From Massospora cicadina (lineage: Eukaryota; Entomophthoromycota; Entomophthoromycetes; Entomophthorales; Entomophthoraceae), in NCBI GenBank assembly GCA_022478985.1, contig JAKSZP010014879.1, positions 1 to 64,000 on the forward strand: a stretch of DNA of 64,000 nt. The letters are read 5' to 3'. Below the pieces are notes generated by a model. That model did no database searches. It was not told the origin of the DNA and saw only the letters and a list, made by a program, of their open reading frames with translations. Below are positions 1-64,000 of this stretch, piece after piece; position 1 is the first letter of the stretch, and each line of letters starts with the position of its first letter. The translations under genes were made by a program, and so were the position numbers.

Positions 1-150
1 AGTTGTCATCTGAATGGACCATCGAGCCTTAAAATACTATAAGTCCCCTCATGCCTGATGAACCAGAGGCAGGCCTGGTGGCACTTAGAGTTGGTTCAAT
101 ATGACTTGCGGATTGAACAAGCCGGGAAAAACAAAATATCTTGCCTGATT
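1..150 (+). pseudogene. Gypsy E RNase H C-terminal remnant
   Basis: The first bases encode the end of a Gypsy RNase H. There is a DHRALKYY block near position 20. After one frame change at about 60 there is an RQAWWHLELVQYDLRI block, then an AGKNK block equivalent to the usual PGK-x-N signature before the LSR motif. The frame closes at a stop near 155. RNase H removes the RNA template during reverse transcription. The order RNase H then integrase is that of Ty3/Gypsy. The fragment is broken and starts outside the window. Confidence 0.7.
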
Positions 151-436
151 TATTGAGCCGTGATTCTGGACTGGTGTTTTCTGATGAGGAGTTGAGGAAG
201 TTCAATACAGCCACGATGTTGCCACAGAACCTGTTTGCAACGATCCAGGGCTGGAGAGAAGGGATGGCAGGAAGAATACGGACTGCACAGCAAAGATGTG
301 AGCTGGGCCAACGGATAAGAGAAGAGACAGGAGAAGGTGAGGCAAGCAGGGGGGCATGTGGGGATTCTCAGTTCAGGGTGGTATCATACGCTATGAGGGA
401 AGGATTTGGGTCCCTGTGTAGAGTCTGCAACAAGAG

Positions 437-1683
437 GTAATGGCAGCTAATCAAGACCATCCTCTGGCAGGTCATCCCGGTCAAGAGAAGATGTTAGATC
501 TTGTTCGCTGTCACTATTCATGGAGAGGTGTGGGTGCAGCGTTGCAGAAGTATGTTTTGCGTTGTGTGGTTTGCGCCAGGGCAAAGGCCCAACGGGTGGC
601 ACCGGGGGGGGGAAATTGAAGCCGCTTCAAATTCCTTCTAGGCCATGGTCCTCAGTGAGTGTACTTCATCACAGGACTGCCCAAGTCACAGGGGATGGAT
701 GCCTTGATGGTGGTGGTGGATCGCCTGACTAAAGATGCAGAGTTTTTCCCTTGTCAGTCAACCATTTCTGCAAAGGTGGCAGGACAGATTTTTGTAAATG
801 AGGTTTTCTCCAGACATGGGGTGCCTGAAGAGATTGTGTCAGATCGTGGTCCGCAATTTACATCTAAATTTTGGCTCCACATGTTGGGGAATCTAAAGAT
901 CAAGGCTTGCCATTCGTCAGCATACCATCATCAGTCAGACGGCCAAACTGAGAGAGTAAATCAGATATTGGAGCAATATTTGAGGTGCTATGTTTCAGGG
1001 CGGCAGGATGACTGGGTATATTGGGTGAATATGGCTCAATTTGCTTATAACAATCATAAGCATTCATCCACGGGTATGACCCCGTTTTTCACAAATCATG
1101 GCCAACACCCAGAGGGTATGGGGCCCAGGGAGCAAGGACGGAATCCAGTGGCAGATGAGCTGTCGCGAGATACCCAGGACACCCTGGAGCTCCTGAAGAA
1201 GAATTTGGTGGTGGCAGTCGCGGCTCAGAAGAGGAAGGCGGACCGGCATAGATCTGAAGGTAGAGCTTTCAAGAGAGGTGATTGGGTCTTGGTAAATGCT
1301 CAGAACTATGCCTTGCCTGTAAGGAGCCAGAAATTGGGGCCGGTGGCGTTGGGCCCATATCAGGTAATGAGGGCGGTGAATGAGGTGGCATTTGAGCTGA
1401 AGCTCCCAGAAGGGTCAAGAGCGCATCTGGTGTTACATGTATCGCAGCTCAAGCCATTCTTTGGCCAGCCACCTGAAAGGGCTTTTCCTTTATTTCCAGC
1501 TGGAGGAGGAGCCGAAGAGTATGAAGTTGAGGAGATTCTTGACACCAAAGTGGTGCGAGGACGTCGTTCATTCTTGGTAAGTTGGGTGAGTCATCCTATT
1601 GAGGAGTCCACATGGCAGTAAGCTAGGGATTGTGCCCAATGTCCTGAGAAAATCCAAGAGTTCTTCCTGTCTAGGGGGGGTGA
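437..1683 (+). pseudogene. Gypsy E integrase with chromodomain-like C-terminus
   Basis: Integrase inserts the cDNA copy into the host genome. An HHCC zinc finger (HPLAGH then CVVC) lies at about 455-600. The DDE core starts near 659 and all three acidic residues are visible, in VVVDRLTK, IVSDRGPQF and DGQTERVN. A GPY/F-like block (LGPVALGPYQVM) and a chromodomain-like segment (YEVEEILDTKVV, ending IEESTWQ) follow, which places E among the chromoviruses. There are two frame changes, one at the G run near 604-612 and one near 660. A TAA at 1619-1621 cuts the chromodomain, after which the frame stays readable almost to the LTR. The 320-residue open stretch from 659 is the best-preserved Gypsy coding segment here, but the gene is not intact. 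Confidence 0.9.
1673..1680 (+). other. Polypurine tract of element E
   Basis: An AGGGGGGG run ends three bases before the TGTGACGG start of the presumed 3' LTR. That is the normal place for the plus-strand primer tract. Confidence 0.75.
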
Positions 1684-2508
1684 TGTGACGGTTGAGGTCT
1701 ATCATCAGCATCACATTGCCCTGATCTTTGGTAAGACAGGGCAGGCTGTGTCTGTATGTATGGAGGAGGAGGGGGCGTTGGTTCTGGCAAGGACGCCTAA
1801 GGGGCCGGAGCTTGGAGTAGGCCAAGGAGCAAAATGGGCGTCCAAGTCGGAACAAAATGGAAAACGAGTAAGATGGGTAGTTTCGAGATTTGATTTTGGA
1901 TTCGAATCAAGAATGGAATGAAATGGGTGCTTGGGAGTTTCACGGTTCGATTGGGATTCAAAATGGAACTGGTGCGGAACTGTTGAGGGTCAGAACTGGT
2001 ACGGAACCATTGAGTAAAGATTCCGCGATCCTGCTGTAAAGTTTACACCAAACATCATTCAAGTTGGCACCATAAGCTTATATTATATTTTATTTTAGCT
2101 TTTAGCATGTGTATATAGGGAAGGAACTGGGAGCTGGAGGCTTCTCAGTTCTGTTTTCTATCTCCTCAGCTAAATATTAAATAAAAGAACCTAAAATTCA
2201 TATATTTATAATTTGAGTTTATTTTAAAGGCATTGCCTAACTGCAGCCATGCTTGGCTTAAATCAAAAAGAATTGGACTTAGTGTGAGCTTGGGAGGGCT
2301 ATTGCCTCCCTTTATACCTTGTCTTGGAGTCAAGGCATGTTGCTGGGGATAAGTATACTTGCAACTGTCTTCCAGGGGGTGCTTGTCTAATCTTGTAGCG
2401 CGCGCACCAGGAGAGTAGTATCAGGAGTCCTGTCAACCCTATGGTCTTTAACATGGATCCTGTTGCCCAACTCATTCGTGGCTCATTGGAAGGAGCCAGT
2501 GCGTTACA
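1684..2508 (+). repeat. 3' LTR of element E
   Basis: The start is set by the purine tract and TGTGACGG. The end is set at GCGTTACA because family-B RNase H homology begins immediately afterwards. The ends are TGT...ACA. An AATAAA polyadenylation-like signal lies near 2180. No second LTR copy is in the window, so the edges are inferred. Confidence 0.65.
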
Positions 2509-2529
2509 TCTACCCAACTTCTTATTTGG

Positions 2530-2960
2530 AAATTTAAAATTTGGACTGATGCTTTGTTGATAGTAATCAGCAACATTTTAAGTCAAGTAGACGACAATGG
2601 GGAAGAGCATCTGTTGGCATATGTTAATGGGACTCTGACGCCATCAGAAAGGAACTACAGTGTGACGTAGTTCATGTGTCTCATGGTGATATATGCCTAA
2701 AGACAATTTTGAGTATATATACATGAGACACATCTCAATGTTTTGGCTGACCACTTGTCTTTATGCTGGTGACATAATATTGAGGAACCAAATGGGCGAC
2801 TGGACCAATGGCTCTGCAACTACTAGCCTACAATTTCAAATTATACACTAAACAGGTGAAGCATATCAGAATTTGGACGGACTATCAAGATTCCCTGTCA
2901 TTTAAGTTGTGTACCAGCAAGTGGATGAATTATTCCAATGGATGATCAAAGGGGATATTG
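2530..2960 (+). pseudogene. Gypsy B1 RNase H remnant
   Basis: The translation shows TDALLIVISNILSQVD, then EEHLLAYVNGTLTPSERNY. These match the B2 RNase H at 50740-50860 block for block. Later blocks (MVIYA, ADHLSL) follow with stops. It is the C-terminal part of the B1 polyprotein remaining after element E inserted. Confidence 0.8.
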
Positions 2961-3079
2961 GTGATGAACCTTAATAGATTCAAGATGCATTGAGGAAAGC
3001 AATGGAAAATACTGAAATGAAGAACAGACAGCTGTTCTAATTGATTGATGAAAAATTGTTCTTATTCCCTAAACTGAAG

Positions 3080-3400
3080 TAATGATCAGAAATAATTAAG
3101 CAACGCACAAAGTCATATGGCATGATGGCCTAAGAAAACTAAGGGACCATATCCACCAGTATTATTATTAGGAATTGATTAATTACGATGTAGCAGATTA
3201 ACTACTGTGTTGTGTGGAAGGTCAACTCCACAAGCCCCACAAGAATGAGACTAGGTAACGGCTAGTACGCTCTTGGTTCACTTAGCACGGTGTCAATAGA
3301 CATTATGGGACCCTAAAGTGTTATTACAGGTGGATTAAAGTGCATCATAGTCATGATAGATCATCTGGGAGCTAGATAATGTTATCTGGGGCCTCCTCAT
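3080..3400 (+). pseudogene. Gypsy B1 integrase, N-terminal part
   Basis: The segment reads WHDGLRKLRDHIHQYYY and then a CC pair with HKPHKN. This is the family-B integrase zinc-binding region, which B2 has at 51310-51450. The start of the core (VIIDHL-like, near 3350) follows. After about 3375 similarity to B2 is lost, and it resumes near 4195 beyond an unidentified insertion. Confidence 0.7.
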
Positions 3401-3419
3401 GGTGCTACTGTGGAAAGCC

Positions 3420-4157
3420 CTTGGAAATATGGGTGAGTAGCTAGCACCAAAAACCTAGAGAGGTGCACTGGTCAGATCCTATAGTGGCCTGAAAGGGGTG
3501 CAGGATGGTAGTGATGACTGTGCTGACCTGTTCTTGCGGGTGTCTACTACTCCATGAGGGAAGAATATGGGCAGGAAAGTGGGACTAAGAGTTGGGAAAT
3601 GAAGCCTGTCACACTGCTTTCCCACGATCTGGGGTTGCATGGGTGAAAACCCCCAGGACAAGGGAGGGGCGACATTGGTTGGCTAAAATTCAGTGAACCT
3701 ACCTACAATAAATGCTGTGGTTTTAGGTTGTCCTGAAGCTCGTTCAGCTTTTAGACTGGTCATCATGAGCTGGCTGGTGGCAAAATTGATCATGCAAGAA
3801 AATAATTCATGATCCAAAAAGGACTCTAAGGCTTCCTATACAAAAAGGGCCAGAGAGCATAACTCTACTAAAAAAGCAGGTGACAAAGGGAAGGGCTTCA
3901 GCTTCTCCCTCCTCAGGTGCCTTAAACCTGGGGGTCATTGGGTCTTATCTCCCACAAGGGAGATGAGAGGCATATCGCCTGTTTTTGCTGGTGCAGGTGG
4001 TCTACCCAGTACTTAAACAGGGAGAACATATGTCAATTTAGGGTTGGTGTGAGCTACGTTCATTTGCAGCCAGGTCCACATTTGGTGGTGCTCAGATTCT
4101 CACAGCCCTAGCGCAGTGGGGAAGTACCCCAAGCCTTCTCCTGAAAGGTTGCCTGCA
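3420..4157. other. Unidentified sequence inside the B1 integrase
   Basis: About 0.75 kb separates the two halves of the B1 integrase core and has no counterpart in B2. I see no coding domain, LTR or terminal inverted repeat. AAAGCCCTT occurs at its left edge (about 3413) and right edge (about 4158). This could be a 9-bp target duplication, but some extra sequence outside those repeats also fails to match B2, so the edges are uncertain. Confidence 0.4.
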
Positions 4158-4189
4158 TTAAAAGCCCTTTGAGACTTTAAAAATTCAAT

Positions 4190-4960
4190 AGACCTTCTTA
4201 CTATATTGGTCAAGATTAAGGCCTTAAGCATAGTAGATGCTACAAGCATGGCGAGATTTATACTAGCCCGGTATTGTACTGAAATGGATGATTTCAAGTA
4301 TTATTGAGTGATTTGGAATTAACTTTATATCCTACGTGATTCCAAGACTGAATGTACAATGGGAATCTTAGGAGTGGTATCCATTACCTACCATCCAGAG
4401 ATGAATGGAATGTAGAAAGAGTTAATGGAACTCTAGCCGCAATGCTGCAAAAATTGGTAGTGGGGAAAACCTCAACATGTGGATCTTATCCAGGTTCAGT
4501 TACCATTGTTTAAGTTTCAGTTATCATATGGTGACAGGAAAAACGCCGTTTGAACTCTTATATAGACAAAGAGCCTCACTACTACTATTTTTATATTTGT
4601 CAGAGGAACCAACTTTAGGGAAGTTTGCAGAGCAATAATTAACTTGACTGGTGAATAATATTATTGAACTGCAGCCACATTCATTTGACACAGTATTGAA
4701 GATGAAATTTAGAGTGAAGAAGAAGGACAGTCAAAATCAACCAGTGTTAAGAGTACCATGTGGGAGATAGGGTAGCCTATTGCAATACTCATGGGTTTGT
4801 AAAAAGAAACAAATTGGATGCCCTATGGTTGGGCGCGTTAAACATATATGCTAAGATGGTGATAGATGCTTATGCATTAAGTAAAATTGTGGATGGTCAT
4901 ATAGTGAATAGTGTCCATACAAAAACTTAAGGTATTGGATCTAAGGAAATAACATATATA
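4190..4960 (+). pseudogene. Gypsy B1 integrase, core to C-terminus
   Basis: The blocks KALSIVDATSMARFIL, LLSD and NVERVNGTLAAML match the second half of the B2 integrase core. The second Asp and the Glu of the DDE triad are both recognisable. The C-terminal module follows at about 4760-4920 (VAYCNTHGF, LDALWLG, NSVHTK), equivalent to VNRVHVKYLK in B2. Several frameshifts and stops make it non-functional. Confidence 0.7.
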
Positions 4961-5698
4961 TAAGATAAAACTCTATAGAAGAAATATATTTACTAGGAAG
5001 GAGATCATCCTTGAGAAAAAAAATAGAAAAAGATTTAAAAAATATAATAATTAATATCAGTTTGTATTTCTATGGTTAAAAGTATATGGCGGAGATTCCA
5101 CCACCTGTTGTCAAGCAAAAAGAAGGGGGATGAACTATAGCAACAGAAGTGATGAGTTATGAAGGAAACAAAGAAGGCCATATATGTTGTCAGGATCAGC
5201 TCATATTAAAACTAGATCCGCCATAAAGAGACCTGAGGACAAAGAAGGATGTTTGTCAGGATCAGCTCGTGTTGAAACTAAATCCACCATAAAGAGGCAC
5301 AAGGAGTGTGAGAAGATCCAATATGATCAAAAATGGAGATCTCAGCCTGGGGGAGTACAGGAACTAAAGAATTTTAATCCAACTGAGAATATCTTAGTAA
5401 TGACAAGGATCGTTGTAGTCCAACTAGGGAGATAAAGGTGTTCCAGTTCATATTGTCATCAAGAACAACCAAAAGAGTCCTGGCATGACATGATGCCATG
5501 GGTACCACTCTTTGAGAAGGTAGAAACAAGTAGGAAAAGAAAAGAGGAGTCGCGTTGCTGAGAATGGCAAAAGATGCATTATGTGTAGACCAGATTGAGC
5601 TCCAATGAAGTTGAAGTTAATATTTAATGGTCAAAATTGGACCACAGCCCAAGGTGGAATCCATTCCTAAAAACTATCTAATACAGGAAAATCTGAGT
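4961..5698 (+). other. 3' accessory region of Gypsy B1
   Basis: This lies between the end of pol and the point where element A inserted. A purine run at 5117-5132 matches the position of the internal purine tracts in B2 and B3. The stretch around 5490-5590 (ccatgggtaccac, tttgagaaggt) aligns with B2 at about 54185-54250. The antisense gene of B2 and B3 is not readable here. Confidence 0.5.
5189..5320 (+). repeat. Two-copy 66-bp tandem repeat
   Basis: GTCAGGATCAGCTC recurs at 5189 and 5255, a period of 66 bp, or exactly 22 codons. Both units read in the same plus-strand frame as LSGSA-x-x-x-T-x-S-x-IKR. The units differ at several positions, so the duplication is not recent. Confidence 0.75.
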
Positions 5699-5703
5699 AA
5701 GTG

Positions 5704-7193
5704 TGTTAGGAAAATGGCATAAAAAGTTTAGACTGGCCTGTCAGTTGGGATGCGTAAACACCCAAAAGGCAATACAGAATGCCAGAGGCATTGCCACTTG
5801 AACAATGTTGTATGGTGCGGGAAATTGGGTGACAATGGCTCATTGGTGTAGGACGAGTGTGAAAAGAAACCCAGTAATGAACCAAATAGATACAGCCTCA
5901 GACCCTGAAGGTCTTACTGCAAGGGTTGCACTACTGGATTAACTACTGCAGGATCCCCAGTGGAAGGATTCATCACCAAAGCAGAGACAAGGGGGCAGAC
6001 CCTTGCTTGAAGGTGAGATATATGAGGTCACAGGATTACAATATCCTGATAGCGTATAGCTTCAATAACGGGATTAAATTCCCAGAAGATTCTTACACAA
6101 TGGCTACAGTTAACTATGGTGAGAGCGATTGTTATCATCAAAATGGGTATAGCCCATCCAGTGTAGGGGCCAATGGACCACCAAAATAGTGCCATCAGGA
6201 CTTTGGTAAGAGGAAGTTGAAATAAAATAGAGAAAATTTGGGTACTAGCAGGAATTTTATTGGAAATTAAAGTAAAGAGTATCTACCAACAATTTTCTCA
6301 GAGTGATGCAACTGATATAATAGTGTTTGATTTGGTAGTATGTCAAAGCAGGGATTGGAACCCTAAAATTTAATCTATCCGATGAGTTTTCAGAGGAGGG
6401 GGAAATAAATTCAATTTGAGCCAACATCAAAGAATTTGGTGGCAGGCCAAGTCACTATTGGTTCATCTGCAAATGCATGAACTGAGGCTCTACTGCATTT
6501 GCACGGTTAGTGCAACAGCATCTGGCCTGATGGGCAACAGAATTCCCCAGATCCACTCCACATAGTGGTGGTCCTAATGGGTCAGAAATTGGTTCAGGAT
6601 AGCCAATCCATCTGTGCCCAGTCGCTGGGGCATTCTTCCAGCCAAATGGGTTATGTCTGGCACCAATCTCAGTTCTCAAAATAGGGGTTTCAAATTATTG
6701 GTGACAGTCCCCAAAGGTGATACCTGCTCATTGGGGATTGTCCCTAATGACTTTGAGGGGTTTTGGCATTGGCGATCATACTGTTCGATGGCTCAATATC
6801 ATTGGCAATTCCTCCAAAGAATTCAATCCTTGTCCCTTTTTGACTATCAGTTTTTTGCCCACTAGGATTTATCCACATTGATTTTGGACATCTCGGATTT
6901 AATTCTGAGGATTCAGCACCATCAGTTTTCTAAAGTCCCTCCTGCTTGTGGGGAAGATGGTTACCAATGATCTCAGCGCAAATTTCCTCAATTTGCAGAC
7001 AAGTTTGGTGGAGATAAGCTAGAGAACTGATGGAGGAATCTTCAGAGGGAGGGCTGTTACCTAGCACTTGTCTACCACATGAGCGAGGTTGCCCTGGGTG
7101 AAGAGGGGTACAGCCACCCTCTTTGTACCCTTCTTATTTGGAAATGGGAAATTCGACCAATCCATGCAAAGTGGACGTTCCCCTGGACTTACA
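5704..7193 (-). repeat. 3' LTR of chromovirus A
   Basis: It is a direct repeat of 16940-18429, with minus-strand ends TGTAAGTCC and CCTAACA. The purine tract at 7197-7208 abuts it and AAGTG flanks it outside. It is unusually long for a chromovirus LTR, and I see no intact gene inside. Confidence 0.95.
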
Positions 7194-7196
7194 TTA

Positions 7197-7208
7197 TCCT
7201 TTCCTTTT
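7197..7208 (-). other. Polypurine tract of chromovirus A
   Basis: The minus strand reads AAAAGGAAAGGA and then TAA directly before the 3' LTR start, the expected plus-strand primer site. Confidence 0.8.
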
Positions 7209-7284
7209 GCCATAGGAGGGGCGCCACCGCCAGGAAACTGCATGAGAGCTACATTCTTATGCGCCTTGGGCAACTTGATCACCA

Positions 7285-8690
7285 TTAAAGTTGCAACTTT
7301 GTGGGAGGACGGGGAGCATCTGGATGGGATTCATGAAACGCCTTGACCAGTTTCATGCAGTTCATGCAATCGTGGGCCTTGACCCAACTGTTATTGTAGG
7401 TTGGATAATCCTTCCAAGCGACAAGATATTGAACTGACCTCTGAAATTTTTGTGATGCTAAAATGCTCTCCACCTTAGCCTCTCTGCATCCTCAATTACT
7501 ATCAGCTCAGGATCCATGGGGATATTTTCCTTGAATGGGGATAGCTGAGATATTAGGAAGACAGGATGCTGTTTTAAGTGAGAAGGCAACGTTAACAGAA
7601 AGTCCCATTGCCCAAATATTCTTCCACCAAGTGGGGACCTAAATGCTTACATGCAAACTTCTGGGAGTGTACCTGCATCCGCAAATGACGTTTATCAAGC
7701 ATGACATATGACCCCACTACTATGTCATAGTCATGAAGCCTCTTTCAATCCGCAAACCACTTGTAGTCACTGATATCATTAGTGAGATGCTCCCGCACCA
7801 AGGACTGTATAGACCAAATGTGCTCTGCATGATCCATGGCAGCTGGGACCACCAGACGCAGACAAGGACTGACTGAAAATGAGGGTTATACCCCAAAGTT
7901 GCTTCATAGGGAGAAACCCCCGTAAAGGCATGAGTTCCATTGTCTTAGGCAAATTGAGCGAGAGGGAGATCACTAGCCCAAGTATCCTTGTGGCCGCAGC
8001 ATAACAGCGCAAGTACTGCTCTAAAATTTGATTAACCCACTCGGTCTGTCCATCAGACTGGGGATGATATGCTGTGGAATGGCAGAGTGTAATTTTTAAA
8101 ATGGATAAAAGCTTTTTCAGAACTTCACTGTAAACTGGGGCCCACAGTCACTGATGATCTCCTGCGGGAGACCAAACATAAAAAACACATGGCTCACAAA
8201 GAGATGAACAATTTTATCTGATGAAATTGCGGAAGATATTGGATTAAATAGGGAAAATTTTTTAGACCGATCAACCACCACCATCACTGCAGTAAACCCA
8301 TTAAAATAAGGAAGTTTGACAATAAAGTCCACAGACACCAATGTCCATGGACCACCGCCTTTTGTAAAGGATGAAGAAGGCCATTTCTTTCTGATCAATC
8401 TAACTTAGCCTGCGCGCAGGTAATACAATTGGTAATCCAGGATGGTACTCCTTTTGATAAGCCTTCCCAATTATAAGTTTACTTAATAAGCCAATACATT
8501 TCTTATTGCCCATATGACTGATTGTGGGATGATCATTATGGGCCCAAAGCACCTCAGCTCTAAATAGAGAAGGAACCCAAACCTGTGACCAAAAATAAAT
8601 GAGGCCCTCCACCAAGAAATATAAGGAATGTTTGTGAGTTGGAAGGGACAATTGATCAAATAACTCCACTCCTTTGGGACAGGTCATTTG
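7285..8690 (-). pseudogene. Gypsy A integrase with chromodomain
   Basis: Reading downward from 8690, the zinc-finger region comes first (YFLVEGLIYF, then HNDHPTISHMGNKK). The DDE core follows, with VMVVVDRSKK, EIISDCGPQF and, after a frame change near 8116, HPQSDGQTEWVNQ; all three acidic residues are present. A degraded GPY/F-like stretch lies at about 7630-7720. A well-conserved chromodomain at 7285-7473 reads ESILASQKFQ, YLVAWKDYP and NNSWVKA, ending HPDAPRPP. Chromodomains of this kind steer integration by binding histone marks in other chromoviruses. The gene has several frame breaks. Confidence 0.9.
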
Positions 8691-8956
8691 AGCTGCTAAA
8701 ACCCATGAAATAAGAGGAGCATCAGGAACTAAGTCTATTTATGAGACCACAGGGGTTACAATGTATAAGATCTAAGGAGTGAGAATCACAGTGACCAGGT
8801 CCGCTTCATCTGAGTCCATGGGGAAATGATCAGGGTTGCAACTAAGGAAAGTGGGGAGCACGTTTAGTGCACCTCTCATGAACTCGTATTTAAAGTTGAA
8901 ACTACACAATTCTTGATAGGTGTGAGCTTGCCTATGTGCCAACTTTTGTGGTTTAC
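8691..8956 (-). pseudogene. Gypsy A RNase H, C-terminal part
   Basis: Minus-strand translation gives KPQKLAHRQAHTYQELCSF, then a short linker and NPDHFPMDSD. This is the end of RNase H and the spacer before the integrase. It continues the RNase H at 14270-14500 across the LINE insertion, and the two parts meet at the 18-bp target duplication. Confidence 0.75.
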
Positions 8957-8988
8957 AGAAATACAGGAGGGATTACCTTTTCTTTCTC

Positions 8989-9008
8989 GTTGCAATCACT
9001 TTTGCAAC
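8989..9008 (+). other. 5'-terminal hairpin of LINE copy 1
   Basis: GTTGCAA pairs with TTGCAAC across a 6-base loop, 14 bases inside the element. LINE copy 2 has the same stem (42314-42320 with 42327-42333). The ORF1-only element has a different stem at the matching place. It may be a 5'UTR RNA structure; function is inferred. Confidence 0.55.
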
Positions 9009-9215
9009 CCATTCAATTCAAGTCTGAATCTAGTTTGATAATCTCATAGAGGTGATTAATCTGCGCCCATGTCAGGGAGCAGTTGGGCAAGTAAGGTAAG
9101 AGGAGCAGGTGGGAGGCCCGTGGCCTCAAACGTTTGAAAACGCCCCAGAGAAACCAGCAGAATAGAAAAAAAAATTAAAAAAACTGGCAGTCACTATTTC
9201 CACAAAAATCCTCGC

Positions 9216-10483
9216 TTGGCAAGCATAATGCAACCAGTACATCAATACGCCGCACTCCCAGCCACTTTTGTCAGTGGAATATGGAGTCTGCATGTTTCTG
9301 GACATTTAACAAACGGCTTTATGGGAAAAATTTTGCGGGGATGTGCACAATTTTTTCCCAACTGCGGTGTACATTGCACCTCACTCCATGTCATACGGTT
9401 GGCTGTAACTAGGTTTAAAAAACAAAGAGGCAGCAGATGAGGCTGCTGCGGAGCGTGTAGTGATTGACCTCCCCGAAGGACAATGGGTCGTCAAAACAAA
9501 ATGCACTAGATGGACAAAATCCAACCAAATTTTCCTCACGTTTGACTTTTTACCTACTACAGTAAAACATGACATTTTGGAGCAACACCTGAAAGATGGT
9601 CTCGCTGTCTACGGCGAAATACAATCTTTTGAAATGCAACTCTTTACGCTGATGCCACACCTTTGCACCAGCAAAGCCATCACAGTTCTGACCCCAACTG
9701 AGGAGATTGCAAAGGACCTAACCCAGATCCCGCACTCCACTCTTATTAATATTAAAGGGCATACCACCCACCCTTTCCAGGTAACCGTGGACAGCGCGCC
9801 CCCCATCTGCACCCACTGTGACGCGTTTGGCCATAAGGCACTACATGCCCCACCAAGGAGGGCGTCACATTCCAAGAGCACCCCTCAGTGGCCATGGCCA
9901 GTGGAGAGGCACACTACAAACCAACCGTAAGCACCAAAGAGGCTTTCCCATGGGGAGCACAATGTTGCTACCTACTGGTAAAGCCTATTTCCCTGAAAGA
10001 GCAGAAGAAGGCCAAGCAGGCCCGCAGGGCTGCGGCCAAGGAAGCTGCCAAAGTCACCACCACTATCCCACACTCCCAACGCCAGGAGGACATCAAAACC
10101 TTCATGGTGGAAGCAAATTGGGAATCCATCAACCAATCAGATTGGGAAGCCCATGCCAATTGGGCCACCCAATCTGAGGATCTGATGGGGTACACAATCT
10201 CACCCAATCATTACAACCAAGCTCCAGTTGAAACCAACTTGGGGCCCATCCTACCTAAAAAATTTTTTTGACCCGCTCAATGGTGCACCAAACTCATCTG
10301 CACTGCAAAAAATTTCGTCCAACGTTAAGGAAACAAAAAGTGAAGGCAAAAGACAACGCAAACCTTTCTGCTAAAATCAATAAAACTACTGATAGCGTTG
10401 CTGCAAACACCCATGCTGCTGTAAAGGCCCATGGGGATCTAGAGGAGAATAGTGGGCCCGGGTGCCCACCCCCTTGCACCTAA
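9216..10483 (+). pseudogene. LINE copy 1 ORF1, zinc-knuckle RNA-binding protein remnant
   Basis: ORF1 proteins of LINEs bind the element RNA. The start region (about 9216-9440) is in another frame from the main part (9460-9930), which reads ILEQHLKDGLAVYGEIQSF and leads to APPICTHCDAFGHKA. That motif has the first part of a C-x2-C-x4-H-x4-C knuckle; the last Cys is lost by a one-base indel near 9840, while copy 2 keeps it. A lysine- and alanine-rich tail (KKAKQARRAAAKEAAK) follows at about 10000-10060. The frame breaks at least three times. Confidence 0.8.
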
Positions 10484-10513
10484 GGTGCGATAGGGGAAAC
10501 CTTCACTTTAGGG

Positions 10514-13500
10514 ATGTTGAATATCGCTGGACTCAAGGCCTCACCATCCCGGGCTAGGAAACTGAGTTTTTTACAACAAAATTTACCCGTGGATATCCTG
10601 GCCATCCAGGAGTCCCACTGTCTGTGAGGTTCCGAGGAGGCTTGGAAAACAATGCTCCTCTCATCCCTATCCTTTTGGTCAAAGCATTGTGGGGTGCTAA
10701 TTCAGAAAAATAATTTTTTCAAATTTTTATTGTTAAAACTTTCCTCAATGGCTGAGTCCTCGTTGTCACTTTCTTGTGGGCTGATGTGGTACACGCTATT
10801 GTCAACATCTATGCCCCAAATGGTGCACAAGAGCATCAGGACTTTTTCTCATTAGTTAAATCCCTCCCACTACCCCCAGACCCTTTCGTAGTTGGCAACA
10901 TGAACTGTTGGCTAAACACTCCAACAGACCGGTGGCCTTCCTCCTCCCATGCCCCCCAGGGCCACGTTGAACTTCACGTTCTAAAAGCCACCCTTGGGTT
11001 AATGGATGCACTGCCATGGCAAGCCCCACTGCTCGAGAACATGATGCGCCCCCACATCCACAATGGCCAATTAAGGTCCATGTCCTGCATCGACCTTATT
11101 CTTATGCTGGCAAAATTCCAACCCCAAATATCCCACTTTAAAACAACAAAAATGGAATTCTCCAATCATCGACTGGTCTCAATAACCTACCACCTACCTG
11201 TCACAGCTGCTAAGGCCCCACATTGGTGCAAAATCTGCCCCCCCAAGCTCGCATCGCCAGGATTTTCCACATGGGTGGAATCAGCAACTTTGGCAAAAGA
11301 GTTTGTTGCACCATTTTGTGTGGACCCCATTTCCACATGGGCAACTTTCAAAGAAGATACCATCCGCCACTCTCGCCACCTCTCATCCAGATGCTCACAA
11401 GCCACATAGGCTGTCATTTCGTGCACTCTGGCAGAGTTGGCACACCTAGAGTCCAACATCCCAGCTACAGGATACAGCTCTGTATGGGGCTGGAAGTGGG
11501 TGGAGGCAGCTGCCCACCTCAACGCACTCAAAAGGCAACACAAGCATTAGTTTGTGTTCAGTACAGGGCCAAACACATCACAAAAGGTGACAAGTGTACC
11601 GCATATTTTTTTTAAAAAATTTTGCACCATGCCAGAGCTTGGCCTACACACAGGTACAAAGATCAGATGATTCAATTGTGGATATTCCAGCCAAAGTGAC
11701 AATCGAAACACAAAAGTATTACTCTGAGTTGTACCAATCTGATCCAATTCAGCCAGCTGAAGTGGCAGAATTCATCAACTGAGCCCACATCCGCACCATT
11801 TCCTGATACCTGTAAATAATGAATTTGATTACTCCGAATGAATTATGGACAGCCATTCGCGGTGCACCAAACTGAATGTGCCCAGGCCCAGATGGCATTC
11901 CATATGAATTCTACAAAAAGTACTTCAAATATAAATCCCTACTACTGTTGGCCTCACTTAACCAGAGCCTTTTGGAAATGCATCTCCTGCCAGGAGGACA
12001 AGAGGCCTTCAACATCACACTCTTCAAGAAAGGGGACAAGCTAGACTTAGCCAACTGGCGCCCCATTTCTTTAACTAACATGGATACAAAAATTTTAACT
12101 AAAATCATGGCTAACCATTTAGGGATTGTAGCATCTGCCACCATCTCACCAGAACAATTCAGTTCTATACCCAGAAGGTCGATTTGGGATAACGTGCACT
12201 CTGTGGCTAACGCATGCCAGTCCACAGCCTCTGGGGCATCTGTATTCTTGGACCAACAGAAGGCCTATGATAGAGTAAACTGGGATTACCTCAGGGCCTG
12301 ACTCCACCAATTCTGCTTGCCCCCTCGCTTCATCAGCTGGGTGATGCTGATGACGGAATCTGCAACAATGGCGGTATGTGGCCCTGGCTTCCTAACAGAA
12401 GTAGTCCGCCCTCAAAGGGGCTTGCGACAAAAGGACCCCCTTAGCCCACTCTTATACAACTTCAGCCTTGACCCACTACTTCGAAACGCGAATGGCCAAC
12501 TCACTGGGGTCCATGGCCAGGCCAAGCCCCAGTCAAGATGATGGCGTTTGCAGATGACTGTGTGGTTGGGGTGTCTAATAATAATGATGCAAGCGCACTT
12601 GAAGCTCTCATCCAGGAGTATTCCTGGGTAAGTGATGCTGCATTGAACGCCTCCAAAACTGAAATCATCCTCCTTGGTCAGTATCAAAACTGCTGGGCCC
12701 CTGCAACCAGAGCCCAGCCCGGCCCATCTGCTCACACACACGCTCGCCCTCCCAGCTCACCCCACACCGCCCCACTGGTGCTCCCCTTTGTGCCACGCCC
12801 TACCATAGGGCTGGTCCGCCATCTGGGCATGTGGGTGGAGGCAGGCAGATACGCATCAGCAGTAATGGAGAGTCATATTCTAGACAACGTGACGAAGCGC
12901 ATCGCCTCCCTCAGAGCCCACCCTACTTCCCTTACTGGCAGGGTCGTTTTGGCCAACTCTATGCTCCTCTCCAAAGTCTGGTTTGTTGCCCACGCCATCC
13001 CCTTCTCCCCAAGCTCCTTCAAATCCTTGCATGCCCTGCTGCAAGGATGGCTATGGTCAGGCCGCCCTCCACCAGTACGGTTAGAAGTCATGTTTGGCCC
13101 TTATCAGCATGGTGGCATGGGCCTGCTTTACTTCAAAGCCCACGCTGCCAAGATCCTGGGCACCTGGATTGCGGCCATCACTGCCCCTACTCTCCCCTCC
13201 CAACACTGGTCCCGCGCGGCCCGCTCCAACTTCTCCCACGCCTTGGGCCTCAACAATCCATCAAACCCCCACTCCCTGATGAAATACCTGGCTTCACACC
13301 CATCGGCCACAGGTCCTCACGGTACTAAAATCCACTACAAACGAATCCTCCTCTCCATGCGGAGCGCTGAGTGGAGAATTCGTATTAGCGGACATACAAC
13401 CTGAAGAGGCCGCCCCTCACCTCAGTTCACACAAGAGGTACAGGGGCTACCCATCCATGATGGCGTGATCCCCACACGGCCCCATGTTCTATCCAGGGTG

Positions 13501-14116
13501 GACTACCTGGACATGATGGACATCTCTTACTCCATTGAGACCCAAAAAAACTATCTGGAAATATGCACACCATCCCCTGTTGCAGCTTCAAATCCGTTCC
13601 CATGTGTGGCGCTGCCTGAGGCAGGTGTACCGTACAGCTGAGCTCTCTAATGCTTTACACTCATCCTGCGTCGTGTGTGGGCAGTATGGAACGCTGTTCC
13701 ACCGCTTGGAGAAGTGTCCTACCTCTAAAGTGATATGGCGCGAAGTTCAACGTCTACTGGGCCAGAATCAAACACATCCCTTCAGTCTGTCAAGAGATAT
13801 GTTTGCTTTATCAATAGCTTCCCCCCTTCCACCCTCCCTCAGTGCTCTGGTGGTTGCAATCGCCATGTGGACCATCCACACGATTATCTTGGATGCCATC
13901 GCAGGCTCCATCCCCACCCTCCCAGAAGCTGTCCACAAATTCCGGTCTCATTTGGTGGACCACTTTCAAGCGTGGATGTTTGGATACCTCACACCGTGCC
14001 ACCAACAGCTGGTATCCTCCTGGTTCCCAGTTTGGTTCATCAAATCAGACCCCTTCCTCCACACGTGTTCAATTGTGGCTACGGCCCCTTCCCACGTTCC
14101 CTCCCCCTCCCCATAA
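10514..14116 (+). pseudogene. LINE copy 1 ORF2, endonuclease and reverse transcriptase
   Basis: ORF2 nicks target DNA and primes reverse transcription there. The presumed ATG at 10514 starts MLNIAGLKA, about 30 bp after ORF1 ends. APE endonuclease blocks are NIYAPN, GNMNCWLN, CIDLILM and SNHRLV (10780-11180). RT blocks are CPGPDGIPYEFYKK, RPISLTN, SIPRRSIWDN, FLDQQKAYDRVNW, GLRQKDPLSPLLYN and the catalytic FADD at about 12545. A C-terminal finger, CVVCGQYGTLFHRLEKC, lies near 13670. Stops and frameshifts, for example near 11405, 11600 and 12300, make it inactive. The layout resembles fungal and plant LINEs with a zf-RVT-type end. Confidence 0.9.
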
Positions 14117-14269
14117 GTGGCGTTCCCGCTGGCAACAAGAGGTAGCATCGCTTCTCTGGGGTGCCTTCCCTGTTACTAAGTGTTGTCTTGGTTGGATCAA
14201 ATTTGAAAGTGTCTGTCCCATGGTCAGCCTTCCCCGCAATAAATTTGAAATAGAAATACAGGAGGGATT

Positions 14270-15480
14270 GGTGATCTAAATGCACCATTAACTCATGCTG
14301 AGCGCCTTGTAACAGATACTACCAATGAGTCAAAGCCCATGCTTTGGCTGTCAACTCCTTATCATAGATGTCCCAGGATTATTCAGTAGAGGAGAAAGTT
14401 TGGGATAAGTAAGCACTTGAGGTTCTTAACCATCGTGCTCCTGAAGCAGAACAGCCCCAACTGCGATAGATGAGGCATTTCAACAAAGATATAGAGCTTG
14501 GAAGGGTCAGCATGTTTTAGAATGGGGAAAGAATAAGAACGCCTCTTTAATTGACTCAAACACCTGATGGCACTCGGGTGTCCAATGAAAGGGAACATTC
14601 TTACCTGTGAGGGGTGAAGTGGAGCGGCTAACTGGGAAAGGGCTGGGGAAAATTTCTTCAAAAAATGATAATGCCCAAAAACTTCTTAATTGTTTTTGGG
14701 TTTTTGGGATTGGCCATTCACAGATGGCGTCCAATTTGTTGAGGATAAATAGCATGCCCATCTTGTAGACTAGATTTCCTAAAAAGATAACTTCCTCCCT
14801 ATAAAGCTCGCACTTTGAAGGCTTGACAAACAGTCCCACCTTGTGCAAAGCAGCCACAACCGCTTCCAAGTCTTTTTCATGTTGTTAAGGAGTTGAGGAG
14901 TGAATCAAATTGTCATCAATATATGTGACCACGCAAGTGAATTGAAGATCACCCAGCACTCTATTGATCATTTGTTGAAATGTGTCCGTGCATTCTTCAA
15001 CCCAAAGGGAATTACTCGAAATTGGAAAATACCTTTCTTTGTTTGGATAGTGGTAAGCCATTCTTGACCTTTCATCACCAAAATTTGGTTAAAGGCATTA
15101 ACAAGATTGAGCTTAGAGAACACACCAGACTTGGCAATTGCTTGACCAATAGTTTGCTCCAGGGGTAAAGGATAGGGATTATGTACTGTGATTTTATTCA
15201 GGTGACCATAATCCATGCAGGGGCGGAGGGAACCATCAGCCTTCTTGCCAAAAATGATGGGAGAAGCAACTGGTAATGTTTCTTTGATTAACCACCTTTC
15301 TTGGACATATTGTCCAATTAAGCGTTGAGAGCAGCCTCCTCCTCCGCTGTTTGTGGATACAAAGGACAGATAATATTCACCAACTGCACCGTTGTTATAA
15401 ATCCTGAATCAAATTTAGTATGGGGGAGACGGTCCACCTTCTCAATATCAAAGATACTCCAATAGCACATCAATGCAACA
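14270..15480 (-). pseudogene. Gypsy A reverse transcriptase and RNase H N-terminus
   Basis: From about 15480 downward the minus strand shows the RT start (VDRLPHTKFDSGF, CMDYGHLNKIT, NPYPLPL), then FSKLNLVNAFNQI, FQFRVIPFGLKNA and the catalytic YIDD (14912-14923). AGLF/VGLF-VKPSKCELY and QLRSFWAL follow. RNase H begins at about 14510 (IFVE, then GAVLLQEHDG in another frame) and runs to DHQSLLYF, where the LINE entered. Several frame changes and stops are present, so it is broken, although YIDD is intact. Confidence 0.9.
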
Positions 15481-15720
15481 GGAAAATCTGATGGAAGGCC
15501 CACAGGGGAAATGAAGGAAGTGATGGAATTCAGCCTTGAGTTTTTGTAAGAATATCTTCTAGAGGAAACTCCCCTCCAGTCGATCATTAGCAAATGACAT
15601 CATATTAGACTCCAAGTGAAATCTAACATGTTGTTGGCGCCACCATCCTACCCCCAAAATTACTGGAAACACCAAGTCTAGCATTGTGGAGAACCAATCG
15701 CAAAAGCTAAACTGATGAAC

Positions 15721-16203
15721 CTAGAAAGGTACTGGTCGTTGGACTAGGTATGAGAGCTGGGAGGCTGATGAAGCAACCATCGCCAAAGGACCTAAGTCCA
15801 GGTCAAGTTCTAATTGTTGGGCTAGTTCAACACTCATAAAGTTACCCGCTGCTCCGGTATCCACCAAAGCCTCAAAGGATAAGTGGTGAGCTCTGATACT
15901 AATCTTCATGGTCAATAAGAAAATAAGCGAAGTTTTGTTTATTGGTAGATTTGGTTGTCTTGCTATAACTGAAGAGATAGCTAGTAATTCAGGGGGAAGG
16001 TCAGGGTCTTTTTCAGGAGTAAGAAAAGTAAGAGTAAGGGCTTGAGAACTAGCTACTTTAATCTGGGCTTTTACAAATTCATTAATAGGTGAACTAGGAA
16101 AACACAACTCAGCTGCAGGAGTATTAGCTGACTCTGGGGCCATTACCAATACTGGTTCAAAATTAAAAATAGAATCTGATTCATCGTTGGGTAGTACAAT
16201 CAT
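15721..16203 (-). pseudogene. Gypsy A aspartic protease
   Basis: The 160-codon open stretch includes FEALVDTGAAGNFMS at about 15820-15880, the active-site loop of a retroviral-type aspartic protease with its D-T-G intact. SVELAQQLEL follows, as usual in Gypsy proteases. The upstream part is an uncharacterised gag-protease linker. The flap region after 15721 is out of frame. Confidence 0.85.
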
Positions 16204-16209
16204 ACAAAT

Positions 16210-16939
16210 TTACACTTGAAAGTGGGGAGCATGGCGAAGGGAGGCATTGATGGAGGTCACAGCCTTACACATTTGTTCCACTGTCCCCATAGGTGTGGAC
16301 CAAACTTCGTTATTGGCAGAGGCAGAATTCAACAACTGACCTAAAGATTGCTTGGAGTATATTAAAGAACTAAAGCGTGGAGGCCTGTTCACAGAAGGTT
16401 GTGATTAAGGAGCTAAGCTAGGAGCTTCTGTCATAGAGGAAAGCAATATAAATAAGCGGTCTGGACGTGACATAGGGGTTTTAAAGCTGCCAATAATACT
16501 GTGACAAGTGGGGTAGAATTTCCTACACGGGCAGTGGAATGCAGAAGTCCTCACACCCACCGACGGGCATCCCCTTCTACTGCATCCAAGAGGGAAACAA
16601 CTTGCTGGGCGTTGGATAGTGCAGCGGCATTATTAAGGGCAATAGAAGAATGCATTTGCACCTTAGAAAGGGCGTCAAGGACTTGACTAGCAATATCATG
16701 GGAAGGAACACACAGATTCTCTTCTTGAGCATAATTTAAGGGAAGAGTAGCAATTCACGGGACTCTGCCATGAAGAAGCTCTACAAGATATAGCAAACGC
16801 TGCTCACAAAATCAGCGACTGACCAAACAAACAACAAAAAACAAACTACTGACTTCACGTTCATTTGGTAAAGGTAACCACTGCGGCGCCAAACTCAAAG
16901 AGAAGGGCGGAAATGCAGGAAACAATGGTTGGTCAATTA
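16210..16939 (-). pseudogene. Gypsy A gag remnant
   Basis: This is the position of gag, between the 5' LTR and protease. Short open pieces such as MNRPPRFSSLIYSK are seen, but the frame is badly broken and no clear CCHC knuckle remains. The assignment rests on position. At about 0.7 kb it is short for gag, so an internal deletion is likely. No obvious TGG primer-binding site follows the LTR on the minus strand. Confidence 0.5.
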
Positions 16940-18429
16940 TGTCAGGAAAAAGGCATAAAAAGTTAGATTGGCCTACCAGTTGGGATGAGTAAGCACCCAA
17001 AAAGCAAGACTGAATGCCAGAGGAATTTTCTTCCTCAAACAACGTTGTATGGTGCGGTTTATTTGGTGACAATGGTCTATTGATGTAGGATGAGCGTGAA
17101 AAGAAACCCAGTAATTAACCAAAAAGATACAACCCCAGACCCTGCAGTTCTTACTGCAGGGGGTTAAACTACTGGATTGTCTACTTTGGGATCCCCAGTG
17201 GAAGGGTTCATCACCAAAGCAGAGACAAGCGGGCTGATCCTTGCTTGAAGGTGAGATATATGAGGCCACAGGATTACAATATCCTGATAGCGTATATCTT
17301 CAATAACGGGATTAAATTCCCAGAAGATTCTTGCATAATAAAGTCAGTTGATTATGGTAGGAGAGATTGCAATCATAAAATTGGTATAGTCCATCCAGTG
17401 TAGGGGCCAATGGGCCACCATGTTAGTGCCATTGGGATTTTGGCAAGAAGAAATGGAGTAAAGAATAATTTGGATACTGGCGGGAATTATATTTAAAAGC
17501 AAAGGTTTAAAAATCAACCAAAAAATTTCCTCAGTATGACTCAACTGGTTAAATATTGTTTGATTAGGGTCAGCTTGTCAAAGCAGGTATTGGGGCCCTC
17601 AAATTTGACCTAACCTGGCGAATTTTCTGGTTCAGGGGAAATGATATTAATCTAAACTGACATTGAAGGATTTGGCGGTAGGCTGTGTCACTATTGGTTC
17701 ATCCACAAACATTTAACCTGAGGCTCTACTATATTTACATCGGTTAGCATGATGGCATCTGGACTGATGGGCAACGGGAATCCCCCAGGGCCACCCCATA
17801 TAGTGGTAGTCCCAATGGGTCAGAAATGGGTTCATGATGGCCAACCCACTTGTGCTCGGTTGCTGGGGCATTCTTTCAACCAAATGGGTTATGTCTGGCA
17901 CCAATCCCAATTCTCAAAATGGGGTTTTAAATTATTGGTGACAGTCCCTGAAGTGATACCTGCTCATCAGGGATTGTCCCTGATGATTTGATGGTATTTT
18001 GGCATTAGTGATCATACTGCTTGATGGCTCATTGTCATTGGCAATTCTGCCCAAGAATTCATTCCTTGTCCCTTTTTGACTATTATTTTTTTGCCCACTG
18101 GGCTTTATTCCCATTGGTTTTGGAAATTTTAGCTTCGATTATGATGTTTTGCGCTGTCAGTTTAATAAAGTCCCTCCTGCTTGTGGGGAAGAAAGTTACC
18201 AATGATCTCAGCGCAGATTTCCTCAATTTGGCAGACAAGTTTGGCGGTGGTAAGAGAGGGAACCAGGGGAGGAATCTTCAGAGGGAAGGCTGTTACCCAG
18301 CACTCATCTACCACATAAGCAAGGTCGCCCTGGGTGATGAGGGGTACAGCCACCCTCTTCAAATCCTTCTTATTAAGAAATGGTAAAATCGCCCAACCCA
18401 TGCAAAGTGGATGTTCCCCTGGACTTAGA
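16940..18429 (-). repeat. 5' LTR of chromovirus A
   Basis: It is a direct repeat of 5704-7193 with the same length. Its outer end has mutated from TGTAAG to TCTAAG. The target duplication AAGTG follows at 18430-18434. Confidence 0.95.
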
Positions 18430-18719
18430 AAGTGGGGGAAGTGGTGAGGTTTAATGACCATATCATCCATCTCAAACAAATATAACACAATCTTCTTTAT
18501 TTGCTGGAAGATTTACTTTGTTGGATTTAAAATATCAAAGGATATGATAAATAATGTTGGTTGTTATTTATAGCGGAATATTAACTAATCCGCTGGGATT
18601 CATTTACATTGGATTACTCATGTTTTGTCAGAACAATCTCTGACAATGTATTTACATATGTGTCATTAATTAATTCGATTATTGGTAATTTAAATTATAT
18701 TTTAATAGTTAATCAGAGT

Positions 18720-18848
18720 AAAGGGTGGTTAGCCTGGCAGGTAAAACTGCTTCCACCCTAGTGTAGGTTTTGAGTTCAAAACTTGTACTGGCTAAAAAAT
18801 TCTCGGTGTGGTATATTTGTCCCAAGGTCAACCCACCTCAAATACTTT
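18720..18848 (+). mobile_element. tRNA-derived SINE, copy 1
   Basis: This 129-bp insertion is flanked by TAGTTAATCAGAGT (18706-18719 and 18849-18862). The head resembles a tRNA gene: TTAGCCTGGCAGG fits an A-box-like element and GTTCAAAAC fits the B-box consensus GWTCRANNC. The 3' end, TTTGTCCCAAGGTCAACCC and then TCAAATA, resembles the 3' end of the LINE in this window, which suggests mobilisation by that LINE. Confidence 0.8.
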
Positions 18849-18862
18849 TAGTTAATCAGAGT

Positions 18863-19371
18863 AGATAAATATGAACAACTACACAAAAATGTCAACGATG
18901 CTATCTAGAATGTGGTAACTTTAACATGGAATCTGAAAGCTAAGATTACTTGAACCAATATTGCCACATTCATTAAACTACTGGACACCTGCATTAAGCC
19001 AAAAACTTTAGCCGAATATATCACTGCTATTTTTATGGCTGGCAATTACTCAGAAGTACTAATCATCAAAGATATCAAACCACATGCCTCTGATGCCCTA
19101 ACGCCCTTGCTACTGCCTTGACATGCACCACAATCTGGGAAGAGGAAGCTGCTGCTGAAAATGAGCCCCCAATCCCCCCTCCCCTTCCATCATGGAGGGA
19201 TAAGTGGTCTCAGCTGCCCACCTGGTTGGTTGTTTCGTTAGGTGTATTTCACTCAATCCATCCATTTTGAACATTTTGTTTTAATCAATGAGTTACGTTT
19301 GTTTTTAGTTTTAGTTCTTAGTTCTTTTGTGTCCATCCCCTGGTTGTCTTACCTCAGTTAATATTGAAAAT
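18863..19371 (+). mobile_element. 5'-truncated copy of the ORF1-only retroposon
   Basis: It aligns along its length with 23753-24240 of the full-length copy: acacaaaa-tgt-aa-gatgctat, then CACATGC-TC-GATGCCC, then a shared 3'UTR and tail. It is flanked by TAGTTAATCAGAGT at 18849-18862 and 19372-19385. No endonuclease or RT lies between the ORF1 tail and the 3'UTR, as in the full-length copy, so this arrangement itself has been propagated. Confidence 0.85.
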
Positions 19372-19397
19372 TAGTTAATCAGAGTTTTTACTTATTT

Positions 19398-20244
19398 AGT
19401 TTTATTTGGGGAAGGCCAACCAGGTAATGGACACTCTGATATGCCAAACTAAAAGAACTTACATCAGCAAGAGGCACCCCAGAGAAGCAAATGCTATCTT
19501 CTGTTGCCAGTGGGAACGCCAAGAAATAGAAGGGGGGTTACGTGTGTAGGGGCTTGCGCCACTATTGAGCTCATATACAGGAAAGGGTCTGAAGTGAGAA
19601 CCAAACTGGAAACCAGGATGTGATCAATTGGCGGCGATGGAATAGCATGTACCCAAACATCCAAGCTTGAAAGTGGTCCACAAGATGCAACCAGAACTGG
19701 CGTACAGCTTCCTGGAGGGTGGGAGTAGTGCCTGAGATAGCATCCAAGACAACTTTGTAGATAGTCCACATAGCAATTGCAACCACTAAGGCCCGGAGAG
19801 AAGATGATATAGGGGATATCAAGGACAAGGTGAAGATGTCCCCAGATAGGTTGAAGGGACGTGTTTGATCCTGGCAAAAGAGGCGCTGAACTTCACTCCA
19901 GATCTCTTTTTACGGATGGCACTCTTCTAGGTGGTGAACCAAAGTTCCATACTGGTCACACATAACACAAGATGTTTGCAATGTATTAGAGCGCTTAGAG
20001 TATGGTATACCCATTTTAAGCACCACCACACATGGGAATGAATATGTGGCTGCAGAAGAGGGTTATGGGCGTACTTCCAGATGGTTTTCTGGGTATCAAG
20101 GAATTAGGATATGTCCAACATGTCCAGGTAATCCACCCTGGCATGACATGGGACCTCATGGGTATCACATTGTTCAGAATGGCAAAGCCTTGTATTTCCT
20201 TGGTGAACCAAGGAGTAGGTCAACCCCTCTGGACGGTGTGACCA
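19398..20244 (-). mobile_element. 5'-truncated LINE copy 3, ORF2 C-terminus and 3'UTR
   Basis: It aligns with the last roughly 800 bp of LINE copies 1 and 2: the tail GGTTGGCCTTCCCCAAATAAA, then CLGCYLRHYSHPP and GPLSSLDVWV in ORF2. The flanks AGAGTTTTTACTTATTT (19381-19397) and AGAGTTTTTCACTTATT (20245-20261) form an imperfect target duplication. Its sequence differs clearly from copies 1 and 2, so it belongs to a sister lineage or is older. Confidence 0.85.
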
Positions 20245-21057
20245 AGAGTTTTTCACTTATTGACTCAGGGATTTATGATAAGTTGCTGAGGCGTTGACAA
20301 CACTTCTGGTAGCAACTCACATGTTACTCTTTCAGGTAACGTGACCTGATGTTTTTAAGTAAAAGGTCCCATTACCTAAGCAGGTTGCTAACCTATTAGG
20401 GTAATCCTCTGAGGTTGATTGAAAACGTTGGGACACGTTCTTTAATTCAAAAAAAGGGGTCACATTTCTAGCAGCAGGATTTGACTAGACAGATAAGAAA
20501 ATATCATTTATTGGGTGTGACTTCAGAGGGTCAATCCATTGGCGAAGGCTTCCATTTCCTAATGGGGAACCAAATGAAGAGTTGGGCACCGAATTCCTCT
20601 ATAAATCCCCTTGCTTTTTTTATAAAGCAGGCAAATGAAGAAATGAATATTAAACTGTTATACTTTTATTGTATTTTTCATGGGATTAGAGTTGAAGGAT
20701 AAAATATTCTATGTCTGTTTATTACTGTCAAGATCTCCATAGGATCTTGCATTAATACTGGAAGAGAGAATCTTTAAATATATTAGTAGGCTGGGTTCCA
20801 TCAGAAGGAAGAATCAAATGGAGAAGTTCCCTTATTTTCTTTAAGATCCTTCAAGGAATATAAGAAAGAGCTTAGCACCAGTCTAGCGTTGAGAAAAATA
20901 ATCAAGTTGGTTATGAAAATGTAAATATTACAATAGTCTTCATACTATTGTCAATTCAGTCAATTAGCTATATCAATAAGCTAACTTGGCAAGCACATCA
21001 GAACCTGTTCAGTAGACTTGAGAGCTACAGCAAGCAACCACAGTTCAATTGTTTACA

Positions 21058-22313
21058 TTGTCATAGACTTTACATTCTCTGGTCAACTTGGCGTTCTAAC
21101 TATCAATTTTCTCTCTCCTCAAGACCTGCTATCAAATACTTTTAACATGGCAAGAAACCCTTTAAATAACCTTGATAGATGGTCTCAACTCATTTTGGAT
21201 CTTGTTAATATTCCCCTGTTCCATCTACTGAGGAGGCCATTCAGATGTTTTATGATTTGGTTGAACTTCAGGTTAGTTTTCAACATTCTGATCTCATTTT
21301 CACCTCCCATTGATTCCCAACTAAGTGTGGGTCACTTAGAACTCTTGATAGAGACATCCTTTATTTTAATGTTGTACTTTGCTAATAAAATAAGTTGGGA
21401 ACTCCAATACCTTGATCACCCTTTTAGCTTCAACAATGCATTCTCCAGAGTCAAAATTCCGCATGTATGGTGCATCTATTCACCTTGAGACCCCTAACAT
21501 TATATTTTAAAATCTCCCAAAGAAGCGTTATGAGTTTAGCAACCCAATTGCAATTTAAACCTGGATGTTAATATCTTAGCCTTAAGAACTGCAATGAATT
21601 TAGTTTCTGTAAACACCCATCTTATATTCCTTTTCCATCATCTTTGGAAACTTAACTCCATTGTAACAAGCTTTTTGGTTACAACTGAAAAATAAACACC
21701 AAATTATCAGTTAAGCAATTAATCCTCCCATCAAGGTCGTCATCCTATCTCAAGTTTCACCCAGAGAGGACCCATGAGAAAGAGTAAGTCAACAAAGGTT
21801 TCTTTATAATGCTCCCTCACAGCTGTGATGTTGGCTCCAGATAGTCTATCAGTTACACCTTCTTTATATTGCATTCTGTGCCATGGAACATAATATCTTT
21901 CTATTTTATCAATATGAAAAGTTGACTGTGTTGTTGGACCCCAACAACCCTAAAATATAAGAACATCTAGATATGGTGGATGCTTCCACATGACACACTA
22001 TCTATCTCACCTTTAAAGAACCAACTAATACCTTAAATTTAATGAGCTACAATACGCCCTATCCATGACCTCTGTCAATATGCAATATTGAGCTTAATTT
22101 CTGTTTCCTTTGACCTTCCAATAAGAATCTCATAAAGTGAGGGTTAATACAATGCTGTATACATGTGCAGCTGGTAAATTTATGGACCTTACAGTGTCCC
22201 AATCTCTTGTCCTTGCTAGATCTAGCTCATATAATATTAAGTGCGTCTTTTGCTTTAATATAGTTCTACATTTTATACATCACGTTCAATTAAAATTTAT
22301 GTTTTATGTTTCT
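21058..22313. other. Unrecognised AT-rich region with decayed coding character
   Basis: On the plus strand, 21100-21620 reads in stretches like MARNPLNNLDRWSQLILDL, EEAIQMFYDLVELQ and, in another frame, FRMYGASIHLETPNIIF with KKRYEFSNPIAI. On the minus strand, about 21990-21760 gives KIERYYVPWHRMQYKEG and ANITAVREHYKETF. I recognise no family. It could be a decayed host gene or an unfamiliar transposon. Confidence 0.35.
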
Positions 22314-22340
22314 AAAATTACTTCTTGGAACTATTTTTCC

Positions 22341-22361
22341 GCTCAGCGTAACTTTCTGAGC
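22341..22361 (+). other. 5'-terminal hairpin of the ORF1-only retroposon
   Basis: GCTCAG pairs with CTGAGC around a 9-base loop ending ACTTT, six bases inside the element after TTTTCC. The LINE hairpin has a different stem, but its loop region and the following bases also read ACTTTT or similar. This suggests a conserved RNA shape. Confidence 0.55.
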
Positions 22362-22479
22362 AAAATTACATGAATTAATAAAAGTAAAGCTTAATCGCCT
22401 GATGTAGCTTCATTCCAATGTCCTTGGATTCTCCGCTGGCTGCTCCAGTGTGGGGCAGCGGTGAAACTTTCCCCGCCGT

Positions 22480-23900
22480 TTTCCGTCCATCAAGAAAACG
22501 CGCTTGGACTGGTTCACCCTGTCATTCCAAACCCATCGGATATTTGTTCAACTCAAGGATCTTACACCCACCTTGCTTGTACCCAAGCGGTACCTTACTG
22601 CCCCCTGGTGCTCCACCAGAGTAACATGCACTATGGCCTAAGGGTCAAATATGGGAAACTATTCTCATACCACGACCAAGCCATTATTGAAAGGCACAGG
22701 TGGTGATGACACCTGCCAGATTCATAGATTTCCGCCCCTAAAGGGTACTTAAACCTCAGCTTCACCTGTGAAGCTGATGCTGCCACTGCAGCAACTGTGC
22801 CACTGGTATTCCAGGGCACCCCTCTTCCCACAACTCGGACCCAGCTCCCAGAAGAAACCACTTTGGTGGTCCAGTTTGCTGGTTTGCCCACCCACCTCCC
22901 CCCTGAAGTGCTCCACCAGGAGCTGATGGATGGTTTGGAAGCCTATGGCTCCAACCCCATCTTACAATTTGTGGTCCAAAATGGGGCCACACAACTCGTT
23001 GGGCCTCAGGCATATGCCACAATCAGCTCTAAATTTAGTAAAATCGCCGTGTCAATTCCCCCTTGCACCATTATTCCTTCAGTGCCCAATCATCCATTTT
23101 GGGCACACATTGGGGGTGGGCGGACAATATGTCCATCATGTTTTGATTAGGATCAAATGAAACGCAAGTGCCCCTCCTTATCAACTTCTGACAGGTTGTA
23201 TTATTCGTCTGCTGACCTCCAAACCGCCGCCTACCCCATACAAGTTCCAGTATGGGGAACAATACTACCTCCCCCCTCCCCCAAAACTGGAAGCTGCAGC
23301 TAAACTGCAGCCACCAATCAGCCTCCTCCTCGCCCCAATGCCACACATGATTTCTTTAATAAAGCATTGGATTGGATCCCAGTTCAATCCCATGCTTCCT
23401 CCAACGAATCAACCAAACCTCAACCATATGTTGATTCCCAATTCAATTCAACCAGAACCCATGGGAGTTATTGGCTGAAATCGAATAATCATGTAAGCTC
23501 ATTATAGAACCATTTCTGCAAATTGAGCAGTTTATTAATGCAGAATGGGATTCCAAATACCCCCTAATTTATATGCCCACAGCCAAATGCCAAATCATTT
23601 TGCAGTGATCTCCAGCTTTCAGTCGAAGCAGCTGCAACACCAGATTGTTGTCCCCTTGGAAAGCTGTCACCAAATCAGTGGTGATGCTCACAGGAGAATT
23701 TCCACCTCCTGCTATCCTTGAAAGTCTTACTCAAAAGAGTAAAATCACAGTAAAACAGTTACACAAAAGTGTTAATGATGCTATCCAGAACGTGGTAACT
23801 ATAGCATGGAACCCAAAGCTAAAATTACTTAAACCAACATCGCCACGTTTGTTAAACTCTCAGACACCCATACTAAAGCTGAACAAGCTTTAGCCAAATA
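22480..23900 (+). pseudogene. ORF1 of the ORF1-only retroposon
   Basis: This is related to the LINE ORF1: LNLSFTCEADAATAATV aligns with LDLGFKSKIEADEAAAV, and EVLHQELMDGLEAYG with DILEQHLKDGLAVYG. A CCHC-knuckle start, ICPSC, sits where the LINE has ICTHC. The most open stretch is 22797-23150. Beyond it the frame breaks, and 23645-23893 is a readable C-terminal piece (LHKSVNDAIQNVVTIAWN). The encoded protein would bind retroposon RNA. As it stands it is not intact. Confidence 0.75.
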
Positions 23901-24261
23901 TATTAAAGCCATTTTCCTAGCTAGCAATTTCCATGAAATACCAAATATTAGCGATATTGAACCACATGCTTCAGATGCCCCAACGCCCTTACTGTCTTCC
24001 TTGACATGCACTCTACTATGGGAGGAATAAGCTGCTGCCTAAGATGAGCCCCCAATCCCCCTCCCCTTCCGCCATGGAGGGATAAGCAGTTTCCACTGCC
24101 CACCTGGTTGGTTGTTTTGTTTTAAGTGTTTCACTCAATCCGCTCATTTAGGCGTTTTGTTTGAACCAATTAGTTACGATAGTTTTAGTTTTAGTTTTGG
24201 CAATGTCTGTCCCCTGGCCGGCTTACATTGAATAAATATAAAAATCACTTCTTGGAAGTAT

Positions 24262-25059
24262 GTGACCTGTTATACCCGGTTATTATGGGAATGAGATGGT
24301 GGCGGCATCAGCATGTCAATATCTACTTGGACTTGAACTCTATAATTTTTAGAATGTAGCACTCAAAGCAAAATTCCCTTTATCTCTACTCTCTCCAGGA
24401 ATCAGCCTAGTTTATATCAGCTCATGTACACTCCTCTTTAGACCTCTACCAGATTTTTGTCATTCCTAAACCCTACAAGTAAAATATATAATTTGTATTT
24501 GGCTACCTGGCTCCTGTCCTATTCTGATTATGACCTAGAATTATGCCTGGCAGTGGAGTTGGTTAAGTTTAGTTGTTCTTTATTTTTAAATAGAGGATAA
24601 TAAGGCTCTATAATTGTGGTTAGATGATAAATTATATAGGCTCATCACTTTCATTGTGCATCAACTTGCTCACTACGTTGAGTTGATGGACACCATTTGC
24701 CTCATAAACAAAGAAAACACACAACTATACCTCCTTATTCCCCATGTCTCTGATGCTTCCACCCCAATGCTGTCTGCCATGGTCCACCAGCTAAAGCTGG
24801 CGCCAGATAAAAATTTCCACAAAGCTTCTTCGCCATCAGATATTGCTTCCTAGGCTAATAACTTAGGGGCTATATTTGGACTTTTTATATAAGTTAATCT
24901 CTTTGTTTGGCTTAATTGCAAATAAATATGCGTGGTTGCCCCTTTTTCGTTGGGCACCGTTAGTGCTAAAAAGATGATATGTTAGATAGGGTTAAAGCTT
25001 TATTAAGTACTCCCCAATCACTCACATGTGTTTTTTATTCAAAAGGCAGATCATCTCTG
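24262..25059. other. Stretch without a clear gene
   Basis: Mostly AT-rich sequence. A short plus-strand frame at 24614-24853 contains HVSDASTPMLSAMVHQL, weakly similar to HASDAPTPLLSSLTCTL in the ORF1-only element. TTGGCTTAATTGCAAATAAAT near 24905 resembles its tail. It may be one more decayed copy; the evidence is thin. Confidence 0.35.
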
Positions 25060-26400
25060 TGACACTAGGTATAATAATAGCATCTAAACAACTCATTGAT
25101 TCCAAATCACTACTCCTCACTCTGGATCAGTCCATCTTCTAAGCTATTACCTTAACTTGATCCTTACTCAAGCTTGACCTGGTCAACGCCTCCAAATAAG
25201 TTTGGGTTAAGGAAATGCAGAAGTGATTTACGGCCATTTAAATCAAAAAAGGATTTTTAAGTTCTGGGGATGCTTTTGAGTTTAAGATTCCTCCTACAAT
25301 TTTCCAGCGTCTTATTGATTACATTTGGTGGGAGCTTTGGGACTCTTGTGCTATTTCTAATCAGAAACATTCTGATTCACTCACCTATTTGTTAATAGCA
25401 CTCCAAGGACTATAAGCAGTAATTTCAGCTCCTTATAGAGCAGGACTCTTTGTGAAGCCACTAGGTACAGGTCCTTTTAGAAAGAATTAACCTCTTAGCT
25501 ACCTTGTCTTAAAGAATGAGTATGCAGTACTTCCCTGAAAGATAAAAACCATTAAATCATAGCAAACCCCAACTTTTCAGAAGAAGCTCAGGAGTTTTTG
25601 GGCCTCTGTGATCCTCCACAAGAAGTTTTATGACCTCATTCAGCTATATCACGCTTACATACTATTCTATTTATTTGAAGCAAGCCAACAAATGGACGGA
25701 CATTACCAAAAGAAAGAAAGAAAGTAAACATCAATATGAAACTTGAGCAGGGTCAACTCCGTCATAGAAAGTTTTTCCACCTCCAAGTCAGGACTCAAAT
25801 TTTTCTGGTTAAGTCATGGATAAAGTTTTCATGTTATTATACCTTAAACCGCCAATAGCTTCCTTCATCTGGCACACCAATTGATGTGTGAAGGGTGGGA
25901 ATTATACCCGCAACCTTCAGGTTTGTAGCCATAAGCCATATGACTCACCTTCCACCCCCTATCACCTACATACTATTACTAGGAAGAACACCCCAAAAAA
26001 GGACAAGTGAATGCCATCTGGCGTTTAAATCCATCTCAGCATAACAGTCCTCTTGGCTATAGCCAAACTTTGAAAATAAACTTAAAGCTGTAAACTAGTG
26101 GAGAGGTCAATGAAGATGAAAAGATGGGGCGAAAATAGAATACTTTGATAGTTAAAAAGATTTGATATTTATATGGCGAGTGGGGACACTATTCCTTGAG
26201 GACCTTCAAGGTCCCATATGATCAGAATCTTTCACCACTTTTCATATTGACTGCTTGGTCGACGCCCTTGTAGTTCTACATCATCCTCATGACCACAATG
26301 GTGGGAGTCTCGCCTATCAAGGTTTGGGAAATGGAGTTCTAATTCCAGAAGGAATCACCATCAATTATCATCGCATGATTCTTACTAATAAAAATTCACT
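25060..26400 (+). pseudogene. Gypsy A-like RT and RNase H fragment (A2)
   Basis: The plus-strand blocks SKLDLVNA, KKGFLSSGDAFEFKIPP and QRLID, then AGLFVKPLG, QKKLRSFWAS and, after the SINE, ECHLAFKSISA, match the RT of element A in order. An RNase H-like block, HDHNGGSLAYQGL, follows at about 26295-26335. The catalytic YxDD is not readable. It is an old, broken copy of the A family in the opposite orientation. Element D appears to have inserted at its right end. Confidence 0.7.
25670..25959 (-). mobile_element. tRNA-derived SINE, copy 2
   Basis: Target-site copies TATCACgctTACATACTATT (25647) and TATCAC-TACATACTATT (25960) bracket it, and RT homology resumes on the far side. The minus-strand head is tRNA-like (AAACCTGAAGGTTGCGGGTA, then AATTCCCACC). 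The tail reads AATGTCCGTCC, TTTGTTGGC and AAATAAATAG, like the LINE 3' end. A short GAAA repeat lies near 25711-25730. At 290 bp it is longer than SINE copy 1, so a different body is present. Confidence 0.8.
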
Positions 26401-26507
26401 ATTGCCTCAAAGGATAGGTTTTGGATTATGTGGGCTTGTGAGCCAAGTTATTGAGGCTTGATTTAAAACTAGGGATCTAAACTCTTCCATCATCTCAAAT
26501 CCTGACA
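26400..26507 (-). repeat. Presumed edge of the element D 3' LTR
   Basis: The minus strand shows a purine tract (TTGAGGGGGGCG) at about 26508-26520 and then TGTCAGGATTTGAG, a standard pol-end to LTR junction. The far edge of this LTR is not visible. A2 homology seems to reach about 26400, so the LTR may be short or truncated. Confidence 0.45.
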
Positions 26508-27740
26508 ACGCCCCCCTCAAGATCCTGTCAGAGGGGGTATAGGGCCTTATGAATTTACCATTTACTTAGCTCACCACTGTCTCCTGAATAAAACTGGTAA
26601 TGGAGTAAGCAGAGTTCAACTTATTAATGAACTTGAAAGGCCCAGGCCAAAGAATTCTGCATTTTTTTAACCTCCAGGTTAATTGTAATAACAGAGAACT
26701 AGATCACCTAATCCAAAAATGGTTAAAGAGAGTCAGCCGACATTGAATCAGGATGTCTCCTTTCTGGTTTAGTGACAATTCTTTGTAAGGCTAGGGTTTG
26801 AAGCTAACAATTATATCATCTAAGGCCTCATGTTCAAAAGGAGTTCTCAGGCATAAGGTATCAAATAGGGGCTGAACACTACTTGGTAATCGAGGATCAC
26901 GCTTATATAGATCTTCAGATGGGGACATCTTGATTGATTTGATGATAGCTTATTTAGTAATTGAGTAAGGCGCTGATTAGGTGGTGGTTCCAGCGAGTAT
27001 GGACAGAGGTGGCCATCTTCCACAAAATAGAGATGAGTGTTCTACTAGAACGTTCCATCGCCCCATTGGTTGATGGGCTATATGGGAGGTGAACTTTGGT
27101 TAATTATAGAAAAGCAAATTTAGTTCTTGGACTACTTGCAAGGTGAATTTTACTCATTGTCTTTTTTTTAGTACTAGATGGTCCCATTACTCATTGTCTT
27201 AAAGTAAAGTTTTTAGCATCCATGCTGTGTGAATATGGATCAAATAAAGATTAGAGCCATGGTTTTTATGGTGGCAGCAGGAACAGAAATTGCTTTAACC
27301 ATTTGATCAAATGGTCTACAACTAATTTGATACACTTGTGTCCATGTAAACTGGTGAGCAAAGGGCCCACCACATCGATGCTGATAACAAAAAAGTTTCA
27401 TGATGGAGCCACAAATGAATGTTGAGACTGGGGACTAGCCTGGTCTTGGGATCAGCAAATCATACAAGCCTTTAGAATTTTCCTGGATGAACTCAACCAT
27501 TTGATCCAAATAGCATCGTTTCTTTAGCCGCTTGTTGGTCTTTTTAGTGCCCCATGTCCTATGGTCGTGTGTCCTTCAATAATGATATTGGTTTGGGGAG
27601 AAGTGTGAATATAAGGGAGCCATTTCTAGTTAATTTTCTTAAATGTTATTCCCTCTTTGATTTGAGTGTCTCAGGTCATTTTTAGAGCTTGGTTTGGATA
27701 TCAGGTTTCTCTAATTCCCATCTCTCAGGATGGCCAATTA
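26508..27740 (-). pseudogene. Gypsy D integrase
   Basis: Reading downward: a core with VVDHLIKWLKQF (first Asp, about 27310), a DNE block at the second Asp (about 27160, hit by a micro-insertion), and STNGAMERSSRTL with the Glu at about 27050. The C-terminal module (FGPGPFKFINKLN) lies at about 26600-26650, ending next to the purine tract at 26520. Stops are common. No chromodomain is visible. Confidence 0.7.
27164..27186 (-). mobile_element. 23-bp micro-retroposon, copy 1
   Basis: TTACTCATTGTCTT occurs on both sides (27150-27163 and 27187-27200). Between them the minus strand reads TGGGACCATCTAGTACT and then a run of A. The host sequence is the D integrase near its second catalytic Asp. The same 3' end recurs at 31243-31289 and 58580-58597. 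Confidence 0.8.
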
Positions 27741-28190
27741 GATCATACAGTCAGTCGTCTTTGGGGGTCATGGCGTCTAGTACCAGCATCCTTGAGAGAC
27801 TATCAGCGTTTTGATAAATTTCTCCTGAGAAATGGATAATAGTAAATTGTAGCTCTGCAGTATTAGGGGCCATATTGTTAGACAGACATCTGGGCTTTCT
27901 TCTGATGCAACCATCAGAGCGATGAATGGTCAGTGCTGACATTTAAATGGATGCCATATAGGTAAGGCCAGAAATGCTTGATTGCTAATAAAACAGCCAG
28001 TCACTCATTCTCAGTAGCAAAGTAATTATGTTCAGCCTTGCTTAAGGTCTTGCTAAAGTAAGCTATTGAGTTATTGACCTGATCTTCAATGTGCTGAGCT
28101 AGGATGGCCCTTACAGCAACATCACTAGCATCATTGAATATCAAAAAGGGTCATTTAAAGCGCGGATGAACTAAAATAGGTTTACCACAG
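27741..28190 (-). pseudogene. Gypsy D RNase H
   Basis: The blocks FNDASDVAVRAILAQHIED, NNSIAYFSKTLSKAEHNY and FATENE at 28000-28150 are a typical Gypsy RNase H start. The C-terminus at 27751-27942 reads FTIIHFSGEIYQNADSLSR, matching the usual end before the integrase. Only a few frame breaks are present. Confidence 0.8.
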
Positions 28191-28199
28191 AGCGGTCCA

Positions 28200-29297
28200 T
28201 AATTCACTAAACGTCCGTTCCTTTTCAGGTTACCAATTAAACGGCACATTCTTTTGTATAAGGTAGACCAGAGGTTCAGCTAAATTTGCAAACCAAGGGA
28301 TGAACTGATGTTATAAACACACCATGCCAAAGAAAACTTGAATATTTTTAAGGCTCTGAGGGCGTGTTATCTTCCTAATGGCGGCGACTTTATCAAGGAT
28401 GTTCTATATACCATGTTTTGTGACCTTATTTCCAAGGAACTCCATTTCTGATTGGAAGAATGAGCACTTCAGTTTAAGATTTATTGAGGCTTTCCTAAGA
28501 TGTTTAAAGACTTCCCAGAGGTGTTCCACATGGCCGTGAAGGTTTATGAGAAGACATTGATATCACTGAGGTACACAAGGACACAAGATAGCTTCAAGTT
28601 CACTAAAATCCCGTCCATGGCGTGTTGAAAGGTGGCGGGCGCGTTGCAATGTCCCTAGTGGAATCCTCATTGGCTCAAATAACGAATTGGTTGAGAGCAC
28701 AATTGGACCAATCTTCAGGTGCTAGCTCTACTTTTCAGTATCCACTAGAAAAATCTTCAGCAGAAAAATATTGTGACACGCCAAACAAGTGAGAGTAATA
28801 AATCCAAGGCAAGGGGTAATTTTCCTTCTTTATAATAGTGTTAAGTTAATGATAGTCCATCACTACATGATGAATGCATCTCTTTTCCAAACTAACAGGA
28901 TAATGGATGACCAAGAGCTACGAGAAAGCACCACTATCTCCAGCCTTAAGTATTTGCTTGAGCTCAACAGCCACCTGATCCTCTTTGCTTAGATTTTTTG
29001 GTAGAAACAGGACCAAGTGGGCTGAGCGTCTCCAGTCTCAACGCGATATAAAAAACATTCATTTTCTAAAATTGTAGGTAGAGTTTGAGAAGAGGCTCAA
29101 TTATTCTTTCATTAATATCTTAACTTGGCTCTGTTGTTCAATAGTAAGCTCATTTCCAATAGAGGTGCCGATTATAGCTACTAATGGGGGTGTTTCTAAC
29201 CCATAAATCTCTTAGACTTCCAAAGTTACAGATTTCATCTATGGCCTTGTTAAAAACTGGGACCAATGGCTACTCTACTTCTGGAAAGAGTACCAAT
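28200..29297 (-). pseudogene. Gypsy D reverse transcriptase, N-terminus cut by B3
   Basis: From 29297 downward: IGNELTIEQQSQ, AHLVLFLPKNLSKED, then SAEDFSSGY and VELAPEDW, GHCNAPATFQHAMDGIL, and the catalytic region LVYLSDINVFS near 28560-28590. The first Asp of YxDD has become Ser, so this RT would be inactive. The polyprotein is cut at 29297, where the B3 LTR begins. Confidence 0.75.
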
Positions 29298-30399
29298 TGT
29301 TAGATTCTAGCTTTGTTGACGATTGTTACAGAGATCAATTGCACAGGTTATTATATGAACTATTTGCATTCCTTATTAGTAATAGATATATATGAGCAAT
29401 ATTATTATGACGACTATTATCTGTAGTTAAATAAATAAACCTTATGTGGTCCAACGCTAAACTTGGAATAATCCACAAAATACTTATTATGTTGACAATT
29501 AGGGACTTCTTCCCTATCCTGTCTGAACTTAAGCCACTCTAATATTCAGAGGTTCCTTGCCTTAGTTCTCATCACGCTGAGTCAGCGGAGATCCACGTCA
29601 AAGATTTGCTTCTCTTCTAAAGATACAATATCCTTACTCTTTATCACACAAAGAGTCCACGTTTAGAGTTCTACAATTTTTACTATCTAAATATAAGTAG
29701 AACTTAATAGTAAATTAGATATAAGGGTAATGAACCAATCTGCTTTATTAATAAAATTACTAGGGAATTTATAAAGAGAATATGGCGCTCAACTCCTCAG
29801 TTGGCGTCTCAGACATGAAACGAATCCATTGCCATTAAATTACTCTACAAAGTCTCTTCTGACGATAGTATTCTCCTTGGGCTAAGGATTACTCTGTCAA
29901 ACATCCCAGAGACCTGAAAATGGAAAGAGCCAAGGAACGTGCCCCTAACGTTCCCACTCAATCACAGCAAACTAACCACATATGGCAGCGACCTGCTTAG
30001 ATAATGAGACTTTTTACCTATTATGGAAGGTCGCAAAATAACTGGTCAATTCACTAGTTGCAGATGGCATCACTCACCTCCTAACTTCTGATTAAATTTT
30101 CAATCTTTCAGTGATGAAAGCTGACCAATCCAATCAGTGCACATAGTAGTTAATCAACAATCTATTATAGGATGCCCCAATTTTGTCAGCAACTCTTCCC
30201 AACGAGATCTTAAGCATTTGCACAGATTGATCCCTGATGGATTTGAACCTGGTGAATTACTCAAAAATCCTTAGAATTTATTAACCCAAGATTGAGTTCA
30301 ACCAATACCTGATTCATTTCCTAGAAGTGCTTACCCCTAGCAAACTAATAGATAACCTAGGAAGCTGGGAAGGTGGGAAGGTGGGCAAAAATCCCAACA
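29298..30399 (-). repeat. 3' LTR of Gypsy B3
   Basis: The plus-strand ends are TGTTAGATTC and ATCCCAACA. On the minus strand it starts TGTTGGGATTTTTGCCC like the B2 LTRs. It shares blocks such as gtggtccaacgctaaa (about 29438) with the other B3 LTR. Next to it, ATTTAGGCAGG and GAGAATG replace the B2 purine tract. Confidence 0.85.
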
Positions 30400-30963
30400 C
30401 ATTCTCAGACCTGCCTAAATTTTCAATGAGAATAATTTTGTGATATAAGAATGCCACCTTGGACCAAATCAAATACTTCTTAGTTATCAGAGGAGCACAG
30501 CTGTTCCGCACTCAATTCTGCTCATGGCAATCTTCAGCCTGCAGTTCTGTTCCTTTTATTCCTCACTGCTGCCTTCTCAGATTGCGGTCCTCACAACCTA
30601 AAGCCTAATCAGTATAGTCAGTTTATTCATAATGATGCTTTGTCCCAGAAATCCAGTTTTCCCCTAGTCAGGGCACATGACCCTTCATGTATTCAGGATC
30701 TTTGTTCTGCACCCTTGATTCTTTGATCTCCCTTCTCGTCTTTGACAGGAGGTTACTACCATTAATATCATTCTCATGACTAAAATAAGATTAATTAATT
30801 ATGTTTTCTTTTGTTATTTTTTCTGTTAATGAATTTCTTTTCTCATATCATTTTTTGATTTTTTTTCTTTTTGAAGAGCTTAATTTATAAATTAAAAACT
30901 AATTGTGCTGAAATTAGAGTAAAATAGAGCTTAATCTACATCAAAGTGGATAATGTCAACTAT

Positions 30964-30972
30964 TATAAAAAG
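30964..30972 (+). promoter_or_regulatory. TATA box upstream of the antisense gene in B3
   Basis: TATAAAAAG is followed by TCTGA and, 26 bp further on, by the ATG of the antisense frame. The matching place in B2 has TATATAAG followed by TCTGA. Conservation of the box and its spacing in two diverged copies supports a promoter running against pol. Confidence 0.6.
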
Positions 30973-30997
30973 TCTGATACCCCTCTTGTTAGCTCAT

Positions 30998-32084
30998 ATG
31001 TCAAATTTTAACTTTCATTACCAACATTACCTTGACAATCTTTCTGCTGAAAATGCCCTTCTCTTCCAATTGATAAGTCATTCTGCTCGAAGAAATCTCT
31101 TTTATGGTCCCCCCAGGACCCATACTCCAAGTCAAGCACCTGTAGGTAGTAATTCCACTGAATTACCAGAAATGGTATCCAATCCCAATGAGCCCAGAAT
31201 AGCAACCATCTAAAACAATCTGATGCTAATTCTCCCTCTTTCTTTTTTTAGTACTAGATGGTCCCAACCCAAGGGGGGATTCATCGATGTAATTCTCCCT
31301 CTTTCATTGGTACTCAAAGTGGACCTCAATACTCTGCTAGACATGGCTCGTTTTGTGGATAATCCCATTATAATTGTCAAGCCTCTTGAAGCAATGCTGT
31401 CCAATATCAGTCAGTTGTTTCATGCTGGCTCCAGTTTAATCCAGAGTTCCTTTTTTTGCTCAACCAATATTATAAAACAGATGTTCTTTTAAATAAACTA
31501 ACTATCAGGAATAAATAACACTTTAAGATCCCCTATGCAAAATTAAAAATAAGTAACTGAGACCCTGGCTGAGGCTCTGAAAACCTCCAATCTCCCAAGC
31601 ATCTTAGATTGAGATGTTGCAGGCTACGCTTTTGTTTCACGGGCTAAGTCCTTTAAAGTTGGACCACAAAGCTTCCTGCCTCCCCAACTTCCATTGTTTG
31701 TTCTGCTTCCAATTCTAAGAAGCTTGTAGTCATCGCCTTCAGGATGCCATTCAATCTTTGCATAACTACCTTGTCTCTGGCACTTTGCAATGATGCCTCC
31801 CTCTCATGGCTTTGATTGGAGACATGATTTGGCAACCTCCGTCCAGTATCCCTTGCTCTATGCTGGCCCACATGTCCAACTTTCTTGATAAAGCCTGTTG
31901 GCAAGTACTCAAGACTAAGCTTCAAGCTCTGGTGCAACATCATGATGATTTGGGGTTATTTGCAACTGCCTATTTATTTCTGTTGCTTCCCTCCCCAAAA
32001 TGGAGTATTGCATTTTCAAATACCCAAATTTTAATTTCTCTTTCCCTCATCACATTTTCTCAGGGCTATGTTTCTTCTCAATGA
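30998..32084 (+). pseudogene. Antisense gene of family-B Gypsy, copy in B3
   Basis: It lies between the end of pol and the 3' LTR and runs opposite to pol. From ATG 30998 the frame starts MSNFNFHYQHYLDNLS, then SARRNLFYGP-RTHTPS and ELPEMVSNPNEPR. It aligns with the B2 antisense frame without an indel over about 70 codons. Further blocks (DLNTLLDMARFVDNP, then LIGDMIWQPPSS and ITFSQGYVSSQ) continue to about 32084. A micro-insertion at 31243-31289 and several stops break it. The original protein was probably about 350-400 residues. I recognise no domain. Antisense ORFs in this position are known from some plant Gypsy lineages, but this sequence does not match any I know. Confidence 0.65.
31243..31289 (-). 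mobile_element. 47-bp micro-retroposon, copy 2
   Basis: TAATTCTCCCTCTTTC flanks it at 31227-31242 and 31290-31305. The minus strand of the insert ends TTGGGTTGGGACCATCTAG, then TACT and seven A. It is the longest of three such insertions and interrupts the antisense gene of B3. Confidence 0.85.
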
Positions 32085-32168
32085 ACTTGGCTTTGAGTAG
32101 GTCTAGCCCTTATTAGCGTATTATCTCAAATTTAATTTCAATGTTTTATTTACCCCTACTGTCATACA

Positions 32169-32184
32169 TCCTCCCTCCCTCAAG
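32169..32184 (-). other. Internal purine tract at the pol end of B3
   Basis: The minus strand reads CTTGAGGGAGGGAGGA just after integrase. B2 has the same at 52683-52698 and B1 a weaker one at 5117-5132. It looks like an ordinary polypurine tract, but the LTR begins only about 1.8 kb later. Confidence 0.55.
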
Positions 32185-32529
32185 ATGTGACATAGGCAGA
32201 ATCATCCACAAATTGAGGATTAAAAATATAAAATAAAAGATTTGACTTTTTTTATTTTTTTCCTACTTATTTTTCATATTTATCAATTTTTATTATATTT
32301 TTCTTAGTTTTATATGGGACATGCCCTTTACTCAGCTCAGAGGTCCATCTTTCTATTTATTATTTTCCCAAACTGGTTGCTAGGTATATTCTGACCTACC
32401 AGTTTTTATGGTTCAGAGGTCTTATTATTTAAAGTCTTAATCATTCATTTTGGTTATGCAGTCCTCTTTTAGGACTTAACCAAAAAATTGTTAGAACATA
32501 ACCATTCAATATTTCAGCGGTCCTTCAGG

Positions 32530-33603
32530 AACACTCTCATTTTTCTTGAATCCGCTGCTTTAGGTACTTATCATGGACCCTGTTAACAATTCTTCCATCT
32601 GCGAGATTCTTGATGGACTATGCATCCATTGCCTTCTTGGTAATAATCTTGAATGGACCTGACCACAAATCATATAATTTATTTCTTCTTCTGAAGCCAT
32701 GCATTTTACAATAGGCTACCCTATCGCCCACATGGTATTTGAATAATGCTTTTGGTTCTTAATATCCATTGGCTTGGCCTTAATCTTTTTCTTCAAAGTT
32801 ATATTGAATGCTTGCAACTACATTTTAATCAGGATATTTAATAAGTCAAAGTAAGTACTGCTTAGCACTTATCCCAAATTTGTTCTACTGCCACATATAG
32901 AATCAGCAGTAAGGCGGCCTTTCTTCCATACAACAATTTGAATTGCGTTTTTTCATTGCTGTATGGTGACTAATGTTGTATGCAATGATCACTGAACTGC
33001 TGTAGGTTCCCCACATGGAAATTTCCAACAACCAGCTTTCTTAGCATCGCAGCCAGCGTTCCATTTACTTATTCAATCAGTCTGTTTATTTCTGGTTGGT
33101 AGGGTACTGACACAACTCCTCACATCTTCATTATTTTGTTCAACCTTAGGATCATGTGGGAAGTGAAGCTTCATTATGTTGTTGCTTAAAAAGACTTGCG
33201 GGCATCCATGGCAACAGACATTTTTCCAGGATAAACCGTGTGGTGCTTGTTTTGTCCACTTTTTCCAGGGCCTTTTTCTTGACCCATATAGTTAGATGAT
33301 CAATCGCAAATATTTTATTTGAATCCCCCATGCTCATAGTCAGTGGTCCTATCACGTCAATAGACACTGTATGCCAGGAAAATCCTTGGAGGGCCGGTTA
33401 ACATCTGGTTGTGTCATTGTGTGGTTTATGCAACTAGCACTCCACGCATCAAGACAGATAATTGGCCACATCAAAGTTGATAGACTCCCAGTAAAAAGAC
33501 TTACAAACGTGGCTGTTGTCTTATTCAGGACTCCATGCCCAACAATCTTATGTACGGCTTGAATATTGCCATTTGTTCTGACAGATTTTGGAATAGCAGT
33601 CAT
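32530..33603 (-). pseudogene. Gypsy B3 integrase
   Basis: The zinc-finger region (AVHKIVGHGVLNKTT, then a C-x5-C-like pair) is at 33420-33603. The core begins MSIDVIGPLTMSMG and FAIDHLTIWVKKKAL (33240-33367), which shows the first Asp. The second half of the core is frameshifted, with a degraded NGTLAAML equivalent near 33040-33080. The C-terminal module, GDRVAYCKMHGF, LWSGPFKIITK and NRVH, lies at 32540-32740. No chromodomain is present, unlike in elements A and E. Confidence 0.75.
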
Positions 33604-33639
33604 TTTCTATTAATCATCTTAAATATACTTGTAAATTAT

Positions 33640-34318
33640 TGGTCTTGGTGTTTTCCATCACTTCTCAAAGTGCACCTTGGATTTCTTGGGGCTCTTTCCT
33701 GATTTCTCCATCAACCATTCTCTGAAACATCTCATCAGCCTGTTGGTTTACCACTTGGACTATTGATAACCCTGATAGCAGTCCGCATTTCAATGAGAAG
33801 CTCCTGCTTGGTGGACTATCTCAAAGTTGTAATCTTGAAGCTTCAGTGACCATTGGATCAGACGTCCTTCCAGTTCTTTCAGGTTATGCAGTAAACGCAG
33901 GGAGGAGTGGTCTGTCACCACTTTAAAGTGAATATCATGAATATACTCGCAAAACTGCTTATAGGCGTAAATTACCATAAGGCATTCAACATCAGTAATG
34001 GTGCAATTCCGTTCTGCTGCTGATAGCATCCAGCTCACATAAGCTACCAGATGCTCATCCCCAAATTCATCCACTTGACTGAGGATGGCACCAATTGCCA
34101 CTAATGAAGCACCAGTCTGTATTATAAAGACCCAAATTTAATTTGGATATTTCAAATTAGAGAATTTATAAATACTAATCTTTCACTAAAAACATTCTGG
34201 TCCTCTTCATTCCATATGGATCCTTTCTTTAGATCCTTCACCAAATTGAAAGAGGTGCTTGGCGATTCTTGCAAAATCCCATATAAATATTTGGTAGTAT
34301 CTGACCATTCTAAGGAAC
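33640..34318 (-). pseudogene. Gypsy B3 RNase H
   Basis: The frame at 33790-34101 shows VAIGAILSQVDEFGDEHLVA, then ECLMVIYAYKQF, FKVVTDHSSLRLLHNLKELE and YNFEIVHQAGASH. This is a near-complete Gypsy RNase H with the TDHSSL block. Upstream, 34170-34310 is the RT-RNase H connection (EWSDTTKYLYG, NLVKDLKKGSIWNEEDQ) running up to the point where element F inserted. Confidence 0.8.
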
Positions 34319-34323
34319 ACTTG

Positions 34324-34948
34324 TGTAGCGAACGAGTTTGCACCAATATCCCACAAGAAAATCTGACAGTAAGAGCCATATTACTGACTCCACTAGGGAC
34401 CAACCTGCTAGAGCCAATCCCCAAACTCGTCCACTGAGCTTCGCCATTGCCACATGTCCTCAGATTCCTGTCCACATGCTGTGGGAGGATACTGAGTGGC
34501 ACGCCAACGCCACACCATGCCAGCTATTGTAGCCCATGTCTTCCAATCTGATTATCTTATTTTAAAATAAAATACTCTTTTTGATTCCTCCAACAAATCT
34601 TTATGTGATTTTAGGATTTATCATAGAAAAATCAACTGGCTATTCAAGCCAGCCTATCCTCATATATATAGTGCTTATGCGAATGTAAAATAGTCTTTCC
34701 CACTATTCCAAGCTCTCCTGAAGCATCCAGAAAATCCATGGCAAGGATTTCATTCCCCATGGAGTCATCATCTGAAACGCTTGTAAGTCTGACATCATAT
34801 TGACTTGGATGTATTTTGGCTCAGACCGATGAATTTTCCTTGCTCCAATTCTTCTTTATTCAGGTTTCTTCTTATAAATCTCATATCCAGATCTAGTACC
34901 AACTGATCCATAGCAATGTACAGATCAGGTACCACCTGATCTGTTACA
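34324..34948 (-). repeat. 3' LTR of element F
   Basis: Plus-strand ends are TGTAGCGAACG and CTGTTACA; it matches 35884-36505. An AAAATAAAATACTC stretch lies mid-LTR, near 34565. Confidence 0.93.
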
Positions 34949-35059
34949 TCACCCCCCTGTGAAGATTGGAATCTCTGGGCCATCCCTGGGCAATGCGCGC
35001 CAACTTCTCCCGTTTGCCACATCATCTCCTCCCTCATATCACCTTTCCACTTCACTCAC

Positions 35060-35650
35060 ACACATGGACAGCCCTTCGCCCATCTCCCAAGCTCTGGACT
35101 AGGTGCTCTGCACTGATCTGCCTGTCACTTCTGGTGGGCTCTCACCTGTTCCAAATGGCCCCATAACTTCTCCTCAGTATCCATCTGGGCACATACCATC
35201 CCATCCAGCCCTCAATATGTTCCATCCACAGCTCCTTTGGATGCTCTTTGTGGATCCACCTGTTGCTTCTGGTGGGCCACCGCCCACTCCAAACTTCCCG
35301 TAACTCTCCCTTGGTATCCACCAGGGCACATGTCATCTCATCTGCCTCCTGGCACACTCTGTCCATGGCCCTTATGGACGCTCCTTTTGGATCCGCCTGT
35401 TGCTTTTTCTGGGCCTTCACTCACTCTGCACTTCCCCATAGATTTCTCTCGATATCCGCCATGGCTAATGCCATTTTGTTCGCCCCTGGTACAACTCATC
35501 CACAGCTCCTTCAGACGCCTTTTGGGTATCCGCCTGCTGCTCCTGATAGGCCACTGCCCGCGCTGTACTCCTCAGTTGATTTTCCTCAATATCTGCCATG
35601 GCCTGCGCCATTTCATCTGCCCCCCCAGTACACTTCACTCCCCGTTCCTC
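35060..35650. repeat. Tandem repeat, about 137-138 bp, four units, in element F
   Basis: The anchor CCTG (g/c)TGCTT-like sequence recurs at about 35121, 35259, 35396 and 35533. The period of about 138 bp equals 46 codons in the minus-strand protein frame. Confidence 0.75.
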
Positions 35651-35709
35651 CAGACACTTGAGCCAACCACATTGTCACTTCACTTGTGACGCCTCTTTTG
35701 GATCACCAT

Positions 35710-35858
35710 AGACCCATTCCTTCCCTTTCGAAACCTCCACCTCCTTCAATTCACAGTCAGTCCATTCCTCCCCTTCTGAAACATCTACCTCCTTTGACTC
35801 ACAACCAGACCATTCCTCCCCTTTCAGAACATCCACCTCATTCCACTCACGGCTGAAC
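35710..35858. repeat. Tandem repeat, 48 bp, three units, in element F
   Basis: CCATTCC recurs at 35714, 35762 and 35810, a period of exactly 48 bp or 16 codons. The minus strand reads through all three units without a stop. Confidence 0.85.
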
Positions 35859-35883
35859 CAAGAACAAGTTGAGTTGAGTCAAA

Positions 35884-36505
35884 TGTAACAAACTAGTTTA
35901 CATTAATATCCCACAAGGGATTTGGAAGTAAGAGCCACATTACTGACTCCACTAGGGACCAACCTGCTAGAGCTAATCCCTGAACCCATCCACCGAGTTT
36001 AGCCATTGCCACATGTCCTCAGATCCCTGTCCACACGCTGTAGGAAATATCAAGTGGCACGTCAACGCCACACCATGCCCGCTATTGGAGCCCATGTCTT
36101 CCAATTTGATTATCTTATTTTAAAATAAAATGCTCTTTTTGATTCCGCCAACAAATCTTTAATTGATTTTAGGATTTATCATAGAAGACTCAATTGGCTA
36201 ATCAAGCCAGTCTATCCTCAGATATATAGTGCTTTTGCAAATGTAAAATAGGCTTTCCCACTATACCAAGCTCTCCTGAAGCATCCAGCACATCTCAGGA
36301 AAAGATTTATTCTACATGGAATCATCGTCTGAAATGCTCATAAGTCTGACATCATATTGACTTAGATGCATTTTGGCTTCAGACCAATAATTTCCCTTGC
36401 TCCAATTCTTCTTTATTCAGTTTTCTTCTCACAAATCTCATATCCGGATCTAGTACCAACTGATCTATAGCAATGTACAGATCAGGTACCACCTGATCTG
36501 TTATA
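35884..36505 (-). repeat. 5' LTR of element F
   Basis: It starts TGTAACAAACTAG and ends CTGTTATA (mutated from TTACA). It is followed by ACTTG. No TGG primer-binding site is evident next to its inner edge. Confidence 0.93.
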
Positions 36506-36510
36506 ACTTG

Positions 36511-36899
36511 GATTTTTTGAACATTTCTTGGGATGGCCATCCATTCTATGGCTTCAATCTTCTGGGTTTGCAGCTACAGTCCACTGGAGTTGATGACTAA
36601 GACAAGATATTCCAACTCTTTTTAGAATAAGTGTCACTTCCTCATCTTAATCTTCAGATTAGACGTGGACAGTCTCTTAAAGACTTCTTTCCAAGTGGTT
36701 AAAATGGTAATTGAAGATTATACTGAACAAATCCTGTCATCAAAGTACACCAGGATGCAGGAAAACTTCAAGTCATTCAATATAGTGTCAGTAGCTCTTT
36801 ATATCTTTGCAGGCTCATTGCAAAGACCTTGGGCATCCAAGTAGGTTGGTATAGACCCAGCATTGTGATGATTGCACACTTATCCTGGTCTTCAGTTGG
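36511..36899 (-). pseudogene. Gypsy B3 reverse transcriptase, catalytic half
   Basis: From the GTTGG at 36895-36899 downward the minus strand reads TEDQDKCAIIT, then (after a frame change) CILVYFDD at 36736-36747 with an intact YFDD. EVFKRLSTSNLKIK and INSSGLQLQTQKIEAIEW follow, ending where element F begins. The N-terminal half is at 58674 and above. The two halves join in frame across the duplicated 5 bp, which shows that the intervening DNA is an insertion. Confidence 0.8.
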
Positions 36900-37169
36900 T
36901 GTAACTTTTGGGTAGTTTATTGCACAGGTTGGCTATAAACTTAATAAAAGCACTAGTTGTATGGAGACAACATGTAGGTTGAGTCTTAACAATAAGTGGC
37001 AACAAATCCACTCTGGTAACTATAACTTGAGAATAACAACTAAGGACTTTTATTCACTTCAATCTTCAATTTTTAAATTTTTAAATTTATTGCGGGGAAG
37101 GCCAACCATGGGACGGACACTTCCAAATATGACTCAGGAAAGACAAACTTAGTACCAGGGGAGGCACCC

Positions 37170-40100
37170 TCAGAGAAGCGATGCTATCTCTTGTTGCCAG
37201 CGGGAACGCCACTTATGGGGAGGGGAGGGAACGTGTGGAGGGGCCGTAGCCACTATTGAGCACGTGTGGAGGAAGGGGTCTGATTTGATGAACCATACTG
37301 GGAACCAGGAGGAGACCAGCTGTCGGCGACGCGGTGGGAGGTATCCAAACATCCACACTTGAAAGTGGTCCACCAAATGAGACCGGAATCTGTGGACAGC
37401 TTCTGGGAGGGTGGGGATGGAGCCAGCGATGGCATCTAAGACAATCGTGTGGATAGTCCACATGGCGATTACAACCACCAGAGCACGGAAGGAGGGTGGA
37501 AGGGGGAGGCCATTGATGAAGCAAACTTATCTCTTGACAGACTGAAGAGATGCGTTTGATCCTGGCCCAGCAGACGTTGAACTTCGCGCCATATCACTTT
37601 AGAGGTGGGGCACTTCTCCAGGCGGTGGAACAGAGTTCCATACTGGCCACACTCGACACAGGATGAGTGTAAAGCATTAAAGCGCTCAGCTGTATGATAC
37701 ACCCACCTCAGGCAGCGCCAAACATGGGAGCGGACTTGAGGCTGCAACAGAGGATGGTGTGCATGTTTCCAGATAGTCTTTTGGGTCTCAGTGGAATAAG
37801 GGATGTCCATCATGTCCAGGTAGTCCACCCTGGATAGGACATGGGGTTAAATGGGGATCACGCCATCATGGAAGGGTAGCCCCTGTACCTCTTGTGTGAA
37901 CTGAGGAGAGGGGCGGCCTCTTCGGGTTGTATGTCCACTAATACAAATTCTCCACTCTGCGCTTCGCATGGAGAGTAGGATTTGTTTGTAGTGGGTTTTA
38001 GTCCCGTGAGGACCTGTAGCCGATGTGTGTGATGCGAGGTATTTCATCAGGGAGTGGGGGTTTGATGGATTGTTGAGGCCCAAGGCTTGGGAGAAGTTGG
38101 AGCGGGCCGCGTGGGACCAGCGTTGGGATGGGAGTGTAGGAGTGGTGATGGCCGCGATCCAGGTGCCCAGGATCTTGGCAGCATGGGCTTTGAAGTCAAG
38201 CAGGCCCATGTCACCTTGATGATGAGGGCCAAACATGACCTCTAGCCGTACTGGTGGAGGGCGGCCTGACCAAAGCCATCCTTGCAGCAAAGCATACAGG
38301 GATTTGAAGAAGCTTGGGGAGAAGGGGATGGCGTGGGCTCCAAACCAGACTTTGGATAGGAGCATAGAGTTGGCAAGAACAACCCTGCCAGTGAGGGTAG
38401 TAGGGTGGGCTCTTAGAGAGGCGATTCACTTCGTCACGTTGTCCAGTATACGGCACTCCATTACTGCTGACGCATATCCGCCTGCCTCCATCCACACGCC
38501 CAGATGGCGCACCGGTCCTATGGTAGGACATGGCACAAAGGGGAGCACCAGTGGAGCGGTGTGTGTTGAGTTAGTAAGGCGTGGACGTGGGCGAGCAGAT
38601 GGGCCAGGTTGGGAACTAATTGCTGGGGCCCAGCAGTTCTGAAACTGACCAAGGAGGATGATTTCGGTTTTGGAGGCGTTCAGTGCCACGTTGCTTACCC
38701 GGGAATATTCCTGGATGAGGGCTTCAAGCGCGCATGCATCTTGTTATTAGACACCCCCACCACGCAATCATCTGCAAATGCCATCATCTTGACTGGGGTT
38801 TGGCCTGGCACATGGACCCCAGTGAGTTGGGCATTCACATTTCGCAGTAGTGGGTCAAGGCTGAAGTTGTATAAGAGTGGGCTGAGGGGGTCCCCTTGTC
38901 GCAAGCCCCTTTGAGGGTGGACTACTTTTATTAGGAAGCCTGGGCCACGCACTGCCATTGTTGCAGATTCTGTCATCAGCATCACCCAGCTGATGAAGTG
39001 AGGGGGCAGGCAGAATTGGTGGAGTCAGGCCCTTAGGTATTCCCAGTTTACTCTATTGTAGGCCTTTTGTTGGTCCAAGAATACCAGTGCCCCAGAGGCT
39101 GTGGACTGACATGCATTAGCCTCGGAGTGCACATTATCCCAAATTGACCTTCTGGGGATGAAACCAAATTGTTCTGGGGAGATGGTGACAGATGCTACAG
39201 TCCCTAAAAGGTTAGCCATGATTTTTGTTAAAATTTTGGTGTCTGTGTTTGTTAAAGAAATGGGGCGCCAGTTGGTTAAGTCAAGCTTATCCCCTTTCTC
39301 AAAGAGTGTGACAGTAAAGGCCTCATGTCCTCCTGGTAGGAGGCGCGTTTCCAACAGGCTTTGGTTAAGTGAGGCTAGCAGCAATGGGGATATATATTTG
39401 AAATATTTTTTGTAGAACTCATATGGAATGCCATCTGAGCCTGGGCATTTTCGGTTTGGCACACTGCGAATGGCTGTCCATAATTCATTTGGAGTAATTA
39501 GATTCATTATTTCTGGGTATCGGAAAATGGTGTGGATATGAGCTTGGTCAAGAAATTCCGCCATTTCGGCTGGCTGAATTGGTTCAGCTCGGTATAACTT
39601 GGAGTAATATTTTTGCATCTTGATTGCCACTTCAGCCAGTGTGTCCACAATAGAATTATCCGATCTTTGCACCTGTGTGCAGGCCATGCTCTGGCGTGGT
39701 GCAAAAAAAATTTTAAAGAAGTATGCGGTGCACTTGTCACCTTTAGTGATGCGTGTGGCCCTGTATTGGACACAAAACCGATGTTTATGTTGCCTTTCAA
39801 GTGCGTTGAGGTGGGCGGCTGCCTCCGCCCACTTCTGGCCCCATGCAGGGCTGTATCCTGTGGCTGGAATGTTGGACTCCAAGTGGGCCAATTCCACCAG
39901 AGTGCGCGAGATAACTGCTAATGTGGCTCGTGAGCATCTCAAGGAGAGATGGTGATAGTGGTGGATAGTGTCCTCTTTGAAAGTCGCCCATGTGGAAATG
40001 GGGTCCATGCAAAATGGCGCAACAAATGATTTTGCCAAAGTTGCCTCTTCCACCCACGTGGCAAATCCTGGCGACACGAGCTCAGGGGGGCAGATTTTGC

Positions 40101-40813
40101 ACCAATGTGGGGCCTTTGCAACTGTGACGGGTAAGTGGTAGGTTATTGAGACCAGTTGGTGGTCAGAGAATTCCATTTTCATTGTTTTGAAGTGGGAGAT
40201 ATGGGGTTGGAATTTCGCCAGCATTAGAATAAGGTCGATGCAGGTCATGGACCTTAATTGGCTGTTGTGGATGTGGGGACACGTCATGTTTTCAAGCAGT
40301 GGGGCATGTCACGGCAGTGCATCCATTAACCCAAGGGTGGCTTTTAGAACGCGTAGTTCTACGTGACCCTGTGGGGCGTGGGGTGAGGGAGGCCACTGGT
40401 CTGTTGGTGAGGTTAGCCAACAGTTCATGTCGCCAACTAGGAAAGAATCAGGGGGTAGCAGGAGGGATTTGACTGATGAGAAAAATTCTGACGCTCGTGT
40501 GCACCATTTGGGGCATAGATGTTGACGATTGCATGTGCAACGTCAGCCCACAAGAAGGTGATGATGTGCACTCAGCCATTTAGGAATGTTTCTGAGGATG
40601 TGAATTTGAAAAAATTATTTTTCTGAATTAGCACCCCACAGTGCTTCGACCAAAAGGATAGGGATGGGAGGAGCATTGTTTTCCAAGCTTCCTTGGAACC
40701 TCATGGACAGTGGGACTCCTGGATGGCCAGGATATTCACAGGTAAATTGTGCTGTAAAAACTCAGTTTCCTAGCCTGGGATGGGGAGGCCTTGAGTCTGG
40801 TGATATTCAACAT
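37170..40813 (-). pseudogene. LINE copy 2 ORF2, endonuclease and reverse transcriptase
   Basis: The ATG at 40813 starts MLNI as in copy 1. APE endonuclease runs from about 40813 to 40130 with several frame breaks, and MEFSDHQLVSITY keeps the SDH motif. The 420-codon stretch 40287-39025 holds the endonuclease end and RT start: CPGSDGIPYEFYKK, RPISLTNTD, IPRRSIWDN and FLDQQKAYNRVNW. GLRQGDPLSPLLYN and MAFADDCVVGVS (FADD) follow at 38780-38920. The finger CVECGQYGTLFHRLEKC lies at about 37600-37655. A stop near 39030 and frameshifts near 38690, 38370 and 37480 remain, so it is inactive. Confidence 0.92.
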
Positions 40814-40843
40814 CCCTAGAGTAAAGGTTTCCCCCATCACACC

Positions 40844-42077
40844 TTAGATGTGAGGGGGTAGGCCCCTGGGCCCACCAGCCTCTTCAAGGTCCCCACAGGC
40901 TTTCACAGCAGCATGGGTGTTAGCAGCAATGCTATCAGGGTTTTTGTTAATTTTTGTGGAAAGAGTCACATTGGCTTTGGCCTTCGCTTTTTGTTTTCCT
41001 GATGTTGGACAAATTTTTTGTGGTGCAGATGAGTTCAGTGCACCGTTGAGTGGGTCAAAAAAAATTTCAGTTGGGATAGGTCCCAAGTCAGTTTTGACCA
41101 GAGCTTGGGTGCAGCAATTGGGTGAGATTGAATCTCCCATTGGATCCTCAGATTGAGTGGCCTGCTTGGCATGGGCTTCCCAATCTGATTGGATGATGGA
41201 TTCCTGAGTTGCTTCCACCGCGAAGGTCTTCATGTCCTCCTGGCGTTGTGAGTGTGGTATGGTGGTGGTGGCCTTGGCCGCTTCCTTGGCTGCAGCCCTA
41301 TGGGCCTGCTTGGCCTTCTTCTGCTCCTGTGGGGAGATGGGCTTTACCAATAGGTAGCAGCCTTGTGCTCCCCACGGGAAAGCCTCCTTGGTGCTTGCAG
41401 TTGGTTTGTAGTGCACCTCTCCGCTGGCCATGGCCACTGAGGGGTGCTCTTGGAATGTGACGCCCTCCTTGATGGGGCATGCGTGCGCCTTATGGCCAAA
41501 CGCATCACAGTGGGTGCAAATGGGGGGCGCGCTGTCCACGGTTACCTGGAATGGGTGGGTGGTATGCCCTGCGATATCAATAAAAGTGAAGTGCGGGATC
41601 TGGGTTAGGTCCTTCATGATCTCCTCAGTTGGGGTCAGAACTGTGATGGCTTTGCCGGTGCACAGGTGTGGCATCAGCGTGAAGCATTGCATTTTGAAAG
41701 ATTGTATTTTGCCATATACGGCGAGACCATCTTTCAGGTGCTGCTCCAAAATGTCACGTTTTACCATAGTAGGCAAAAGTCAAACGTGAGGAAAATTTGG
41801 TTTGATTTTGTCCATCTGGTGCATTTGGTTTTGATGACCCGTTGCCCTTCAGGGAGGCAACCACTATGCGCACTGCTGCAGCCTCATCTGCTTCTATTTT
41901 GCTTTTGAAACCTAGGTCCAGCCAACTGCACGACATGGAGTGAGGTGCAACGTACACCGCGGTCAGGAAAATTTTGTGTACATCTTCAAAAAAATTTTCC
42001 CATAAGGCCATTTTTTGGATGTCCAGATACACGCGGACTCTGAATTCCACCGATGAAAGTGGCTGGGAGTGTGGCAT
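40844..42077 (-). pseudogene. LINE copy 2 ORF1, CCHC zinc-knuckle protein
   Basis: The main frame (41776-40844) is open for 310 codons. It reads ILEQHLKDGLAVYGKIQSF, then a complete knuckle C-x2-C-x4-H-x4-C (CTHCDAFGHKAHAC, about 41490-41530), a KKAKQAHRAAAKEAAK basic stretch and an acidic end. The N-terminus (MALWENFFEDVHKIF, LDLGFKSKIEADEAA) is in a second frame from 42077, and one frameshift near 41765 separates them. It ends about 30 bp before the ORF2 ATG. It is a LINE RNA-binding protein. Confidence 0.88.
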
Positions 42078-42313
42078 GTTGATGTACTGGTTGCATCGTG
42101 CTTGCCACGCGAGTATCTCCAGGGAAATTGTGACCGCCAGTTTTGAGATTTTTGTCTATTCCGCTGGATTCTCCAGGGCATTTTCGAACGTTGGAGGCCG
42201 CGGGCCTTCCGCCTGCTCCTCTTACCTTGCTTGCCCAACTGTTCCCTGACATGGGCGCAGACTAATATCCTCTGTGAGATTATCAAACTAGATTTAGTCT
42301 TGAATTGAATAGG

Positions 42314-42333
42314 TTGCAAAAGTGTTTGCAACG
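42314..42333 (-). other. 5'-terminal hairpin of LINE copy 2
   Basis: GTTGCAA (42314-42320) pairs with TTGCAAC (42327-42333), the same stem as in LINE copy 1 with a loop that differs in sequence. Confidence 0.55.
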
Positions 42334-42794
42334 AGAAAGAAAAGTTCAATCTTCAATTTTAAATTTATATTTTAATTATATATCAGTTGAATTGTTTTAT
42401 TAGAGAATGCTAGGGGATGCATAGGAAGAAGGAGGACAACTTTTCAGATGATTCTCTGAAAATCAACTGATTGGTCTCCTAAAACTTCAAACCCTTAGGA
42501 TTGACTTCTGATGATGGTGAATGCCTTTGTCTTAGTTAATCCTCAGCAGTGTAACTTTTAACATATTGGCAACCATCCCCTTGTGTTAGGAACCATACAC
42601 AGATGGGCTGAGTCCATGTTACCTGATCATGACTACTAGGTAACATCAAAACAAGCGTTAAAAAGCTTCAGTAATTTCATAAAAATGACCCTAATTGTTC
42701 AGCTCCTCAGCTTGAACAATTTAATATGGCAATCCAACTATTGGCAATCAAGCCCTCATTGAATTGCCTAATAAACATTATCAGCAATGACCCC

Positions 42795-43355
42795 TGTCAT
42801 GATTCTGATATGACTAGACAACAACTCTAAGTTGGTATGGCAAAATGGGCAGAATCTTCTGAGCCTGAGTATGAGTTACAATTTTGGAGCGCCTTGAGAA
42901 GAGGCAATATTAAATTAGAATGGATGGTTATTGGATCAATTCCATATGAGGCAATTAGGAGATATTGATGTTCAAAGAATATTGGTAAATTGCCTCAAAT
43001 TAGGCGATCTTGGATTTTTTGAATGAAGAATTGCCAGAACTAATGAGATACAGCGAACTGAATTACTAAGCTGACGAAATGGTATCATCCAAAGTTGCTG
43101 AGATATAGGCGAGATGATATGATTGATAGAGTTGGTTGTTAATATTTTAAAGTGAGTGAAACAGCGAGGGTCCGCTTTATTAATTATAATAATTAAAAGA
43201 GTTTTGTGGGAGCAAGTGCTCCATATCTATTAAAATAGGTTATTCTGTTGTTTTGAGGATTACAATCATCATATCATTGTACATATTGCTTAGTGGGCTG
43301 AACCCTGTGCTAAAATCCTTAAGAGTATCTCCAGAATACCGCCAAATTTATAACA
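42795..43355 (+). repeat. 5' LTR of Gypsy C
   Basis: It begins TGTCATGATTCTGATATGAC and ends TTTATAACA. It matches 57834-58393 throughout and is followed by a primer-binding site. Confidence 0.93.
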
Positions 43356-43356
43356 G

Positions 43357-43373
43357 TGGTGATCACTACAGGG
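43357..43373 (+). other. Primer-binding site of Gypsy C
   Basis: TGGTGATCACTACAGGG begins one base after the 5' LTR. It would pair with a tRNA 3' end in ...CACCA. B2 and B3 have nearly the same site. The tRNA is not identified. Confidence 0.75.
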
Positions 43374-43479
43374 GGCCCATTCATCAATCACAAAAAATGT
43401 TAAAAATTCCTCAATCGCTGGCTATGTCATATCAGGCTTACTTTGGCAAGGAATCCTTGTGACATGCTGCAACCATTGA

Positions 43480-44650
43480 ATATGCAGAACTCAAGCTTGG
43501 TCTGGACGCTGTGCTTAAATAAAAGAAGGAATTTTTGCAGGAGGTTTGTATTGATAAGCTGCCTCCATTTGAGCATGACGAGAACATCCATGGATTCTTT
43601 AAGCGATTTGAGTTTTCATTAGAAGGAGCTTCAGATCAGCATAAATCTAAATTATTAATATCCACCTTAGATGTAGGAAGCGCCGATCAAGTTACTTGTT
43701 ATCTTATAACATTTACAAACCTATCAAGAAGTTAAGTAAACTGTGCTGTGGTTATTTAGAGGAACTTCAAAGATGGAGCAGCAGAAGGCTGAGTTCTTAA
43801 CCATCAGGTTTCAGCCAGATGAGACCATCACCACGTTTGTCATCAATTTATGGCGAAAGCCCATGTGTTAATTGGAGCAGGGACTTTAACAAAATCTGAC
43901 ATATACATAGCATTGACCTCCGCTGTGAAACCATAACATGAGCTTTTCAATACCATGGCTCCATATTTAGAGGATGATGTACCCTTGATTAAATTTGTTC
44001 AAAATTTATGCCATCTATACACTACCTTCCCTCCACCCAATATAGAGTGTAAACCTATCGCCTCTGCTGCCAGACTTTCTTATTTGAGAAAATTATCCCT
44101 CCCTGTTCAGTATCTGTTTAGTAACCCCCGGCCTTATTATCAATACACGCCTCACTCCCAACTGAGTTGCCATCAGCAGTTCAACTATTGGGTGGGGCCT
44201 GTTTACACCGCCAAGCCCTAGTCCAACTTTTTGGGCAGCCCATTTTACAAAAATCAAGGAAGCAGGTCTTATGGGGGCAATTGTTTTTTGTGCAGTCACT
44301 CTGGGCACCTTTCCAGAAGTTGCCTCAATCATCAGGTCCATTACCTACCGCAGGAGCAGTACAATCAGGGAAAAGTCAGAGCGGAGTAGAGATGGGACTC
44401 TCTACCTCCCCTATTCTGACTCAAAACATCCTACCTGAACCAATCCCCATACATTCAGCGGAAGTTCCTCAGTATGATGATGCCTTCCTATATCAGCAGC
44501 CAGTGTGTGGGGTGAATGTGTTGACACAAGAGCAATTCAAGAACATGGCGGAAGAAGGCCCCCAGGAGCAACCAAAACCTTATGCTTTTCAAATGTTTGA
44601 CCAACTTTCTACAGATGAACCAGATCCATTTTCTGATGCGCTATTTTAAA
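43480..44650 (+). pseudogene. Gypsy C gag
   Basis: Capsid-like segments are readable in two or three frames: LPPFEHDENIHGFFKRFEF at 43550-43610, then YLEDDVPLIKFVQNLCHLY at about 43960-44020. A CCHC zinc knuckle, CFLCSHSGHLSRSC, lies at 44282-44329, with C-x2-C-x4-H-x4-C complete. A 160-codon open stretch (44167-44649) overlaps it in another frame and may include the gag-protease linker. Frameshifts near 43740 and 43860 break the gene. Confidence 0.8.
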
Positions 44651-44744
44651 AAGGGTAAACGCTGCCCTCCCTGTGGACGTTATTGTTAAAGAACACCCTA
44701 AAGTTGGGGAGGGTATTATGAGCTTACTTGGGAAATGAGATCCG

Positions 44745-45210
44745 TTGAATGTTCACGTTTTAAACAATCAGAATGCATCTTACTCTGAGTGTACTAACTG
44801 TGACATTGTTGTAGCAAAAACCCAAGTCCACACTATATTTGATATGGGTGCCCCAATCAATATAGTGTCCACAAAGTTGGTGGCGAAGTTGGCATTAAAG
44901 CCTAATGTGGAACATCATATGGTGTATGGGACTGCAGATGCAGAAATCACAGTTCTGAAGGAGCATACAGCTTGCTACCCTGCAGTTTGGGTAAATTATC
45001 ATTGTAGCCCAAGCCATAGTGCTACCAAACAATAACTATGACCTGTTAATCGATTTCGCTTTTATGCGCCACTTTGGGGATGTTGTTGATTTGACAGCGG
45101 AGACCATTAAAATTCTGGGGCAGAAGATCCCAATCTACTTCAAATCCAGTGGAATGCCGAAGGATCTGGTGCACATGGTCACATTAACCTTCCATATGGT
45201 GATGGGGTGA
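44745..45210 (+). pseudogene. Gypsy C aspartic protease
   Basis: HTIFDMGAPINIVSTKLVAK holds the active-site loop; D-S/T-G has become D-M-G. The flap and C-terminal part (PNNNYDLLIDFAFMRHFGD) follow in another frame from 45019, in the usual order of Ty3-type proteases. The altered loop and the frameshift make it inactive. Confidence 0.8.
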
Positions 45211-45589
45211 TTCCAGTCCATTACCACCTACTAAATAGCAAGGCCCAGGCCCTTCCCCATCAAATTTATGAATATCAAGGGTTACCGCTTAGAGCAGCTG
45301 GAACTATAATCCCCTCTGGACACCAAGTAATCATAAACACTTAGTTGGAGTTGGAAGTGCCAGCTGGGCTATATGAGTTGATTATTAGGCCATATCAGCA
45401 ATTGCAGCTTGAGCCCCCACGTGGCCTCAGGCATTATACGTCCAGGGCATGAGGAGATCAAGGTCTTGGTAAAAAGTTTCAGAATGGACTAATTCTAATC
45501 CGCTGACTCTAAATAATGGCGCATTTACATTTTATCACAGTTGAGGAGGTCCTCCAGGATCACGAGTTCAGTTTGCTGGATGAATTTGG

Positions 45590-45978
45590 TCTGCCCATCA
45601 AACCACAGCTCAACATAATGGAGGTTGTTTCACGTTAAATTTTAATGGGGTTAGTAGTCGACCAGAAATAACAAGTGGAAGCCTTATTTTAAAAATACAA
45701 AGAGATCTTTGCTGTCAATGATCAAATTTAGGGTTCACATGGGGAGTGATCCATTGATTGGACACTGGAGATCATCCCCCATCATATCTCGGCCAATCTG
45801 CTGATCTAGAGCAGAAGAAGAAGTTGTCATGGCATAAATCAATAAACTGCTGGAGCAAGGAATGCTCAAACCATTGAAAAGACCATGGTCTTCCCCTGTC
45901 CTAATTGTCAAAAAGAAGGATGTTACCAACCAGGTAGTAATAGACTACCGCAAGCTAAACAGTATTATGAAAAAGGAC
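45590..45978 (+). pseudogene. Gypsy C reverse transcriptase, N-terminal part
   Basis: The region up to the B2 insertion ends with SPVLIVKKKDVTNQVVIDYR and KLNS, the first conserved RT block. The palm continues at 55539. Frames upstream (45590-45830) are broken but include the usual spacer. The insertion point is within a short KKD-x-YPL stretch. Confidence 0.8.
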
Positions 45979-47130
45979 TGTTGAGATTTTTGCCCATATT
46001 CCCAGCCTTCTAGATTACCTGGTATCGCTAGGGGAAAATTCCCTAAGGCAAAGTGTATCAGAAATTGATTGGCCTGAGCTTTGGAGGAACTACATTCAGA
46101 GGGATTTTGAATATTTGCCTGGTTGTATCCGTTGGGGATCAATCTGGATAAATACTCAAGATCTAATCGGGCGGAGTTGCTGACAAAATAGGGACATCTG
46201 ATAGTGATTAACTATCAGGTGTACTGATTGAGATTGGTCAGGCTTCATCTCCGACTGATCGGGAATAAATAGTAAGTTGTTAGGCGAGTGATGCTGCCTG
46301 TAACTAACAAATTGATCAGTTGGTGAGTGACCTGCCATAATGGGTAATAAGTCCCATTGCCTAAGCAGGTCGCTAGCCAACTATGGTTGGTTTGCTTGAA
46401 TTGAGAGTAAAACGTTAGGACACGTTTTCTGACTCTTTCCATTTAAGGTCTTAAGGATGTCCAATGACGGAATCCTATCCAGGATAGGGAAGACCATTGC
46501 TGCTGAGATGAGGATGGGTGATATAATGACAACGGCTGCTGTTTCATTGAAAAGGTGTCAACTGAGGGTTAGACAGATGAATCCCCTACTATATAATTCC
46601 CTAGGATTTACTATAATAAAAAACATTAAACATAATTATTAATATTGTCTACAAGAATAGTATTTTACAGTATTAACATTATCAATTCAGTGTATAGTTA
46701 TACTATCAGCTTCTATTGTGTTATTCTATCCAAGGATATTATTGAAGAGGGCAATAATTGGAAGACTCTCAGAGAGAAGAGTAAAGATCTGAGTGGGTTT
46801 TAAAGAAGAAGGAACCACAATTAGGGGATAGCTGTCAGCTTTGTGTTAGCCAAGAGAGACTGTCACCAGGGTATCTTAGCGAATATCAGGTGGACAAGGG
46901 GATGGGAACAAATCCCTACAAGTATGACAACACAAGTATTTAATTGGGAATACTGGCTGAGCGTTGGGCTGAAATATAGTTCATACTCAACTACGGATAA
47001 TAGTCTCCATACTATTATCAATTGATAATTCATTATATACAATGTGACACAGTGCACGAGGAATTTTGACCTGGGCAGTAAAAAGGTTACTGGGTTGCTT
47101 GCTGATAACAGCCAAGAGTAGATTTTTACA
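45979..47130 (+). repeat. 5' LTR of Gypsy B2
   Basis: It starts TGTTGAGATTTTTGCCC and ends GATTTTTACA. A polyadenylation-like stretch with AATAAAA lies near 46613. It matches 54384-55533. Confidence 0.95.
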
Positions 47131-47133
47131 AGT

Positions 47134-47150
47134 TGGTGCTCACTACAGGG
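47134..47150 (+). other. Primer-binding site of Gypsy B2
   Basis: TGGTGCTCACTACAGGG lies three bases after the 5' LTR. It differs from the Gypsy C site at a single base. Confidence 0.8.
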
Positions 47151-47176
47151 AATAGTTGAGTAAAGAATCTGTAATA

Positions 47177-48500
47177 ATGTTGTACAAAGAAGAGCTACAT
47201 AAACTGTGGACCAAGATAGCCACTTTAAACCAGAATGCTCTAAACTCAGTGGACCATCAGGAGTTTGCAGCCTTGGAAGAAAGAGTCACCAAGGTGGAGG
47301 AAGGAGTAGAGAATGTAGCCAGCTTCAGGAACGAGTTACTCAGCAAAGTAAACTTGTTGAAGAAGAAAGAAGGGGACCTCATTTGAGAGGTCCTATACCT
47401 GAAAATGGAGTGAGAATCTTATTGCGTTTGTTTAAGAAATTTCAGTGTGGATATTGAAAGATTAATCAAACAAGTGGAGGAACTTAAAGCTCACAGATAT
47501 GTTTTTGAGCCTGATATAGAAAGCGATGCTGAAGAAAGAAGTCCTCACATGATACTTGGGAAGTCAAATACCCCAAGGAACATGCCACCTGCTTTTAATG
47601 CCATTTCAGAGATGACGCCCAAAGTCACTCCGCAAGTTATCCAAGTAGTTGAACTGAGATAATCAGCCAGAAATGACTCAGAGAAATTTAAGGCAACGCT
47701 GAAATTGCCAACATTCCATTGGGATAATGCCCCAGCATTTTTCGACTTTTTAACATGACCATGAATGGCTATGGGGATTATCAAAAGGCGGTGATGGTCA
47801 TGAATTGCCTAGACACCAACTGTAAAAACTTAGTGTTTCCTCACCTGGAGGAGGACAGCTTGTTGTATACTGAGGCAAAGGTGGCCATCATGAAGGAGTT
47901 CAGGAGTCTGACATGCATGTCAAAATGCAAGCAAGAATTTATGGGAATCCAGTTCCATTAAGATGAGTCTCTTGCTAGCTTTGCAGATCAATTTTGCCGG
48001 GAGTCTCAGATCCTGGCCAGAGAAAAAGTATTGGACAACTTTGATGCTAGAATCACTTTGCAAGTGGCCCTTTGGCCTTATCACAATTTGCATCATATGA
48101 TGTCTTCCATGTTTGCAACGGAAATAACTACCTCACAAATGGTAAATAACCCGAAGATTTTGGTAGCGACATTTGATGCCCCAAATAGAAGCTTCAAGTC
48201 CAATCCAGTATGAAATCCAAATCCCACAAAGGTAAACGAAGGAGCAGAGGAGGCTATTAATTGAACTGTGCCAGGAAATAAGCCCAAAGAATTTAGATGA
48301 TTAAACAAGAAGGAGAATGTCTGCTGTCAGTGTGGCGGGAAAGGACATTTCTCCATATACTATAAAAAACTGAAGGATCAGATTAAAGTGGTCCAGGCCA
48401 AGGAGACAGCAGCCACCAAGGATTTAGGAAAAGGGCTCATGGCCTAGACAAGGAACAGTCTAGAGCTGCAGAGAAACCTGTTCCTCCTGACATTATGAAT
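47177..48500 (+). pseudogene. Gypsy B2 gag
   Basis: The first frame from ATG 47177 (MLYKEELHKLW, then LEERVTKVEEGVEN) looks like a coiled coil. KAHRYVFEPDIESDAEERS follows after a stop. Capsid-like parts read LKLPTFHWDNAPAFFDFL (47700), EEDSLLYTEAKVAIMKEF (47850) and FADQFCRESQIL (47980). A knuckle at about 48318-48365 reads CCQCGGKGHFSIYY; its last Cys is lost. At least four frame breaks are present. Confidence 0.8.
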
Positions 48501-48653
48501 GAAGAAATTGATATTAGCAATCTGTTTGTAGATGACGAGTAGGATCAGCTATATCAAGTGGACAATATGGATTTGAATGCTGTGACCAGAGCTGGGGCGC
48601 AAAGAATTGACCCTAAGATAATCTAGGAAGTTTCCCAGCCGTACGCCTGACAG

Positions 48654-49283
48654 ATGGTGGATAAGATCCAAACTACTGAGAATCCTGAAGAGTTATATGA
48701 CGTCTGTTTAGATGAGGCTAATCTGTCTATCCCCCTCAGCGTGATAAAGGAATTGTTTCCTGAATTATCAGCGCAAATTATTCACACCCTATATTCAGCT
48801 AATAACGCCGCCATTCACTCAGTAATTACTATATTACAATACTCCAAGTGTACATATATAGATATACAAGTGAATCTAGTGAGGGTGAGGGCAATTTTCA
48901 ACAGCGGAGCACCCTTTAATATTGCTTTGACCAAGCTGGTAAAAAGGATGAAGATCTCACTGTACTTGAAACACAAGAGAGAATATGAGACAGCTGGGCC
49001 AAACACCACCATTTCCTGTGGAGCGTATAGTGCGCTGCCACTACGATTTGTGTCATTGGTGGTATCTGAACCAGCAATATTTTTGGCGAACCAAAACTAC
49101 AACATTATGATTGGAATGAAGTTTCTATGGAAATACGGAATTAAATGTAACTTTGAGGATAATACGTTGACCATCTTGAGTCAGAAGTTACCATTGGTAT
49201 ACCAGAAGGATGGTGAAGCTCCATTGAATCAGAGAAACAACTTCATTAATCTGATATATAATGATGACATTGTCCCAATTTAA
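48654..49283 (+). pseudogene. Gypsy B2 aspartic protease
   Basis: A 209-codon open stretch contains VRAIFNSGAPFNIALTKLV at about 48885-48940. The catalytic Asp is Asn here (N-S-G), while the copy in B3 keeps D-S-G. The flap to C-terminus reads IFLANQNYNIMIGMKFLWKYG, and LTILSQKLPLVYQKDG follows. The length suits a protease plus linker. The D-to-N change should abolish processing. Confidence 0.85.
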
Positions 49284-49385
49284 TACCAATTAGTTGGTAG
49301 ATAGCGACGTGAAATTCCAGCGAAAATCCTAGAGAACTGGGAGATTCCACTAAAAATCAAGAATGAGAGGACCATACCGGCCAGA

Positions 49386-50660
49386 TTGCAGATGATAGTG
49401 GACACAGGGTTGACATTGGAGATTCCTGAGCTGTTGTATGTTGAGGTTGGAAGCCCCTGGAAGAAGTCCATAGTGGAGCTATGGGTGGCTCCTGGGATAA
49501 TAATGCCAGGCCATGGAGAAATTCGAGTTCTCCTGGCAAATTTGAGTGAAAAACTGATGAAGATCAAGAGGAATCAGATCATCGCATTTATTCATCTGAT
49601 CCTGATGGCCAAATTGAGACGATTCCATGATTTTGGGTCTCTCAATGAAATAAGATTACCGGCCATGGTAGCCAAAAGTATTAACCTATTGGTTGATTGA
49701 GAGAAGCTCACTGATCTGTCAGAAGACCAGCAAGAGGAGGTGCTCAAACTATTCAAGAAATATCAGGAAGTGTTCGCTCAGAATGACCATGATTTGGGAT
49801 GCGCATGAGATGTGATCCACAAGGTTGACACCAGGGAAAATTTACTGATAAGGATTAGATTGATCTGACAATCAAAAGCCGCTGAAGCGATAGTGGAGTA
49901 TGAAATCAGCAAACTAGTGAAGCATGGGATTCTAGTTCATCGTCAAGTCCCTAAGTGAGTCTGATTCTGATCGTGAAGAAGAAGGATGGATCAAACTGGG
50001 TGGTGATTGACTACTGAAGGCTGAACAAAACTATAAAGAAGGATTCATATCCCCTACTGAGTATCAATGATGTGCTAGATCGTTTAAAAGAAGCAAAGTA
50101 TTTCTCCATGATGGATCTGATCTCAGGATATTGGCAGATTGACTTGCCAAAGGAAGATCAAGGAAAATGCGCAATTATTACCACGCAGTGGCTATATCAA
50201 CCGATGAGGATGCCTCAAGGTCTATGCAATGCGCCTGCAACATTTCAGAGGGCCATGGATGCAATATTAAGTGACTTGAAGTTGTCATACATCCGTGTAT
50301 ATCTGTACAATATAAACGTACTCAGTAGGATGTTTACTGATCACCTCCACCACTTGGAATAAGTATTTAAGTGACTGTCTGCAGCTAACCTGAAGATCAA
50401 TCCAAGGAAGTGCCACTTCTTCAAGAAAGAGTTGGAATACCTGGGATTGTAATCAACTCAAGTGGATTGCAGCTGCAAACACAGAAGATAGCAGCTATAG
50501 AGTGTATAGTTGTACCAATGAGTGTCCGAGACATCCAAGTGTTCCTTTGGATGGTTGGATACTATAGAAGATTTATTTGGGACTTCGCCTGAATAGCTGA
50601 GCCATTATTCCATCTATTAAAGAATCCAAAAAAGTTTGTATGGAATGGATCTCAGGACTC
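49386..50660 (+). pseudogene. Gypsy B2 reverse transcriptase
   Basis: The linker WVAPGIIMPGHGEIRVLLAN leads to LSEDQQEEVLKLFKKY and the RT blocks NWVVIDY, FSMMDLISGYWQIDLPK, MRMPQGLCNAPATFQRAMD and the catalytic site IRVYLYNINVLS, where YLDD has become YLYN. PRKCHFFKKELEYLG and VRDIQVFLWMVGYYRRF follow. Stops near 49700, 49807 and 50362, plus the lost catalytic Asps, mean it is inactive. Confidence 0.9.
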
Positions 50661-50682
50661 CTTCGATGAGCTATACCAGTAT

Positions 50683-51141
50683 TTGATGGATTCACTGGTT
50701 CTGAAATATCTGAATTTTGATTGGGAGTTTATCATTCAAACTGATGCTTTGTTGACAGCAATTGGCGCCATACTGAGCCAAGTAGACGAACTTGTGGATG
50801 AACATCTGGTGGTGTATGTGAGCTGGAGACTCTCAACTGCTGAGAGGAACTTCACCGTGGCTGAGTGTGAATGCCTTGCAGTCATTTACGCATGCAAGCA
50901 GTTTCAGGTATATGTCCACAGAACTCACTTTAAGGTGGTAACAGACCACTCTTTGCTCCGTAGGCTGCACAATTTAAGAGAGCTGGAAGAACAACTGGCC
51001 CGATGGGCACTTAAGCTTCAGGCTTATGATTATGAGATAGTCCACCGAGCGGGGGCTTTTCACCAAAATGTGGATGGCTTATCAAGGTTGCCAATGGTCC
51101 AGTTGGTATACCCCAGGCAGATGAGCTATTCCGGAGAATAG
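50683..51141 (+). pseudogene. Gypsy B2 RNase H
   Basis: The 152-codon open frame shows FIIQTDALLTAIGAILSQVD, ERNFTVAECECLAVIYACKQ, FKVVTDHSLLRRLHNLRELE and YDYEIVHRAGAFHQNVDGLS. This is a complete Gypsy RNase H with the TDHS and DGLSRL blocks intact. It is continuous in itself but separated from RT by a frame change near 50600-50680. Confidence 0.9.
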
Positions 51142-51194
51142 TTGAAGGAAAAATTGGGGACGAGTCCCAAGAAATCCAAGGTGTGCTTTGAAAA

Positions 51195-52360
51195 GTGATG
51201 GAAAACACTGAGACTATGGATGGACAAGTATTCAAGACGATCAATGGGAAGCGGTTATTATTCCCAAAATTATCAGAAAGAGCAGCGATGTTACAAGCAG
51301 CTCACAAAGTTGTCAGGCATGGAGGCCTGAGGAAAACAACTGACCATATTTGCCATTATTATTACTGGGAAACAATCAACTATAATGTCGCAGATTATCT
51401 GGCTTGTTGCATATAGTGCCAGCTACACAAACCACACAAGAATACAACTGGATACTGACTGGTCCTCCCTGGATTTGCCTGGCACATGGTGTCCATTGAC
51501 ATGATGGGACCGCTGATGATGAGCACAGGGGGAGTCGAGTACATCATAGTTGCCATCGACCATCTGATGAGATGGCTCTAGATGAAGGCCCTAACCAGAG
51601 TAGATTCTATCATTACTGCGTGGTTCATCCTGAATCAAGTGGTATACCAGCTTGGATGTCTGAAGGTCCTGCTTAGTGACAATGGGACCAACTTCACATC
51701 TCGTGTGATCCTGAGGTTAAAGAAAATAATGGGGATCTAAGGGGTCGTGTCAGTACCATACCAGCTGGAGACAAACGGACTGGTAGAACAAGTCAATGGA
51801 ACTCTGGACATGACGCTGAGGAATCTAGTCGCAGGGAGAACTTCCGCGTGGGGAATGTACCTGAGTTTGGTGACATTCGCCTACAATATTAGTCATCAAA
51901 TGGCGATGGGAAAGATGCCTTTGAATTATTATATGGAAGAAAGGCCGCGATGCCACCAATTTTAAGTTCAGTGGTGGAACCTACGTCATGGATGAGTACC
52001 AAGCAATACCTGAATTGAATGACAAGTATCCTGATCAATATGCAATTGCAAGCATTTGACACAACCTTGAAGAAAAGGATATGAGCAAAATCAACGGATG
52101 ACAAGAATTGACTGGCCTTAGAAGAATATTGAATAGGGGGAAAAATTTCCTATTGCGATATGCATAGTTTTGGATGAAGAAACAAATTAGATGAATTGTG
52201 GTCAGGTCCATTTTAAGTAATCACCAAGAGGGCGACCAATGCTTAATCCATCAAAAATCTCTTAGAGGGAATAGTTGTGAATCGAGTCCATGTTAAGTAT
52301 CTAAAGCGTTGGATTGATGATAAAATAAAAGAGTTCCAAAGGACAAATTAACCATTAGGT
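51195..52360 (+). pseudogene. Gypsy B2 integrase
   Basis: The zinc finger reads AHKVVRHGGLRKTTDHICHY, then ADYLACC-x3-C. The core, in several frames, keeps IIVAIDHL, LLSDNGTNFTS and ETNGLVEQVNGTL, so D, D and E are all visible. The C-terminus reads VITKR and then VNRVHVKYLKRWIDD at about 52210-52320. Stops at 51417, 51582 and 51740 break it. No chromodomain follows. Confidence 0.88.
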
Positions 52361-52486
52361 TGGCCATGTCCTGATGATTAGGTCAGGTCTGAAAAAAGGA
52401 CCTCTGAACCAATCTAGATGGTTAAGTCCGAAAAAAGGACCTCTGAACCATGGAAAACTGGAAGATTTAAGTACCCAGGACCCAGT

Positions 52487-53806
52487 TTAGAGAAAAAGGA
52501 TGGACCGCTGAACTAAAACAAGGTCAATTCCCAAAGTAAAAAAAAGAATAAAGATAAAGAAATTGATAAAAGATATTGGAAAAATTATATGCCACATAGA
52601 TAAAAAAGCCAATATAGTTTTATACTTTTTATTTTTATTGATTGTCCTCAGTATGGGGATGATTCTGCCTATGTCGCCTCTTGGGGGAGGGAGGATGGAT
52701 CGCGGTAGGAATGAACAGCCCATCAAAGTCAATATGCGATCAGATGCTAGCGAGGTGAGACCTACATGAAACCACATTCTTTGAGTGGACGCCAAGCCCT
52801 GAGAGAAAGCGACTAGGGGAAGGGAAATTGAGATGCCAGAGGAAGCTAATCGTGAAGCCCCAGAGTGGGGAGGAAAGCAACAGTATAAAAAGAGGTAATC
52901 AGTGAATACCCTAAGTAATCCTGATATGGCACCAGAACTGAAAGATTAGTCCTGAGTTCCTGCTGACAGGCTTCATCAAGGACACTGGACATATGGGCCG
53001 GCAACAAAGAAGGGATGCTAATTGGGGTTTCTGAATCATGTTCCCTATCAACACCATCAGCGGAAGATACTGATGGGAAGCTCTGGAGAAGAGATAGTTG
53101 TGCAGAGAGCGGATTGCATCCTGCAAGTGGTGACTACAGGCTTCTCAGAAGATAAAGCTGAATGAATGGTGGAACCCATGTGAGGCTGGAAGCTTCATGG
53201 ACCAACTTCGAAGAACTTGGCCAGCAAAGCAAAGAGCATAAGCGGTAGTATCCCAATCCAGAAGGTTATCAAGATCAGAGGGATTCAGCGCTAGAGTCAG
53301 AGCCTCAGTGACATAGGCCCAGAGTTCAGCGTAGGGGAGCTCAAAGTGAATACTGTTACCAATTGAGAGCTCAAAACCAGAACAGCGGGTTTGAAATATT
53401 GACCAAGTTGGAAGAGGAATTCAGGGAGCAGGTCTGACCTGGCAAGAAGCAAATTATCCAGAGCCACTGGCATAATCTCTGGAGCATCTACAACGATGTT
53501 TGGAGCATCAGCAAAAGGAGCCAAATCCAGGAGAGTTTCAAAGTCCAACTCTGGAATTGATGGCAGAGGAAGAGTCAGCTGAGAGTTGTTTGAATTGATA
53601 GCCAGCCTGGTTTCAGAGGGATTAGTTACCGTTTCTGGTAATTCAATGGAAGGACTAGCCACTTGTGCCAGACTAGGTGTATGAGTCCTGGAAGGACCAT
53701 AAAAGAGGTTTCATCGAGCATCCTGACTCATCTTCTGGAAGAGATGGAGGTCTGGATCAGACAAACTATTAGGGAGCTGTTGGTAGCGCGACTTGGAATT
53801 TGACAT
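52487..53806 (-). pseudogene. Antisense gene of family-B Gypsy, copy in B2
   Basis: It runs opposite to pol in the region between integrase and the 3' LTR. From ATG 53806 it reads MSNSKSRYQQLPNSLSDP, then a single TGA (CGA in B3), NLFYGPSRTHTPS and a 121-codon open stretch (53662-53297) with IELPETVTNPSETR and DFETLLDLAPFADAP. After frame changes it continues LLDWDTTAYALCFAG, LIGNMIQ and LVAFSQGLASTQRMWFHVG. It ends in a hydrophobic stretch, FPISFINFFIFILFF, near 52590 that may be a membrane segment. The best alignment with B3 starts at the ATG. I recognise no family; function is unknown. Confidence 0.65.
52683..52698 (+). other. Internal purine tract at the pol end of B2
   Basis: GGGGGAGGGAGGATGG lies about 330 bp after integrase ends and 1.7 kb before the 3' LTR, in the same context as in B3 (32169-32184). 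Confidence 0.55.
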
Positions 53807-53834
53807 ATGAGTTGGATGAGAGGGGGATGTCAGA

Positions 53835-53842
53835 CTTATATA
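53835..53842 (-). promoter_or_regulatory. TATA box upstream of the antisense gene in B2
   Basis: The minus strand reads TATATAAG and then TCTGA, with the antisense ATG 28 bp further on. B3 has TATAAAAAG and TCTGA at a matching distance. Confidence 0.6.
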
Positions 53843-54371
53843 GAATTTGACCTTATGCACTATATAATCCATTAAGCTCCAATTTCGGAGAAATTAATCT
53901 CAAAATAATGAGATAAGCTCTCCAAGGGAAGAATTAGGAATGACTTATGCCATGAGGTTTTGAAAGAAATAACAAGGGTGAATAAGAAATATGTATTCTT
54001 AATTAAGACACAAAACAAACATCAATGGCAAGGGTCTCCTGTCTAGGATGAGGAGAAAATCAGGAAATCAAGGATGCTGGGACAAGAATCTGAATATGAC
54101 AGTGGGTCATATACCCTGATGTGGGGAAACTTGGATCCTGAGACTAATATCATCACGAGTAAATCAATCAGCCTGGCACCATAGGTCATGGGGACCACGC
54201 TCTGAGAAGGTGGTAGCGAGGAGGAAGAGTAAGAACGCCATATGCCAAAGGTCGTCCTGAGCAGCGTTAAGTATTGATGAGTGTACTCCACTTGAACCAA
54301 TGAAATATCTGACCAAGTGTCTAAAGAGGTGTTCTCATGCCCCAGTCTTTTTCTCACTGGAAATATAGGCA

Positions 54372-54383
54372 AGAGGGGGGATG
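54372..54383 (+). other. Polypurine tract of Gypsy B2
   Basis: AGAGGGGGGATG directly precedes the TGTTGGG start of the 3' LTR. Confidence 0.85.
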
Positions 54384-55533
54384 TGTTGGGATTTTTGCCC
54401 ATATTCCCAGCCTGCTAGATTACCTGGTATCGCTAGGGGAAAATTCTCTAAGGCAAAGTGGATTGAAAATCAGTTGCCCAAGTTTCAGAGGAACTATGTT
54501 CAGGGGATTTTGGATATCTGTCTGTTCATATCCATTGAGGATCGATCCAGACGAATACTTAAGATCTCATTGGGTGGAGTTGCTGACGAAATAGGGGCAT
54601 CTGATAGTGATTAACTATTAGGTGTACCAAATGGGATCAATCAGGTTTCATCACCAACTGATTGGGAATGAATAGTAAGTTGCAAGGCGAGTGATGCCGC
54701 CTGCAACTAGCAAATTGATTGGTTGGTGAGTGACCTGCCATAATGGGTAATAAGTCCCATTACCTAATTAGGTTGCTAGCTAAATATGGTTGGTTTGCTT
54801 GGATCAAGAGGAAAACGTTAGGGACACGTTTTCTGACTTTCTGTTTGAGGTCTCAAGGATGTCCAACGATGGAATCCTAGCCAAGATGGGGAAGACCATC
54901 GCTGCCAAGATGAGGATGGGTGATTCAACGCCAATGGATGCTGTTTAATCAAAGAGGTGTCAACTGAGTGTTAGACAGCTGAATCCCCTACTATATAATT
55001 CCCTAGGATTTACTATAATAAAGATATAATAAAAAATTATTATTATTATCTACAAGAATAGTTTTTTACAAGTATTAACATTATCAATTTGGTGTATAGT
55101 TAGACTATCATCTTCTATTGTGTTGTTCTATCTCAAGGATATTATTGCAGAGGGCAATAATTGGAAGACTATCAGAGAGAAGAGTAAAGATCCAAGTGTA
55201 GATCTAGAGAAGAGGAAACCACTTTCAGGGATAGCTGCCGACTGTGTGTTGGGCAATAGAGACTGTCACTGGAGTATCTTAGTGAAGATCAGGTGGACAA
55301 GAGGGTGGGAACAAATCCCTACGAGTATGACAACACGAGTATTTAATTGGGAATACTGGCTGAGCGTTGGGCTGAAATATAGTTCATACTCACCTATAAA
55401 TAATAGTCTACATACTATTATTGATTAATAATTCATTTTATACAACACAACGCAGTGCACAAGGAAATTGAACCTGTGCATTAAAAAGGTTACTGGGTTG
55501 CTTGCCAATAACAACCAAGAGTAAATTTTTACA
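54384..55533 (+). repeat. 3' LTR of Gypsy B2
   Basis: It matches 45979-47130, starts TGTTGGGATTTTTGCCC and ends AATTTTTACA. The AGGAC duplication follows. Confidence 0.95.
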
Positions 55534-55538
55534 AGGAC

Positions 55539-56200
55539 TCATACCCTTTGCTGCAGATTGATGATTCTTTGACCATTTTGGCTAGCTCACCACTTCTCAA
55601 CAATGGATTTGATATCTGGCTATTGGCAAATCAAGTTAACTTCAGCAGAACAGGAGAAATGCGCCATTATAACGTCAAAAGGGCTTTTTCAACTGACACA
55701 TATGCCACAAGGGCTGTGTGATGCCCCAGCTGCATTTCAACGGGTGATGGACACTATCATTGGCAACTTAAAGCTGTCATGCGTTCTTATATACCTTGAT
55801 GATATCAACGTTTTCTCCCGCACGTTTTCTGAGCACCTTACCCATTTATTTGAGGTATTCCGCCGATTGGCTGAGGCCAACATCAAAATAAAGCCCCAGA
55901 AATGCCACTTTTTCAAGGATCAGCTAGAGTACCTCAGGTTTTGAGGTAGATGCAACAGGGCTGTGGCCCCAACCAGACAAGGTGGAGGACATCCAGAATA
56001 TGACTCATCAAACAGTAATCAAGATATACAAGTATTTTTAGAGATGGTTGGCTACTATTGTCGCTTTATACCCAACTTTAGTTGTATTGGAGGTCCGTTG
56101 TTTGAGTTATTAAAAAGAATGTTACGTTTGAATGGTCAAAATGCTGTCAAAAAACCTTTGATACAGCATTTATCAATTTTCCAGTGCTACGCTAACTGAA
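55539..56200 (+). pseudogene. Gypsy C reverse transcriptase, catalytic part
   Basis: Continuing after B2: SYPLLQIDDSL, then a frame change to MDLISGYWQIKL, KCAIITSKGLFQLTHMPQGL and CDAPAAFQRVMDTI, and the catalytic YLDD in VLIYLDDINVFSRTF (about 55785-55825). PQKCHFFKDQLEYL and IQVFLEMVGYYCRF follow. YLDD is intact and 113 codons are open, so this is the best-preserved Gypsy RT core in the window. Confidence 0.92.
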
Positions 56201-56600
56201 ATTCAAAAAGGAATTCATTGTATAGATAGATGCATCCATCTCCGCTGTGGGGGCAGTTTGGTCCCAAAAAGATGAAGAAGGGGAAGAGCACCCAGTGGCT
56301 TACTGCAGTTGAAGCCTGAATAGCCTCAAATATAATTATACCTTGACCAAGCGGGAGTGCTTAGTGGTGACCTACGCTTACAAGCAATTCCGAGTATATT
56401 TGTAGGCATAAAGCTTAAAGTTGAAACAGATCACGCCTTGTTACACTGGTTGCAGAACCTTAAGGAGCTGGAGGGGCGTTTAACACGATGGGCCCTTAAA
56501 CTGCAGTCCTATAATTTCGAGATTCTTCACTGATTGGGAGCCAAACACCACAATGCAGACTGCTTTCCAAGATTACCAACAATTGCAGTGATGGCAAATC
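56201..56600 (+). pseudogene. Gypsy C RNase H
   Basis: Blocks in order: VDASISAVGAV, EEHPVAYCS, LTKRECLVVTYAYKQFRVYL, VETDHALLHWLQNLKELEGR, LTRWALKLQSYNFEILH and HHNADCFPRLP. A few stops are present, for example after the LH block. It is a standard Gypsy RNase H. Confidence 0.85.
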
Positions 56601-57833
56601 TAAGTGACATCATGTACAATAAGGTGCTTAGCATTAAGTACAATGATGAGCCACCAAAAATTGCAAAGGTGTTGAATGAAATGAGAGCCAATACTTTCCA
56701 GTGGAATAATGAGTTGTATAAGTGGATTGGTGATTCAACAGTGAACTTTCTGCGACCCTTAGCATGGCCTAATATTATCATGAGTGCACATAGGGCCATC
56801 AGACATGGTGGTTTGCGCAAGACAATGGGATTGTTGCGGCCTTGGTATTACTGGGAAAGCATGAACTTTGATTTTCTTGATACTATCTCCTCCTGCCACC
56901 AGTACAAAGTGGAAAAGCCATTCTTCAGAAGACCTCATACCAGTTAGTGAAGCCGCACTTTGCTTGGCATACAGTTTCCATGGATGTCGTTGGCCTTCTG
57001 CTGATGGGAGCTAACTGGTCCAAGTACATTTTGGTGGCAATTGACTACTTAACCTGGTGGGTTGAAGCAAGGGTGATAAGAGATTTGGGGGCGGTCACGG
57101 TGGCCAAATTCATAATGGAATGCATTCTCCAGTGGCATGGCTGCCCTCAGTTCCTCCTTATTGATAATGGAACAAACTTCACTTTCCACATCCTCTTAAA
57201 AATTAATGAGCTGGTGGCCATCCACGGGGTTTTGACAACCCTATACCACCCTGAGTCCAACAGAATGGTTGATCATGTCAATGGGACTTAAGTAAACATA
57301 CTCCATAAATTAGTAGCAGATAAACCCTTAAATTGAGGTTCCCTTCTATCCACCGCCATCTTCACCTATAATATTAGTTATCATTCCACCACGGGGAAGA
57401 GTCCCTTTTAATTACTATATGGATGACACTTTGCTCTTCCAGCGCTGCTATACGCCTGTGTAGAAGATACTAGCGGAATGTATCCTCAACGTTATTTGAT
57501 AACCCTAGCTGATACATTAATTAAATTGCAAACTGAAGCATATTTGTTCAGTTTAGCTAAGAATACTAAGACCAAAGTGGACAATCAGGTACGGCGTAGT
57601 GGGTTAGCCCAGTTCAGAGATGGGGACATGGTTCTATTCAATGATCAACACAGGTAAGATTGGAAGCACAAGTTGGCCGGTATCTGGCTTTGACCATTCA
57701 GAGATATTGAAAAGACGGTTATGGATGCATATGCTATCAAGGACCCCACAAGCGTCAGATCATCAACCAAGTGCACATTAAATTCTTCAGGTGTATAAGC
57801 AATAGGAGCCTTATGATCCAGTCAATGGGGTAA
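56601..57833 (+). pseudogene. Gypsy C integrase
   Basis: The zinc-finger region is at 56770-56930: AHRAIRHGGLRKTMGLL, then ISSCHQYK (the second Cys is not seen). The core at 56947-57291 shows VAIDYLTWWVEARV (first Asp), FLLIDNGTNFTF (second Asp) and HPESNRMVDHVNGT, where the usual Glu is Asp. The C-terminal part to 57833 is broken but retains FRDGDMVLFND and a GIW-x-FRDI-like GPY/F position. It ends at a GGGGTAA junction with the 3' LTR. Confidence 0.85.
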
Positions 57834-58393
57834 TGTCATGATTCTGATATGACTAGATGATAAACCTTAAGTTGGTATGGTGGAATGGGTAGAATCCGCC
57901 AAGCCTGAGTATGAGTTACAATTTTGGAGCGCCTTGAGATGAGGCAATATTGAATAGAATGGATGGTTATTGAATTGCTCCCATATGAGGAGATTAGAAA
58001 ATATTGGTGTATTATGAATAGTGGTAAATTGCCTCAAATTAGGCGTTTTTGGATTTTTTGAATGAAGAATTGCCAGAACCAATGAGATACGGAGAACTGA
58101 ATTACTGAGCTGACGAAATGGTATCATCCAAAGTCGCTGAGATATAGGCAAGATGAGATGATTGATAGAGTTGGGTATTTATATTTTATAGTGAGTGAAA
58201 CAGCGAGGATCTGTTTTACTATTATAATAAATAATAGAGTTTTGTGGGAGCAAGTGCTCCATATTAATAAAGTAGGTTATTCTGTTGTTTTGAGGATGAC
58301 AATCATCATAACATTGGACATATTGCTCAGTGGGCTGAACCCTGTGCTAAAACCCTTAAGAGTATCTCCAGGATACCGCCAAAGTTTTTAACA
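57834..58393 (+). repeat. 3' LTR of Gypsy C
   Basis: It is a direct repeat of 42795-43355, starting TGTCATGATTC and ending TTTTTAACA, with AATGGGGTAA just before it as a weak purine tract. Confidence 0.93.
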
Positions 58394-58579
58394 ATACTCA
58401 ATGAAACATTAATTGAAACCAATTGTTGAATTATATCCTTTGGTTAACTATAACTAATAATTTAGTCAGGGATGATCCCCAACAAAATATTATTAAAACC
58501 ATTCGTTGGATTATACTTTTAGTTAGAAATGACTAATTATTTAGCTGGCAACCTTTGGAAAACAATAGGTTGCTTTTAC

Positions 58580-58597
58580 TATCTAGTACTAAAAAAA
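58580..58597 (+). mobile_element. 18-bp micro-retroposon, copy 3
   Basis: TAGGTTGCTTTTAC occurs at 58566-58579 and 58598-58611. Between them is TATCTAGTACTAAAAAAA, the last bases of the micro-retroposon family plus its A run. The host sequence is the solo LTR. Confidence 0.75.
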
Positions 58598-58673
58598 TAG
58601 GTTGCTTTTACCAAAATTTTGCAATTTTAATCAGCAAGTGAGTTTGATAATGTGGTTAACAGAATTTCCAACT

Positions 58674-59380
58674 GTTGGTAAATCAATTTGCCAATATTCC
58701 AAGGTTAGCTTTATCGCAGAGAATTACTTCACTTCTGCTAAATGATCTAATGTATTGTTTTTTGTGATAGTGTATATGAATCATTCTTTGCTACCTTGTT
58801 CAGCCTCCAATAGTTGATCACCACCCAATTAAAGACATCCTTTTTCTTCACTATCAGGATAGGGCTCATCCAGGGGCTTAATGACAGAACTAGAAGGCTG
58901 TACTAAACTAGTTTTTTGGAATCCTCTTCTTACTACCACTTCAGCTGCTTTAACAATTGGATCATTCTCGTCCATATTGGTAAATTTTCCTCAGTGTTGA
59001 CTTTATGGATTAAGTTCTTCACACATCTCATGTCATGGTCATCTTGGGCAAAGATTTCCTAATACTTTTTGAGTAGTCTGACCACCTCCTCCAGCTGTCT
59101 TTTAATCAGATCAGAAAGTTACTCCTAGTTGAACAATAAATTTATACTCTTGCCAGCCTCTGCCAGAAGTCCCATCTCAGTGAGGGTCCCCAAATCATGG
59201 AATATCTGCAATCACGCCATTGGGATAAGATAAACAAACTTGACAATCTGATTTTTCTCAATCTTCTTTGGTTTTCCACTTAGATTCGACAGAAAAAAGC
59301 AGGTTTCTTTATGGCCTGGCATCACTATTCCAGGCGCCACCCATGTCTCTATCCTGGACTTCTTTCATGGGCTACTGACC
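58674..59380 (-). pseudogene. Gypsy B3 reverse transcriptase, N-terminal half
   Basis: Reading downward from about 59100, the minus strand shows an LSDLIKRQLEEVVRLLK-like linker equivalent to the B2 LSEDQQ region. SSVIKPLDEPYPDSEEKGCL with NWVVINY-like blocks, LDHLAEVK and EYWQIDLPT follow, reaching the GTTGG duplication at 58674. The rest of RT is at 36511-36899. Frames are broken. Confidence 0.7.
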
Positions 59381-60130
59381 TCACCATACAATAGTTTGGT
59401 TAAATTTAAAGTTAATCCTGTATTGACTATTATCTGAAATCCTGGTGGTATAATGTTTGACATTCTGGTTTGTAAAGGAATTCCCCAATTTTCCAGGATT
59501 TCTTTTGGCATATCTTTGCTTTTGTCCAACCAATTGGTAGCCAGTTAGGATAATGATATCATTGTAGATCAGATTGATGAAATTAATTCTTCTGGTAAGA
59601 GGAGTTTTTCCGTCTCTTTGATAGACCAGAGGTAGCGTTTGACCCAATATGGTCAACGTATTTTCCTCAAAGTTACATCTAACTCTATATTTCCTTAAAA
59701 ACTTGTACCCATTAAAATGTCATAGTTTTATATTAGTCAGAATTATAGCTGGGGCGGACACCACCAGGGATCCAAATTTTGAGTGGTAGTTCTCTATATG
59801 CTCACAGGAGATGTTCATATTTGACCTGGCAGTTCCATATTATTTCTTGTGTTCTAAATCAGGCGAGATTCTCATTTTCTTCAGAAAGCTTGGTTGTACA
59901 ATATTAATTGGCTCCCCACTGTCAATAATCGCCTGCACTCATACTTGAATGACCATTATATCAGTATATGTGCACTTAGAGTATTGTAAAATAGTGTTTA
60001 CTAAGTGTATAGCGGCGTTATTTGCTGAATCAAGGGTGTGAATTATTTGCACTGACAAATCAAAAAGATTCCTTGATTGCGCTTAGGTGAATTGAAAAGT
60101 TTGCTTCATCTAATATAATCTCAGCCAGTT
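59381..60130 (-). pseudogene. Gypsy B3 aspartic protease
   Basis: VQAIIDSGEPINIVQPSFL at about 59895-59950 carries an intact D-S-G loop. The C-terminal linker MTILGQTLPLVYQRDG-K-TPL at 59381-59656 parallels LTILSQKLPLVYQKDG in B2. Several frame breaks separate the two parts. Confidence 0.8.
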
Positions 60131-60139
60131 CATCCAGAT

Positions 60140-61660
60140 TCACAGTAAATCAGATTTTGTCCGCTAGTTGAAGTGCATATGGGCAAGCAACCTCATTGAT
60201 TATTTCAGGGTCAATCCCCTTTGGTCCGGCTCTGGTACAGCATTAACATCTAAATTGAACACTTGATAAAGCTGGTCCTGTGAATCATCATTAATAAACA
60301 GATTACTGATGTCAATGTCCTCATTTAGGATATCAGGAGAAACAGGTTTAACCACAGCTCTAGACTGTTCCACTTCTAGGTTGTGGGCCCTTTTTCCAAC
60401 TCCTGTGCAGGTTTGGCTTCCTTAGCCTGCACCACGTTTATTTGCTCCTTAGGCTTCTTGCTGAAGCACTGGGCAGCAAGTGGCCCTTCCCTCCGCACTG
60501 ATGACAGCACATGTTGTTCTTGTCTGTCCGTTTGAACCCCTCAGGTTTATTCCCTGGAACTGTTTAATTAGTTGATTCCTTAGCAGGTTTGGTCAATTTT
60601 CTGGGATATAAATTCCTGACTGAGCTAGGCTTAAAGCTTCAATTAGGGGACTCAAACGTGGCTCCTAGCATCTTTAAGCGATCTATTATTTGTGAGGTGT
60701 TATTTCAGTAATGAATGTGGAATACATTATTTAATGTAAATTGTAATAAGGATGAAGGTCCACTTGTAACGCAATCTGCACATCAAGATTGGTCACGACT
60801 TTTGCTCTGAGAAAAATCTGTGGTTTTTGGTAGAATCAGCTGGCGAAATTCGCTAAGGTTTTTTTTCAGGAATTGATCCCCATAATTTCTTGCTTGCGTT
60901 TTAACATATGTGAGGCACTTCCAAACTCTTTCATAATTGCATTTTTAGCCTCTGAGTAAGATCAAATGTCTCCCTCAAGATGAAATAACACTAAATTTTG
61001 GCATTCTGTATCCAAGAAGTTAATGAACTTCAAAGCTTTTTGTCTATCACCAAACCCAAACATAGTTATGTCAAACAAGTGGAAGAACGCAGGAGCATTA
61101 TTCTTATGAAAAGTGGGTAATTTTGGCGTGGCTTTGAATTCCTTTGAACATTCTCTAGCTGCAACCCTTGGCTAAGCTACCCAACTGACTAGAGAAGTAA
61201 TCTTGGGGTCATCTCCAAAAATGGTAGCAAATACTGTCAGAATATTTCTAGGAGTTGTTAACTTTTTGAATGAGTTCTTGGGGTCTTTTCTTAGGCGTCA
61301 GTCGCCACATAAAGTTCACATTCACATTTTGGATTCTTCAGTTCGTTGACTTGTTTCACTAGTTGTTCCATGTCCAAAGTGAGAGAGCACAAATGAACGC
61401 AATCTGCTTCATGTTCTGTTTTCAGGAATAAGACCTCTTTGATCAAATCTCTTTCTTTCTTTTTCAATAATGTTCCTTTTCTGAGTAACTCATTTCTAAA
61501 ATTGGAAACTTCTTCTAACTTTCCTCAATCTTAGTGACACTCTCATATAGTGCAGCAAGCTCTATGATTGGCTCTATTTAGGGCGTACTTTATTGATGGT
61601 TCCAATTTCGTCCATAACTTTCTTAATTATTCCTTATATGAAATTGTGAATTGGCTTATC
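60140..61660 (-). pseudogene. Gypsy B3 gag
   Basis: The position, between primer site and protease, and similarity to B2 identify it. A zinc-knuckle start, CHQCGGKGH, lies at about 60490-60515; the last Cys is displaced by a one-base indel. Capsid-like blocks near 60850-61110 parallel B2 (for example a DxxxFxNKNYG-type stretch). The coiled-coil-like start is near 61350-61620. Frames are broken throughout. Confidence 0.65.
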
Positions 61661-61673
61661 TTACTCAACTACA

Positions 61674-61690
61674 CCCTATAGTGAGCACTA
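61674..61690 (-). other. Primer-binding site of Gypsy B3
   Basis: The minus strand reads TAGTGCTCACTATAGGG two bases after the 5' LTR. It equals the B2 site with two changes, one of which affects the essential TGG. Confidence 0.7.
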
Positions 61691-61692
61691 AT

Positions 61693-62757
61693 TGTTAAAT
61701 TTTGATATCTGACCGATACTAATCCCCAGAAATTAGTGCATAGGTTCTATTATTATGTGCACTATCCGCGTTAATTGATATTTATATAGATATAATACTG
61801 ATTATAGTATGGATACTATTATACATAGCTGATTATAGGTAAACCAGGTTGATAGGTGGTCCAACGCTAAAATTTGGAACGATCCACTTGATGCTAGTTT
61901 TACTGACAAATAGAGACTTCTTCCTTCTTCCAGCAAAACAAAATCTGACTCTAGATTCAGAGGTTCTTTTTCTTGGCTCCTGTCATGCTGAGTCTATGGA
62001 GATCTGCTTCTCTTCTAAGGATATTTTATCCTTACTCCTTTACACACAAAAGAGTTAACAATTAATGTAATAAAAAAATAATAAACTGAAAATGAATAAG
62101 TGTGCTTTATTGTTATAAAAACTAGGGAATATATAAAGGGATTTGGTGCTCAATTCCTCTGTTTGTGCCTCAGTAATGAAACAGCAGCCATTGCCGTTGA
62201 ATTTACCTTCAAGGTCTCTTCCAGCGATGGGCTTCTCCTTTGGGATAATAATTCAACCATCGGACATCCCAGAAGCCTAAAATGGATAGTAAGAGAACGT
62301 ATCTTTAACTTTAACCGCTCAATCACAGTAAACTGACCACATTTGGCTAGTGACCTGCTTAGGTAATGGAACTTTTTAAAAATTATGGAAGGTCTCAAAC
62401 TAACTGGTCAATTCACTAGTTGCAGATGGCATCACTCTCCTAATAGCTCCTAAACAAACCTCAATCAGTCTGTGCTTTAACCCAACCAATCTTAATCAGC
62501 ACATATAATAGTTAATTAATGATTAACTATCAGATGAATTGATTCCGTTGGCAACTCTGCCTGACGGGATCTTAGGCATTCACAAGGATTGACTCCAGCA
62601 GATTCAAACCTGAAGAATGACTCAAAATCCGTTGGCATGATTAAACCAGTATATTAAAATAATCCAATATCAAAATAATCTGCTAGCGGGACTTATCCCC
62701 TAGCAGATCAGCAGATTCTTTAATATAGGAAGCTGGAAGTATGAAAAATTCTCAGCA
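61693..62757 (-). repeat. 5' LTR of Gypsy B3
   Basis: The plus-strand left end is TGTTAAATTTTG beside the primer site. It shares blocks with 29298-30399 (gtggtccaacgctaaa; agaggttc, then cttggctcctgtcatgctgagtc). The right end is taken at CTCAGCA (62757), facing element D protease sequence. The LTR pair is well diverged. Confidence 0.75.
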
Positions 62758-63060
62758 GTTGCAGAGAAACTGAGTCCCAAGGAGAAGGTCATAACTTAAG
62801 CTGTCTGATGCAATGGCTGGGATATTTACAGAAAGCTTCCAAAGTAAATGGGTAGTAATGAATAGGCCCAATGGACTAAGTACATTGTGGCCCTGCCGTG
62901 CCATATTTTATGAAAGTAGGCAAGTCTGAAGACTTTGATGCACTTCATTAATCTAGATGAAATGGAATTCCTGTGGGGAACCACTGTCAACAATGGCATG
63001 GACAGGAATTTTTATGGACTTAAACAGCGACTCATGTTACTAAGCTCCTGAACTGTTGAG
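62758..63060 (-). pseudogene. Gypsy D aspartic protease
   Basis: The minus strand reads IPVHAIVDSGSPQEFHFI with an intact D-S-G at 62980-62988. The end, DSLSYDLLLGLSFSAT at about 62758-62805, is the usual protease C-terminal YD-x-LLG block. It stops at the B3 LTR. Stops in the middle break the frame. Confidence 0.75.
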
Positions 63061-63164
63061 GTAGAGTGAGGAACATAGAAGATTTATCAGAAAATATATG
63101 AAGTATCAGGTTCTTTACTATCAACGGTTAAGAATCTTCTTCTGGTGTGACAACATTAGACTCA

Positions 63165-64000
63165 TTAGAGGTCGGTAAACATCTCTTGAGGCGGTCCAGG
63201 GATGTCAGCATAAAGTGCATCATCTTTCATGCTGACTCCATTTTCCTGCCTCTTCAGTGAGCCTCTTCCAACACATTTTGGCGCTATGATGGAATTAAGT
63301 TCATTAAGATCCTTGAAGTTTGGTATTTTTCTAGTTCTTGACAACGTGGAACCAAGGATGGCAAAGGAGACATGTGTGGAAAACTTGGGATGCAAGGTAG
63401 AAGCAGTAGTTTCATTAATTGCTTAATTTAATTTCCCAGATATAGGTGAAGCTGTTTTCTGGCCGATCATGTGAATTTTGACCTCTGGATAAGGTCCCAA
63501 CGTGGAGATGACCGGTGTTATGCATCATCCAAAGTAAAGCAATTAGTAGTTACCAAAGGTTGTGCTTATCCAAGAATTGGCTGTTGAACTCCATAGGACT
63601 TTCTCCTTTGTTTAAATGAATGCCTATGAACGTTTGCTTCTTTTTGGCCAAGGTTTGGTTGCTTCCAAGTTCCTGAATTAGGGTGGTACAGACTTGTTCC
63701 CAGGTGTGGCATTCCTTTAAATTGGGAGTCAAAATTCCAGGTGGTGCTATTCAAACAGGAGCTAATATGATTCACCTTTTGATGGTCAGTGGCCTCTTCC
63801 ATCGAGTTCTAGTAAGCGTACTGGAAGAAGGAAATGATTTCCTTCCCTAGGGTGAACTTCTCCTTGAAACTAGGCTTAAAGTTAGTCACAAGAGGGTTGG
63901 AAAGAGTATCGATGCCCAAAATTGGTGCAGATTCAGAAATCTCAGTTTCTACATAGTTTCAAAGTACTTTAAGATCCAATTGTCATCTTATTCCTTCTGG
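63165..64000 (-). pseudogene. Gypsy D gag
   Basis: The minus-strand frame at 63550-63732 reads HTWEQVCTTLIQELGSNQTL and FIGIHLNKGESPMEFNSQFL, a typical retrotransposon gag capsid pattern. FTLGKEIISFFQYAY lies further upstream near 63820-63870. 63165-63395 is a readable linker toward the protease. It runs off the window end and is frameshifted. Confidence 0.75.

What the first reader, a model, noticed from the sequence alone, without database searches (positions are those of the whole stretch)
52487..53842. Antisense gene with its own TATA box in family-B Gypsy elements
Between integrase and the 3' LTR, B2 (minus strand) and B3 (plus strand, 30964-32084) both carry a reading frame running against pol. 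It starts with the same M-S-N, reads NLFYGP-x-RTHTPS, and aligns without an indel for about 70 codons, while the surrounding pol genes are full of frame breaks. Both copies have TATA(T/A)AA and TCTGA 26-28 bp before the ATG. B2 also ends in a hydrophobic stretch. I do not recognise the protein. Antisense extra ORFs are known from some plant Gypsy lineages, so the arrangement has precedent, but this protein family may be new.
Basis: partly seen in the sequence, partly recalled or inferred. Interest (0 to 1): 0.88.

Follow-up and report, generated by a model that had tools for sequence, protein, structure and literature searches.

The report
Antisense gene in fungal Gypsy retrotransposons
A family of old copy-and-paste mobile elements in a very large, probably fungal, genome carries an extra gene written backwards behind its usual genes; comparison of copies shows that selection long preserved its protein, which resembles nothing in the databases searched.

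Summary
B2 is an old Ty3/Gypsy insertion (LTRs 45979-47130 and 54384-55533) whose sense coding ends near 52350. Behind it, on the other strand, lies one 391-codon frame, ATG 53806 to stop 52637, broken in B2. I compared 40 B2-type and 30 B3-type copies from the same 1.47-Gb genome. Between the subfamilies there is no group-level indel across the 391 codons; the first lies just past the stop. Fixed differences at codon positions 1/2/3 are 41/29/95 (p=1.7e-10; transversions only 18/16/40), with no bias in the flanks. Mean pN/pS between subfamilies is 0.41, against 0.49-1.09 in the other five frames. So this was a selected protein gene, tail-to-tail with pol. The 40 bp around its start, with a TATA box, differ less between subfamilies than the stretch upstream, which fits an own promoter but does not prove one. 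No relative was found in the collections searched. [quoted passage not shown]

The parts
52635..53806 (-). Antisense accessory gene of B2, 391 codons in the common alignment columns, broken in this copy
53807..53842 (-). Conserved leader with TATATAA (53842-53836), TCTGAC and CAG before the ATG; candidate promoter
52350..52634 (.).
30998..32229 (+). Counterpart of the gene in B3, broken
45979..55533 (+). B2 Ty3/Gypsy insertion with LTRs 45979-47130 and 54384-55533, flanked by AGGAC on both sides
   Evidence: integrase judged by eye, its piece had no Pfam hit

Best explanation
B2 and B3 belong to a Ty3/Gypsy family that carries an accessory protein gene antisense to gag-pol, between pol and the 3' LTR. 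SHOWN: a 391-codon frame, tail-to-tail with pol across a spacer of about 0.28 kb, which evolved under protein-level purifying selection before the present copies decayed. INFERRED: it is read from a short TATA promoter directly before the ATG. INFERRED, weaker: the product is a soluble protein with a basic C-terminal tail that acts in the nucleus on the element's own expression or transposition, as others propose for similar genes; antisense transcription may also temper sense transcription. Rough odds: selected protein gene 0.95; own TATA promoter 0.55; nuclear or regulatory role 0.4.
For: No group-level indel in 391 codons and fixed differences 41/29/95 by codon position, flanks 6/13/9 and 9/5/9; transversions alone 18/16/40, p=7.5e-4; mean pN/pS 0.41 (0.33-0.50, 1200 pairs) against 0.92, 1.09, 0.80, 1.08 and 0.49 in the other frames; 3.6 in-frame stops per copy against 25.3 and 15.9 in the other antisense frames; sense codon phase ends near 52350, before the antisense stop; columns -38 to +1 differ between subfamilies at 3 of 40 against 61 of 228 upstream, Fisher p=0.008; TATA-like hexamer at 53840 in 35 of 40 B2-type copies and a TATA-like motif in 23 of 30 B3-type copies; basic residues at codons 377, 378 and 381 in most copies.
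Against: None of the 70 copies is free of stops and indels over the frame, so present function is not shown. Shared variants within the B3 group show no clear position-3 excess (122/97/124). In the B2-B3 pair the first 50 codons give no clear frame signal. Diversity within each subfamily is not lower in the leader than around it. An out-of-frame ATG lies at -47 in 31 of 40 and 18 of 29 copies, awkward if transcription starts upstream of it. Copies were picked by likeness to the antisense region; of 7 pol-picked stretches read, 4 showed the gene. No RNA data. The nuclear role rests on a short basic tail and analogy; codon 379 in that tail is a stop in 18 of 40 and 15 of 30 copies.
Confidence: 0.75

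Rival explanations
1. Same protein gene, but the conserved leader is the 3' splice site (branch-like TCTGAC, pyrimidine run, CAG) of an intron whose first exon and promoter lie upstream, perhaps in the 3' LTR; the TATA match is then incidental.
For: TCTGAC, pyrimidines and an AG at -7 (85% and 79% of copies) stand before the ATG; the splice consensus is recalled, from no call.
Against: No donor-like GT[AG]NG site is shared by 15 or more of 40 B2-type copies between the 3' LTR and the TATA box; the LTR itself was not scanned.
Confidence: 0.2
2. The antisense strand makes a regulatory RNA and the frame is incidental.
For: Antisense non-coding transcripts are known from other retroelements, such as micropia (PMC7264820 passage).
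Against: Codon-position bias, absence of group-level indels and low pN/pS are protein signals.
Confidence: 0.04
3. The gene was captured from the host or from an unknown virus rather than born inside the element; it may keep the donor's activity.
For: It sits as a separate module with its own leader between pol and the LTR.
Against: No relative in the protein set, PDB, Pfam, viral contigs or prokaryote contigs. How well these cover eukaryotes is unknown, and single genes in the own genome would be hidden behind thousands of element candidates.
Confidence: 0.25
4. Chance open frame.
For: Short antisense frames are common; the window has many.
Confidence: 0.01

Closest known systems
brtn of Boty-like Ty3/Gypsy elements, Botrytis cinerea and Sclerotinia (Zhao et al. 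2011; seen only through citing papers PMC7264820 and PMC8365987)
   Different: Sequences could not be compared here; relatedness unknown
gene23 of maize Grande and related RIRE2
   Same: Antisense, between pol and 3' LTR; gene23 is transcribed from a promoter upstream of it and its product is nuclear (PMC7264820 passages)
   Different: Plant hosts; protein not compared; promoter here only inferred
Retand antisense ORFs with TRP28 domain
   Different: No TRP28-type Pfam match in any of 13 natural stretches
Antisense genes of HTLV
   Same: Antisense accessory gene near the 3' end
   Different: There the promoter is inside the 3' LTR (PMC7264820 passage); here the conserved TATA lies about 540 bp inside the LTR border

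Membership tests
Antisense additional ORF between pol and 3' LTR (aORF-3R) | Lies between pol and 3' LTR, antisense to gag-pol | tested here: met
Antisense additional ORF between pol and 3' LTR (aORF-3R) | Conserved as a coding frame across copies of the family | tested here: met
Antisense additional ORF between pol and 3' LTR (aORF-3R) | Present in most copies of the family | tested here: inconclusive
   4 of 7 pol-picked stretches showed it; the 2 of those 7 that also held the pol end both had it
Antisense additional ORF between pol and 3' LTR (aORF-3R) | Antisense transcript | not testable with these tools
   No RNA data
Retand TRP28 proteins | TRP28 domain (pfam04195 in the paper) | tested here: not met
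   Not listed for any of 13 stretches at E up to 0.1; that the library holds the model was not checked
Boty brtn / Grande gene23 | Sequence homology | not testable with these tools
   Their sequences were not on hand
Env-like extra gene | Sense orientation; membrane segment (recalled) | tested here: not met
   Antisense; no 19-residue window above 1.61 Kyte-Doolittle in three natural stretches
Ty3/Gypsy LTR retrotransposon | LTRs, target duplication, protease-RT-RNase H with integrase after them | tested here: met
   protease weak (below Pfam cut-off), integrase by eye only

The most novel reading that the evidence does not exclude
A previously undescribed accessory-protein family, kept by selection in an abundant Ty3 family of a giant fungal genome (perhaps an insect-killing entomophthoralean): an independent origin of the antisense-accessory-gene layout known from plant elements, Boty and HTLV, possibly linked to the family's great expansion.
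Probability: 0.4. Interest if true: 0.66.

Novelty: new member of a known kind. Interest (0 to 1): 0.5.

Why it matters
Antisense accessory genes occur in plant Gypsy elements, in Boty and in some retroviruses, and their job in retrotransposons is unknown. A case with clear codon-level selection, a conserved leader and many copies in one genome makes the question testable by RNA mapping and by comparison among related species. It also shows that repeat annotation which looks only for gag-pol can miss a selected gene.

Tried and rejected
Rejected: chance frame. Rejected: by-product of a sense gene; no pol-strand frame is open there. Rejected: the hydrophobic tail as part of the protein. Considered: an in-frame ATG at -66, present in 37 of 40 B2-type copies but in fewer than 5 of 29 B3-type copies, so not the shared start. 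Led nowhere: three protein-database searches (none at E<=0.001; 23: none at E<=1; 53: none at E<=0.1), PDB (best E 0.94), Pfam (only a weak SulA match, E 0.025, in 1 of 13), viral contigs with the antisense protein and an RNase H piece, prokaryote contigs, Rfam and tRNA scans of the window. B1 gave no third subfamily: its hits overlap B3-type contigs. Structure prediction was not used: its stated rule does not list loci from the genome search, and the window's own pieces are short.

Papers: PMC7264820 abstract, sections 5 and 7 and passages; PMC11963269 abstract and Discussion; PMC8365987, PMC12210899, PMC11105155 passages; PMC9584336 first of three parts (89); all others only as search listings (36, 63, 67, 69, 71, 93; one search found none). 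In those searches I saw no report of this protein or of an antisense gene in rust or entomophthoralean Gypsy elements; 'antisense' does not occur in the main text of PMC12210899 or PMC11105155.

Full report
WHAT IS THERE. B2 is a complete but old Ty3/Gypsy insertion: LTRs 45979-47130 and 54384-55533, with AGGAC on both sides. The LTRs differ at 166 of 1149 aligned sites. Pfam finds RT and RNase H, and a protease below its cut-off, on the plus strand; integrase was recognised by eye and its piece had no Pfam hit. B3 is a relative in the opposite orientation, interrupted by other repeats. In both, the strand opposite to pol carries a frame beginning M-S-N, and 69 codons align at 56.5% identity without a gap. 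In B2 the frame holds 3 in-frame stops and 4 single-base deletions against the common columns of its relatives. In the B2-B3 pair, among antisense-strand frames, the lowest pN/pS moves from frame to frame downstream of about 53660, as frameshifts would make it; the first 50 codons show no clear signal in the pair.

COPIES. The window lies in a genome of 1.47 Gb in 16968 contigs. First looks listed 6794, 7548 and 8179 unverified candidates for three queries from this family; 40 were scored each time. I used all 40 places of the first search (B2 plus 39, L002-L040) and the 30 loci given for the second, of 40 scored genome places (B3 plus 29, L042-L070). The 39 copies match B2 at 82.7-89.6% identity, 37 of them from near the 3' LTR border on, two from further in. 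Columns filled in more than half of the B2-type copies give one continuous frame from 53806 to 52637. It has 3.6 stops per copy on average against 25.3 and 15.9 in the other two antisense frames, and no pol-strand frame is open. The start is ATG in 35 of 40 copies; the stop is present in 36 of 40 and 20 of 30. Of 167 in-frame stops in B2-type copies, 114 are one C-to-T or G-to-A step from a codon seen in sister copies, 77 of them from CGA; 53 are not. None of the 70 copies is free of stops and indels over the frame. The longest natural run from the ATG in the 40 B2-type copies is 354 codons, its end out of frame by eye.

SELECTION. Between the subfamilies (40 and 30 copies) no group-level indel falls in the 391 codons; the first lies at 52632, just past the stop. 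Fixed differences (at least 80% in each group) at codon positions 1, 2 and 3 are 41, 29 and 95 of 391 each (p=1.7e-10); the flanks give 6/13/9 and 9/5/9. Because CpG decay is heavy here, I counted transversions alone: 18/16/40, p=7.5e-4. Mean pN/pS over 1200 between-group pairs is 0.41 (0.33-0.50) against 0.92, 1.09, 0.80, 1.08 and 0.49; the 0.49 is the mirror frame that shares the wobble position and is closed by stops. Among 400 pairs within the B2 type it is 0.51, again the lowest of six, but the gap is small (0.56 next). Variants shared by five or more B2-type copies lean to position 3 (69/64/101, p=0.006), variants in 2-4 copies do not significantly (90/81/102), single-copy variants do not (172/175/157). 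Within the B3 type shared variants show no clear lean (122/97/124). I read this as selection along the source lineages followed by neutral decay of inserted copies.

BORDERS. On the pol strand, in 8 B2-type and 29 B3-type copies (L068 dropped for a short match), the codon phase runs to about 52350; then indels appear until the antisense stop at 52637. The two genes are tail to tail. Columns -38 to +1 around the antisense ATG differ between subfamilies at 3 of 40, against 61 of 228 further upstream (Fisher p=0.008; L065 left out); diversity within each subfamily is not lower there. The leader holds a TATA-like box, TCTGAC, a pyrimidine run and CAG. A TATA-like hexamer stands at 53840 in 35 of 40 B2-type copies (a stricter motif count gave 31 of 40) and a TATA-like motif in 23 of 30 B3-type copies. 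This fits a TATA promoter with a very short leader. It also fits a fungal-type 3' splice site (recalled consensus), though no common donor-like site was found between the 3' LTR and the box.

ASCERTAINMENT. Copies were picked by likeness to the antisense region. As a small check I took 8 places picked by a pol stretch of B1: 7 could be read (one only 987 bases), 4 showed the antisense gene; both that also held the pol end had it.

THE PROTEIN. Thirteen natural uninterrupted stretches align over 391 columns. Two long ones (330 and 316 residues) are rich in leucine and serine and acidic (pI 4.8 and 5.6); a C-terminal one is basic (pI 8.9); no 19-residue window exceeds 1.61 on the Kyte-Doolittle scale. 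Codons 377, 378 and 381 are K, R and R in most copies, while codon 379 is a stop in 18 of 40 and 15 of 30. No relative was found: protein set, PDB, Pfam, viral contigs (19, 76, 77), prokaryote contigs (78). Even an RNase H piece found no viral-contig relative, so 'orphan' is only as strong as the reach of those sets.

HOST. Actin-family matches fall on 10 contigs, several split into close pieces; the best is a conventional actin. With the abundance of Ty3 elements this suggests, without proving it, a fungus with a giant genome. Size and contig number resemble the published Massospora cicadina assembly (1.488 Gb, 19694 scaffolds, 41.1% GC; PMC9584336), but identity was not tested and rusts are not excluded.

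COMPARISON. [quoted passage not shown] their roles are unknown (PMC7264820; PMC11963269). By position, orientation and conservation this gene belongs to that kind. It shows no TRP28 match and could not be compared with BRTN or gene23.

VERDICT. The promoter is likely but unproven; the function is inferred by analogy.

Noticed in passing
52681-52700 and 54366-54383: A purine tract ending GGAGGATG inside the antisense gene's tail resembles the tract before the 3' LTR; it could be an internal priming tract or an older 3' end of the element.
   Followed up: no
52635-53806 in 40 copies: At sites where at least 3 copies keep CG, the copies read CG 671, CA 1064, TG 885, TA 42, other 218: heavy CpG-type decay.
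   Followed up: partly
8977-14250 and 37079-42344: Two inverted copies (86.7%) of what looks by eye like a non-LTR retrotransposon; not scanned with Pfam.
   Followed up: no
34324-36503: Two 0.62-kb direct repeats (88.3%) about 0.9 kb apart lie within B3's pol: perhaps a small nested LTR element.
   Followed up: no
659-1621: An open 320-codon integrase-like frame, by eye with a chromodomain-like end, from a different Gypsy lineage (motif recalled).
   Followed up: no
53829-53834: TCTGAC ahead of a pyrimidine run and CAG just before the ATG looks like a fungal branch site and 3' splice site in many copies.
   Followed up: partly
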